From Hydra vulgaris (Eukaryota; Cnidaria; Hydrozoa; Anthoathecata; Hydridae), in contig NC_088927.1 in assembly GCF_038396675.1 (NCBI RefSeq), positions 40,962,001-41,026,000 of the forward strand: 64,000 nucleotides of DNA, given 5' to 3'. The notes beneath the pieces were generated by a model. It was not told the DNA's origin. It did not search any database and saw nothing but the letters and a program-made list of their open reading frames with translations. Of this stretch, positions 1-64,000 are shown one piece after another. The first letter of the stretch is position 1. Every line of letters starts with the position of its first letter. A program made the translations under genes and the position numbers.

Positions 1-451
1 GATTTTAGTCAATGTGATCACGTAATTCAGTTGATATAAAATACCAAATAAAAAAAGATAAACAATAACTAAAAGACTTCCCGTAATGTCCGTAAATAAT
101 TAAAATTTGGAAAGTATCTGACGTAGGTGGCTTCTCAATATTTTTGTTGACATGTATTAGCACATGTATTACTTGAAGTAGAGTTTGCAGTAAGACTTGA
201 TAAGTTATTTAACTTTTCAGCCGAAAAAGGCAAAACTTTCAAAAAAATGACATCAGTGGATGTTAAACCAAACAAGTTTGTTAATTTTTTAGATTGTGCT
301 CTATTTCTTGCTGACTTTTTTATATAATACTTGCTGTTGTTGGAACGCAATGCAAAAGTTATTTGCAAATTTCAAGAAATGAATTTTACAAGCAAGTTTC
401 CGAGAAAACCCCTAAAATAGCTATAAAATTCCAAGAAGTTTTTTATATAAG

Positions 452-561
<110 letters not shown>

Positions 562-586
562 TAGAAAATCACTTAACAAAACTTTT

Positions 587-675
587 TTTCCATTTTACAC
601 TGTGTTTCATCAACAAAGATTCATCAGAAATTTTCTGATGAATCTTTGTTAATGAAACACAGTGTAAAATGGAAA
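587..675. repeat. Near-perfect 44-bp inverted repeat, 1-nt loop
   Basis: The arms 587-630 and 632-675 are reverse complements with one mismatch and a single-base centre. The shape is a fold-back or snap-back duplication. No coding content is recognised in either arm. Confidence 0.9.
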
Positions 676-1413
676 ATGTCCAAGTTGGTGGTTAACTGAA
701 TATTGCAATGATTTTTAAATTTTAAATTTTATGAAAATTTAAATTTAATTATTTAATTTATTAAATTTTAAATTTTATGAAAATTTAAATTTTAAAAGTT
801 TGGTGAAATAAATGCCTGCACGGATTCAATTTAATAACTTTCTTTTCATAGCGTATTGACAAATAACACAACGATCTTTCAATTCCATTACTGTATTACT
901 GTATTGCTGGTGCATACAAATGCTAAATTTGATGTTAATAACTTATTAAAATGCATGTCCAAGAAGATCTTTTATAATGACCTTTAAGCTTACAGTTTTG
1001 TAACCAATTCAATACTCACTCATGCGCAAATTGGACACACTCAGCCCAACCTTCTCTGAGTCTACAGGTCTTACGCTTTTAGCCACATGATATGTAGTGC
1101 CCCAGTTCTTACCTCTTGCGGCAAAAAAAGAGATACAACATTTCCACAAAAATGCCTTACACATCATAGGAGTTAATGCAACCAACTTGAGCCGTTTCAA
1201 TATTTGTTTTCCATAAAGGAATTACTAGACAAGACCTGTATTATTATCTTTGTCCTTTATAAAATCCTTGCTGGCACATACCATCTGATAAACATTAAAT
1301 TACCTTGCACCAATAGCAAAAACCCCAGCGGGTTCCCATTCGCTCTAAATACTGCAATCACCACTACCTATCAGCAATCCTTTATTCATAAATATTTATG
1401 TATTCTTTGTGAT
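676..1413. other. No recognisable gene; AT-rich, with short mirrored A/T repeats
   Basis: Positions 716-800 hold two copies of an AT-only block (core attttatgaaaatttaaat) in tandem, itself nearly palindromic. The slightly richer stretch 1009-1413 has open frames of 60-75 codons on both strands. They show no family motif, and I do not consider them genes. Confidence 0.5.
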
Positions 1414-1436
1414 GGTAGAGGTCAGTGACCTCTACC
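1414..1436. repeat. 23-bp perfect palindrome
   Basis: Two 11-base arms (ggtagaggtca and its reverse complement) flank a single central base. Function is unknown; it may be the edge of a repeat element, since the GC content rises locally. Confidence 0.8.
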
Positions 1437-2290
1437 GCCCACAAAACATTGGCGGCTGCACTGCCTTTTTAACACAAATGATCAGTTCTTTTTCCTGTGT
1501 TCTTAGCTAACTTTTACTCATTATTTAACTATAGATAAAATTGTACGATTCACTATTTGTAATGCTATTCAATTTTAAATAAAGATTTGTAAAATAAAAA
1601 ATTATACATATATATATATATAGGTTTTATTATATCTAGTAATATTATATGTATGATGCTTTATTTTTTTTTCCATTTTATTTGAGAATATTTCTGATAA
1701 TTTGTTATATATGAACAATAACTGTTAGCATTGTTTGCATGCTGATGATTAAAATTGACTAGAAACAACCAGAATGTGTCTGCAGTTTTAATAAATAATA
1801 TGAAAGGTTTGTAATTAATAAATAATTCTGAAAGGTTTGTAAATATAATTATAATAGTAATAATATACAGTCTTGTTTATTGGAATGACTGGGTGACTCA
1901 TGCAGGGAATTTTTTGAGATAACCAAATTAATGGTTAATGATGATATTTCCTCCGAATATTATGATTAAAATATTGTGAGCAAATAGATTTTTTATCTGA
2001 AGATTGTTAGGCAAAAATCATTAAAGTCTTACAATACATTAAAGTATAATATAAAATAAAATATTTTTTATACAAAACACATCCAAAGAAGTAGTTTTAA
2101 CAACGATATAAAAGCTTTTTATTCGGAGACAACCGTGAAGACAGACAATACATGATTACAGAATTGTTTCGAAAGTTGCTCAATAAAAATGTAATTGTAA
2201 TGTGCCTTTTATTCGAAATAATTAAGCAAATAAAATTGTATAGTTTCTCTTTTATATTTATAACAATTTTTAAGTAGTTTTGCAAGATTT
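1437..2290. other. Gene-free AT-rich stretch
   Basis: I see no coding motif, RNA gene or clear repeat boundary, apart from a short (TA)n run near 1607-1621. Confidence 0.5.
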
Positions 2291-2296
2291 GCAATA

Positions 2297-2555
2297 GTTC
2301 CCAGACAGGCGAACCCATCTGGGGCCCAGATGAAAACTGCGGCCAAATACCGCCAGGAACCTGGAGGGCTTCTTATATGGGGCCCATACGGGTTAATAGT
2401 GTGGGATTTGTTTGGGATCTGTACGGGTAACCCAGCGGGCAAACACATATGGGCGCCGGATGGATACCGCCGCTAAAAACCAACGGGATCCTGAAGGATT
2501 ACCCAGATGGGGCCCAGTTGATGACCCGTACGGGTCCTACACGTTACCCTTATCA
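2297..2555. repeat. GC-rich imperfect tandem repeat (two copies, about 125 bp apart)
   Basis: Two alignable units lie at about 2319-2394 and 2445-2549. Each runs from a cat(c/a)tggg(g/c)gcc block through a ctgcggccaaataccgcc-like block to a tggggccca...cgggt end. The palindromic words ggggcccat and acccgtacgggt recur. Base composition is far richer in G+C than the flanks. Long open frames on both strands follow from the repeat and are not treated as genes. Confidence 0.75.
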
Positions 2556-2599
2556 CAATGCTGGCTAGGCTGTTACTGGCAGACTACTGAAAATTTAAC

Positions 2600-3830
2600 T
2601 CAAGTAATTAAGTAATTTACATGTTATATAATTTATGTAAAAAAAACAACGAATTACTTTTAAATGTAAATAAATTATACATTTTTATATGAGTTATGTA
2701 AAACTCAAAACGCTTAAAAGTAATTCGCGTTTTTTCATCAAATTAAGTAAAAGTGCCATCCCTTTTTATCGCTGTTTTAAATTTTATAGCAATAATATGG
2801 TTTATGCTTATAACTAATGATCAATTTTTATTGATACCGCGGCATTCTATTGTTTTTGCATTTTGCGGTAAAATCTTTATTGTCAATTTTTGAAAATTGT
2901 CTTTATAATAATATACAATAATAGAAAAACTAGCATCACTACAACAAATTAAACGTGGAATTAAAATGCAAGCGTTTAATTTTAAAATATAACGCTCGTT
3001 ACCTCGGTGACTTTATACAACAACAACTTTTAAGTGTTTAAAACGTAAATTACTACTTTTCATATTGAAAGAGGAAAAATTGAGGCACTATAAACAATCT
3101 AAAAAAACAACTACTGTGTTTCTATGGATAAATTTTGTTTCATCGTTATTGATGCTAAAGGCACATAACTCCTTCGTTTAATAAACGATAGACCCAGGCA
3201 TCACAAGAAAAAGATTTTTTTTTTTTAATCTATTATCAGTAATTGTTTAGATTCAGAATATTCTGTATCTTAACTTAACTTGAAAGACTCATTAACCAGT
3301 TTCATATTATCTATATCTTTTGAAAAATGCGGACCGTGCACAAAGACGTGTCAAAATTTAGAAAAACTACGCAACTCAAGGAAAGGGGTTTAAATCACAT
3401 CTTTATTGCATATCTTTAGGAATACGTTCAATAGAAGAAGACACTGGTACCAAACTTGTGGAAGCATTGGGGATAATAGAAAAATGATCTAAAACTCGAT
3501 TTTTACGGAAAAGGCAAACCAGAACTTTGATCATAGATTCCATGTACAAAATTAAATTCAAAAGTTTACTTTTATAAAGTAACAGGGGTTGTGACGGTTT
3601 CTCTTTCTAAAGTCATCTCAAGCAAAAACTTTCTGAGGAATCTTAATTTATTTCTGATGCAAATTTATTTATTAGTTTCTTGGTGTCTACAGATTAATTG
3701 ATGACATAACTGGTGCATTTGTTTGGAAAAACCTGGCTCTGTTAACTGTTTAGTTTCATTGGCCTATATTCATAGAACTTTTCAAAGAGACTCTTGAGAA
3801 AGCTAAAACCGCTGTAGATGAAATATAGAA
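2600..3830. other. Gene-free stretch with possible coding scraps
   Basis: The sequence is mostly A+T. The part from about 3340 to 3830 has slightly more balanced composition and short frames that look decayed, but no motif lets me name a family. Confidence 0.4.
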
Positions 3831-3837
3831 CCAAATA

Positions 3838-4090
3838 ACTCTTTACGGCCATTTATAAGTAATAAAGATGGTAAAGGACTACAACTGAAACATGAACTTT
3901 TTCCAACAACGACTGATAGAAAAGTGGCTTGGACATTAACGGATATTCCCTGTACATGTTCCATTCTACATGTATAATATGTGGAGCTACTCTACGACAA
4001 ATGAAAGATTTGACTAAAGTGGCAGCTAGGTCTGAAAATGATAATTTGTAATACGGATTGCAATACGGACTGTTTATACTACATTCCTGC
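3838..4090 (+). pseudogene. Degraded coding fragment, family unknown
   Basis: A plus-strand frame reads through about 40 codons (3838-3960, including KGLQLKHELFPTT), then needs one frameshift to continue as ICGATLRQMKDLTKVAARSE until a stop near 4050. The amino-acid composition and the clean continuation after one shift suggest decayed protein-coding DNA, probably a transposon gene. I do not recognise the family. The open frame on the opposite strand is its shadow. Confidence 0.3.
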
Positions 4091-4130
4091 ATTTGTTGTA
4101 CGGAAATTATTCTATATATTTTCTACAACC

Positions 4131-4202
4131 TGTCTTTCCCAACAATGTCAGTATCGTCTTTCCTAGCACGGTCAGTGTTGTCTTTCTCAACACAGTCAGT
4201 CA
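4131..4202. repeat. 24-bp tandem repeat, 3 copies
   Basis: Three consecutive 24-base units, each of the form tgtctttcc-caaca--gtcagt, with a few substitutions between copies. Confidence 0.85.
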
Positions 4203-5320
4203 CAAATGATGAAAAAGAAATAGGATAGGCAAGAAAATAAGATTTTGGTAAAGAAACACTCTCTCGAGAAGCTAGGTTTGTCCTTTATAAACCAAAGCAT
4301 GTAAGTGGTAACACCAATAATAGTAACACTGTTAAAAGATTTTTTCAAAATGCTAACTCTTTATCTGATTTTTAAATTTACGCTGTTTTATAAACAAGTC
4401 GTCACTCCTTAATTGGTTATCAATTCTAGAAAAAACTGTTTATTTTATTTAAAATTTTATTATTTAAAATTTTATTTAAAAATCTTTCATCTTAGTGTTC
4501 CTCCTTAATAGTATATAAAGTACAAATAATAAGGAACGACAATCTGTTTATAAAACATTAATAACTTAAACACATGGGGAGTTTTTTCCTAGAGCATAAA
4601 ATAAGTTAGATTAGCAATTTTTCTACTTATGATACCTATTTAGTTCGTTTAGGATCTCACCAAAGTTCTTCATCAAATTTTTTACACTCAAAATCCAATA
4701 AAGCATTTATCAAGCATAAAGATATTGTTGAATACCTAACTCTAATGTGGGATTTTTTATAACCCTTGATAAACCCTTGAATTATTTACAAAATATATCT
4801 CATGCGGAATTTATAATTTAAAACTATTGTTTTGTGGAGGTGAGTCCTTATAATTGTTGTATTACAACAAAAACTTTAAGCCCTGATCTATATATAAAAA
4901 ACAGGTTAACAATAAAAATTGTTTCCGGTTGTAAAAGTTTGCTTCAACACACCAATGTGAAACCTTATGCGTTAAATTTAAAGTTAAATTTTAATCAATA
5001 AAATAAACTCATCTGAAACAAAATAATAAACACCAACATAAAGTCAAAGCTCCGTTAAGCTTAACCGAGAGATGTGAATACGGCTGCTGAACTATTGTAT
5101 GTATAAACGTATAAGAAACAAAATAATGCGGATTAAATAAATCAAAGAGTCTTTTATCTAAAACAAAAAAAAAGAAAAAAACTTAGGTCCACACTAAAAA
5201 TACTTCATCATGTAAATTTTTGCTTGCGCAAAATAGCCATTTTTTGAGCTATTCTACTTTAGTTTGCGCCATTCAAATAATTAATGACTATTAATTGAAA
5301 GCCAACGTGGTTTCCTCTTA
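4203..5320. other. Gene-free stretch 3' of GPCR-1
   Basis: AT-rich, with no coding family recognised. Around 5060-5090 there is one copy of a short dispersed motif (gagatgtgaatacggc) that recurs near 7565 and 17710. Confidence 0.5.
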
Positions 5321-5323
5321 TTT

Positions 5324-5329
5324 TTTATT
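5324..5329 (-). terminator. Candidate polyadenylation signal (AATAAA) for GPCR-1
   Basis: AATAAA read on the minus strand about 75 bases past the GPCR-1 stop codon. Position and hexamer fit a 3' UTR signal, but in DNA this rich in A+T the hexamer is common. Confidence 0.4.
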
Positions 5330-5404
5330 AGATGGACAATTAAAAAAAGCAAAAACAATAACAGTTTAATGCTGTTCAAAATATTTTCCAGAAACAGTTT
5401 TCTA

Positions 5405-6631
5405 TTAAGAAGACTCGCTTACATCAAAGTCTTTAATTTTTTGTTCAGTCGGTCGTACATAATCGGAATTACTTCTAGCTTGCTGTTCAGCTTCTCGAAG
5501 TCGTTTCTTTCTAAATAAAATTCTTTTAAACTGCAACCGAAAAGTCCGACTTACAAAAGCGTAGAGGAACGGATTTATTGTTGAATTAGGATAAGTCATA
5601 AAATTAAAAATTGTAAACAGCGATTCATCATAACACTTTTTACAAACCCCATTTAAAAACCATTGAGCATTAAGAGGTAACATAGTAACAACAAATGCTA
5701 AAATAATGCTTGCAATCATCCGTAATGACTTCTTGTGTCTAAGTAAACGCTTTTGTTTTATTATTAAATCAAGCTGTTTCTTTTGATCTTCGTGGGTTAG
5801 TTTTATAGAGTTTGTTGAAGGTACTATATAGCAGCTAATTCCAATGGGGTTAGGTGAACTTATGGAGCAGCAAGCAACGTTACTTCCTTCCATAATTCTT
5901 GAAGTTTCTTGGGATGGAAAAGTACAACGATTTTGAGTTGATTCCTTGAGCTGCGACCTAATAATATGATACATCTTGAAATAAATTACCAAAACAATAC
6001 CCAGGGGCATGAAATAGCCCAGAACAGAGGTAATGATAAGAAAGATAGTTTTAAATGTAGACGTGTTTTGACCTGAAAAGTTCTTGTAGCAGTTTTTGTG
6101 CTCAAAATTATCTCTATAAACATAGAAATAGCTGTTTATATAAGGAATCCATATTAAAAAACTAAAAAACCATACAGCAAATATTCTAAAAATAGTTTTT
6201 GAAGTCTTTTGCTGTAACCGGTGTTTCATTGGAAATTTAATTGATAGGTAACGATCAAAATTAATTAACAGTATATGGTTAATAGAAGTCTGAACGGATA
6301 CGTAGTCTAATGTCAGCGATATATTACACATAACATGGCCTAAAGGCCAATTCCCTAATGCTGATTCTAATACGTTAATATTCATAGGATACAATCCAAT
6401 AAACATATCTGTAACCGCAAGCGAAACTATTGGAATATTTGCAAGCTTTCGAACTTTTCTGTTATTGTAATATGCTAAAATAATAAGAAGATTACCAAAA
6501 ATGGTGATCAGACTTAAGAGTCCTACCCCTGATAAAATAAGAACACCTTTTACGTACGAACTGTTATGTTGAAATAAACCAGAATTTTTATCACAGCAGC
6601 CATACGGTATTGAGATATTGTAAAAACTCAT
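5405..6631 (-). CDS. Class A G-protein-coupled receptor, muscarinic/amine-like (GPCR-1)
   Basis: An intact single-exon receptor of 408 residues with seven hydrophobic segments. Landmarks: GN at 46-47 (N1.50), LAVTD with D75 (D2.50), C102 (C3.25) paired with C181 in loop 2, D109-Y110 (3.32-3.33), DRY at 126-128, P209 (5.50), a long third inner loop (about 228-298) rich in Ser, Gln and Lys, P319 (6.50), N321 (6.52) and NPFLY at 353-357. D3.32, Y3.33 and N6.52 are the residues that hold acetylcholine in muscarinic receptors, so a small amine or choline ester is a plausible ligand. The toggle Trp6.48 is Met317 and Tyr6.51 is Leu, so classical muscarinic pharmacology is not assured. N-terminal NxS/T sites (N5, N23) suggest glycosylation. 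It is a close paralogue of the receptor at 61080-62234. It should act at the plasma membrane; coupling cannot be read from the sequence. Confidence 0.93.
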   Translation of the reverse strand: MSFYNISIPYGCCDKNSGLFQHNSSYVKGVLILSGVGLLSLITIFGNLLIILAYYNNRKVRKLANIPIVSLAVTDMFIGLYPMNINVLESALGNWPLGHVMCNISLTLDYVSVQTSINHILLINFDRYLSIKFPMKHRLQQKTSKTIFRIFAVWFFSFLIWIPYINSYFYVYRDNFEHKNCYKNFSGQNTSTFKTIFLIITSVLGYFMPLGIVLVIYFKMYHIIRSQLKESTQNRCTFPSQETSRIMEGSNVACCSISSPNPIGISCYIVPSTNSIKLTHEDQKKQLDLIIKQKRLLRHKKSLRMIASIILAFVVTMLPLNAQWFLNGVCKKCYDESLFTIFNFMTYPNSTINPFLYAFVSRTFRLQFKRILFRKKRLREAEQQARSNSDYVRPTEQKIKDFDVSESS

Positions 6632-6689
6632 GTCAAATGATGATTTGAATATTACCGTAATATAAAATTGCTTGTGCGTAATTATAAAT

Positions 6690-6702
6690 CTAAAACAGTT
6701 TT
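6690..6702 (-). promoter_or_regulatory. Possible splice acceptor upstream of GPCR-1
   Basis: On the minus strand, ctgttttag lies some 60 bases before the ATG and could end a 5' UTR intron or accept a spliced leader. The pyrimidine tract is weak and a TA tract lies directly upstream, so this is only suggestive. Confidence 0.25.
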
Positions 6703-6709
6703 TCAGTAT

Positions 6710-6856
<147 letters not shown>

Positions 6857-6889
6857 TTAAATAACATTATTTATTATTTAATGATATAA

Positions 6890-7880
6890 TAAAACATGAA
6901 AAACACAGCAAATTAAAAATCTACGCTTTTCTAAACTCAAAAGAAAAACATTACTTCAATACTTTATTTTTATTTAAAGCTATTATTTCGGTCTTTTCTT
7001 CATTTCTATTCGTAAAAAGTTGCGAAAAGCAATGTTTTCAAATACCATTCTTTAAATGTATGGTTTTATTATTACATATTATAGATATATTTATAATATC
7101 TGTTAACAATCTATAGAAAAAATATAATCAAATTTCACATTTTTGACTTTAAGCTTTGTAGCGATAATGGAAAGGGTAGATATTTATACTTGTTTGTATT
7201 TAATTTTAAGAACTCGAATTTACCGTGCCTTTAAAACTCTATTTACATTTGATTTAATTTTTATAAATGAAATCATTTTGTTGGCTTTATAACATATTTA
7301 TTATATTGTTGCGAGTTATAAAAAAACTGGGTAAAATAAACACAATCTGCATATTGCGACTTATAGTATGTTGATATTTTTGCAAACCTTTGTTGATATA
7401 TTTTATAACGACCTGCTTCAATAAAAAAATAAGTTGATGCAATGAGATTTGTATGTTATGTAGGAACACACATTTTTTCCTGTTTAACACAGTGTCAGAA
7501 AACTTATTAAGGAAAATTAATTTAGTTAAAAAAGTAATTTTTGACTTAACTGATAAGTTTAACAGAGAGATGAGAATACGGCTCCTGGTGTACGTACGCA
7601 CCGCTGCATCTCTATATTTTTGCATACGTATTAGTTTAATAGTTTCGATAACATTTAATAAATACTAAAGTTTTAATATATAAAATTATTAATGCAAAAA
7701 ATGCTAATTAATAATTATAAATTATTAAATACATTTGCGGTTTTTAAGTTTTTTTTGAAATCTTTTCTACAAAACTTTTATTTTAATCAGTTTTTAAGTG
7801 TTTCGATATTAATTTGAACGTCCAGGTTTTTCTTACTTCGTTTTAACCAAAAACAAAGTAAAAATAACTTTGACGTAATA
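6890..7880. other. Gene-free AT-rich stretch
   Basis: Open frames of 70-110 codons at 7287-7668 overlap on both strands and have no family motif; I do not support them. Near 7558-7590 lies a second copy of the short dispersed motif (gagatgagaatacggc). Confidence 0.5.
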
Positions 7881-7882
7881 AT

Positions 7883-8788
7883 TAGGGGAAAGGCGCCTAT
7901 GATGGCATACTTAACTTTGAAGCTTCATTATTCAGTATCCTGAAGACCAATAATAAAAGTTTTGATATGGATACATTCCTTGTTACATCTAGAACAATAA
8001 TTACCCTGGAAGTTTTCATCAGTTTTTATTTTTTTTATAAGTTATTCTTATTGTAAAAAAAAGCACAAGTATGCCATCATAGGCAACCACTGCTCCTATG
8101 ATGGCATAGGGGAGGATGGGGCTAGTTAGGATCGAGGGTAACTTAATGATTTCATTTAACCTTAAAGTCTTTCCTCAGAAAAGCCAGAAATTACTCGAAA
8201 CCATCCTAATTTACTATTTCATGCTACACACCAGCATTGTAAAATTTTGCGCATGCGCATAGGATATATCGCGTTTTACGTATTTTTTGAACCAAAAAAA
8301 AATTTTGGAGCATCGCTTTCTTTTAACTTTACTTAATAATAAGTTTTTCTTATAAAAAATAGGTTTTCCCAACTCGTCAATATTTCAACACCCCCAACTC
8401 GTCAGTATGCCATCATGGGTAAAAGTCATCATTTTCATTAAAACAAGCTGTGTCTGCTCGGTTCAAAAGATAAAATTAAAGTAACTATTCCATTAAATGC
8501 ACAAAACTTGAATATAAAATGCATGAAAATTTCATTTCTGCACAGTTAATAGTAAAATCACAATCTTAAATATATGAAGGAAATAAAACTACAACAGCAC
8601 ATCCCAAAATCGATTTTTGTTGATTATAAAAACAATTCTTGTGCACAAGGGACGTTTTTTCACTAAAACTAATGTAAAGCCAGTATAGTCATGTAGGTCT
8701 AATCATTTTTTTACCAAAACCAATTTTAATGGAAATATGACCGGTATGCCATCATAGGCGCTATGCCATCATAGGCGCCTTTCCCCTA
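7883..8788. mobile_element. Non-autonomous TIR element, probably Tc1/mariner type
   Basis: The first 27 bases (7883-7909) and last 27 bases (8762-8788) are perfect inverted repeats: TA, then ggggaaaggcgcctatgatg and a short tail. The outer TA on each side fits a TA target duplication as made by Tc1/mariner elements. Shorter copies of tatgccatcat or its complement recur inside at about 8072, 8097, 8405 and 8745, giving subterminal repeats. The 900-bp interior has no transposase remnant, so it would be a passenger mobilised by enzymes made elsewhere. An internal block near 8103 (ggggaggatggggctagtta) looks like the end of a nested element. Confidence 0.75.
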
Positions 8789-8889
8789 CTTCGGTTTTGG
8801 TTGAGTATTTTTTTTTTCTTTTACAAGCTTTATACAACTATACAAAAAAGATTTGAAATGATAATAGTATTTTGGTTGACTGTATAACT

Positions 8890-9690
8890 AAATAAGTAGA
8901 TGAAATTTAATATAGAAAAATGTTCATCTCTACACCTAGACAACTAAAACAAACTTTATGTCTATAATTTGTACAATCAATTGAAACAAATAAAGCCTAA
9001 TATCAAATCTACTAACTCAGAAAATGATCTAGGAATACATATTTGTAATAATTTACTATTCTCCGAATTACCTCAATGCAAGTTAATAAAGCATTACGAA
9101 TAATAAGTCTAATAAAAAGATCCTTCTTTTACCTAAACTCATTTTCTTTATTCTATTAGACTAGACTGTTCTCAGCACTAGTTTGACCAAAGTACTGAGG
9201 ATCTATATATAACCCTTATCGACTGCGGATCTGTATATAACTCTCGTCGACGGCGGATTTGTATATACTCCTCATCGACTTATAAACAAACAATATTCTG
9301 ATAATATACTCAGAAGAGAATCTTAATTAACGTTAGTTAGTTAACTAAATTAACGTTAGTTCATGGATTACATAACTTTTTATATCACTAAAGGTTTTTA
9401 AAACTAGTATTACAACCATGAAATACTGACTAATCAAAAGAGATTTAATAAACGTCTGTAAATGGCTAAACAACTGCTATAAATGCCTAATATTCCTTCC
9501 GAAAACCGTTATCAATTCTATTACAAAAGGAAATACATTACCATTTAGCATATCGTCAAAACTTTTTCACATTGCGAGTAATAAACAAATGGAACTCTTT
9601 CCCAGCTGACGTCGTAAATAAATCCCTGAATTATTTTAAAAACAAACTAGACAGTTTCTTAAAGAAGGAAGTAATAATTATTTCGTGTAT
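8890..9690 (+). pseudogene. LINE reverse transcriptase 3' fragment (CR1/Jockey-like), badly decayed
   Basis: Plus-strand scraps match the thumb and C-terminal part of CR1/Jockey-type reverse transcriptases: FNIEKCSSLHLDN near 8902, a NDLGIHICNN block near 9020, SFFYL...LFSALV near 9122-9190, and finally HFFTLRVINKWNSLPADVVN in shifted frames at about 9560-9630, with a basic or phenylalanine-rich end. Stops and shifts are numerous and a 28-bp tandem repeat has expanded inside it. Only the 3' end is present, as expected of a 5'-truncated LINE insertion. Confidence 0.6.
9199..9282. repeat. 28-bp tandem repeat, 3 copies
   Basis: Three adjacent 28-base units starting ggat(c/t)t(a/g)tatata and ending tcgac plus three to four bases. 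They lie inside the LINE fragment and have presumably expanded in place. Confidence 0.85.
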
Positions 9691-10412
9691 TTAATTGTAT
9701 ATTAATCATAAATTTTATCATTGATGATTAAATATACGAAAACATACCAAATGATTATGTATTTGTATGACAGGTTGAAAGAAAATTTATGCTTATACAT
9801 GTTAAGATTTCGTTAAAAATTTATTATGAAAGCAAAAACTTTTAGACAATCATGAGATCTTGTTACCGAAAGTCGCAATAGTTAAGTTTTTTGCATAATG
9901 TATACATGAATCAAATTTTTAAAGTACCAAACTAAATGATTGAGGTTTTTAAAATGCTGAACCCTGTGAATAATCTGCATAGGGTATTAAATAATTCTTG
10001 TCGCCTAATGAAAATCTTTGGTATTAAATCTCTTTTTATTTAAAAGCCAAAGAATCAATGGATTTTATTATCTATTAATATTGAAATCTGTTCCTGATTG
10101 GGGTGTGTGATAAAGAAGTGAACATAATTATTAATCAATCAACTATTAGATTTATACCCGTTTGACAATTATGTACACTTTTAAAAAGCTTATCACCTAC
10201 CTACCAACCCTCCAACATTTTACCTTGTTTTGGATTTCAGCTGCTATGATTTAAAGTTTTGTACTATGATCAGTTAAAAGAAATTGCTTTTATATGCTAA
10301 AGTGCTTAACTATTTTTAATTGACACCACAGACTCAAGTAGTTTCTCTGACATTACTGCAGTATGCCTCATTTTTTTAACTTTATTGATGACGACAGATA
10401 CAGCAGAACAAA
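9691..10412. other. Gene-free AT-rich stretch
   Basis: No coding motif or RNA gene seen. It could include LINE 3' UTR in its first part. Confidence 0.45.
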
Positions 10413-10521
10413 CCCAGTGGGCACAGGACGTAAAAAAGACGTCTTTTAAACGTCTTTTGAACGTTTTGGACGTTTTTTAAACGTTCAAAAGACGTCTTAT
10501 TTAGGTCCTGTGCCCACTGGG
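10413..10521. mobile_element. Small palindromic MITE, 109 bp
   Basis: Terminal inverted repeats of about 35 bases: the left end begins cccagtgggcacaggacg and the right end is its complement. The interior repeats the word aaacgtctttt/gaacgtt in both orientations. It is too short to code. No target duplication is clear, so the superfamily is not assigned. Confidence 0.75.
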
Positions 10522-12206
10522 AAGTTTTTCAAAACTAAAATTAATCAAAACATGTTTAAAAAGCATGTCACAACATCGCCTTTGTTCTTTGACCTCTATA
10601 TTAATTGAAAAAGCACTATCTTTTCAACATGGTTTAGATAAAATGGTTGAACGATTTGCAAAGGAAAAGGGGAGAAAAAAATTTTTAACTATGTGTAATA
10701 GAAATTAAAAATACATATAAGTTTTAAATAAATTTTATTTTAAATAAATTGTTTTTTAGTGAATTTAAATCGCAGAGCTTATATATAAATCGAAAAGTAA
10801 AAAAAAGTTATTTTGTACAGATTAGAAAAATGTAAACATATACGAAAACATTAATCAGATGACTGAGCACATAGTTTTTTCCAAAGTTGACCAAAGCTGA
10901 ATGATATTTTGAATCAGAGTTGTTAACTCAACTTTTATTGTATTTTCCTAATGGATTATTAACATCAAGATTGTGAACTAACCATTTTGGTATTTTCAAA
11001 TTGTATATTCGGAACATATGAAGCTTTTTTAATCCATATTGTATATAACCTCTATAATTTAAAAACAATTGTTTTGTTATCTTTTTTACTTTTTTTAACT
11101 AACTTCGCCAAAAATGAATAATATTTAACCAGAAAGTTTACACCTTCTTTCATGCCTATGTTGCATATACAGCCAGTGCCTGCTTTAAACCTAGGACCTT
11201 CAGTTATGAAGCCAGAACTTTATCCAATACACAACGGCTGCTTATTTAATAACTATTTGAGTTCCTTGCATAAATCGAAGCTCTAAAATTCGTGTTTTCT
11301 TATCTCTTTTTTATAAACACTTAAAATGAATTTTTCCATAAATTCTGAATATTATTTGTACTCTGAACAAAGGAGAACATTAGTTTACATTTGCAATTAA
11401 GTTTGCATTAATTTGCATTAAGTTGCAGGAAGTCGTCCACAATATTGTTTAGTTTCTTTCTTTCATTTTGAGCTTTTTTTTCCTCTTCCAATACTAAAAT
11501 AAACAGCTGATTTCCATAAATACTTTAGTTTTTAAAAAACTGTTTTTTCATAAACAGAAACAAAGTTACATATTAGAGTTAATTACCAAAACCAAAGTAA
11601 TTAAACCAAAATTAAGTTTAGCACTGAATGAGTTTCATTTTTTTTTAATGTTTCTATTTTTAAAACAAAAAGACTATATTTTTCACTTTTCTTTTCTAAA
11701 TTTGAAAAAATACATTTTACCTTAAAAATTGACACAATCTACCAGGGAAAAAAATAAGGTGGCAAAATATAGTCTCTAAAAATGAAACTGTCTAATAAGC
11801 ATACGTAATTTTTTTTCTTTTAGTTACTTGCTTTCAAACTAAACGCTTGACCAACATCTTTTATAAATTCTCACTTAAAACCTACTCTAATAGCTTTTTC
11901 ATTTCTCACAGTTAACGACATAATGTGTTTCAAACAGTGATTAGGCTTTTACTTAAGTATAAAACCTGGACTAAATTTGGTTATACTAAATCTATAATTT
12001 AATATTTTAAATCTTATAAAACTCGTTCCCTATGTCTAGCAGCGTCATTTTCACGTCCCAAGTTATTTATATATAACTTATTAAATGATTTATATATGAT
12101 TTAGTTGCTTTTAATTTTCTTTTTTTTTTTTCCAAAATTGGAAACCTTAAAGTTGAATTATTTTATTGTTGTTCTTTTTATGACGTTTCAGAGGTAGTTT
12201 TTATTT
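10522..12206. other. Gene-free AT-rich stretch
   Basis: I looked for coding motifs on both strands and saw none. The segment is A/T with homopolymer runs. Confidence 0.5.
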
Positions 12207-13204
12207 AGGGCTGTTGATGGGTCTGGTCTAGGTCTGGTTTCAAGCGACCCTAACCCAGACCCAATTTGTATATACTGGTTTGGGTTTGGATCGGATATCA
12301 ACGGACTTACTTGAACTCATTACAACAACCTTACTTGAACTCATACTCAATTTAGTTTACAGCGTGTTTTGGCATGATCAGAACGGGTCTCAACCCAAAC
12401 CTGGCCCAGAAAAATGCCAAAACAATGACAAATATAGTGTGTAGCCTACTGGGTGCGAGGTATTGAGTGCGTGTGTAATCATTGCAACAAACAATTAAGG
12501 TTTAAATTAAGTAGTTTTTCTTAGCTTTTAATGATAAAAATTAAAATTAAATTTAAAATTTTTTTTAAAATTTAAAGAAATTTTAAATATTTCGAAACTA
12601 AAACAGTTAGTCATTAAGAAATACAATACAGGACTGAATATTCGATAGATTAATTATCTGGGTGCATCACAAATAATCTAACCGGACCGCGTGTCTTCCT
12701 CATAAAATGCTCTAATTTTGTTTTTTTAAAAAAAGCAAAAAAAAAATTTTTCTTGGTTATTTAAGTGCTCCAAGAAAAACTCAGAGGTCATAAAACACCG
12801 CGGAAGAACGCTTATTTAGGAGTTTCACGCCATTTTTCTTAATAATGTTTCGAGTATTTTCAGGTCAGGAATCGAAACTCCGACTTCTTGATTTTAAGGG
12901 TCAAACCATTGAAAGCATCCTGTGTTTTTATTGACATATATACTTAATTATTAATAAGATTAAAAAAATTGCGCATTTCAAAAGTTCTGAACAGCATTAC
13001 TTAAATATATTGTTGTTCGGGTTTGAATTTTATACGGCTAACCTAAGAAATATTATAGGGTTATTATATTATCCGGCCCATTTCGTTAACGGACCGGGTA
13101 TGAATCTATAATAGCATATAAAATATTATAACGAGACCCAGACCTGGTTCAAACGGGTTGAGTCAGGTCTTTCCTGAGTCTACACTTGACCCATTAACAG
13201 CCCT
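12207..13204. mobile_element. hAT-like non-autonomous element with SINE inside
   Basis: The ends are inverted repeats: agggctgttgatgggtc at 12207-12223 and its complement with one change at 13188-13204. Subterminal blocks at both ends are rich in gggtct/agaccc words (12224-12300, 12390-12415, 13130-13190), a pattern common in hAT termini. A clean 8-bp target duplication is not visible. There is no transposase coding, and a minus-strand SINE copy sits at 12755-12921. Confidence 0.6.
12755..12921 (-). repeat. tRNA-derived SINE, diverged copy
   Basis: It shares the body blocks of the better copies at 18630, 38356 and 45221: ggtgctcca-gaa, accgcggaaga, gttcacgcc, ggaatcgaaac for box B, and a degraded box A region near 12900. 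It is inserted in the hAT-like element, so that element is older. Confidence 0.6.
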
Positions 13205-13489
13205 ATTTTGATTTAATAACATTTTTTATTAGTTTTTTTGACATTAACGACGTTAGTATATTTTATTAAAACCTACCTATATTCATAAAGATTTTTATTC
13301 GCAATTGTTACGAATATCAATAAATAATTTGCATTTATTTATTTAACTAATTAAACGTGTTTAATAGTCAAAAAACTTAAAAAATCATTTATAAAACATA
13401 ATTGAATATATTTATTACTTATTTCATAATTAAATATATTTATGACTTATTTCATAAGTTTTCTACTGTTCGCAAGCTACAGTTTTTAA

Positions 13490-13523
13490 AGTCTTCGTTT
13501 CGAATACATTCGAAACGAAGACT
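13490..13523. repeat. 16-bp perfect hairpin, 2-nt loop
   Basis: Arms agtcttcgtttcgaat and its reverse complement are separated by two bases. It lies 15 bp from the larger palindrome that follows. Confidence 0.85.
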
Positions 13524-13537
13524 TGTTGTAAAATGTT

Positions 13538-13749
13538 AACTTCAGAATTGCTTCATTTAAACTTTTATTTTTCGAAATAATAATAAAAAATAAAACTTAA
13601 AAGTTATATGTAACTTTTAAGTTTTATTTTTTAACTAATAAATAAAATAATAATAAAAAATAAAACTTAAAAGTTACATGTAACTTTTAAGTTTTATTTT
13701 TTATTATTATTTCGAAAAATAAAGGTTTAAATGAAGCAATCCTGAAGTT
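13538..13749. repeat. 212-bp palindrome with two nested palindromes
   Basis: The outer arms (13538-13605 and 13682-13749) begin aacttcaggattgcttcat with few mismatches. Each half also contains its own 40-bp palindrome, aaacttaaaagtta(t/c)atgtaacttttaagttt. It can fold as one long stem or as two short hairpins. It is probably a fold-back element or MITE; there is no coding. Confidence 0.85.
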
Positions 13750-14165
13750 AAAATTTAATTATAAACGTTTTGATATATAAAGATTTTTGAATTCATTTTT
13801 ACAATTCTAGCCATTACGGCAACAAATAAGACAAAAACGTAGTTTAGCGTAAAACGTAGCGAAATGAAGTTTAGCGAACGTTTCCTAGATGTTACTTCCG
13901 AATAAGGGTTTTTAAAAATTCAACTTGTGAAAGCCTAAATTTCGAAAGTATTACTTGCGAAAGGTAATTCTGTAATTTTAAATACTGTTTTATATTTGTT
14001 ACGTAAAAAACTAATTTATGATTGTAAATAATCTTTAAAAAGTATTAGATTTTTCCGGAAATGTTCGAAATCTTTCGATTAACAACCCTAGTAATAACTA
14101 TTATTTATAAATTTTATTTTATACTCAAGTGGTTAAACTTATAAATAGTTTTGAAAATAATAATA
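13750..14165. other. Gene-free AT-rich stretch
   Basis: No feature recognised between the palindrome and the LINE. Confidence 0.45.
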
Positions 14166-14169
14166 AACT

Positions 14170-15460
14170 TCAAAGACAGCTTCAGTTTATGATGCATTCA
14201 ACAAAAAAACAACAACATTTTATCCATGGATAGCACCTGGAATTATAAAGTCGTCAACAAAAAAAAGCAATGACTATATAATAAGTTTCTCATAAAAAAA
14301 ATTTCACTTATGAAACTAATTACAAAAATTATAAACATGTTCTTGAGATAGTTATTAAAAAGTCAAAGAAATATTACTATACCGAGCATTTAATAAAACA
14401 TAAAAATGATCCAAAAAAATACTTGGAACATAATTAAGGAAGTAATTTGCACGGAACAAACTGACAGAAATAGTCTTCCTTTAAATCTAAACATTGAAAA
14501 TAAAACTAAAACAAATAAATCTATGTTTGCTGAAACACTTGATCAATATTTTGTCAGTGTAGGTTCCACTTAAGCGTCGAAAATAGAAACTACTGAAGTA
14601 AATTTTGAGTCATACCTTACTTCTAATAAGACCTCTAAGATGGATAATTATAAAATTACTGAAAAGGAACTCTTAGATGCAGTATATCTTTTAAAACTAA
14701 ACAAAAGTATGATAATATTAGTTGGGGTATGATAATATTAGTAGTAATGTAATTAAAATTTGATAAAATACTTAACAATCCCTGTATTACATATTTTTAA
14801 TTTATCTTTAAAACTAGGTATTTATCTGTAAAAATTTAAAATTGCGTGGGTCATAGCTATTTTCAAATCAGGAGACATTTCTAATCCTGAAAATTACAGA
14901 CAAATTTCAATTCTTCCTTGCTTCTCAAAAATCTTAGAGCGAATTATGTATAATTGAATTTTAACTTTTCTAAATATAAATAAATTTATATAACAAACAT
15001 TTTGGATTTCAGCCAGGGTATTCAACTGACTATGCCATTATTAATATTGTTCGCAATATATTTAAAGCATTTGACGAAAGTAAGTTTACGCTCAGAGTTT
15101 TTATAGATCTTAGCAAAGCCTTTGATACAGTAGACCATAGCATTCTTATAAAAAAACTTGTAAGTTATGGAAGTAAAAGCACATATTTAAAATGGCTTAA
15201 AAGTTATCTAAACAATAGAAAACAATATATAGCACACGAAAAAGGAAAAACTGATTACTTGACTATAACTTACGGTGTTCCCCAAGACTTAATTCTGGGT
15301 CCACTTTTATTTTTTATTTATGTAAAGAATTTCCATAAGTTTTCAAACATTTTAAACTCAGTTTTATTTGCAGATGGCACGAATTTATTTTATTCTAATG
15401 GAGTTGTCAACCTTTTATTTAAAATGTAAACAAGGAATTTTTAAATCTAGCGGATATACA
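14170..15460 (+). pseudogene. LINE reverse transcriptase pseudogene (CR1/Jockey-like)
   Basis: Motifs appear in the right order over about 1.3 kb: a linker YKNYKHVLEIVIKKSKKYYY (about 14310-14380), QYFVSVGST near 14550, the FKSGDISNPENYRQISILPC block of RT motif 1 near 14860, FIDLSKAFDTVDHSIL near 15100-15140, YGVPQDLILGPLLFFIYV at about 15270-15325 (normally PQGSILGPLLF) and LFADGTNLF near 15368 (normally Y/FADDTN). The second catalytic Asp is replaced by Gly, and there are several stops and frameshifts. Endonuclease and 3' tail are missing or unreadable. It was once an RNA-directed DNA polymerase for target-primed insertion and is now inactive. Confidence 0.85.
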
Positions 15461-15734
15461 ACGCATATACATTGAAACAATGAAAAGATATTGAGAGGTC
15501 AGCAAAAAAACCAAACTGTAAGTGTATTTGAATGTATTTATTAAAATAATAAATGGGTTAATCTATTCGCATGCACGTGCGAGTAGACTAACCTAATATA
15601 GTTTACTCACACACAAGTGCGAATAGACTGTATTTTTTTATAGTCTATTTGCACCTTAGAAAAAAACTTAGACATATTAGTTTATAATGAAAATTTACAA
15701 AAAAAATTAGTAGAGTAAAAAACACAGTATAATC

Positions 15735-16584
15735 TTGATTTGTCTACCAGAGCATTCTTCACATAATCTACAACCATGCGATAGAGGTGTCTATGGTCAT
15801 GTCAAACAAGCATGGAAAGAAAATCTTACAAAGTATTTCAAAGGCTCAAAATGTAAGAATTTAGATAAACAAAATTTTCCACCGTTGCTCAAACTGCCTT
15901 ACGAAAGTGGTAAATGTTTTATACGCTTGCATGCAATCGCTGGTTTCCAGTACACTGTCTTATTTCCACTTAATAAAAACAACATAAATCATATGGCATT
16001 AGTTATCACACAAATGTTTAATCTACCTTCATCAACTTTAGCAATCCCGGCAGCACATACACTATTTTGCTCAGACACAGCTTCATCATCCTTAACAGCC
16101 ACAGCAGCACCTAGTCCAACTACACACCGATTACCATCTTTCTCAACTACACCAGCTTTAAGTTTTGATAGGTATCAAGCATGTGTTGAGCGTTGCAAAA
16201 ACAGTATCGAGAGAGAGAGTTGAAGCAGTTTTTTCAAGCAAGAAATCAATTGCATGTTAAAAAATTGAAGCAGTGTCAAAACTTGGCGGAAAGTGTAATA
16301 TTGAAAAATATGTAATCGAGTTTCTAAAACAAAAAGATGAAGAAAAAGCAACAAAGGGAGCCGTGAAAGTTGCTAAACTTAACGCAAAGCGTAAACTCTC
16401 TATGCCAAGTACTCAAATGCCTGAGCATAACAATGCTAAGCAACCTCAGCAAAACATTAATGAAGAACAAGTACTAGCAGCAAAACGATTAAAAGTTGCA
16501 AAATCTAAAAAGTGTAGAGTACATAAATGTTGCAATGCGAAAATTCAATGTGTCGGGAACGGTTGTGCAAAGAAACATGTTTAA
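15735..16584 (+). pseudogene. pogo/Tigger-type DDE transposase, 5'-truncated
   Basis: The frame at 15735-16223 begins at the motif ICLPEHSSHNLQPCDRGVYG, the block after the second catalytic Asp of pogo-like (DDE_1) transposases, and continues through KQAWKENLTKYF to a GFQYTVLFPLNKNNIN block (normally GFRKTGIYPFNPN). After a stop at 16223, a second frame (16273-16584) is a Lys/Ala-rich tail with a Cys/His cluster (CRVHKCC...C..CAKKH) that may be zinc-binding. The helix-turn-helix, CENP-B domain and the first two catalytic Asp residues are absent, so this is a dead 3' part. Its family once cut and pasted DNA at TA sites. Confidence 0.8.
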
Positions 16585-16887
16585 CAAAGAAAAATGTAGT
16601 TGGAACTAATTTTTTTTGTTGCAAAAAATGTAAAAACTTTAATATAGTTTCATAAATATAAGTTGTGTTAAAAAAAATTATTAAAAAAAAGTTAAAATTA
16701 AAAAAATTTCAATGTTTTCTTAAGTGTTTGGTTTTATCAGAATGTCGACTAAAACCGCACAATTTTTTTTTCTTTACATTTAATATTTTCGATAATTTTT
16801 TTTTTTTAACATTGTCATTATCTTATGTAGTTTTTTATCTAATAAAAAAAATGAAAAAAAAATAAAAATGTTATTTAATTTTTATTA

Positions 16888-16918
16888 AATGTGTGCGGTA
16901 TGACCCGGTTTTACTCTA
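16888..16918. repeat. Candidate 3' terminal inverted repeat of the pogo-like element
   Basis: The block gcggtatgacccggttttac followed by tctata stands out from the A/T background 300 bp past the transposase tail and ends in TA. A partner at the 5' end is not present: only a weak tagagtaaaa word at 15710 resembles it, in keeping with 5' truncation. Confidence 0.35.
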
Positions 16919-17164
16919 TATTTAAGTAATGTATTTTGAAAAAAAAAAAACTAAAATTGCTAAAATATACCTAAGTTTTTATGTTAAGTCATTTACCAAA
17001 TGACATTATATAAAGGCTCTTCTTTTTCTTTGTTTAATTGCTTTGTCACGAGAATTTTTAATGGGAGCTATATTTTACGGTTTGGCATTGCTTAAATTAT
17101 GACTTTCAGTTATGACTTAAAAATGTATGTAAAGGTGTATCAATGACTTCAAAATGTACTATAA

Positions 17165-17197
17165 GGTAATCTAAACCAATTTTTGGTTTAGATTACC
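17165..17197. repeat. 15-bp hairpin
   Basis: ggtaatctaaaccaa and its exact complement with a 3-nt loop. Confidence 0.85.
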
Positions 17198-17636
17198 GTT
17201 TTAGATTGTTTGGTATTAAAATTATAAAGTCTCGATCTTCATCGTTAGACGAAAAGTCAAAGTTAAATCAAGAGTTTTTAATAACAAAATGTTTGTTTTT
17301 TCCATAATAAAAATTAACGGAATTAGATTTTAAATATGTATACGTTTTATTATTTATGTTTATATTGATTAAGTATATGACTGAATCAATGAGACGAGTC
17401 CATTTTTTCTATCAATCAAAAGGAAAACTATACTTTAAATTCGTATATATCTTTTTCAGTTTTCTCTACTCGGCCTGCAGCTTCTCTCTGTTAAGCCAAA
17501 CAGAGCTTTTTGTCTGAAATTTTATTATAATAATTTTAAAAATGACGAAAAGTCTATTTATAATTGTTTAAATAAAACTAAAACTAAAGCATTTATGTTT
17601 ACAAAAAAAGAATTATTTAAAGAATTTTATTAATAA

Positions 17637-17692
17637 ACAAAATTTTTGGCTTAAAACGAAATTTTTGGCTAAAACGAAATTTTTGGCTTAAC
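17637..17692. repeat. 18-19-bp tandem repeat, 3 copies
   Basis: Three consecutive copies of acgaaatttttggctta with one or two base differences in length. Confidence 0.75.
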
Positions 17693-18629
17693 GGAGCTGA
17701 ACGGAAAAATGAGAATACGGCCCACAACAACTGGCAGGCCAATTATGAACAGTATAACTATTAATAAACCACAAACAAATATTTGTGAAATGTTATTACT
17801 ATTTATACTGTTATTTATGATCGCTATAAATAGTAATTGACAAAACACTGATGCTTTTGCTACTCCATTGTAAAATTTTATCCACATTTGTCAACAAAAA
17901 CATTTTGTTTTTGGTCTTGAAAGAATGTTTTACTACAACTAGCATAAAAACTTACCGTTAAAACCATGAGCATCTAATTTGACAAATTCAAGTTTCATGA
18001 CTTCTTAGGTAAAATTTAGATATATTTAGTTGGATAAAAACCAGGATTCAGTGATGTGCTGTTTATTGTCACTTGAAAAATCTGACTCTGATGCGCTAAT
18101 TATTGTCCCTAGAAAAATTGTAGCCCACGATTTTTGCCTTTTAATATCATGTTAATGCTTCAACATAAAACTTTACTAAGCGACGTGAGTCAACATATTA
18201 TGATATTAAAGAGATCAGTCTATATTTAGGCCAGTCGTTAAAACGTAATTTGATACCATTTTCGGATTAGATTTTGAGAATTAAAAAAATTTTGAACCAT
18301 TAGGTTTTGCTCGTTTTGCTTGCTGAGATAATAAATTTTTTAACTGCTTGCATATTACTTTATAGATTGGGTTGAAATATAAGCAAACAATCGTATAACT
18401 AGCAAACAGTTGGGATAAAGGTTAACTTGTTTTTATGAAGTTTAACAGTTGTTGTAAACAATTTTGATTCGATTCTTTCTTTATGAATTTTCTTCTTTAT
18501 GAATTTTTTTAGTTACGTAGCTACATATTCAAATAAGTTTTCCTTATAACGAATTTTAATCAGTTAATTTATTATTATACAATTACTTTTGAGCTTTTCA
18601 AATTGTTTTATTTACAAAATAATTTTTAG

Positions 18630-18819
18630 ATTTTTTTTTAATTTTAGGTGCCCCAAGAGTCCTTACTGTCTTATCACCGAGCGCCGCGGAAGAGCTTGTG
18701 AAAGGAAGTTCACGCCTCCTTCCTAACCGGTATTATAAAACTTGTCCAGAGGTGGTGTTGAACCACGGATCTCTAGTTTCTGAAGGAAGCGCCCTAACAA
18801 CTGCGCTACAGCTGCTCAA
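18630..18819 (-). repeat. tRNA-derived SINE
   Basis: On the minus strand the copy starts with a tRNA-like head (ttgagcagctgtagcgcagt, box A region, then box B-like ggttcaacacc), followed by a conserved body (ggaggcgtgaacttcc, ctcttccgcggcgctc, gataagacagtaaggactct, ggggcacctaaaat) and an A-rich tail, seen as T here at 18630-18639. SINEs are moved by LINE enzymes and transcribed by RNA polymerase III from the internal A and B boxes. Confidence 0.85.
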
Positions 18820-19690
18820 TTTTTTTCATATTTATCTTTTCAATATTTTCATATTTATCTCTACAGTAGTTTGGTTTTATTAATGAACTATTTGGATTGA
18901 TTAACGGTTCAAAAAAAAAAACTCAACAAAATAGAGCAATTAAAATTGTTTTTAGTTGAGCTCCAAAACGATCAACCGATATTGAGTTCTGTAATTTTTG
19001 GAGGGCAGTCAATCAGCACCCGTTTAAGAGTGTTATTACTAAAAAGTAGACGCTGTGACACGCTATGAAACACCAGTATAGACGGACTCTATAAAGTTAA
19101 TGGTTAATGTTATTACTTTTTTAATGCTGCCAACAGCTGTTTTTAACAGTATGTTCTCGATGACTCGATGATCTGTGTACGTCGCTCAACCCCCAACTAT
19201 TTGTACATTCATTTTTTTATGATTTACTATATTTTAGCATCAGAAGCAAGGTAATGGATGATTTTTTTAAGTTCTGTTTATTCGAATTCTTTTTTTTATT
19301 GGACAAAACGTCGGTCCCTGATAGTCGTTAGCGTTGCTCCCTGATAGTAAGGTAAGTCCAAAATTGATTTTTTTGGATTTTGTTTAGTTTAACCACTTTT
19401 TCTTAATTAATTTTTTATGCTGATTTTGAATTACATAATAATTTTTTATTATAAATATTTAGCCTTTCAATTTCAATAAAATTGTTTATTTTGACAAAAC
19501 AATCAATTGCTAAATTAAATTATTATTATCAAAGTAAATAATAATAGTAAAGTGGTAAAAAATTTTTTTTTTTGTTTTATCAATAATATACGTAATCATT
19601 ATGTGCAGCAAAAAATTAAGCATAATACATGAAATTATTCCATATGTTGTCCAACTTGTAAACATCAAATACATACAACTGAACAAGTTG
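18820..19690. other. Gene-free AT-rich stretch
   Basis: No coding motif, RNA gene or repeat boundary recognised. Confidence 0.45.
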
Positions 19691-19699
19691 AAAAAATAT

Positions 19700-19880
19700 T
19701 TTTATCTTCACCGAATGATAGAAGAAGAGTTGTTGAATGTGCTGAGCGAAATGACGATTGGGTGACTCTGGCACAAACTTTAGGTGTCAAATATAAGACA
19801 GCATGCAACTGAGTCCGCAGCGGAAATTTAAATTGTATCGGAAGAGGTGTAGTTACCGCCAAAACCACAAATATCACTTT
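19700..19880 (+). pseudogene. Transposase N-terminal helix-turn-helix fragment
   Basis: One plus-strand frame reads PNDRRRVVECAERNDDWVTL, then AQTLGVKYKTA, a C-N pair, a stop where Trp is expected, then VRSGN. The pattern (charged helix, D-W-x-x-L-A-x-x-L-G-V, K-T-A-x-x-W-V-R) is the helix-turn-helix that begins Tc1/mariner/IS630-type transposases. The catalytic domain is absent. The broken Trp codon and isolation show it is a relic. Confidence 0.5.
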
Positions 19881-20042
19881 CATCACTTTTTTATTTTATT
19901 GATAATATATTATTATTTATTGAAAACCAACCGATATGGCCAGCTTGGCCAAATTAGAATCCAACCTAAAATTACAAAGTAAACTAAGGCAACAAAATTA
20001 AAAATACAAAGAACTTTTTTTGATAATCTATATTATAAACTT

Positions 20043-20178
20043 TTCTTAATTACAACTTTTATCTTCTTAATTACATCGTACGATTTCTTATTTACATCTT
20101 CCATGTTTTAAATTAAACCTTACGGTTCTTAATTACAATTTTCATCTTCTCAATTACACCTTACGTTTCTTAATTAAT
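20043..20178. repeat. 21-bp satellite, about 7 degenerate copies
   Basis: Units of about 21 bases starting ttcttaattaca and ending in a variable atc/gat/acg run head to tail, with one diverged unit in the middle. Confidence 0.8.
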
Positions 20179-21180
20179 CTAAGATATAATATCTTTTGGA
20201 CGCCCGATGTAAAGCTTACAGTTCTTTTTTTTGCTAACCCGCTCTGCTTCAGTTGTTTCTGTCACTGGTTCAAACTGTATTTAATATTTTTAAATTTTTT
20301 AACCATTTTCCCGACACATTTCCCGAAATAAAAAACTAGTTTATGATTTATAAATTTATTAATTTGTTACTTCTTGTCGCGATAATTTTCGTTTAAAATT
20401 TTTTCATTAAAAAAAAATTCGAACATCTATTTGTACTAAGTTGCAACCAACTTTTTTACACCTTTTTTTTCGCCGAAAATAACAGAAAATTATTATTATT
20501 ATAATTTTTTTTTATTTTGTAGAAGTTTTTGAGTTAGCATTTTCGTTTTGTAGTGCTTGCTTTCATTTTGTAGTTTTCGTGTTCTGCTTTTTTTCGTAAG
20601 CATAAAGTTTGTTTTTATTTGAGCTGTTGTTGCTAATTATTTTTATTTTTGTTTGCTGTTGTTATTAATTGAGTGTTTTCATATTATTTGTCTTATTATT
20701 TAATTTATTAAAACTTTATCGTTATTATTGATATTTTTAAAATTAATTTAATTTACACATGCTTTTATTTATTATTATTTTGTTTGTTTGTTTATTTTAT
20801 TTAGGAGTCACTCCAATGACTAGTTTTCAACTATGAGTGACACCTATCCTAATTTTGTAAAATTATAAAAAACTTAAAATTTTTCAATTTTTGGTTGAAT
20901 AAATGGACTAATAATAAAAAAAAAAACTTTAACCGGTATTTAAATTCAGTTAACAAAATTAATAGTAAAAGTATTTTTTAGTGAAAATAAGTTTTTACAC
21001 AAGATAAGACTTATTTTTGTTTAAACACAACTTTCTTTCATTTTAATTCAAAATTATCCAATAAAAATTTAAATTGCATAAATTCTATCAAAAAGTTGCT
21101 TAACTTTACACGCAAAAAATACGCTGCAAGGATTTCTTGTTTTAAAGCTTTTTAATATTTTTAAAATGTTAAAAATTAAA
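20179..21180. other. Gene-free AT-rich stretch
   Basis: Strongly T-rich. A small inverted word pair (gagtcactcc ... gagtgacacc, about 20804-20852) is the only structure noticed. Confidence 0.45.
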
Positions 21181-21187
21181 GTAGAAA

Positions 21188-21290
21188 GTAGGGTTTCTCA
21201 AGCGGGTTCCCGGGTCCCGTTTTCCTGGGATTTCGAGGATAAAAGTGGCAGCGGGATTTCCCGGAATATCACTCTTATATCCTGGAACAT
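21188..21290. repeat. G+C-rich patch, possible transposon end
   Basis: The words agcgggttcccgggtcccg and gcgggatttcccggaa stand out from the A/T background and are partly palindromic, as at some DNA-transposon termini. No matching far end was found. Confidence 0.3.
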
Positions 21291-21813
21291 GAATTTTTTT
21301 TAATTTAACATATGATAACTGTTTGAACTAATTTGACCAAATATAAGAAAAATCTTATTGCATTTAGTTGTGTTTTATATGTTCATATCTTATATTAAAA
21401 CATAACGCAACAACAAATGTTAATGAAACTATCTTAAACTATCTAACTCAAGGAATGGTTTGCAATTTGCGAAGCAATGTTTTCTTGGTGTGACGGAATA
21501 GTGTCGCGAAATTTTGATTGTCGCAAATTTTTATTGTCGCAAATTTGATTGTCGAAAATGTGAAAAAAGTCGCAAGTTGTCGCATGATTGATTGTCGAAT
21601 AGCAGAATAAGGAATAATGTCGCAAATTAACCGTGTCGAAAATAGAAAAAGGAATAGTGTCACAAATGAATTTAAGGAATAGTGTCGAAAAAAAACACGG
21701 AATAGTGTCGCGAATGAATTTAAGGAATAGCGTTGAAAACAAAAAATCTATATAATTATTTGAGGGGTTCAGTGGAAGAGAGATTTAACCCACATTTTTA
21801 AATTTTTTTTCAG

Positions 21814-21956
21814 ATAATCACTGCCAACAATACATCGAGTATGAAGTTTGTTGTGGATAAAGTACCGAACACCAACACCCATACAGTGTTGCTACCCAGT
21901 CCAGCCATTAAAGCGGGCACTGCTGCTACCTATAACCATATTTATTTTTACAGAAA
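21814..21956 (+). other. Exon-like core between the opposed arrays
   Basis: A polypyrimidine run and CAG at 21803-21813 precede an open stretch starting IITANNTSSMKFVVDKVPNT and continuing through HTVLLPSPAIKAGTAATYNH. Composition is richer in G+C than its flanks and codon-like. It has no recognised homologue and no clear 5' splice site at its end (a second ...tttttacag follows at 21946-21954). It may be a captured exon, the remnant of a transposon gene, or chance. Confidence 0.3.
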
Positions 21957-22015
21957 AATAAATTTCGTTACAATTCCGATTTTACTATTTGCGACACTAC
22001 TCCTTTTATTATTTG

Positions 22016-22130
22016 CAACACTATTCCTCTTTTTTCGTTTTCGACACTATTCCTCTTTTTTCGTTTTCGACACTATTCCTCTTTTTTCGTTTTCGACACT
22101 ATTCCTCTTTTTTCGTTTTCGACACTATTC
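22016..22130. repeat. 26-bp tandem repeat, 4 full copies
   Basis: cgacactattcctcttttttcgtttt-type units at 22016, 22042, 22068 and 22094, then a partial fifth. The copies are almost identical, which indicates recent expansion. Confidence 0.9.
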
Positions 22131-22300
22131 CAATTTTACTGTTTTTTTTTATTTTCGACACTATTCATTAAATTCATTTGCGACACTACTCCTTTTTTTT
22201 TGCAATTTTAGGCTTTTAGACCTTTTTAATATAATCGACACTATTCCGAAATTCATTTTTCGACATTATTCCTATCGCCCGTTTTCTTTTTTCTCGTTAT

Positions 22301-24690
22301 AATAAAATATGAGTAAAAAATAAAAAAGATTTCTTGCGACGAAAACAGTAAGTTTGAATTTTAAACTTCTAAATTATTAAAAAGTTAAACTTTTCCTGTA
22401 TTGAATTACTAAAATATTTAATAATTTTTGTATATAAAAAATGGCAAAACAAAGACATATAATAGTTTGTTTTCCTTTTCTACAAGGTGTTTTGCCAGAA
22501 TCTATTTTATGTCAGTCTTTATGAGAGATTTGTATTGACTACCATTACACTTTATTAGAGATTTGTATGAGAAAACTTTATCAAAATATATCAATAAAAG
22601 TAATCAAATTTAATCGCCCTTTAATTTTTACACCGTTTTGCAAGGTTACAAAAAAAACTGGTGACAATGATATATGTCACCAGTCTTTTTTTAAACAAAC
22701 TGACTATGATGAAATTTGAAAAAAATTGACAACGATGTTGATGCGACGTATAATTGCATAATTCAAACTTAAATACCTACAGTAAATTATTCTTAAAAAT
22801 TCACCAAATTTTCATGCAAGTTAAAATGAAAAAAAAAATGCTATTTGCTTTATTTTAATTAAATTTCTGATAAATAATGAAATCATTGTCATCATCTTTT
22901 CATGATTATTAAAACATGCTCTGTTGAGTTCTTGTCACCAAATTTTATCAAACTATTAAGCTAAACTTAATGTAATAAAAAAATATTTACTATTTATTAT
23001 TTTATATTTATATAAGTATTATATTTACAACTGAGCTACTTAAATATTCCTGTTACATTTCACCGATTATATATGTTTTTCATAAGAAAAAAAAAAAACA
23101 ACATCAAAATAACCCAAGTGATTAGTTTTTAAAAATTAAAACATAAAAATTTTACCTATTTATTATATTTTGTTTTGTCATTTATTATCAGTTGCAACCA
23201 CTTGGTCTACTCTATTTCTAGCACCCAGCAGTTTTACCCCGGTTGCAAAAAACCTTAATTCTGCAATCTCATTTACAATGGTTTTTACTTTACCCAACTC
23301 CTTGGGAATAAAATGTTGTGCCTCTATTTAATTATTAAATTAATCTATTAAATTGCTGTGTACATGCAAAAAAAGGAAGTTACTTTAAACTCAATATTTA
23401 ATTTAAGAAACTAAATAGCATAAAGTTCTATTATTTGAAAGACTCAGGTTTTGTTTAGGTACATACACCAATGTAATGTTATTGGTGTGAATGAATAAAA
23501 GTTATCTTGAAAAAACATGAAATTTTTTGACAATTACTCTTAGGTGGCTAATACACAGGAGGCAACGTTTATTAGTTTTTGGAAACTTTTCCCACCCACT
23601 TAAAGCTTATTAGAAACCCATTTTTTATTAATTTCTACTTGTTATCAACAAAAAAACAACATCTCAAAATTAAAAACAAATTCAGAAAATCTATTACCCA
23701 CAGATAAGTATAAAAACTTTCTGTGTAATCAGGCTTTAAAAATACTTGACCTTTTTTTTTAAACCTCGTAAATATTGATTTGTCAAAAATTAAGTTTTCG
23801 TTTATTTTTCACCATAGTATAAAACTTATATAACTTATTGAAATTATCATGAAACAGCTGTTTGAAGATACGTATTTGACCGCAAACCACACTATGATTG
23901 TTTTATTGGAATTCTGTAAAAATTCCCACCCAACCTTTTATAGATACCCCTCCCCCACCCCCTCCATTAGATTTGGAGTAGGATTCCCAGCGACCCTTTG
24001 ATTCCCCCCCCCTTCTTTGTATTAAGCACTCTATAGTACTCTCAGTAGTTACATCAATATTTTTAAAAACTTAATTTTAATACCACCAATAACTTCTTGA
24101 GTATAATCATGTTCCAGTGCATAAGGCAGATTGAAAATCTCACTAATTGTTATTCAGCTTAAGCGATTACCGAACCAAAAGCCACTTATAAATCTGCATT
24201 GACATACAATTACTGATAAATTCCTTTTTTTTTTGGACTGGGCTCAAGAACATTTATTGATCTTTCCTCCAGTAGTTTTGCTATCAAAGAAATTTTGTTA
24301 ACTATTCACACTACACTAAACCTTGATTTACATACAAAACCAAAACATACTACAGATTTCAGAAAAACAACATTTTTATATTATAAGAATTCCTTTTTTA
24401 ATCTATGTTATATCTATAGCAATTTTATTAGACCTAAAGATTCAATGACAAACTAGGAAAAAAGGATAATAAAAAAATAAAGCTTTTGAAGTTATATATT
24501 TAAACAAAAAGTTTACATCTTGTAGATTTTCTTGTTGAAAAAAATGAAAATAACAATAGTATAATATAAACTTAAATGCAAACAATATGTTTAACTAAAT
24601 AATATACCTAGTATTCTTTTATTTAGTTGAAATAAAAAAAGTCTAGGTATTTTAAATAAATTGGTACTTGTATCAAAAAAACGTTGGAAC
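22301..24690. other. Gene-free AT-rich stretch
   Basis: Contains a hairpin at 22651-22692 (aaaaaaactggtgaca and complement with one extra base, 8-nt loop) and a C-rich patch near 23920-24015. No coding family was found on either strand. Confidence 0.5.
22651..22692. repeat. 16-bp hairpin
   Basis: aaaaaaactggtgaca opposite tgtcaccagtc and a T run. It could pass for a terminator-like shape, but in this genome it belongs with the other small hairpins. Confidence 0.75.
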
Positions 24691-24699
24691 CTAGCTAAA

Positions 24700-25511
24700 C
24701 AGGAACAAAATAATCCTGAATTAAATCCTTTATATCCAATCGTAGTATAAAAGTTGTCCGCATTGGACAGCACTCTTCTTTATATCCTGCAATTTCAGCC
24801 AATCATTACCTCAATAATTCGGATCTTCCTATATTTATGAATGGCGATGTACTCGACGAGTCATCTTCACCTAATCTTCTAAGATTAATTCTTATTTCAG
24901 ATCTTTCTTGAAAAAAATATATCAAGTCCATTGCAAAATTACCATCTGCTATAGTTGCATCTCTTTATCGTGCTCGACACTTTCTTACTCTGGAGTCTAT
25001 TTTTTATCTCTATGAACTTCAAAACCGTGGAATATATATATGGAATACTGTTGCCATATCTGGGGCGGATCCTCCAATGATGCCCATTCTCTTTCAGACA
25101 AGGTGCAAAAACGCATTGTAAACATAGTTGGACTCTTGCAATGCTCATACTCTTACAGCCAAGCCCCACCACATCGTCGTAATGTTGCTTCTCTTTCTCT
25201 TTTCTACAAATACTATAATGGACACGGCTCTAAAGAGCTAGCGTCTCTTGTGCCATCTACTAAATATCATTCAACGACAAAGCAAACTATTCGTGTCATG
25301 TTTTTTTCCTCGAACATCAGTTCTTTGGAACTCGCTTCCAACATCTTGCTTTCCTAATTCATATAATATTCAATCTTTTAAGTTGTCTGTCAGTTATTAT
25401 CTTGTTCTATAAACTTTATCTTTTCTCTTCCAGTAACTTCCAACTCTACTAATGGTTGCTTGCAGCCTTGTTGGAAACGAAGTTGTTGAGAAAAAAAAAA
25501 TTAAAAAAAAG
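24700..25511 (+). pseudogene. LINE 3' fragment, family A (internally deleted)
   Basis: It starts with SLKIVLDGQHS-type sequence (about 24735-24770; here V-*-KLSALDST), jumps across a deletion to NHYLNNSDLPIFMNGDVLDE, then reads SIAKLPSAIVASLYRARHFL and a stretch in another frame, MEYCCHIWGGSSNDAHSL ... HRRNVASLSLFYKYYNGHGS. It ends with FFPRTSVLWNSLP and a Phe-Lys C-terminus. These are the thumb and C-terminal blocks of CR1/Jockey-type reverse transcriptases. An A-rich tail follows at 25488-25511. The active-site YADD segment lies in the deleted part, so it is inactive. It is the same family as 26556-28540. Confidence 0.8.
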
Positions 25512-26555
25512 GAAAACTTTGCTTTGTTGTATTGCATTCAACAATAAAATGAGATGCAGAAACTGTCTATTCTGTCTCTGAATCTTTTAACAAATCTGTT
25601 CAAAAAAGATCATTATTCTGAATTAGTGAAAAAAGACAAAGAATTGTAATAATGGTAAGTAAAAGTGAATAATATTATAGTGAACGACCCACAATTTGTC
25701 ATTCAGTTGAACATAATTTACATAACTTAACAACATAAAATACAACAGAAGGCTAGAGTCCAATAAAAATTAAATTCTTCCTAAGAAATAAGATATATAA
25801 CTTATATATTAATAAATCTTATATTATAAGATATATTATAAGATATAAGCACTTTTTAGATGTATATTTCACATTTTCTATGCATCTTAAATGATGCATC
25901 ATTAACAGATGTTTATCTTTTTATATAGAAGAAAATACATGTAAAAAACTTCTATAATATATAATACAAGTTGTTGATACATGTTAAATATATTGGGAAT
26001 GTTACATATATTGGGAATAGTACGAGAACATACCAAGTTCTCAACAACAAAAAAACACTATCAGTGTGAGCAGGCATTTTAATTAAAAGCCTTCAGCAAT
26101 CCGGAGCAATCAGTTATAAAACAGCAGTAATAAAGATAATAATTAAGAATTAGCACAACTTTTTGTTTTGTTTGCACAAATAGAAACATTAATATAAAAG
26201 CTAAAATTTAAAAAATTTTTTAAAACAAAACTTAAAAATGTTTGGAAAACTAAACTATCTTTAGAATGTTTAAAACATGCAGAAGCGAAATGAAAATAAT
26301 TCGGGTAACTCTTTATTTTATTTTTATTTTAAAATCTACAGTTTAACTTCATCTACACTAAAAAGAAACGAATATATCTTACATCTCCAGTAAAACGACC
26401 ATTATGGAATCTTTTTGAAGGAAAGTAAACTGAAAATATTTTTTTCCATACTATTTCATTTCTTGACAAAGCATCTTTAATACATTTAGAGGATTGTACT
26501 TTTCTCCATTTAGTATCCTCAGTACTTTCAAGTCCCAAAATCTTGTATTTTATCT
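25512..26555. other. Gene-free stretch between two LINE copies
   Basis: A minus-strand frame at 26353-26538 (61 codons, TKWRKVQSSKCIKDALSRNE) has a protein-like composition but no family that I know. Nothing else was recognised. Confidence 0.4.
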
Positions 26556-28540
26556 CAAAAATTAGGCCCCAGAGACTTTTGGAGAATTTTTAACAGAGTC
26601 TATAATAAGGGTAAATCTGTTATTTCCCCTCTCTTGGTTCAGATTTTGTTGCTTCACCTAAAGAAAAGCTGAATTATTTGTTAAGAAATAATATCTCATC
26701 TCTTGATTTCATTAATCACATCCTACCTGATATAGCCGTCAAACATTTTGATCATTTGTTTAACATTTGTATCACTCCAGCTTCTGTATCTAAGATGATT
26801 TCCTGCTTAGACACTTCTACAACTAGTGGCCTAAACAACATACCTGTTATAGCCTTGCAGAAGTGTTTTCCAGAGCTATCATCAATACTTTCAAAACAAT
26901 TTAACAAGTGCTTATCAGAGTCTTGCTTTCCAGCCTGATGGAAGGCAACATCTGTTATCCATATTTTCAAAAATTCTGAAGAGCAATCTGACTTGTCTAA
27001 TTATTGTCCCATTAGTTTTTATCCTATCGTAAACAAGACTTTTGAGTCTTTAATCAACAAACACTTTATCTCTCATCTTGAATCTAATAACTTACTTTCT
27101 GATCATCGATATGGATTTTTATCTTATTGTTCTACTGCTAATTTGTAAACAGTAATAATCGATAGGTTTTATCGTGAACTAGGTAGTTATTGACAGGTTA
27201 AGGCTATTGTTCTTGAAAATTCTTAAGTCTTTAATAAAGTTTGGCTTGCTGATCTTCTTTTTAAGCTCTCTTCTTACGTTCTATAAGGTAACATCTTTAA
27301 GGCTATTGAATCCTTCCTTACCAATCGTAGTTTAAAAATTGTCCTTGATGGACAGCACTCATTTCCTGTAATTTCCTGTACTCCAGGGGTTTTGAAAGGT
27401 TCTATCCTTGGCTCTTTACTTTTTTAAATTTACATTATCACATAATCGTAATGTTGCTTTTTTTTCTCTTTTCTATAAACACTATAGAGCATTTCCAAAA
27501 AATCACGCACGGAAACATGTACATGTTTTGTCTATTATTTTCATAATAATAAAACTGGTAATCTGCAATTTGCTTTCATTTAGATCTAATCTATATAAAT
27601 ATTTTGTAAACAAAATAGTAAATTAGTAACGTTAATAAAAAATAAATTAGGTTTGAAGCGGAATCACGCACAGAACAGAAAAACTCAAATTTCAGTTAGT
27701 AGATAAATAAACTTTAATTCCTTGGAAAATATAAGTTTCAGCGTTATATATATTTTTTTTATATAATGTTTTAAACATTAGTAAAGCTTTGCAGGATTGC
27801 ACTTTGTATTAAAATGTCACAGCAATCGTTTAAATGCAGTTTATGAATAATCACGTACGGAAGTCACGCACGGAATTTGTTAATTTTATATAGATATTAT
27901 TAAGAAAATAAATTGCTTGTGAGTATTTTAAGTAAAATATTATACTTTTACGACTTATGTTTAATATATTTTTGATGAGAAATGGCAGTCATCAATTTAT
28001 TCTAGCTAAAGCATTGCGTTTTGAAAATTGTTATTTTCAAACTGCAGCGATATTATTGCGTAAAAAAAATACAATGATTAAAATACATTTAATTTATTCA
28101 GGTAGCCTAAAATTTGATAAAAATATTTGTGCTATAAATGTTTTTTAAGAAAATCGTAATAGTATGCATATTGCTTCAAGTCCTAGCTTTTAATTGCTAA
28201 AACAAAGAAAAAGAAAAATCACGCACAGAAATGGAAATGTCCTATAATGGGCATCTACAAAAGTTCATCCTTGTGTTACTCATCATTCAATTAAGTCTCA
28301 TCCTTTAACTGTATCCTAACTTCCAAAGTACTCCAACAATTCTTATTAGTATAGTATTTTTCCTCGAACATCAGTTCTTTAGAGTTCGCTCTCTTCATCT
28401 TGCTTTCCTGATTCAAATAATTTGCAATCTTTTAAGTCGCCTGTTTATCGTTATCTTGCTTTATAAACTTCATCTTCTCTCTTCTCTCTTCCAGCTTGCA
28501 GCCTTGTTGGAAGTGAAGATGCTTAAAAAAAATCTAAAAG
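26556..28540 (+). pseudogene. LINE reverse transcriptase, family A, split by a MITE
   Basis: Blocks in order: RDFWRIFNRVYNKGKSVISP (26570), SCLDTSTTSGLNNIPVIALQ (26800), WKATSVIHIFKNSEEQSDLS, NYCPISFYPIVNKTFESLIN (27000-27055), SDHRYGFL, an F-x-R-x-F-D region with frameshifts (27220), IESFLTNRSLKIVLDGQHSF (27305), and GVLKGSILGSLLF (27395, normally GVPQGSILGPLLF). Next comes a deletion of the YADD region, a jump to HNRNVAFFSLFYKHY (27440), the MITE at 27487-28242, then the C-terminal FFPRTSVL block (28350) and a tail. Multiple stops make it inactive. The reading matches the copy at 24700-25511 block for block. Confidence 0.82.
27487..28242. mobile_element. 756-bp MITE inserted in the LINE
   Basis: It is bounded by TATA on both sides (27483-27486 and 28243-28246). 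The ends gagcatttcc and ggaaatgtcc are imperfect inverted repeats. The interior holds several aatcacgcacggaa-type words (27501, 27662, 27848, 28217). The other LINE copy shows the uninterrupted sequence ...actataatgg..., so the insertion edges and TATA duplication are directly supported. Small open frames inside (such as 27957-28148) have no known domain. Confidence 0.85.
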
Positions 28541-29090
28541 AAAGTTTATTTTAAAAAGAATTAGCATAAATTCAATCATATTTTTCAAAATTTAATTATG
28601 TCATGCTTTTTTTTCCTAAATGTTGACAATATTATAGTCAATATATGAATGTCTTGATATCGTAAATAGATATCAGAAATGACTTAAATCTTATTTAAAT
28701 AATCAATTATATAAATTAAACAAATAAAGAAATAAAAGCCTAAAACTTGGGAACTTATAAACATGCTTAATTTTTATTTGACAACTATAGTTAAATTTTT
28801 TGGTATTCCGAACCATTAAAAATAAAAAGCAGTAACCAACAATTAATAAGAATTTTAAAAATGATTAAAATCTTATATAACCTCTATTCAATGTTGCTTT
28901 TTTTAGTACACTTAAATTTTCATTATCTCCAGATAATGACTATTTTTTTACGTTTTTTTTCCATTTCCAATTTTAGTTATTTAACCCTTTAGGCACTTGA
29001 TTAAATCCAAACGTCATTCAAAAAAATTAAACGGAAAAAAATTGGAGAAAAATAAAGCAAAAAAAAAGCATTTGTTAAAAAAAAAATATT
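28541..29090. other. Gene-free AT-rich stretch
   Basis: No feature recognised. Confidence 0.45.
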
Positions 29091-29099
29091 TATTTGCGT

Positions 29100-30640
29100 G
29101 TTTTCATTATTGCCACTCTCTCTATGACAACTAACTCAAACATCCATGCATTTAACCCCATGTTTTCTACATGTATTGAGATACGTTCCACATTAATTTT
29201 TGGAAGAACTTTTACAGTTACAATGTATAACTAGTAATATACTTTGCGGCGCAACTTCTTTATCAGTCATGACTTGATTTTTATTTTTCCAGCCCCATTC
29301 TTCTGGTGTAAAATTTAAGTTATTATCAAATAGCTTCCAGATAATTATTTGCAAATGCACACAAAGTTCATAGAAATATGCTGATTTTTCCGTTAGTGGC
29401 ACCTTTTTTGGGTCTAAAAGTCCATTACATATCATATCGAGGTATTTTATGTATCTATATAGAAGTATATTCAAAATTTATGTTTTATAAATTTCTATAG
29501 GAAGTTTATTAAATATTAGCACAATTTCAAAAAAGTCGAACAAATTTCAAAAGTCTATTTGAGTTCCTGCTATATATAATAAAAAATTAACCTAAGCTTT
29601 GTTAAGGTTTTATTGCTACTTCGACTATACAACTCTTTAAATAATTCTATTGAACTTTTACCAAGCTTGAATAGAAGTAATTCGTCTGATGAAATAGAAA
29701 AATCAAATTTTGATAGATGATCAATAAACCATTTTGAGGCTCGACTTGTCTATATCAACTCCTCTCCCTAAAGGTATAGAAGCAATTACTGATCTTTTTA
29801 TAGATGTTTGTACAACACATTGCCCAATTGTAACTACTTTTATATTGGAAGATATGATCTGACCTATAAATAGAAGAAGGCTGTGCGACACCCATTTTTT
29901 CCGTACTCAACATTTCCCAATTTATTTAGTAAAGGGTACTTATTTTTTGATAAAAAACGATGTAATGGAATTATCTTATTTCATTACGTCGTTTTTTATA
30001 ACCTTTTCTGCTGCGGAAATAATCTCAATGGGGTTATTAGATTAGTTGAAAATAAAAAATGAAGCCATATCTTTATAGCAAGTAATGTTTGATTTAACAG
30101 AAAGTTCTCCAAAGTATAAATGTACCTTGTAATATTCCTTTATTTTTTTTTGACATGATTGCGCACCCACTTAACTCTCACATTTTATGATAAACTTCTG
30201 CCAATGTAATAAGTTCTCCATCAGCTTCTTCTTCCAGCCACTTACATATTTGTTCATAATTTTTCGTCACCAATGTATCAGTCGGTCTACCTCTTTTATT
30301 TTCACTTATTTCGTTTAACCTATAAATAGTCATGCATGTTATGTGAAACACTGCTTCTTCTGGTAGAAGGTTGTTGCAACTTTCTAATTTTCCTTTCCCC
30401 ATATATTATTCCTTTAGCAGATCGACTTATCAAATCGACATCAAATTATCTTTAAACGGTAATGTTCTAACTTTAGCAACAGTAGAGTATTTCTTTCCAG
30501 CTTTCTTGTTGCACAGAAAACAGTAATGTTTCCAATTGAAAAAATCATCATTTGATGATTGTAACCTTTTAGGAGGTGAGATAGATATTTGGCTTTGCCT
30601 GGAGTCTTCTGCAATTATAATAAACCAATACATTTCCACT
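29100..30640 (-). pseudogene. Multi-copy invertebrate Cys-rich protein family, decayed
   Basis: Read on the minus strand, blocks occur in family order. An N-terminal zinc-finger-like block NWKHYCFLCNKKAGKKYST leads to VRTLPFKDNL (30430-30639). Next is EEAVFHITCMTIYRLNE with KRGRPTD and ICKWLEEEADGELITLAEVY (30178-30402). A middle block ASKWFIDHLSKFDFSISSDE is at about 29690-29750. Then KSAYFYELCVHLQIIIWKLF and FTPEEWGWKNKNQ precede a Cys-rich end, HCNCKSSSKN ... TCRKHGVKCMDV (29100-29474). From memory of the pattern, this family is repeated many times in cnidarian and mollusc genomes and behaves like mobile-element cargo; its enzymatic role is not known to me. Stops and frameshifts separate every block. 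Confidence 0.6.
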
Positions 30641-30739
30641 GTTTTTTTTGTTTAAAAGTGATTTGAGGTATCTGAAGAAAATTTATTCAAAATAACAAAT
30701 TCAAAAAACTCTTTTGCTTTTGTTTGTTAAGTTATTAAT

Positions 30740-31060
30740 TTATTAGTTAGCCTTAACTTTCAACTTTCAGATTCTGTTATGTTTAACTTTTGATCATTGA
30801 TATAAAGGGGTGATTTTTTGTTATTCCGGCCAAAGTGCATGACCATACATTTTGAAATATTTAATTTCACAAGCCAGTCTTGAGTCCACTTAAAAGCAAA
30901 ATCAAGATCTGATAGCAAAGAAAGAGTTGATGCACTGGAAAGCATTTCATTCAAAATTTTGGTGTCATCTGCATACAGCTTGGTTAGATTTTTTAGGCAA
31001 ATCGTTTAAAAATAGTACAAACAAGAGTGGTCAACTTAAACAAGATATAATTATGTTCAA
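30740..31060 (-). pseudogene. LINE reverse transcriptase fragment with intact YADD
   Basis: The minus-strand frame covers a NDLPK-like block, KNLTKLYADDTKILNEMLSS, WTQDWLVKLNISKCMVMHFG and INDQKLNITESES, which is the palm-to-thumb segment of a CR1/Jockey-like enzyme. Only about 100 codons survive. The catalytic YADD is preserved, but both sides are cut. Confidence 0.8.
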
Positions 31061-31816
<756 letters not shown>

Positions 31817-31929
31817 ATATCAGCAATAGTGTTTTGAAGGTGGTTTTAATCCATGCCAAAAAATTAAAATGTAAACTAACTCTAGAAAAAAAGAGCAATT
31901 TTATCTTCAAAAAATGAGAAATAGGTCTA

Positions 31930-33320
31930 ACTGTGAAATTAGTTATTTTATGGAAAAAGAAAACAGACAAATAGTGCATGTTTGTAAAGGCACTATTCTA
32001 TTATTTATACTTACATGTTGATAAAACTCGAGTTCAAAATATTGAAAATATTTCTTTAAACATGGTAATCCCAGAAAAGGAAATAGAGTTGGTGATAGAA
32101 AGAGCAACAATTTTAAAGAGAAGCGAAAGGCTGTGATAGAATATATAAAGACTCTTCCTGGAAGGGAGAGACATTATTGCAGAAAGAAATCTATAAAACT
32201 TTATCTACCATCAGAGCTTAAAAGTATTAAAACAGTATGGAAATTTATAACTTTCCGAAAAGTTTTTATAATTAACTTTAATTTAGGGTTTGGTTCTTCT
32301 AAATTAGATGCATGTTCATTTTATAAAAGAATTCGAAACCAAATAAGAATTAAAAATAATTCAGAACTGAAGAACAGTTTAATTACTGATTTAATTGTTC
32401 ATGAGCGTAGAGCAAATGCGTTCTATGATCTTTTAAAGGAGCAGAGAGATGGTTTAAAAATTATTTCCGTTGACCATCAACAAAACCAAGTCATACCTAA
32501 AATTCCAGATTAGCAAGCTTATTACAGTAGACAACTATACATATACAACTTTTTTGTTGTAGAAAACAAAAATAATGGATTATTAAATCAAGTTAATGTC
32601 ACCATCTATACTTGGAATGAGAATGGTTTCAAAAAGAATAGTTTCCAGTGCAGTATTTGACAAGCTCTGCAATACAAACATGGATAGCATAAACACTGTT
32701 CGTTTAGTTTCTGATGCATGTGGTGGTCAAAATAAAAATATCGCTTTAATTTATAAGGCAGGCTTTTGGCTGTTAAGACATGCACCGATATTGGTAAGAA
32801 CAATTGAACTTTTGTTTCCTGTTTGAGGACATACATTTTTGCCTTGTGGCCGTGTATTTGAAACTTTAGAAAAAAAGCTTAAAAAGATTGAACGAATGTA
32901 TTCCCCAGAAGAGTACTATAATGTTTACAGTACACAGAGAAAAGTGAAAATTGCAGAAAGCGACTGGAGTCTGTTAGATTTTAAATCAGTATCTTTAAGA
33001 GTTTTAAAAAACCATTGCCAATCAAAATTCAGGAAAATAAACGCTTTTTTATCACAAGAGGATTGCTTAAAAATATTAAAGTACAAGGAGAACAGAATTT
33101 TAAATTTTTTCTGAACAGTCCTCAAAGAGAGGGCGTGACTGTTTTTTTTTTCCGTCACAGATTCAGATAGGAGTCTTAGTTGCAGATGCTAGAAAGAAAG
33201 ATATCAAAAGTTTAATTTTTGTGCATGCAAGAGTGAACTGGGAGCAGGATAATCGTTTTAATTTTTTAAAAAGTATTGTTATTTATTCTTTAATATAAGA
33301 ACGCCTTGACTAATACAACA
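31930..33320 (+). pseudogene. Repeat-family protein with DxCGGQNKN motif (DUF7869-like)
   Basis: Plus-strand blocks in order: GNPRKGNRVGDRKSNNFKEK (about 32065), IEYIKTLPGRERHYCRKKSI (32136), FIINFNLGFGSSKLDACSFY (32265), VHERRANAFYDLLKEQRDGL (32397), a HQQNQVIPKIPD end of frame, VTIYTWNENGFKK, VRLVSDACGGQNKNIALIYK (32702), LPCGRVFETLEKKLKKIERM with SPEEYYNVYS (32840), and ADARKKDIKSLIF...VNWEQD near the end. The family is a multi-copy invertebrate protein that I associate with the DUF7869 domain. The D-x-C-G-G-Q-N-K-N signature suggests an RNase-H-like nuclease fold, as in transposases, but this is inference. Stops and shifts interrupt it at least four times. Confidence 0.65.
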
Positions 33321-33399
33321 ACGGTTATCAGCTGCCAAAAGAAAATATGATCAAATAACTGATGCAACAACAGACAAAATAAATGAAGATTATAAAATT

Positions 33400-35065
33400 G
33401 ATCCTATAATTTGATTAACACCATCATGCACACCATTAACTTTTTCAGTTGATAACCATAAAACTGATCTAAACTCACTTTTAAGTGAATTAAAAGATAA
33501 ACTAAAGCATACTCCACAAAATACAGATATTAACATTAACTCCAGAATCATGGTCATTCCCATCTAGTTCATGGTTTTTATCAAAGTAACGAGTACACAC
33601 GAATGATGTCTGGAGAAAAAGATTTTGTCAGTACAGGGTAGATGTAACTCATGCAAAAAAGACTAACATTGATTAATATAAAAGAACTTCATGTAGTATT
33701 TAAATCTGAACACGCTATATTAAATGTTGGATTTTCAATGTTTTGTAGCCTTCGCCCAAGATGGTGAGTAACCACAAACTCGTCTGGCACTCACAGTGTT
33801 TGTGTTTGTATCTTTCATCAGAATGTTAAGTTGTTAACTAATGCTCTTAAAATTGACAAAGACTATAGAGATTTAATAGGAATGATTGTTTGCAATCAGG
33901 ATAATCAAGAGTGCAGTTACATCGATCTCTACTATGTCCTGGTATTACTGCTTTAAAAGAATTCTTTACAGTAAAATTTGACCTCAGTGATAAAGAAATA
34001 ACAATTAACCAATGGCGAGGAACTGAAAGAACTACACTGATCAATCAAAAATCAATATTGAAGATGTTATTGAGCTAGTATGCAATAAAATAGATAAACT
34101 TATATCTTATTCTTTTTTAGCTAAAAGTCAGGCCAAGTACCTTGGAGACTGTAAAAAGATTTTAAATCACGATGAGTGTTTAATATTGGGTGACTTTGCA
34201 GAGAACTTCCAATTTATTGTTCAGGATAAGGTGCAAAGCTACCACTGGAATAAACCAAAATGTACACTTCATCCTATTATTATAAACAATAAATCAAATA
34301 GTAAGCTGATATCTAAGTCATTTTCCTTACTTTCTGATGATGTTGAGCATGATGCATACTTTGTATATAAAATACGACAGCTCATTATCAATTTTATTTA
34401 AGCAAACATTCTACGAATTAGTAATATTAAATACTTTACTGATGGATGAGCAGCACAATATAAAACTTTAAGAACACAGTAAAAAAAATAACTGCACAAG
34501 CCATTGTAAAAAAGGATAATGACTGGACAGATTTTAGTTGTAAATAAGATGTTTGAATTTTGCGTAACCAATATGAAAAAAATTCAATTCATTTTGGTTT
34601 ATAAAACAGAAATAAATAAAGCTCGATCATCATTGCAACCATGATTTACTATGGAAGAACCTTACCAGAAACAAGATGCTTCCACCATTTTATACCAATT
34701 AATAAATGTACAATTTCTTTTCAAGAGGATGAGTCAACATTCTTATTTTCAGAGATTTAACCTTGTGCAGATACCAAATAAGTTGTGCAGCAGGTTATTT
34801 ATAATCATATGGATTATTTAGGTAGCAAATATGACAATTTTTGGTGGATTAGAATTATAACCAAAAAGGATGAAAGAGAAGGAAATTATAAAATCCAATC
34901 CTATGCATCCACATGGTCCTAGCCCAAGTTTTTTTGGCCCGCACGGGAAGATATGTGTTGGATCCCATCAAATCAAGTTTTATGTACCATTGATCCGCCA
35001 TTTACAACAAATAGTCGCATATATAAAATTTTAGAAACTGAGTAAGAAAAAATTATTGAAAAAAA
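33400..35065 (+). pseudogene. Second repeat-family protein, related nuclease-like type
   Basis: It starts right after the previous pseudogene, on the same strand. Blocks: INIKELHVVFKSEHAILNVG and FSMFCSLRPRW (33670-33760), SSGTHSVCVC.FHQNVKLLTN (33780-33840), KDYRDLIGMIVCNQDNQECS (33860), FLAKSQAKYLGDCKKILNHD-type sequence in shifted frames (34115), LGDFAENFQFIVQDKVQSYH and WNKPKCTLHPIIINN (34190-34290), SDDVEHDAYFVYKIRQLI (34335), a KYFTDG block (34430), LPETRCFHHFIPINK (34665) and a C-terminal MHPHGPSPSFFWP...CWIPSNQVLCTI (34900-35000). I recognise the pattern as another widespread invertebrate repeat family with a D-G-C-A-G-Q type site, here damaged (DG stop AAQYK). Its function is unknown to me. 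Confidence 0.6.
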
Positions 35066-36185
35066 TAGTAAAGATTTGTAGAAAAATTTCTAATGCATTA
35101 TTATTTTAATATTTGTATGTTATTTTTTCAAATTTAGTTAAGATTAGCATAAGATTAGCACTCAAAACTTTATGTGAGTATGTGTAATTGGTACTTGTCT
35201 TTGTGTTTTTAACAAAAAAAAAAAGATAATTAGGAAGGTGGGGGGGGGGGGAATTGTGGTAAAATGCTTAATTGCCTCCCTCCCCTTTAAACCATGAGCC
35301 CTCACCAGGTACAAAAAAAAAAAGAAAAGAAAGTATAAATTTAATATTTACTTCATAAAGACTTTAACAATAACTTTCTACAACATAAAATTAAGATATA
35401 CCAAACTTTTTCATAAATAAGTTAGTAATAAATTTTATGCTGACTCAGCATACATATAAGCTTAACTTAAAGTTAAGTTTTATTATTAAAGTTGAAAAAT
35501 GCAGTAATATACTTTTTATTAATAGTGATGTTTAATACCTATATTGTAAGTTATAACAAAAAATTATTAAGGTGACCATTTTGACCGTCAAAATACCCCA
35601 AAATATATGCCTACATTATCTAATTTACATGTAATTACGATGGTCAAAATAATTTTCAATTTGAAATTTGTATCCGCCATGTGGAAGATTGTCTATGTAC
35701 AAAATTTTAGGATGATACCTCATTTGGTTCATAAAATATTGTTTTTTAACAACAAAAAAGTATTTTATAAAAAAGGCTGAGTCCCCTTACGGTTCTTGAG
35801 AATATCTCAAGAACCGTAAGGGGTTGGAGGTTCCAAATTTTAGATTTTTTTAATTTTTATAAACCCTATAACATATAAAAAAAATTAGCAAAATCCAAAA
35901 CATGGGGTGACATATTTTGTTTTTTTCTACTAATTTAACATGGAATTACCCTAAAGTTATATAATAGACTAATTTATGTCAAATAATGCTTGTTCATTAT
36001 TTGTTCGTTATTGGCATGATGATTTGTTTTACTCACTTTGTAGTTGTTTATTTCTTACTGTCATTAGATATTCAATTTATCAACTAGGGTTACCTATATA
36101 AGATATAGCTAATAGGTACAGTTATTAAAGTCAGTTATTTTGTCAAAAGTACTTACACCCATCTAGGTTGTTATTCAACGGTAGT
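35066..36185. other. Gene-free stretch
   Basis: Includes a G-run (35238-35252), a TTAA followed by ggtgaccattttgaccg near 35568-35590 that resembles a transposon end, and the hairpin at 35783-35823. No coding was recognised. Confidence 0.45.
35783..35823. repeat. 19-bp perfect hairpin, 3-nt loop
   Basis: ccccttacggttcttgaga and its exact complement flank the bases ata. Confidence 0.92.
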
Positions 36186-36430
36186 GCAGTAGCGGTGTAG
36201 TGGTAGAGCACTCGCCTCATAATCGAGAAATTCGAAGTTCGATCACCACCACGTCCTTGGTAGTACCGCGCTTAACTTGTTTCTCCACGCAGCGGCCTTG
36301 TTCGTCATAGTTTGTGTTTTGAAGTTATAGAGTTGAGAGAGGGTTGTAACAACAACTAAAATAGCCTCGGTCTTGGGGAGTTAAATCAACACACACGCAC
36401 ACAGACACACACACACACATACACACAAAA
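36186..36430 (+). repeat. SINE with tRNA-Met-like head and CA-repeat tail
   Basis: The head contains a box A-like tagtggtagagca, an anticodon-arm-like ctcgcctcataatcgag whose 7-base loop would carry CAT, and a box B-like gaagttcgatcacc. The body follows (cgcgcttaacttgtttctcc, cacgcagcggcc, tcggtcttggggagtta) and the copy ends in a (CA)n run at 36390-36428. The acceptor and T arms do not fold cleanly, so this is a tRNA-derived SINE and not a working tRNA gene. It is a different family from the copies at 18630, 38356 and 45221. Confidence 0.75.
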
Positions 36431-37375
36431 GGCTAGACACGAATTAATAAATTCTCTTCTTTTGTTTTTGCTGCAAAAAAATCACAATACTTTCCTTACT
36501 AATTATCTGCGTACAATCAAGTAATAATTACTTTTAATAAAAAAAAACACAGTAAATTTGCTCGTAAGATGTCTATTTTAAAACTATTTTATATGAAATC
36601 ATCAACACATGTCTGATTTTAGTATATTTATCCAGTGGGTGACCTAAAAAAAATGCTTTTTCTTAAAAATATGTTTCTTATCATACTGTACTATAAAGAT
36701 ATAAGTTTCAACTAGGATTTGCACCATGAGTTAAATATTGTTAAAAGTAGTAAATTGTCACTTAAAAATGCTGTAAAATAATAATGATTCGCGTGAAAAG
36801 GATAACGTATGTTTTTTTTGAATTTGTTCGTCTGGGTTAACAAAACATGCCTTGACTGTTCAAATTGTCTGTTCAATTACAGATGCTTATTTAACTTGAT
36901 ACGTTAAATATCCGTAAACGCATACGCAGAATATCATTTTTTCTCCTTATTTAACGATCTACTTATTTAACGTGACACCGCCGTTTCGCGCAGAGCACAT
37001 TTTTTTTATATCCTTAATTTTTCCTTCAAACTTTTTCTTTTTTACCTTTTATGGTTTGTTTTATTGCATATTGTAAAATTTTTATTGTAGCGCTAGCAGT
37101 AACGCTAAGCATTATTTTTGTACATGTACAACTAATATTTTATTATTTGTGCATATTACATGCGTACGCATGTATAATTAATGTACGTAATGTTTCATAT
37201 CTTGCTACTGTTTTATTAATTGATGTAGTCATTTTTTTTAGTTTTTAGAGATTTTTGGATGTTTCATATAATTAAAAAGTTTTTTGATTTAATAATTTTT
37301 CAGATTCTCAAACATTTTCCAAGACTGTTTAGAAAACAAAATATATGAGTGAAAGGATTCTAATGCTGCTGTCAA
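36431..37375. other. Gene-free AT-rich stretch
   Basis: One hydrophobic frame at 37051-37248 (65 codons) has no motif and is not supported as a gene. Confidence 0.45.
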
Positions 37376-37379
37376 AATG

Positions 37380-38353
37380 CATTGCGATTTAAAATGAAGT
37401 CATTGTAAGAATGAGTTGTTGTTTGTTTATCAAGCTGGTTGGCATTAAAAACTTCTAAATAAATATGGCAATGAAATGGTGTTTTTAGGTGCAACTTATA
37501 AGACCACTAGATATTCATTGCCATTGTTTTTCTTAGTTGTTAAAACCAATGTCGATTTTTAAATAGTTGCAACATTTGTATCTGAAAGTGAAATTTTTGA
37601 TACAATAAAAAGAGCACTTAATGTCAGCAAATCTTGAAATCTTGATTTCAACACTTACACTGCATAACTGAGTATTGTAATGAGGAGATACATTCTTTAG
37701 AATCTGTTTTTATTGGTGTGTTTTTTTAATCTGTATTTATTTATTTAATTTTTAAGTTATTAGCTTCTTTAAAGGAATCACTTTTTATATTTTATGCTTA
37801 AGTTATAATATAATTATTTTAAATAAAATTGTGTTCTCTTATTAGGGTGTGAAGTATTCATCTGCGATTTTCATAGATAACAGGCATATGATTGTTAGAT
37901 AAAAAAGACTTCCAATGGTTGTTTTAGTAAAAAGAAAGATATTTTAAAATTGTTGAGATGTATAGCTAGGTCAAGATCTTGTGAAGAAGAAGTAGAAGTC
38001 TTTACAGCGTTAGAGCTTGTTGACTTTTAGCGTCAAGAAGGTTTTTCTAAATTAAAACATTATGTTGAAATGTATTGGATGCCTATAAAAAAGGCATTTA
38101 TTAATAAATATGAGTTTAAATAATTGAACCTTTATTTGAGAATATATTTTGCGGCAACCACTTGGTTTGGTTTGCATTATTTTAAGGTGAGTTATGTAAA
38201 AGTAGAATTTCTTTCTTATAATTTAGAGATGGATTTGGTGGTATAGACAAAATCGCCTTCTAATTAATTGCAACACAAACAATGGCGTTGAAAAACAAAT
38301 GAGTCATTTAAGTATTCCTATTTAAAGAAATATAACAACTTCTCTTTGACAGG

Positions 38354-38386
<33 letters not shown>

Positions 38387-40520
38387 TGTAGTTATTTTAG
38401 GTGCTCCAGAAGTCCTTACGGTCTTATCACAGAGCACCGCGGGAAAGCATTAAATAAGAAGTTCACGCCTCCTTCCGAACCGAACATGTCGCTTATTTGG
38501 CTATAGATAGCATCGAACCTCGGACCTCTGGGTTCTGAGCCAGAACTCTAACCACTGCGCCACGGCTGCTCAAATGTTAAATTTATTAATCAAATAATTC
38601 TTCACTGATAAGCTGGAAAGGTTAGTTTAAACGAAAAGTTAAGTTGATGAACAGATGTTTAAAGGACTATTGTCAATTTAAAATTGCTTACAGTAATGAT
38701 GTTAATATAATCTCATTTATAGTGTTTTATCTACTCAATTTAGCTACACTGATGCCAACTTCAAAATGGATGCAAAATACAAGAGATATGGTTGTTGGGT
38801 GTCAAAATATCTATGTGATTGCCCTGGAAGTTTTGTTAAGCATTTCTTGTTGCAAAAGTCTACTGCTGAATACATGGATTTGAACACAGTTGTAATGATT
38901 AAATCTTTACTGTATCTAGTATCATTGATTCTTCTACAAATTACTTTGCGCACTTTGGTGATGAAAATATTATGCCAAAATGTACTTGTTATAATTGTAT
39001 ATCAACAGGCTATCCAATCATAATAGACTATCCCTGCAAATATTTTTTCCTGCTTGGTCATGGAATACGTTATTAAAACTTTATGTAAATTCTACATTCT
39101 TAAATTTAAATGCAGATAACTATGACATAATGCATGAAAAAATTAGTTTTTGACTTTTCAAAGTCACCTTTGAAAGAGTCATCTTTGTTTTTAAAGGAAG
39201 ATACAACTGTAAAAGATCTGAATGACATATGTAAAAAATATATTTCGATTTATTCTAGTGTCGATGTAAGAAAGATGCTTCATATTATTATAAACTCATC
39301 ATTTGAATTTGAGGCAAACTCTGATAAAATTGTGATGTTACACAAAACTCTTTCTATTGTAATAAAAAAACTAAACAAAGCAACAGAAAGACAATCTGGA
39401 ATCTTGCCACTCAAACAAATAATAAATCCAGCAAAAAATACATTTCTATTCCTGTACGGAAACCAATGAAAGTTCAAATTAATTGTGTTGGATCACAAAA
39501 AGAAAAAACATTAAATGCTTCTAAAGTACTTATAACAGAAGAGAGTTACTTAAACCAAGAAGGGTTTGTTGTTGACCAGGAGATAGTAACTTCACATAAC
39601 AACAGAACATAATAACAGAAAAACTGGTTTTTCTTCCTAAGACAAGACTCTCCTCAGATGATATAAACAAAATTACAACCCATCGGATATTGTCAGACAA
39701 TGTCATCCACTCAGTCCAAAAAATTATAACTGGTGTTTCTGGTCAGCAGGATCCAGTTTTAAAGCAAAATTTTTCATTTTGTGTGGTGAAGGACTCTTTT
39801 GTACAAGTATTACATGATGGTAATGTTCACTGGCTGACAAAAAGCACTTTTGGGTGCTCTGAAGGTGAGGTATGTCTGTTAGACAACATGTTTAAAGGCA
39901 AAATAAAGAATTATTGTCAGACAAACTTGTGCAATAATGCAGTGCACCAAAGACAGTTTGAAAGTACAAGTTTTACCTGTGCAACAACAAACATATGGTG
40001 TAAACTGTGGTTTGTTTGCTTTGGCATTTGCACAGCACATTGCTTGTACCGCCTCAAAATAATGCTACGTTTCATTTGAAATTTATGAAATGGGAAACCA
40101 TTAATATAAAAGCGTTATAGAAAACCAATTAAATGAGTTTTAGAAAAGCTGGAAAATTGACTAGGTTTTGCAAAGATAAAGGAATTTAATTTTACTTTTA
40201 TTGCATATTTGGGTATATGGCGATTTGGATGGCTTCTGATAAAGTTGTCAAAGATAAGTAAGTGAAGTAGTATTTAAATTATATTTTAGCTTTTTAATTT
40301 GTTACACACAAACACACACACATATACATTTATTACTATTATTTTATTTCTATTCACATTTTTTTGACGATGTTTTTTTATGGGTTGATACATTTAGGCA
40401 CATGGTGCAATGTGAAAAATGTGAATTTTGGTTTCGCCGTGTTTGTGAACGCATACCTTATTATATTTAAGAATGCGAAAGTGTTGAATGTGGTTTTGTT
40501 TGCAATGTACAATAACTTTA
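37380..40520 (+). pseudogene. Composite Mutator-type transposon gene: transposase - SWIM - Ulp1-like protease - PHD
   Basis: The transposase part reads FVYQAGWH...LLNKYGNEMVFLGATYKTTRYSL (37420-37520; the catalytic DATYKT is GATYKT), YCNEEIHSLESVFIG, then after a likely intron GCEVFICDFHR (37850) and the SNGCFSKKKDILKLLRCIAR block. NTNNGVEKQ is at 38275. After the SINE insertion, MPKCTCYNCISTGYP (38972) is a SWIM-type zinc finger. A linker (39134-39600) contains IPVRKPMKVQINCVGSQKEK. The region 39630-40080 is a C48/Ulp1-like cysteine protease with VLHDGNVHWLTKSTFGCSEG (His), LLDNMF (Asp) and, one frame over, TYGVNCGLFALAFAQHIA (Cys). A likely intron (about 40259-40397, gtaagt...ttag) precedes HMVQCEKCEFWFRRVCERIP, a PHD-finger half. 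Frameshifts, stops and the lost Asp show that it is dead. Such transposons would cut DNA; the protease part may act on SUMO-like modifiers, which is inference. Confidence 0.75.
38356..38573 (-). repeat. tRNA-derived SINE, best-preserved copy
   Basis: Read on the minus strand: ttgagcagccgtggcgcagt gives box A, followed by gtggttagagttctgg, an anticodon-arm-like ctcagaa loop, box B aggttcgatgc, a conserved body (ggaaggaggcgtgaacttc, ccgcggtgctctgtgataag, accgtaaggacttctgg, gagcacctaaaataa) and a 30-base A tail (T run 38356-38385). It has inserted into the composite Mutator-type pseudogene. The intact boxes and long tail suggest a fairly recent insertion. Confidence 0.92.
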
Positions 40521-40524
40521 CCAC

Positions 40525-42960
40525 GTAGAACTTTAATTTAAAAAAGGTTTTGACTTAAATATTTATAATCCTTTTTTATATAGTTTTAGTAGTTTAAATT
40601 TTTTTTTTTTTTAATGGTAAGCAAAAAATTGATGGTAGATAAAAAATCTTATGCAAATAGTTTTCTAATTTTCTTAATCTAAATTCTTAAAAGAATACAT
40701 GATTTTTGAATGATAGCAATGCCTAAAAAGTTGTGTTACCTAAATTAGATTTATTTTAGTCAAGAGTTCCTTAACTAAGATGACCTGGTTAGGTAAACGT
40801 AATGCGTATTTAAGAACAAGATCTATTTTTTCAAAATTGTTTCAAATCAATGTTTTCAATCTTGCAAGCATTGCTGTTGTCTTTCAAATCATTTATTTTT
40901 AGCTTTAAGGACTTTGAGTTACAGTCTAAGTATAAATCTTAGCATTTATAATAAGTATTTATTTTTGTTTAAATTTCAATGATTATGTATATTTTTTTAA
41001 TTTAACTATAATAATGTTCCTTTTTTTTAATAGCGTTTGTCATTACTTTATTAGTTTGCCTACTGTTGAAACATGCTCGATATAGTTAAGGCAATTTAAC
41101 TTATTATAGCGTCGGTATCATATTTTTTTGACAATGACATATTTCCGTTAAATAATCAGGTCTGCGAATTATAAAAAGACGAATAAAATTAAAATGATAA
41201 ATTTTGCGGTATCATAAAATATAAATGTTAAAAGAGAAAAAATCCAGACCGAAGATTCTTTTTTTTTTTTTTAAATCGTCTTAAAATCACGATTGCTTGT
41301 CCAAATTTGAATAAGATTTTAAATAAATACGTTTTTTAGGTAAAATGAGCATTATAGTTTAATAATATGTTCTGCTCTGATCGGTTATTGGCAATTTTTC
41401 TTAACTATAACTTCTTTCTTGGTCGGACTTATAGTATTTTTTGTGAAAATTGATAGAAATATTGACAACTATATGTAACTAATATACGTCCAAACCGATT
41501 AGAACTAGGATCTATAGTAAATTAAGGCACTTTTTCAAAAGATTTTAACTAAATTCATGTTAAAAGCTCTTGTTTAGACATAATACGCAGATAAAACCAA
41601 TGTAATACCAAAAAAAAGAATTTGAATAATTTTGTAAATTGCCTTAACTACACCGAGTGGTTTTAAATTTAGTAAATTTATATAATGTGAAATTTACTCT
41701 ATTAATCATCAGTTAACAGTTAGGGAGAAATTGGAATTCTACATAATTGAGATAAAAATGATTTTGTTTACTGGTATTACTATTAGTTACCAGTGCACAG
41801 TGGGACAGAGTAAGCCAAAATACCAAAAAATTAATGTCGACATTGCACGGTGAAAATTTGTCATAATGGTGAAGATATGTTCATTAGAGGAAATATCTAT
41901 TTAAAAAACATTAGATAATAATTTAAGCGTTATTTTATGCGGTTATTTGACATGTGTTCCGAAACCCTATTTTGCATTTTTTATCAACTTTCTTACGCTA
42001 CTTTTGTTTTAAATTAACTTTATTGACTTTCATTATAAAATATATTATTTTTATTAACAATGTTTTTTTCGCTAAAACTTTTAAAAACAATTTAACGTCA
42101 ATGTTATCATTAGTTTTTATGCATCGAAAACAGACAGTTTTCAATATTTTTTTTGCTACTAACCTTCACTATTAGGTATCTGATAAACTATCCTCCAATA
42201 TCCTTCAAACATTTGATTATGTAAATCTCATGCTAAATGTATGTAAATAGCCATGCATCATAAATATTTTGCAACTTTTTGCAATAAAAAAAGTTATAAC
42301 AAAAGATTGGTCTTCGGTTAATGATCAGTTGATGAGAAATACTGAACATGTAAAAAAGATGTTTTGCACACAAGAATATCTACAAAATCTTTCCTTACTG
42401 TTATAATATATAAATTCTGTAAATATAAATCTAAAAAAGTTATTTTATCACAAATACATGCATTGAAAAGTAATATTTTTGATGTTTACGTTTATGTCTT
42501 TTTAGCACTTATGATATTTCGTAATATCCCAAATAATTATGACCATGTAAAAAATATTTAAGGAGTTACTTTTAACTGATGATATAATTTTTAAACCGAT
42601 TTTTTGTTTTAGTACATCATAATGCAAGGGTTAATGGTTATCGAACTGTTTTCAATTTAAAAGTTAAACAACCTTTATCAAATTAAAAGAAGCATTTCAT
42701 GAAAATTGTCTCATCCATTCAGGTTCTCCCGTAAATAGGTTACACAAAAAGATTTATTTTTTCAGTTTCAAAAAAAATGCAAACAACTTTACCAACTATT
42801 GGCCACATTTTTATAAGAAACACCCATTGCAGAAATTAACTGCAGAACATATATACTTCAGTTATTTTTAATATAAATTTTAGATAATTAAAAGCTCTTT
42901 CAATTTAAGTATTATTGTAATTATCGTAACATCAAGTTATATATAATGCAGATAATAAAG
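40525..42960. other. Gene-free AT-rich stretch
   Basis: I saw no coding family in frames such as 41954-42175 and 42364-42561, which are Phe/Ile/Lys-rich readings of A/T sequence. Confidence 0.5.
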
Positions 42961-43060
42961 ATTTTCCCAAATACTGGCTTTTCCCAAACACTGGATTTTC
43001 CCAAATACTGGATTTTCCCAAATACTGACTTTTCCCAAATACTGGATTTTCCCAAATACA
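42961..43060. repeat. 17-bp tandem repeat, 6 copies
   Basis: Six head-to-tail units of (a/c)ttttcccaaatactgg, differing at one or two positions each. Confidence 0.95.
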
Positions 43061-43189
43061 GCTTAAATCTTATATCAAATACTCACAAATGTCTTATTGG
43101 CCAATAATCCGTAAATGGGAAACACATCGAACAGAATAATAGAGCACTGGAAATTTTTTTAAATAAAACAAAACTAAAAAAATTAATCA

Positions 43190-44940
43190 TAATTTTTCAA
43201 TTTAACTCATTATATGTTACGTACTGATAATAAACCTTGAAAAAAAGTTTAAAAAAACTTATTGCTAAATAACACCATTTTCGTTTTTCAATATCTTTGT
43301 TCTTAGTTGATTTTTGCATTTTTAATATCTTAACTAAGTTCTTTTTATCACAGCTTTCCTTTTTTTCTTTTAAAATCATGTTTTTCAATTTTTCTCTTTC
43401 CGCAAGCTACTTTTGTAGCTGTCTTCAAGCTTCGTGCTGTAAGCCTCTAATGTGTTAAAAAAAATACTTTAAATTAGAGTATTTGAGTTAATTTTCTTTT
43501 GTTTAATTTGTGGTGAAGGATAATTGAAAACATTGAAGTCTTTGTCTTATAGACTAGATGAATCATTAAATGGAAATGAAAACTTGAATTCTATTGATGT
43601 GTTGTGAGAAGTTAATTTGGATCTGGGTATTGCAAATATTCACTAATTTGATTCAAAAAAATACTTGCAATTTGAACACCTTGAAGCATCAATGAACTAT
43701 CAAAAAAAACTTTTTTAACAAATGTTGATTTTTTAACTTCTACTTTTTCAAAACTTACATCTGTAATAATATCCACAGCATTGTGGATATATTGTCTTAA
43801 ATATATATATATATATTGTCACAATATTGTCTTAAATCGAAAAACCAATTGATTCATTTTTCATTTCAGGTTAAGTTCTTGTTTGTTGTGATCTGATAGA
43901 TCAGGCAATGATAAAAAATTAGTTATTAATTGTGCATTAAATACATTTTTAACCTGCGCAATATCTGAATATATGATGCAGGATATTGGAATACATTTGA
44001 AATAGTATCTGGATTGAGAAAATACGTTCCACAAGCATAAAATTCTGAGTATAAATTTGGATCACTCATGTTACAGTTTTGAAAATAAACCAACTAACTT
44101 AGAATGTGAAACTATATCCCCTGGGTAATTATTCATCCTTGTTTGACAGACATCAGAATACACATTTTTTAGTGTTGACCCAAGGCAGCAACCAGTTGTT
44201 GGAGTGAACTGGAAGTTTTATAATTTCAACTTGATCAAAATAGTCAGTTTAATAATTTCAATAAAACTGCGAGAGTTGTGTTCTTCTAGTCTATGGCCTT
44301 GCAAAACTAATATTTGAAAAAAATATTTTTTCAAACAATAACTTAGCAAAACATTGTTTAGTCGAGCCCTTTTTAGAAACACTCCATGTTGCTCCATTTG
44401 GAGGATTTTCTGTATCAAAACCATTAAGGGTGCGTATAGTTTTTCCTATCACTATTAAGAAGTGGTGTGACCGGCTCCATTTATGCAAGCTATATTAGTA
44501 ATGGTCTCTTTGTTGCCACTTGTTTGAATCTGAATGTATTTTGATACTTTTCCTTGCAACAACACGTTTTACTTTATGATCTAGTTGTATCCCTGTTTCA
44601 TCCATGTTCCAAATACATTTTTGTTTGTTAAATAAGTACTTATTTTGCATTAGTTTTAAAACTTAATCTGTTTTGTTTTTTGCCATTTTAGCAGCATAAT
44701 CAATAAATGTTATTTTCAAAAACCGATTCCCATTTGGGCGTGATTGCCAGCATAATATTTTTTTCAAGACCTTTAATTTTCACTTGTTATGCTCCTACTT
44801 TAGATTTCGAACAGATCATGGCATAGCAGATCAGCCTGCATAGCCGAACGTGGAACTTTGTTATACTTACTTTTTGCTGAGACATACCTGTTAAAATTAC
44901 AAGTATTAACAGTTTCGTATTAGAATTTATCTTCAGGATG
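43190..44940 (-). pseudogene. pogo/Tigger-type DDE transposase, decayed
   Basis: On the minus strand, YNKVPRSAMQADLL (about 44830-44870) resembles the N-terminal psq-type helix-turn-helix. NKQKCIWNMDETGIQLDHKV (about 44590-44640) holds the first catalytic Asp, followed by KRVVARKSIKIH. Next come HHFLIVIGKTIRTLNGFDTE and PPNGATWSVSKKGSTKQ (44300-44470), then FEKIFFSNISFARP, after which the frame is lost. A damaged TTGCCLG block (normally TSHWLQPCD, about 44170) and a Lys-rich tail KNMILKEKKESCDKKNLVKI (43320-43390) complete it. All parts are broken by stops or shifts. It is independent of the relic at 15735, in the other orientation and with a different protein region preserved. Confidence 0.72.
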
Positions 44941-45220
44941 CATTTTGATGTTAATTGCCGTATTTGTCAATATTTATTGTCAATATCTAAATTGGCCTTC
45001 AAATTACTGAAAACTGTGAAATTATGTATAAAAAGATTTGATATAAATATTTGCATTATTTTACAATTTTTCTTGATTTAAAGACGTTATTGATTAATGA
45101 AAGGCAAAAGGTAAGGAAAATTTTTTTGCTAAATTTGAACTATTTAAAAATAAAGTTAGCAATAAAAATAAAAAAATAATGATTTTGAGGTCATAAACTC
45201 CACCACTATGTTTAAATAAA

Positions 45221-45421
45221 AGCGCTTAAGCCGTAGTCCAACGGTTACCGCGCTTGCCTCAGAAGCTTGAAATCCGTTGTTCAAAGCCACCTCTAGGCAA
45301 GTTTTGCAATGTTGTTGAGGAAGGAAGCGTAAACTTACTTTCAAATGCTCTTCCGCAGTGTTCTGTGATAAGACCGTAAGGACATCTTGGGGCACCTAAA
45401 ATAAAGAATTAAAAAAAAAAA
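45221..45421 (+). repeat. tRNA-derived SINE
   Basis: Plus-strand copy of the SINE family seen at 18630 and 38356: head gcttaagccgtagtccaacg with a box A in decay, box B-like gttcaaagccacc, body ggaaggaagcgtaaactt, ctcttccgcagtgttctgtg, ataagaccgtaaggacatct, tggggcacctaaaataaag, and an A tail at 45410-45421. The open frame on the other strand (45156-45395) is an artefact. Confidence 0.88.
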
Positions 45422-46105
45422 GTCTCACTTGCTACAACCTTGCTAGGACACTTTTGACTTAATAAATCAATATATTAAAAATGAGGGAGAATGAGGGGGC
45501 GAGGGAATCGGCAAAAAAAAAAAACAGTTTCTTATGAATGAAAAAAAAGGTCCTGAAAAACTAAAATTCACCTAACTAAATTGTATCAAATACCCGACTA
45601 GCCGACTAAATTTGTCAAAAATCATCTTCTTTGAGGGGAAAAACATCCCCTTTCCCCACACACATTCCCGCTAAAATCGTCTTTGAAAGCAAAAATAATA
45701 CACAATAAAATTTACTAATCTAAAAAAGACTTTATTCTTTGTATTTTTTATGAATATTTTACATTGTAGTCTAGAGAAGTAAAAGCTAGAAATATGTTAT
45801 ATACAAGCTCAAATGACAAGCTAACGCGGAAAACATCTACTTTTGTTGATTTACAAAAGTAATTTAAGTAAAAGTAACAAATTAAAACTTAAGTGTTTTG
45901 TTTTTTAAAATGCGCAATTCTTAAATTGACTATAAAAATTTAACTGAAAAATGGGCGTTTTTTATTATTATTTAATTTTATTTAACACCGAATGTAATTT
46001 ACAAGGTAAAAACAAAAATAAGAAAGTTACTTCTGGTGATTTTTACTTCAGAATTTTTTCTTCAAGAATATCTTTGAAAATTTCTCTTCGCTACTTTGCA
46101 TTCCA
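45422..46105. other. Gene-free AT-rich stretch
   Basis: No feature recognised; a frame at 45951-46193 partly overlaps the LINE C-terminus in antisense. Confidence 0.45.
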
Positions 46106-46109
46106 GCAC

Positions 46110-48060
46110 TATATCACATATTTCAATGTTTGTTCAACATTGGAGGGAATTTTACTTTTGGAAGGTGCAATTTTTACCTTCTTTTTATTTTGAATCAAGT
46201 TCTTAAAATCTAACAACTGAAAACGGCATAGTTCCTGGACATCATCAACAAACGAATGTTGAAACAAAGGGGGTTCCAGCTGTGAACAGATAATGTCTGC
46301 AGTTGATCTATTGTTCAGAAGACGAAGGAACTAGTTTAATTTATTTTGTCTAATACTTTCCGAAATTTCCTAAATTCCAAATAGAAAACCCGCATAGTTC
46401 CTACTGTGTTTTGAAATATTCAAAAACAACTTTAGCGCACTCCTTCCAATTATATCTAGCTTTTTCATCAAAGCAGAATTATTTCCACATAGCTCCATAC
46501 CATAAGTTAAAGTAGAGACTGTCAATGATTTATATATATAGGAAATAGAACTTGGGTGGGCAAACCGGATTCCAGATTGAATAAGAGTTTAAAACACAGC
46601 TCTAAAGTTTGATATTTTTTAAACCAACATTTGTATGAATGAGTGAAGCGAAAATTGAATGTTCAGTATGCCATTTGAATCCCAAATGTCTAAGTTTATG
46701 CTCAAGATTTATGTAATTAGCAGAAATTGTTAATGTATTGGTTTGTATTTGTGCTTAACCGGAAATCAAGAACTCTGTTTCTTCGGCGATTAGTTTAATA
46801 CAATTAATATTACAGTAAATGTTGCATGTTTTTATAAGCTTTTTGAGACCAGAGAGGGTAGAGCTTAAAAGTATGATATCATCCGCCAATGCTACCACAC
46901 TAGTAAAATTACCGGAAGTAGATGTGCCGACAAAACCTTGATTTTTAATATTTTCGAGAAGACTTTTAGAGTAAAGGTTATAGAGGTGAGGCAAAAGAAT
47001 CGATCCTTCTCTTACTACTTGTCTTGGAAGAAAAGAGTTTAATTTACAACCTTGATATAAGACTGTTACTCTACTGTTGTTATATAACGAAGAGATTGTG
47101 TTAACTAGACAGAGTGGTAATTTTTTATCAAAATATAATTTATCATATAGGATATCCCAGTTATAGCTATCAAAAGCTTTTTCTGCATCTAAAAAGAATA
47201 AGTACACAGGGGAAATGTTGCTGTTGTAATGTTTAATTGTTTTGTTTATTAGAAATTCTGCATGTAACGTTGAACAGTTAGTATTGAATCCAAATTGTAG
47301 AGGGTGAGTGAGTCTCTAATATCCGGACAAATAATTAAAATTAGGTATTCTAGAACTTTTGTAAAGATTGGTATAATGTTAATACCGCGATAGTTGCTTG
47401 GGCTATCTAAAGATTTTTTGTAAGATTTAACAAAGGGTACAATAATTGACGTCGACATTGGTATTGGTGTCCATCCATAGTTAATAGAGTTATTAAAAAA
47501 TTTGTTGAGCCATTTTGTTAAAGTATCACAACTTGCGTACTTCAAATGTTCTGCTGAGATACCGAAAGAGTCAGGAGATTTCTTTAAATTTAGATTCGAA
47601 ATAGTCCTAATTATATTTTCTTCCGTTATTATTACATCGTCATGTTTTGTACACGGGGGAATTTTTCGATTTTTATTACGATGTTTTATTTTTAGAGTAT
47701 TCAGTACCTTTTCGAAGTGGTTTGCGAATTCTTAAGTAATGGATTCTTTGTCTTTTTTGTCTCTTGTCATTTATATTAAATGGCCTAGAATTTATATCTT
47801 TGTTTAAGCATCTGAATGCATTCCAATAATTTTTTGGCTTAGTACTTTTTAACTTTTTAATTTTAATATACTGTGCGCAAATTTTATTATTTTGAGCCAA
47901 CTTAACGGCTTTGTGAAAGTTTTTCATTAGGTAACGATTGAAAGTTACAGAGTTTAAATCTTTTAAAAAACCAGAATCTCTCCATTTTTTTAAATGTATC
48001 GAAAGAATTGCTTTCGAGCGATTTAATTCAGTGTCCATCAAGATTTTAAATGCAAACATT
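46110..48060 (-). pseudogene. LINE (different clade from family A), 5'-truncated
   Basis: Minus-strand blocks in order: KLKSTKPKNYWNAFRCLNKD in a pre-RT linker (47676-48059), SPDSFGISAEHLKYASCDTL and WLNKFFNNSINYGWTPIPMS with SNYRGINIIPIFTKVLE (47249-47560), LFFLDAEKAFDSYNWDILYD (47150-47205), VVREGSILLPHLYNLYSKSL (about 46970, normally RQGGILSPHLFNLY), and VALADDIILLSSTLSGLKK (about 46880). The C-terminal part follows: TYGMELCGNNSALMKKLDII and KHSRNYAGFLFG, continuing to FVDDVQELCRFQLLDFKNLI (46190-46500). The LADD active site is intact, but stops and frameshifts separate the parts and the endonuclease is missing. Confidence 0.85.
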
Positions 48061-48646
48061 GCTTTTTATTATTTAGAGTTTCCTTGCTACTTGAGCACTG
48101 CCAGTAATTATTTTATCTATTTCGATAGACTATTTTGGGTATTCTTTGAATATTTTGTTAAAATATTCAAAGAATACCCAAATACTACGATAATAGAACG
48201 CATATTTTTGAAACAAAGAAATGAATTTTATAAAACTATATAATAGCAATGAAGTTTATTGCAATAAAAATTTTTTTAATAATTTCCGGAGGTTTTGAGC
48301 AAAATTTTCAGAAATTTTCACCCTATGTAAAATGTACGCAAATGTAAATATTTCGAATAATCAAAAAAATGAAATAAGGATTCTTGTACTGCATGTATGG
48401 GAGCATAAAACAGTAACTAGATTAATTTTCGTAATCAAAAAAAAAGTTACCTTTTTAAGTTTACTGAGACAACACCTCTACACTAAAATAAAGTCCAAAC
48501 GGTGAATTGATAAAAGAACCAAATATTACTTTTTAAAAAAGTACTATGAATGGTTAAAAGTTAAAAACATACACATAGTGAGGTATAAAATACAAGTGAA
48601 GTATAAAATTGCCACAAATTAACTTTGTATGTGTATTATAGATATC
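48061..48646. other. Short gene-free stretch with hairpin
   Basis: It contains the 23-bp hairpin at 48134-48182. No coding was recognised. Confidence 0.5.
48134..48182. repeat. 23-bp perfect hairpin, 3-nt loop
   Basis: tttgggtattctttgaatat plus ttt, a 3-base loop and its exact complement. Confidence 0.92.
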
Positions 48647-48650
48647 TTAA

Positions 48651-51474
48651 GGTGGCTACCCACTATTAAAATCTGAAAAAATAAAAAAAAAAGTGAAATT
48701 TTTATCTTATTTGTGGAAGGTTTAACCTTCATAAACAATAAATAACGTACAACAATGGTATAAAAGTTTTATAACTTACCCTAATTTTGTTTTTTAAAAA
48801 GTGGCAAACTTCTAAAATTTTAAAAAATTCCATAGCAACTGCCTTAGCGACAGTTGAAACCTTTTTCCTCAATAACTATTGAACAGTTTTTAACACAAAT
48901 TTTACTGCATCTTAACTAGGTTGTTATCTAGGCTGTTAATTTAATTCCGAGCTAAATGCTATTTGCCAAAAGTACTAAAATCATACCACATATTTGTCTT
49001 AGTAATTTTTGTTTTTAAAAATATCTTGTAGAGTTCACCAGTGTTATTAAGAATTTATGTTGATAATATTATTATAATATGGGATCTAAAAACAGATATA
49101 AGAAGGTAAGAGCAAAAAAAAGACGTTTTTACGAAAGAAAATCTGTTGAGATTGACATAACTTCAGATGAAACACCAACAGTTGCATTAAATAAAGTAAC
49201 TGTAAGTCCTGTTATCGACAGTTTACATGCATCAACTTCCTTTAACAAAATTGATTTATCTTTTTTAAAAGTAACAAATAACATCCAAAAGGAAGCTAGT
49301 AATGATGATTGTAACTTGATTGTTAATTCAGACTTGCTAATTAATTTACTTAGTTTGATTGGTCGGTGCCCAAACTGCACAGCTGCAATCAAAGTTTTTC
49401 ACGACATGGAAAATAAAAAAGGACTTGCTCACAGTTTTCTTCTCTCTTGCAATGAATGTGATTGGAGTATAAACTTTTTAACTTCTAAACCAATTATAGA
49501 GGATCATGGAAAAAATGGTCGAAAATCTTATGGAGTAAACTACAGATTAATAATGGCTTTTCGTGAGATAGGTTGTAGTTTTACTGCAATGAAAAGATTT
49601 TGGTCTATTATGAATATGCCACCACCCATGAATTTAAAACCATTTGAGACTGCAAACAAGAACTTGCATGATTCATATGTTGATGTAGCAGAGAAATCAA
49701 TGAGAAATGCTGCATTTGAAATCAGACAAAATGTACTCAATGATAACTACCATGAAGATACAGTTGTCAATGTATCTGCAAGTACAGATGGATCATGGTA
49801 ACGTCGTGAATATACATCTTTAAATGGTTTAGTCACCCAAATATCTACTGGAAAGCGTGTTGACATTGAAGTTCTTTCAAAAATCTGTAGATCTTGCAGT
49901 TTATGGGAAATGAAACGAGGGTCAGCTGACTACAATTTTTGGAAATTTGGACACAACTGCAAAATCAACCATGTGGGCAGCTCTGGTGCAATGGAAGTAG
50001 AAGGTGCAATAAAGAACTTTGGTCGTTCAGTAAATAATCGAAAACTTTGATACACTACCTACATTGGTGATGGAGATACCAAGTCATACCAAAGTGTTGT
50101 TACATCAAATCCTTATCCATCCTTTAAAATCCAGGTTTTGAAATTAGAAAAGCAGAATGTGTAGAGCATGTGCAAAAGCGGTGCACGGCGAAGAACTTTG
50201 CAAATAAACTATTGTGGTAAACTGTTAACAGATGGTAAACCTTTGGCAGGTAAAGGACGCCTTACCGACAAATTAATTAATAGACTACATAATTATTATG
50301 GCTTAGCAATACGCCAAATTAGAGATAATCTTTACAAAATGAAAAAAGCAATTGGTGCTATCATTTTTCATTGCTGTGAAAATGATGACTCAAACAAACG
50401 TCATGAACTTTGTCCAAAAGGAGCCAAATCTTGGTGCAAATATAACTCAGACCTAGCTACAGGCAAAAACAATTATAAGTCTAACATAACTATTCCTCAA
50501 GCAGTTGCAAATATCCTTAAACCAATCTTTTCATATCAGGATCTTGCAAACGAAAAGCTCCTGGAAAAATGATTGCATGGTAAAACACAAAATGCAAATA
50601 AATCTCTGAATGGTATGATATGGACCAAATGTTCAAAAAGAGTTCCTACAGGAAAAGATTCATTAGAGATGGCTGCAGCATCTGCTGTTATTTGCTTTAA
50701 TGAAGGTTCCCAGGGACTACTCCCTGTATTTTTAAAGATCGGTATTGTACCTGGAAAGTATACTTTAAAAGGACTGCAAAATATTGATGTTAAAGCGTAA
50801 GAGAGATGAACAAAAAGTCAGCAGAGCCAGCCAAAAAACGAAGAAGAAAGCTAAGATCAATTAAAAAAAGTTACAGTGATAAAACAAATGAAAATGAGGA
50901 TGAATTTTATGCCTCTGGTTCTTTTACTTAAACTGTATGCTATTTTTTGACGTAATTTTATTTGTTTTTGTGTTTTTCTCCATTTAAAAATTTTCTATCT
51001 TCTAACAAAGATATCTTTAGTATGGTTTAATATTTTTCTTTGAAATTTTTTACAGATATAAAATGTAGTTAGGTGAATGTGGTGAGTTAAAAATATTTAC
51101 ACTATGGTATCCGATTCAAATAAAAATTTGGGTAACTTGGGCTATTTTGGTATTTAATTTAAGCATTACACTAAATTGCAAATTCCAGAGCATTAAAAAA
51201 AATATATAATTTTTTTTTTGACTCAGCACATAGTGCATACAATAAACAATGTTTTTGAAAAGTTTGACTTAATTTGAAAAATTTGGCAGTTAGTTATCCT
51301 TGTTGAAAAATATGATTTTTTAAGTTAATTATGCACATAATTAATGACGTAATGTTGAAAATATGAAAAATTTGTATTTTTTTATCTGTTTTGATTCCAA
51401 TGCTACTAAAATGTTTAAGTATGAGGTAAAAAAGCGATTCTATCAGTATTTTTTTTAAATAGTGGGTAGCCACC
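48651..51474 (+). mobile_element. Nearly full-length TTAA-flanked DNA transposon (Kolobok- or Mutator-type)
   Basis: The ends 48651-48667 and 51458-51474 are perfect 17-bp inverted repeats (ggtggctacccactatt), each flanked by TTAA (48647-48650 and 51475-51478). A TTAA target duplication is typical of Kolobok and piggyBac elements, while classical Mutator elements make 8-11-bp duplications. Inside lies one long transposase pseudogene (49079-50930). At 2.8 kb, with both ends present, the element is complete in outline but disabled by stops. Confidence 0.88.
49079..50930 (+). pseudogene. Mutator-like-domain transposase (PF20700 type), inactivated
   Basis: The ATG at 49079 starts a basic N-terminus (MGSKNRYKKVRAKKRRFYER). 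A CPNC...CNECDW zinc-binding block follows at about residues 98-136, then RLIMAFREIGCSFTAMKRFW. STDGSW at 49785 is followed by a stop. RREYTSLNGLVTQISTGKRV and LSKICRSC lead to HVGSSGAMEVEGAIKNFGRS and a second stop, then YIGDGDTKSY (50060). A one-base shift then gives AECVEHVQKRCTAK. GRLTDKLINRLHNYYGLAIR and CPKGAKSWCKYN (50410-50440) follow, then a stop after NEKLLEK, and HGKTQNANKSLNGMIWTKCS up to ICFNEGSQGLLPVFLKIGIV. Asp residues in DGSW and GDGDTK are the likely catalytic ones. Three stops plus one frameshift give few lesions for the length, so inactivation is fairly recent. Confidence 0.85.
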
Positions 51475-51479
51475 TTAAG

Positions 51480-52070
51480 GCGGTACGTTGTGTTGTATTC
51501 GTTTTATCTTGTCACTGAATTATTTGACATATAATACTTAAACATGGGCCTACCGTCATGCAATCCTGTCTACAAGAGCTCTATCCAAAGAGGCTGCATT
51601 GGCAAAAAAAACTTTTTCAACGATATAGCCAATATTACAGCAGAAATATTAGCAGAGTTGGTTGTAATCATCTAACCTATACCTAAGCAATGCATATACC
51701 GTTAACAATAACACTGTCAACAAAATTATACCGTTTAACAATAATATATAAAAACTCCAAATATTTCAAATATAGAATACCGTTTATCAGTGTTTTACTT
51801 TATGGATTAACTAACAGATAAAAAAACACATACAATTTGACAAAACTAAGATAAGAATAAATTTTTTTCAAATAATATCACAGAGTAGGCTTCTTCTGCT
51901 ATTTCCCATGTTGTTGGTAATTTAAGTAATAGTTTAGTTTCTTTTCATTCAGATTTTGACAATTTTAAGCATTTCTCTCTGAAATAATTTAATAGTTCTC
52001 CAATATTACTATAAAAACTTGAAATATTTTGCCCATTTATGAAATGAATTATAAGTAGTATAGGGGAAAG
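51480..52070. other. Gene-free AT-rich stretch
   Basis: No feature recognised. Confidence 0.45.
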
Positions 52071-52098
52071 CGGGGCAAGATGGCAAACGTTTTAAAAG
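52070..52098. repeat. Orphan transposon end resembling the 7883 element
   Basis: tataggggaaagcggggcaa followed by gatggcaaac aligns with the terminal repeat at 7883 (TA, ggggaaag, a GC-rich centre, atggca). A weaker cgggcaagata lies at 52266. No opposite end is found. Confidence 0.4.
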
Positions 52099-52298
52099 CC
52101 CGAAGTTATTGCAAAACTATCAGTCATGAAGCAGTAATGCTTTGTCAGTATGTTCATTTTATCATAATGATTCATTGCCTGCATGAATTTTTAGTTTAAA
52201 AATAGAAAAATTTGAAATAAAAATAAAAATAAAAAGTTCATAAATATGTCATCTGGTCATATGACCGGGCAAGATAACTTATTATACAATTTCTGACT

Positions 52299-52351
52299 CT
52301 TTAGTTAGATTAGTTGGTAAATTTAAAAATTACCAACTAATCTAACTAAAG
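52299..52351. repeat. 22-bp perfect hairpin, 9-nt loop
   Basis: ctttagttagattagttggt plus aa, with its exact complement after nine A/T bases. Confidence 0.92.
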
Positions 52352-52491
52352 AAACATAAAATAAACACGCGTCGAAAAAAAATACTCTTAAAAAAGTTAT
52401 TCTCAAAGGACACCATAAAAAAATACGAACTCTTTTTATTATAATTTTTTTTATTTTTGTCATTAAGATGAAATCTTTCTTTGACAGGTTT

Positions 52492-52689
52492 TCAGACACC
52501 AACTGTCACGATAAATCCTGCCCTCTTTATAAAACCATCCCTTTTTTTATAAGAATAAACTTTATTTGCTGCATCTGTTACCTGTTTAACTTGTCTTTCA
52601 ATTAACTGCCTATAACAAGGCCGATCCCGAACATCCATAGGTATATAATGATATATTGTAGAAATGTAACCTGTTCTATCCTGTGTCAT
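52492..52689 (-). CDS. Small open frame of 65 codons, unrecognised
   Basis: MTQDRTGYISTIYHYIPMDV is followed by DRPCYRQLIERQVKQVTDAA and a Lys-rich end. The composition is balanced and protein-like, unlike the A/T readings around it. There is no signal peptide, no membrane segment and no known domain. It could be an exon of a lost gene or a transposon scrap; there is no direct evidence that it is expressed. Confidence 0.2.
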   Translation of the reverse strand: MTQDRTGYISTIYHYIPMDVRDRPCYRQLIERQVKQVTDAANKVYSYKKRDGFIKRAGFIVTVGV

Positions 52690-53425
52690 ACTTTATGGGT
52701 TTTTTATTTCAATTTTTTACAAAAACCCAGCATATAGAAACTTTTTTACAAATAATTTAAAACTAAAATCAAAAAAAAAAAATTTATGTTAAGCTACCGG
52801 GAAATTTGTTTTAAAATTGCATTTTAATAGTAAATATTTCGTCATTAGCTTTGACCCTAACCACAGATCCTGTTTTGCGTCCATGCATATTTAAACGCAG
52901 GTAATTGTTTACACCCACTCACTTTGAATTCTTTGTGTGTGATATGTGGTATCAAAACAATAAAAATTCATTAACAAATTGTCAAACTAATAGTTTTTAT
53001 GTATTTTTCATACGTAAAAATCATTTAAAAAAAAAACATGTGCGTTAAAGGTTTGCAAAATATAAAGTTTGCTATTTAATTGTGGCGGTATCATCAAGAA
53101 TAAGAAAAAAGAGCGGATCAAAGCATTCGGAATATATAGGTTCTGGAATAGAATTTCTTGTATTAAAGTTACCAATGTTAAGAGATCTTCTAGATATGGT
53201 CTGCTTTTAAAGGAAAGAAACAATAAAAAAAAAATAATAAAAAATGCGATAAAATACTTAATGAACGATGTTTACTTAACGTTGATTGGTAAATGGATCC
53301 ATACAACAGCTTTATTTGTATATTTTTTAACACGCATCGAACATTATATTACTACGAGGTTGGTGCAATATCGCAGAAATAAAATGTCCGATTATCAAAT
53401 GCAGCCAATCTGGTGGCTTGGGGAA
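52690..53425. other. No supported gene
   Basis: A Lys-rich frame at 53069-53437 (122 codons) lies in front of the next pseudogene and may be its decayed N-terminus. I cannot match it to a known domain. Confidence 0.35.
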
Positions 53426-54393
53426 AAGCAAGCTTAAAGGATAAAGATAGATTTATGGCTAACTTGACAAACTCTTTGATGTACTGAATTGTAATTGCCG
53501 AGTTATTACTTGTCAAGAGAAAAACTGTTCGTCAGAATATAACGATGATGCCCACATTAATTGCATAATGCGATTAAACAGTGCGAAAAGAAAAAAAAGT
53601 TAAAAAAAAAAAGTTAGTCTGCAACAAAAAGGTAAAGAGCTTAAATAGGGACACTACCGGTACACATCATATCATACTTGTACGCATCATATCATACTGG
53701 TACACATCATGCCGGTTTAGCAGACTAAAAAGAAAACATAAAGCTATATAAAATTAGAGAAAGATGATTTAAGAAAGAAATAAGATTTTTTTTAACTATT
53801 TATGTTTTTAATTAGATATTAGTTAATAAATAAAAGTTAATTGAACTCCTATGAATAATTCATTTAGTTATATTACAAACATTTGTCTGTTTCGAATTAA
53901 AAGTAACAAAACCTAATTAAATTCAGAATAAAATTTTGCCAAACAATCACTTGTATTTTAATTATGTTTAGACATAACAGATAAAAAATATTTAAATATA
54001 ACTACTTGTACTTAAAGTATTTTACAAAACATTATTTAATGAAAATTCAATTACTTTATCTAGAGTTAAAAAAAAGCGACTGAAGAACTGCAACAAACAA
54101 TTAGAAGTCAGGAAGAAAGGTTGGAATTTGAATTTAGCAAAACAGAGGAACTACTTGGTAATGAATGTTGTATAAAAAACAGCAATACTGAACTCAATCA
54201 AATGTGTCGACAAATGAAGTTCAGGAATGTTTGCGAGGACAAAAGAATTTCCAACATAGCTTTAGCAAACATACGGTATGGTACAAGATTCTGGGAAACA
54301 GCTGCAATTGCGACGGCTGCTTGGATGGATGCAGGAATAATTAAAGAAGACAGTACCATGTTAGTAATTGATTAAAACAAAGTCAAACGAGTT

Positions 54394-54497
54394 TGATGAA
54401 GTAAAACAACCTTTATTATTGCTTACTTCTATATAATAATCTTTTACAAAATTACATTAACATAAATATAGTTTTATTAAGATCATACTCTTACATC
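54394..54497 (-). repeat. 3' LTR (left copy)
   Basis: Short LTR of roughly 100 bp. It matches the right copy over 54402-54483 with only a few substitutions. The inner edge is uncertain because a pyrimidine-rich run (54498-54514, a purine tract on the element strand) begins there and probably served as the plus-strand primer. Confidence 0.7.
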
Positions 54498-56089
54498 TTC
54501 TCCTTCTTCTTTAAATGAAATGTTTTACTATTTAAGTTCGGGAATGTTTTAACATTTCCTCCATAATTCTAAAGGACATCTTTCTCTGTTAGGATATGTT
54601 TTCGGATTCAGTTCTTGATAATGGCTTTGTTGCATCGGCAGAGTAGTTGTTTTCTGATGAAATTGAGAGTATTCTTCGTCTCCCTCTTCTTTAATTGGTG
54701 TCGGATTGAATTATATATCCATTGGTATTTTCTTCATGTGTGAAGCATTCCTAGTTTTTTGCGAGTTATCAACGGGAGATTTGGCAGTAATCATTTTATC
54801 GTTCTTTGCTGTAATTGTGTAGGGTTTAAACTCAAACGGTGCCGTAGTTTTGTTATATCTTTTTTGCTTTATCAGTATTGTATCTCCAATATTAAAATTT
54901 TGTTTTTTTGCGTGGTATTTTGAGTCGTGGTATTTCTTTCTGTATAACTTAGCATTTTCTAGTCTCTTCTTGGCTTGATCATTAATATTTGTATCAACCC
55001 TTGTCTGAAATGAGGGTAATGTGAAACCTGTGAGGTAATTAAACATGAGTGTAGATAGTGGTATCCGAGTTGTCCAATGGGGAGTGGTACGATAGGAGAA
55101 CAGGAAGTTGTATAACTGCTTTTTCCAGTCTCTTTGTTCAATGTGTGCTGCTCGTATTGTTTTCATCAGTGGTTTCATGAATGATTTGGCTTGTGAGCTA
55201 ACTTGCGGCCAAAGCGGCGTGATTCGTTTATGTTCAATATTCAGTTTGTTAAAAACATCTTTATTTTGAATGAAGTAAAAGGTGGTCCATTATCGCTGAT
55301 AATTTTTTTCGGTATTCCACATACTGCGATCGTTTTCTGTAGAAAATCAATAAGAAGGTCAGCGGATGTTTTATTTATAATATCAACAATCGGAAATTTT
55401 GATGTTTGGTCTATGAGAACTACCAAATAAAATCCGTTAGGTAAAGGACCGAGGTAATCTATGTTAAGTGTGTCTTAAACTTACGATGGCGTTGGTGTGA
55501 ATAATAATTCGGCAGGTGGATTTTGTTTACCAAATGCTTGACAAAATTGCATATTGTTTTACATATTGTTCTACTTTAGTGTCTAGGCCAGGAAAATAAA
55601 CTTTCTGTCTAAGTAGTGCTTTGGTTTTCTCGAGTCCCATGTGACTATTATGCGCCAGCTGTATAACCATAATCTTTAGTGATCGTGGAATTTTAATTCG
55701 ATTTTCTTTTAGGATAATGTCTGATGTTTGATTTACTGTAAGTTTTTGGCTAATCTTACGGTAAGCAAGTAACTCTTTTTAAAACTTTCTTATTTCTGGA
55801 GGATAATTCGGAGGTGTTAGTTTATACCAGGTATTAGTGGCGACTAACTCTGCAAGTATTCGTAGAATAGGATTGGCTTAGGTTTTTCTTAGAATATATA
55901 GTAGTGAAATGGCTTTAGAACATGCGTATTTAGCAGTAAAGCTGACATATTGTTCTAGCTTTTTGTTGACACAAGGGTCTACCGGGTGTCGACTTGGATA
56001 ATCACATATATTATGTTTTCCTTGAACGTAGTGTAAATCAGAAGAATATCCCTGTAATCGCAAAGTCATACGCTCAATGGTTTAATCAC

Positions 56090-56144
56090 GCAATCACGAA
56101 GCTATTGTGAAGGTTTAAAACCTTCACAATAGCTTCTTGATTGC
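56090..56144. repeat. 27-bp hairpin inside pol, 1-nt loop
   Basis: gcaatcacgaagctattgtg plus aaggttt, one central base, and its complement with a single mismatch. Confidence 0.9.
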
Positions 56145-57600
56145 TGTACATTTTAAAAGGGTGTCCAAACAAGTATGTATTGTTGTGTTCGCAGGCGTAC
56201 ACTATAGCTAAACATTCTCTTTCCAGCGTAGAGTAGCGTTATTGTACAGGTGACAGCGCTTTTGAATTACAAGATATGAGTTTAAAGGCTTGTTTTTTTG
56301 ACGTGTTTTGTACAATGATTGCTGATATTCCTACAAGACTTGAATCGGTGAAGACTGTAGTTTCTTTGTTGGTATCAAAGTAACCAACGCATGAGTCTGA
56401 GTCATAGCGTTTTTCAGTTTATCGAATGCACGCTGGTACTCAAAGTTCCAGTTCCATGATGAATCTTCATGAAGTAGGTTTTGTAAAGGATAAGTAATTG
56501 TACTGTAGTGTAGAATGAAACGCCTAAAATAGTTGATAAGCCCGAGAAAGCTTTGCAGAGCTTTAGTGTTTTTTGGTATAGGCATGTTTTTGATATTATC
56601 AAGTTTTTCAGGATCTGGTTGTATTCCTTCTTTTGAAAATATAAATCCAAAAAATTTGACTTTTTCTTTTCTAAACAAGCATTTTTCAAAGTTTAGAGTT
56701 AAACCTCTCTGTTTGAATCTTTGTGTAATATTGAATCGTGTTGTTTTGCATTTAAAGCGAATATTAAAACATCGTCAGCAATATTAAGAGTTCCTTCTAT
56801 ATCTTTCAAAACTTCTTGTAAAAGCGTTTTGTAGTTTCTCCTGTGCAGAATTTACTCCAAAATTAAGTCCTGTGAAACGTTTAATTTGAGTTTCGGATTG
56901 AAAAGTAGTAATTGACCTCGATTCCGGCGCAAGTTCGAGCTAGTGAAATCCCTTCATTAAATCTAGTTTTGAGAAAACGGCTGAGTCTTTAAGTTTTATA
57001 ATAACATCGTCTCGGGTTGTAGTCGGGAAACACGTTCTTCCAATTGCTTTGTTAGCGGCTTGCATGTCTACGCAAATCCTTAGGTTACCGTCATTTTTTG
57101 GAACAATTACCATTGGACTTATCCAGGGTGTCGCTTCGTCCGTTCCCGTTTCATTTATTCCTCCTGCTTCTTTAACTTTTTCTCTAAGTGCAAAAGGAAT
57201 TCTCCTTTCTCTTTGTGCGACTGGTGGTATACTTTCATTTATTTTCAACTTAACTTGGTAGTCAGAAAGTTTTCCTATTTTCCCACTAAAAACAGAACTT
57301 TTGTATGAGTTTATAAGTGGTTGTAATCGTTTTGGAACGTTTAGAAGGAGAATATTGTTTAATTTGCTAATATTCTGCATGAAATGGCAAGTTTGTTGTT
57401 TACTGTCGTCATAGTTATTTTGTGTTGTCTTTTGTTTGTTTAAAAGTATCTCATTGACGTCAGTATGTACTAGAGCTTTATTCAATTGCATTAAACCGAG
57501 TAATTTAGCGTCGTTTCCAGATAATAGATTTTTGTGGTGCGTTTTAATCACGTGGAATGTGGACTGAAGGAATTTCGTTTGACTTTCTATTACGGCATTG

Positions 57601-57664
57601 ATTTGCCCTTCAATTTTAAGTTTTGGATTGTTAACAATCCAAAACTTAAAATTGAAGGGCAAAT
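57601..57664. repeat. 64-bp perfect palindrome inside pol
   Basis: Two 32-base arms with no spacer. One arm encodes NPKLKIEGQ of the native Gypsy reading on the minus strand and the other is its mirror, so native sequence appears to have been duplicated in inverted orientation. Confidence 0.93.
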
Positions 57665-57798
57665 TACTAATTAGTAATAATCTGTGTTTTAGATTTATAT
57701 ACGCGAAGCGGTCTTTTGATTAAACTATTTATCTTTTCAAATGTTTTAAAGTTTAGAATATTGATAGAAGCTCCGGTATCTATTAAAACGGTTATTGG

Positions 57799-58011
57799 TT
57801 GTGATTTCGCCGGTTATCCGGTTATTCGGTTAACCGGATTTACTTCGAATATCAAATATCTATTTTCGAATAATAAAAATCGACTTAAGTCATAAGTAAG
57901 TTGTTACTTTCTATAAAAATTTTAAGTCGGTTTTTATTATTCGAAAATAGATATTTGATATTCGAAGAAAATCCCGTTAACCGAATAACCGGATAACCGG
58001 CGAAATCACTA
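57799..58011. mobile_element. 213-bp hAT-like MITE inside Gypsy
   Basis: An 8-bp duplication, GTTATTGG, lies on both sides (57791-57798, 58012-58019). Long inverted repeats run from gtgatttcgccggttatccg inwards through a tcgaatatcaaatatct block, leaving a short centre. The 8-bp duplication and the tagtg-type end fit the hAT superfamily. It separates the gag-protease junction from the DTG motif. Confidence 0.9.
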
Positions 58012-58019
58012 GTTATTGG

Positions 58020-58993
58020 TATACTTTCTATATTAATCGTTACCTTGAAGTTTTTGACTGCGTCAGTATTTATCTTGTTAGCATTTACAGAGTACAAGTC
58101 TCCTTGATTTAACTTTGCACGAGGATTTTCGGATTCATTGATATCTTTGTAAATTGTATTAATTGGTTTCGTATAGATTTGTTCATTTCTCTGGTAATTC
58201 TCTTGATGTGTTGTTGTATTCTGTTCTTTTTTTATCTTACTTTTACAGACTGTTGCAAAATGTCCAATTTTCCTGCAGGAGTAGCAAGTTTTCCCTAAAG
58301 CTAAACACGCATTAGTGTGCGGGAATTCAGTTCGTATCGATAACAAATTTTTTTTAGTGACTTATTTATAATCTCATGTGGTTCTTTACTGATTAGTGGT
58401 AAGTTTGTTTTCTTGACTGTATTTACTTCGCTTTGTTTTTTCGTTTCTTTCTCCAGTTCTTCAATTTGATTGTCCATGAGTTCGAACGTTTTTGCAGTAG
58501 TTAACAAATCTTGTAAAGTTTTGTTAGGATTTTGAAAACTGTATTTACGAAGTTTTGAAATATTTGTACTAAGCTTAATTTGTTGTTTAATTTCTTTATC
58601 TTTATCGGCAAACTCGTATTTAAGAGCTTGTTTGTGTAATCGAACGAAAAACTGCTGAGTGGTTTCATCTGTACGTTGTGCCATTTTACGGAAGATAAAA
58701 ATTTCATGGCTCGGGTTTTTTTGGGGTTTGAAGTATTCATTAAAAGCTTATACAGCTTGCTGGTATGTGATCAGCGTATCTTGCGGTAAAATGTTTTCAT
58801 AAATTTCGTTAGTGTTATCTCCAATTAAAGTAAGAAGTAACGAAAATTTTTGCTTTTCATCCGTAATTATGAGTGAATCGCAAAGTAACTCGAATCGTTT
58901 AATGTAGCGTTTCCAGCTAGAAAATAACTTACTCACATCTTCCGTACATAAAAATGGTGAAAAGTTTAGTAGATTAAGGTTTTTTATAGACAT
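58020..58993 (-). pseudogene. Gypsy gag remnant with zinc knuckle
   Basis: The ATG at 58993 opens MSIKNLNLLNFSPFL and a capsid-like helical region (SWKRYIKRFELLCDSLIITD) that breaks near 58748. The next frame (58301-58684) carries TDETTQQFFVRLHKQALKYE and a Lys/Glu-rich coil. A third frame has the knuckle CYSCRKIGHFATVC (C-x2-C-x4-H-x4-C, about 58250-58290) and then protease N-terminal sequence (VTINIESIPIT) up to the MITE. Two frameshifts break it. Gag forms the particle that packages element RNA. Confidence 0.82.
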
Positions 58994-59033
58994 GGTAAAT
59001 ATAATGTTTATCTAAATCCTCTTTTTTTTTTTT

Positions 59034-59046
59034 ATCTTCGTCGCCA
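59034..59046 (-). other. Candidate primer binding site
   Basis: On the element strand tggcgacgaagat lies three bases inside the 5' LTR. The leading TGG is what a tRNA 3' CCA would pair with. The tRNA is not identified. Confidence 0.6.
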
Positions 59047-59049
59047 ATA

Positions 59050-59213
59050 TGATAAGGTAAAACAACCTTTACTAACGCTTACTTTTATATAATAATCTTT
59101 TACAAAATTACATTAACATAAATATAGTTTTCTTAAGATTTCCATCGCGGAGCACATTCTTACAATCTTTTGTAAGAATGTGCTGCGATAAGCACAATCT
59201 TACGTCTCTTTCT
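59050..59213 (-). repeat. 5' LTR (right copy) with inserted hairpin
   Basis: It matches the left LTR through about 59132. It then has about 50 extra bases, including the hairpin gcacattcttacaa...ttgtaagaatgtgc (about 59153-59184), before matching again at aatcttac. The hairpin is therefore younger than the element or was lost from the other LTR. Confidence 0.65.
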
Positions 59214-59690
59214 ATAGAGTTTGACATTCAATGTAGGACTAGCATTATTGATTGTGTTTTTTTATGGCAGAATTGATAATACAAAAGTTCAATTAATAGT
59301 TGAAAGTTCGACTAAATATTATCCTGCTACAATCAAAGAGAAACATTATGCAAAATGTCAAGAGCCCGGTGGTAGGTATCTTTTTCATTTCACACCTTGA
59401 AAAAGTTCGAAAACATACGAAACACGCTGAAGTAATTGCTCACATTGTTTATGAATTTTTTTAAAAATTATGGTACCAATAAAAGCCGAAAGGTGATAGG
59501 TAGTTATTCCACTAGTGTTAACACAGGGTGGTTATGCAAAGCAATACATTGGCTAGAAGTGAAATTGGGCCAGTTAATCATTCCAGATAGTTATCAACTA
59601 CCTACAAACTTTGAATACATGACTCGGGTCTCAAAACATGAAAAAAGGCGAGAATTTAAAAAATTCAAAAATTAATAATTGAGTTCTTTG

Positions 59691-61078
59691 TGGGAGTTTA
59701 TATGCCAATGTCGTTTAAAATTTCAATTTAGTACTTTTAGTACGGGAAAAAATATTCACATAAAAACTATGGACATGAACATATATTTACTGGAATCAAC
59801 TTCTTATAAATTACTGTTATTTAAACTAAAAAGTCTTTTTTAGTTTAAATAAAACATTTTTCAGGGTAAATAACATCAAACTTTTAAACTTCTTTTAAGT
59901 ATAAAATACAAAATAAAAAGTTATTTTTACTTTTGAAATAAAAAATATAAATATAAAATTATATGCAATTTAATATTATTTAGAAAAAAACACTTTGTTT
60001 ACAAAAAAGTTATGAAAATTTTATTGCCATTTTTGTTGTTGTTTTAAGTCACTTTACGATGTTTATGAATTACACGCAATTCGCTTTGATTGCCCAAAAA
60101 ACTAAGTGTTATAGTTATTATTTTCTTCAAAAAGTTGTTTCTGAAGAGTATCGAAGAAACTCATTTTTTGTCTTTGGTACAATTCGTAACAACAAAGATT
60201 TTAAACAGGTAATTACTATATCAAGAACGTACACTGCGCTTAGCTACTTAAAAACTGTAGTTAACCAATCATATCGTTGCTGTATGCCTTTTAAGCTCTA
60301 CTGAGTGTTGTTTTGCCTTTTTATTTATTTATTTATTTTTTTGATTTGCTCTACTTCACGTTGTCATTCCTCTTAAGTGTAAGTTGTTTCAAAACAACTT
60401 AAATTTATTTAAATATATACTAAATTTAAAAATATTTTTCTCTCTAATTTCACCAACAAACGATAGAAACTTCCCGACAGAAACACAATACTCAGTTTCT
60501 AAAGAGTTTAACTTAAATTTCAAGAGTTTAATTTAAAATTCTACATGTAAAAAAAGAAAATAAAATAAGAAAAATTATAATTAAAAAAAAAAAAAAATTA
60601 AAAAGCTATATTTAATCTTTTTAAAAAATTAAAAAAAATATTTAAATATAATTTTTTTAATAAAAACTAAATTTGAATTGATAAAAAATTATAAAATGTT
60701 TGATTCAAAAGCTAAATAAATTGAATAATCTTTTTTGAGAAAAAAGTTAAGAAATTTTTGATTCGGTTCAGACAATGTCTGCATGATGTAAAATAAGGTT
60801 TTTTAATTTATTTAGTTTTTGAATCATAAACATTTTATAATTTTTTTTTAAATTAAAATTTAGTTTTTATTTAAAAAAATTTATATTTGTATAGATACAT
60901 GTACTAAATGTATCATTTGTTTTTTTTTTCGTTTAAATTCCATGCTATAACACGAATTATATTGATTTGCAAGCTCAATTAAATTGGATGCTATAACATA
61001 AATACACTCATGTAAGTTACGTCGATTCGCTTCTTGATAGTTCCTTTGCACTGCGGTTTACACGATAATTGACGTGTT
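59691..61078. other. Gene-free AT-rich stretch 3' of GPCR-2
   Basis: A hairpin at 59818-59852 (ttatttaaactaaaaa and complement) and long A/T runs are present. A frame at 60059-60304 (81 codons, Tyr/Cys-rich) has no motif; it may be chance. Confidence 0.45.
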
Positions 61079-61079
61079 T

Positions 61080-62234
61080 TTATTTAGAATCAGAAAAATA
61101 ATTTCTTAAAAATCTACAGAGTAATAACTTTTTAAACTCTAGACGAAATGTTCGACTTACGTATGCGTAAAGAAACGGATTAACTGTAGAATTTGGATAT
61201 GTTAAAAAGTTACAAATGTCGAATAATACTTTGTAATAACATTTTGGGCACATGCCAACCAAAAGCCACTGTGCATTAAGAGGTAACCCAGTAATTACAA
61301 AAGCTGATATTATGCTTGCAATCATACGCAAAGCTTTTTTATGTCTAAGTATTCTCTTTCGTTTCTTTATTAAATCTAGATTTTTTTGCATATCGGCGGC
61401 ATTATATGGCATTTTATCGGACAATGGAAATAACTGTGTCCATTTAGTCGTTTCTGCAGAAAATTTATTTTCTTCATTTAGAGCATGGTAAAATTTAGGT
61501 ACTTCATAGAGTTGTTGCCTTACAATAAAATACATTTTCCAGTATGTTATAATTACAATACCGAGCGGTAAAAAGTATCCTATTACTGAAGTTGTAATAA
61601 AAGCGTATCTTTTAAAGTCAAAATCGTGACCTTTAGAAAACTGCTTGTAGCATTGTTTATTATCTAAGTTTTCTTTTCTCACTATATGCTTGTAAATGTT
61701 AATATATGGTACCCATATTATCACAGCTATTAACCACACTGTGAATAATTTAATAATGACTTTTGATGTTTTTTGGTGTAATCGATGTTTCATTGGAGAT
61801 TTTATTGAAAGATACCGATCAAAATTAATTAAAACAATATGATTTATTGAAGACTGGATTGAAACGTAGTCTAAAACAAGTGCCACATTGCAAAATTCTT
61901 TTCCAAGAGGCCAGAACCCCAAAGACATTTCCATAATGTTCATGGTTACAGGAAAAAATCCAATAAACATATCTGTAAATGCCAATGAAAGTATTGGAAC
62001 ATTTGATAAGCTTCTAATTTTTTTGTTTCTAAAATAAGCCAAAATAATCAAAAGATTTCCAGCTATTGTTATAATGCTAAGAAATGCGCCACCGATCATT
62101 GCAGGTAGAAAAAATGACAATGCTTTAACGGGTGGCAATGAACTGTCAGAACTAGGTGTAGTACTATTAAAGTATGAAGTTGGTATAGCATTATCAAAGA
62201 CATTGTTTGGCAACGTGTGCAATGAAGGTCTCAT
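61080..62234 (-). CDS. Class A G-protein-coupled receptor, muscarinic/amine-like (GPCR-2)
   Basis: An intact single-exon receptor of 384 residues, clearly paralogous to GPCR-1. Landmarks: a Ser/Thr-rich N-terminus with NST at 23-25, GN at 59-60, LAFTD with D88 (2.50), C115 and C195 for the outer disulphide, D122-Y123 (3.32-3.33), DRY 139-141, P223 (5.50), a third inner loop (about 242-298) unlike that of GPCR-1, P318 (6.50), N320 (6.52) and NPFLY 352-356. The toggle Trp6.48 is Gly316. The block KRILRHKKALRMIASII before TM6 is nearly the same in both receptors and probably contacts the G protein. By the binding residues, a small amine or acetylcholine-like ligand is likely; this is inference. 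The chosen ATG follows a good splice-acceptor-like site by 16 bases. Confidence 0.93.
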   Translation of the reverse strand: MRPSLHTLPNNVFDNAIPTSYFNSTTPSSDSSLPPVKALSFFLPAMIGGAFLSIITIAGNLLIILAYFRNKKIRSLSNVPILSLAFTDMFIGFFPVTMNIMEMSLGFWPLGKEFCNVALVLDYVSIQSSINHIVLINFDRYLSIKSPMKHRLHQKTSKVIIKLFTVWLIAVIIWVPYINIYKHIVRKENLDNKQCYKQFSKGHDFDFKRYAFITTSVIGYFLPLGIVIITYWKMYFIVRQQLYEVPKFYHALNEENKFSAETTKWTQLFPLSDKMPYNAADMQKNLDLIKKRKRILRHKKALRMIASIISAFVITGLPLNAQWLLVGMCPKCYYKVLFDICNFLTYPNSTVNPFLYAYVSRTFRLEFKKLLLCRFLRNYFSDSK

Positions 62235-62250
62235 TGTTGGATCAAGTTAT

Positions 62251-62264
62251 CTGAAAAAAAAAAG
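62251..62264 (-). promoter_or_regulatory. Splice acceptor just upstream of the GPCR-2 start
   Basis: On the minus strand a run of pyrimidines (ttttttttttcag) ends 16 bases before the ATG. It fits a 3' splice site, either of a 5' UTR intron or for spliced-leader trans-splicing, which is known in Hydra. Confidence 0.5.
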
Positions 62265-62565
62265 TATAATGTTTAGTATAGTACTGTATAACTATTGAAT
62301 GTTAATTTAGAATAGCAATTATTTGAAAAGATACTTATTTGAAAACTATACAATAAGAAATAAATAAAAACGTAAAATAATATAACTGTTACCTCATAAC
62401 AACAAAAAAATCAGACGTTATAAACATTGCATAGACTAAAAGTTTAATATTTAACTAAGTACCTAAGTATTACGTACTCCCCCCTCCCCTCCCCTCGTTT
62501 CGTTTTTTTAAATTTTAAAGTTTACTTAAACTTCTCCCTATTCAAGTTATTTTGCGTTTAGTTAA
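62265..62565. other. Short gene-free stretch between GPCR-2 and the THAP relic
   Basis: Holds a C-rich patch (62477-62497) and otherwise A/T sequence; it may include part of the GPCR-2 promoter or intron. Confidence 0.4.
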
Positions 62566-62569
62566 AATA

Positions 62570-63066
62570 CTATCTAATATTAAAGCTACTATTTATATCC
62601 ACCTGGCAATCATTACTCTCTGTTGTTTCTAAAATAACACTATTAATATAAATTTCGTTACTATTAGCAGCAACATTATTGTTATCACTTATATCCGAAT
62701 GGAAATCGATGTGATGGTGACTGCCTGTTTCTGAAACTTTTTTAATGAGTCTCTTTTTATGTGTTTGTGGCGATATAGAACTAAACTTTCTTTTGACTTT
62801 TGGTTTTGAATCAATAATAATAGATGGCACAGAAAAAGGTTTTAATTTAGGCTTGTTATTAAAATTGGATATACTGTAATCTGAAGGTAAAAAGTGATCA
62901 CTACATATCCGGCTGTGCTCAGTAGGAATAAATGTTTCACGTTTTATAGCAACAATTCACTTTTTACAGAGTTTGCTATTATTAATTGGAAATTTAAGAA
63001 ATGCTCTGATGTCGTTTTTCATTGCTCTATTTGTGCAACCAAAAGTTTTGCTGCAGCACAAGAATT
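62570..63066 (-). pseudogene. THAP-domain protein, N-terminal fragment with one stop
   Basis: On the minus strand, CCSKTFGCTNRAMKNDIRAF leads to LKFPINNSKLCKK, a stop where the conserved Trp should be, then IVAIKRETFIPTEHSRICSD and HFLPSDYSIS, then LKPFSVPSI. This is the C2CH zinc-binding THAP pattern (C-C ... W ... C-x2-H, ...VP). The open tail (62570-62830) is basic then Asn/Ser-rich with no domain. THAP domains bind DNA in cellular regulators and in P-element- and Kolobok-type transposases; which of these this was cannot be told. The Trp-to-stop change suggests it is dead. Confidence 0.7.
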
Positions 63067-63109
63067 AACCATGATTTATAAACTTTGAATATTAAATTTG
63101 AATATTATT

Positions 63110-64000
63110 CGATCCAAACAACCGTGATTTACTATTTTTTAAATTTGCCCCCCATAATGGCCGATTTTTGCTTCAAAAAATACGCGGAAGTTAGACATCT
63201 AGTTATTTTTAATATATCATTAATACCATCAACTTGTGTCACTGACGTTTGACCTTAAAACACTTTTTACTGCATATAATAGAATGCCCAGATATAAAAA
63301 AAGAAAATAAACTAAAAAAATTTGAAAAAATTTAAAAAAAAATTTTTACGGGCTTAATAAACCATGTTGGGACCGAAATACCCCAATTACTGTTTCCTTA
63401 ATAAATGAACCATATTTACCCATTGAATAAAATTTTACAAAAAGTTTTGTTATGTTAGTTCTAAGACCAAAATTTCAAAAAATACGAAGTAAAAAACTTT
63501 CATTTTAGTTCAGGTTGTAGATCAAACCTAAACGAATAACTTGGAAAATTTTTAGGTCAAACTGTAAAACCTAGGAAATTTTAATCTGGAAACGGTGACT
63601 AAAAATAGACAAAAATCAAAAACTGAGAAAAACAAAAATAAGAAAATAAATAGAAAATAACAAGCATCAAAATAACATCTCACATAAAAAAATCAATATG
63701 TTCCAGTCATGTAAGACTCATAGTCATTTGTGTTCATCAATAAAACCCTTTCTTTTAGCTCGTAAAACTTTTCTTTGCTTTTTACAAAAACAACTTGACT
63801 TCTTGTTAGCTTTTTTTATTCTACATATATCTCGTTTTGGACCATTTATGCAAAATGAAGCTCCAGGAGTAATGTTTAAAAAATTAAATACATTATGAAG
63901 CCCATTAAAACCATCATTAAAATGAATAATTGCTCAACAAACACCAATTTTAATTATTTTTTGACTGCAATATTGACTTTTAGGGCATCGAGACCAAATC
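63110..64000. other. Gene-free AT-rich end of window
   Basis: A small frame at 63698-63898 has no motif. No repeat boundary or RNA gene was recognised. Confidence 0.4.

Follow-up and report, generated by a model that had tools for sequence, protein, structure and literature searches.

A dead Mutator-like transposon copy in Hydra vulgaris and the Ulp1 protease-PHD tail of its family's transposase

Transposons of the Mutator superfamily move by cut and paste. Among the titles and opening lines of abstracts on Ulp1 and PHD domains in MuDR transposases, no closer description of the family studied here was found than that of Bao, Kapitonov and Jurka (2010; PMC2836005), whose passages on Mutator report Ulp1 encoded in hydra Mutator transposons, citing Repbase Reports 8:2075, and whose Figure 1 legend announces a Ulp1 and PHD alignment for Ginger1 and Mutator transposases. 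The general kind, a Hydra Mutator element with Ulp1, is thus already reported in the Mutator passages of that paper, and the MuDR described there shares superfamily and host genus with our family, a likeness judged by description only. The word 'SWIM' is absent from the paper, and its parts on Mutator do not hold the intron structure, the 17.4-kb size, the collinearity counts or the selection on the protease, which come from the present analysis.

Other described elements share parts of this architecture. The Ginger1 transposons of Hydra (Ginger1-9_HM) likewise carry C-terminal Ulp1 and PHD domains fused to the transposase, according to the Ginger1 passages of PMC2836005. Their transposase, however, resembles a Gypsy integrase and is associated with 4-bp duplications of the CCGG type, whereas our family has a MULE transposase and 9-bp duplications; membership in Ginger1 was rejected on the length of these duplications and because no integrase domain occurs among the Pfam matches of the transposase. 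In plants, the Kaonashi/KIU elements of the VANDAL-type MULEs are also Mutator-like with an Ulp1 domain, and the passages on them in a 2026 review (PMC13317346) link the VANC/KIU gene that encodes it to hypomethylation. There, however, the Ulp1 domain lies in a separate gene (VANC/KIU) of elements that are non-TIR, whereas in our family, whose elements have terminal inverted repeats, it forms part of the transposase frame. Rehavkus elements have a PHD finger in the transposase and a 9-bp duplication in common with our family. They are described from arthropods and annelids and with a minisatellite before the 3' terminal repeat, and the table of Dupeyron et al. (2019; PMC6446971) gives neither SWIM nor Ulp1 for them. 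The passages of that survey on accessory domains report SWIM in many groups and, for the cnidarian MuDR-6_HM, an ovarian-tumour domain, and the words 'protease' and 'hydra' are absent from its text.

The locus studied here is a decayed transposase gene of a Mutator-like element at positions 37296-40541, on the + strand, of a 64,000-nucleotide stretch of Hydra vulgaris DNA (the window; GC 25-34% in 2-kb steps). An earlier note on this DNA had described transposase, SWIM, protease and PHD blocks in this order on one strand; all of them are seen in the window, on the + strand, and are confirmed by alignment to our reference copy, L012 (C1:13147001-13157000; Table 1). DNA identity to L012 is 90% over window 37232-38359 and 81% over 38574-41075, with shorter matching pieces farther out, and amounts to 87-93% in the five exons. 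The two introns proposed in the note are in fact four in the L012 model, and seven of the eight splice dinucleotides survive in the window, donor 2 (after exon C) reading GC instead of GT. The domain identification of the window copy rests on its relatives. Its own fragments all score below the Pfam cutoffs (PHD 16.5, C48 15.1, RNaseH-like 14.8 and MULE 12.8 bits), and a Pfam scan of its SWIM fragment and of the His/Asp half of its protease gave no match.

The window copy is dead and cannot encode a transposase protein. The blocks named in the earlier note are spread over three frames, and frameshifting indels occur in four of the five exons (B, C', D and E). The GATYKTTRY block highlighted there is present, although as a mutated form of DATYKTTRY in which the first catalytic Asp has become Gly (37488-37490), leaving two of the three catalytic acidic residues. 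In the protease remnant, the codons for His (39828), Asp (39882), Gln (39988) and Cys (40006) are kept, with His and Asp in one frame and Cys in another. The CxH half of the SWIM finger reads CKY by eye at 39035-39043, where the alignment is ambiguous, and the PHD finger has lost two ligands, the His, now Arg, and one Cys of the first pair in exon D. The insertion in exon C' opens with a poly-T run on the + strand (38356-38385) and looks, by eye, like a tRNA-derived SINE on the reverse strand; neither ARAGORN nor Rfam found a tRNA within it. With the Asp lost, the frameshifts, the exon insertion and the damaged zinc ligands, no open frame is left at this locus. The search for terminal repeats at this copy gave just poor matches with at least 5 errors, both ends being lost or unrecognisable, and the tandem array in its downstream remnant comprises 5.9 copies. 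As a single locus, the window copy is an ordinary fossil.

Table 1. Features of the transposon remnant in the window
Feature	Position	Strand	Basis and state
Whole recognisable element remnant	37083..44946	+	blastn against full-length copy (element 6711-16817 of 17386 bp, gapped)
Exon B, first half of MULE/RNaseH-like domain	37296..37715	+	alignment to L012; 1-bp deletion
Exon C, CDFHR block	37846..38093	+	alignment to L012; second catalytic Asp kept (37866-37868)
Exon C', NNGVE block	38227..38620	+	alignment to L012; catalytic Glu kept (38290-38292); 1-bp deletion and insertion
Insertion in exon C', 219 bp	~38360..38573	- (limits and strand approximate)	gap in L012 alignment
Exon D: SWIM finger, linker, Ulp1-type protease, first PHD Cys pair	38744..40257	+	alignment to L012; several frameshifting indels
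SWIM finger remnant	38981..39043	+	alignment to L012; first two Cys kept, CxH half damaged
Ulp1/C48 protease remnant	39663..40162	+	matches L012 6827-7327
Exon E, second PHD part	40398..40541	+	alignment to L012; His ligand to Arg (40435-40437), 2-bp insertion
Downstream element part (element 14676-16817)	42611..44946	+	69-79% identical; broken by 17-bp tandem array 42960-43059

Elsewhere in the window, a tRNA-like stretch was seen by eye at 36186-36260 (+), perhaps another SINE, in which ARAGORN found no tRNA. Pieces of a different family of Mutator-like transposases (PF20700, E values of 7.8e-22 and 2.4e-9) lie at 49067-49798 and 50165-50569, a DDE_1 transposase piece at 15714-16220 (+), and a THAP domain piece at 62573-62956 (-). 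Open frames of rhodopsin-like receptors (PF00001), perhaps paralogues, are found at 5408-6781 and 61083-62246, both on the - strand.

The gene is better preserved in relatives such as L012. In L012, five exons (4619-5039, 5169-5416, 5550-5725, 5854-7416 and 7573-7714) separated by four GT-AG introns of 128-156 bp join into one frame of 849 residues with no internal stop, upstream of which a further N-terminal part exists. The L012 model was tried on ten other copies (L009, L010, L011, L013-L018 and L028). The joined frame is free of internal stops in 5 of the 11 copies (L011, L012, L013, L017 and L018) and has 1 to 35 stops in the remainder (L009, L010, L014, L015, L016 and L028); all eight splice dinucleotides are present in 8 of the 11, L012 included, with L009, L010 and L028 deviating at one or two. 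With DNA identity down to about 73.5%, L017 and L018 still keep 8/8 splice dinucleotides and a frame that is open across the 838 residues compared, its end codon lying past them.

In the intact copies the domain order is MULE/RNaseH, SWIM, Ulp1-type (C48) protease and PHD. Pfam matches on the spliced L012 product exceed the cutoff for the ZSWIM1-3 RNaseH-like domain (5.8e-10), MULE (1.3e-7; 32.4 bits, cutoff 27.6), Peptidase_C48 (6.3e-6; 26.6 bits, cutoff 20.7) and SWIM (2e-4; 21.3 bits, cutoff 19.6). PHD (2e-4; 21.7 bits) falls under its cutoff of 24, as it does in every scan made, and in other subfamilies SWIM (L023 and L026) and C48 (L023) are below cutoff as well. L012 holds the three acidic residues that we take to be catalytic in a MULE transposase. 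All eight C4-H-C3 ligands of the PHD finger are present in L012 and in six of the ten other copies (L011, L013, L014, L016, L017 and L018), and the whole PHD finger lies in one exon in L020 and L036, the latter with an Arg at the usual His position.

At the N-terminus of the L023 transposase (2591-3289), a match to ALS2CR8 (PF15299, 5.4e-13), the human CARF gene, adjoins the ZSWIM1-3-type RNaseH domain; it is above the cutoff in L023 and weak at the N-terminus of L012. The ALS2CR8/ZSWIM match suggests that these host proteins and such transposases share descent, and no publication linking ALS2CR8 with such transposases was found in the parts of the literature covered.

A protease profile built from four loci was searched in 24 loci. 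Rows spanning the protease domain were obtained for 19 of them, and His, Asp, Gln and Cys, which we take to be the catalytic tetrad, are kept in 18 (L010-L023, L025, L026, L028 and L036), a set that includes many near-identical copies and the four loci from which the profile was built. The nineteenth, L006, is frame-shifted; as for the remaining five loci, the domain is divided among frames in L009 and L027 and has decayed in L024 and L037, and L007 has no match. Matches of the protease to solved structures are weak, with E values of 0.003 and 0.005 to OtDUB and to a ULP_PROTEASE-domain protein.

The protease dN/dS (Nei-Gojobori) is 0.13 for L012-L018, 0.16 for L023-L025, 0.19 for L020-L021 and 0.29 for L022-L023, the four usable pairs, whose dS does not exceed about 1.1. 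L012-L020 and L012-L026 (protease dN/dS of 0.07 and 0.20) were left out because dS is above 2 or infinite in several parts. In L012-L018 the corresponding values are 0.19 for the SWIM part, 0.05 for RNaseH and 0.25 for the linker, and in L023-L025 they are 0.10, 0.05 and 0.45. The linker between SWIM and protease diverges faster, with dN/dS of 0.25-0.54 over the five pairs computed. Constraint on the protease is thus similar to that on the SWIM part and stronger than that on the linker, as read from dS values that range from 0.25 to 2.2 (six pair-and-part sets and four protease pairs) and are partly saturated. Transposase and protease distances, compared for the four of ten loci that passed a motif filter, gave a Pearson correlation of 0.86, a Spearman correlation of -0.09 and a Mantel p of 0.16, and were given no weight.

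A full-length copy of 17386 bp at C1:13144435-13161820 ends in 42-bp terminal inverted repeats (40/42 identical) and is flanked on both sides by a perfect 9-bp duplication, ATATTGTTC. A second full-length copy, of 17431 bp on C7, has the same inverted ends as the C1 copy and is flanked by the perfect 9-bp duplication TTTTAGATA. The terminal inverted repeats and the 8-11-bp, usually 9-bp, target duplications expected of a Mutator-like element are present, the duplications being perfect and 9 bp long in both of the copies that were followed to their two termini. The C1 copy contains a reverse-transcriptase fragment (PF00078) in a stretch shared with the C7 copy at 95%, and since this stretch is common to both full-length copies, the element probably moved carrying cargo. 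Further frames lie beyond the 3' side of the transposase within the 17.4-kb element, at L030 179-670 and 1504-1941, with matches to DUF7047 (2.3e-16) and, below threshold, to integrase H2C2; these are perhaps nested retroelement cargo. The tandem arrays in L030, the locus containing the 3' terminus of a full-length copy, are short, with units of 9-18 bp. The L017/L018 subfamily has a shared right end, and no left end matching it was found in the flank covered.

Collinearity of transposase and protease was assessed across a genome of 911.5 Mb in 15 contigs, drawing on 150 listed transposase matches out of 151 and on 150 listed protease matches (from 595 and 496 candidates), which merge into 148 transposase loci and 125 protease loci; some listed places duplicate each other, for example four on C13, and the protease query was the window fragment, the last third of which is in a shifted frame. 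Among the matches listed, a protease match lies 0.5-3.6 kb downstream on the same strand at 61 of the 148 transposase loci, and on the wrong side or strand at none. By rank, a downstream protease accompanies 20 of the 20 best transposase loci, 29 of the 30 best and 38 of the 50 best; an upstream transposase match accompanies 61 of the 125 protease loci among the matches listed and 26 of the 30 best. Since pairing was judged among the matches listed, a missing partner proves little. Five (L033-L037) of the 87 transposase loci partnerless among the matches listed were read: L036 has the complete architecture, with a transposase part about 50% identical to L012, and L037 has a decayed protease. 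No protease was found within the 5 kb read at L033, L034 and L035, one subgroup with transposase and SWIM, in which L033 and L034 have long open exons and L035 is decayed. A protease-free subgroup thus exists, and multiplication therefore does not require the protease in every member. The refuting case set in the earlier note, in which the transposase and protease-PHD parts would lie apart in most other copies, is not what the 30 best-matching loci show. In viral contigs, 78 transposase-pattern and 48 protease-pattern matches yielded no confirmed relative.

The collinearity, the single frame and the low dN/dS together imply that the protease fusion was inherited and selected, and did not arise as a chance junction. 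In many copies the transposase has long included the protease-PHD tail, and the counts, the splice sites and the selection show the protease tail to be functional in the transposase and not a captured passenger. The proposal that protease and PHD finger belonged to the same transposon product is accordingly upheld by the collinear copies, L036 among them, by the one frame running across conserved introns, and by the purifying selection on the protease.

We consider it very probable that this locus represents a Mutator-like transposon copy, now dead, whose transposase is a multidomain RNaseH/DDE-SWIM-Ulp1 protease-PHD protein, with a tail that may act locally on SUMO or ubiquitin. In such a protein, the SWIM finger and the N-terminal region would place the transposase on the element, the tethered protease would strip nearby proteins of SUMO or ubiquitin, be they silencing factors, repair factors or the transposase, and the PHD finger would keep the complex at selected chromatin. 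The element may thereby be aided in excising, inserting or escaping silencing. As for the substrate of the protease, ubiquitin is as plausible as SUMO, and none of the results favours SUMO.

It is possible, if somewhat unlikely, that the protease-PHD tail helps to repair the DNA once the element has excised, by changing ubiquitin or SUMO marks on repair factors, and does not counter silencing; a repair role was proposed for the Ulp1 and OTU domains of transposons in the corresponding passage of Bao et al. (2010; PMC2836005). This role overlaps with the local action on SUMO or ubiquitin preferred above, which includes repair factors among its candidate targets. We find it quite unlikely that the protease processes the transposase or another protein of the element, by self-cleavage or in maturation, and plays no part in SUMO or ubiquitin biology: the protease is under selection and joined in cis to the transposase, and a faster-diverging linker separates it from SWIM, but known C48 enzymes act mostly on SUMO or ubiquitin-like conjugates.

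A chance junction, with a Mutator fragment lying beside an unrelated Ulp1-PHD element such as Ginger1, is scarcely credible, even though the window is rich in decayed elements and the Ginger1 passages of PMC2836005 describe Ulp1 in Hydra Ginger1 as well, with PHD in one family. The same order recurs at 61 of 148 loci among the matches listed, never on the wrong side or strand, a single spliced frame persists in 5 of 11 copies, the duplications are of 9 bp and not 4 bp, and the core of the window copy (37232-41075) matches a single element along its whole length, bar the insertion at 38360-38573. For the family as a whole, the spliced frame and the collinearity counts led us to reject this junction. 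The idea of a host gene domesticated from such a transposon at this locus can practically be dismissed, the match of the transposase core to a Pfam family named after animal ZSWIM1/3 being set against the lost catalytic Asp, the frameshifts in four of five exons, the exon insertion and the damaged zinc ligands.

The multidomain transposase with a protease-PHD tail that may act locally on SUMO or ubiquitin bears on the question of why transposons carry Ulp1. Published work ties SUMO to small-RNA-directed silencing in other organisms, and for Hydra vulgaris AEP, the relevant parts of PMC12220107 count MULE-MuDR among the putatively active, expressed elements, with expression that falls short of the highest levels. 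With the selected tail, this link between SUMO and silencing and the expressed MULE-MuDR elements of AEP, the question becomes testable in a laboratory animal. Tentatively, and as an unlikely case, the transposase may possess a built-in, chromatin-guided deSUMOylase or deubiquitinase that lifts, in cis, the small-RNA- and SUMO-dependent silencing of its own copies. If true, this would be the equivalent, in an animal, of the anti-silencing VANC/KIU genes of plants, though built into the transposase.
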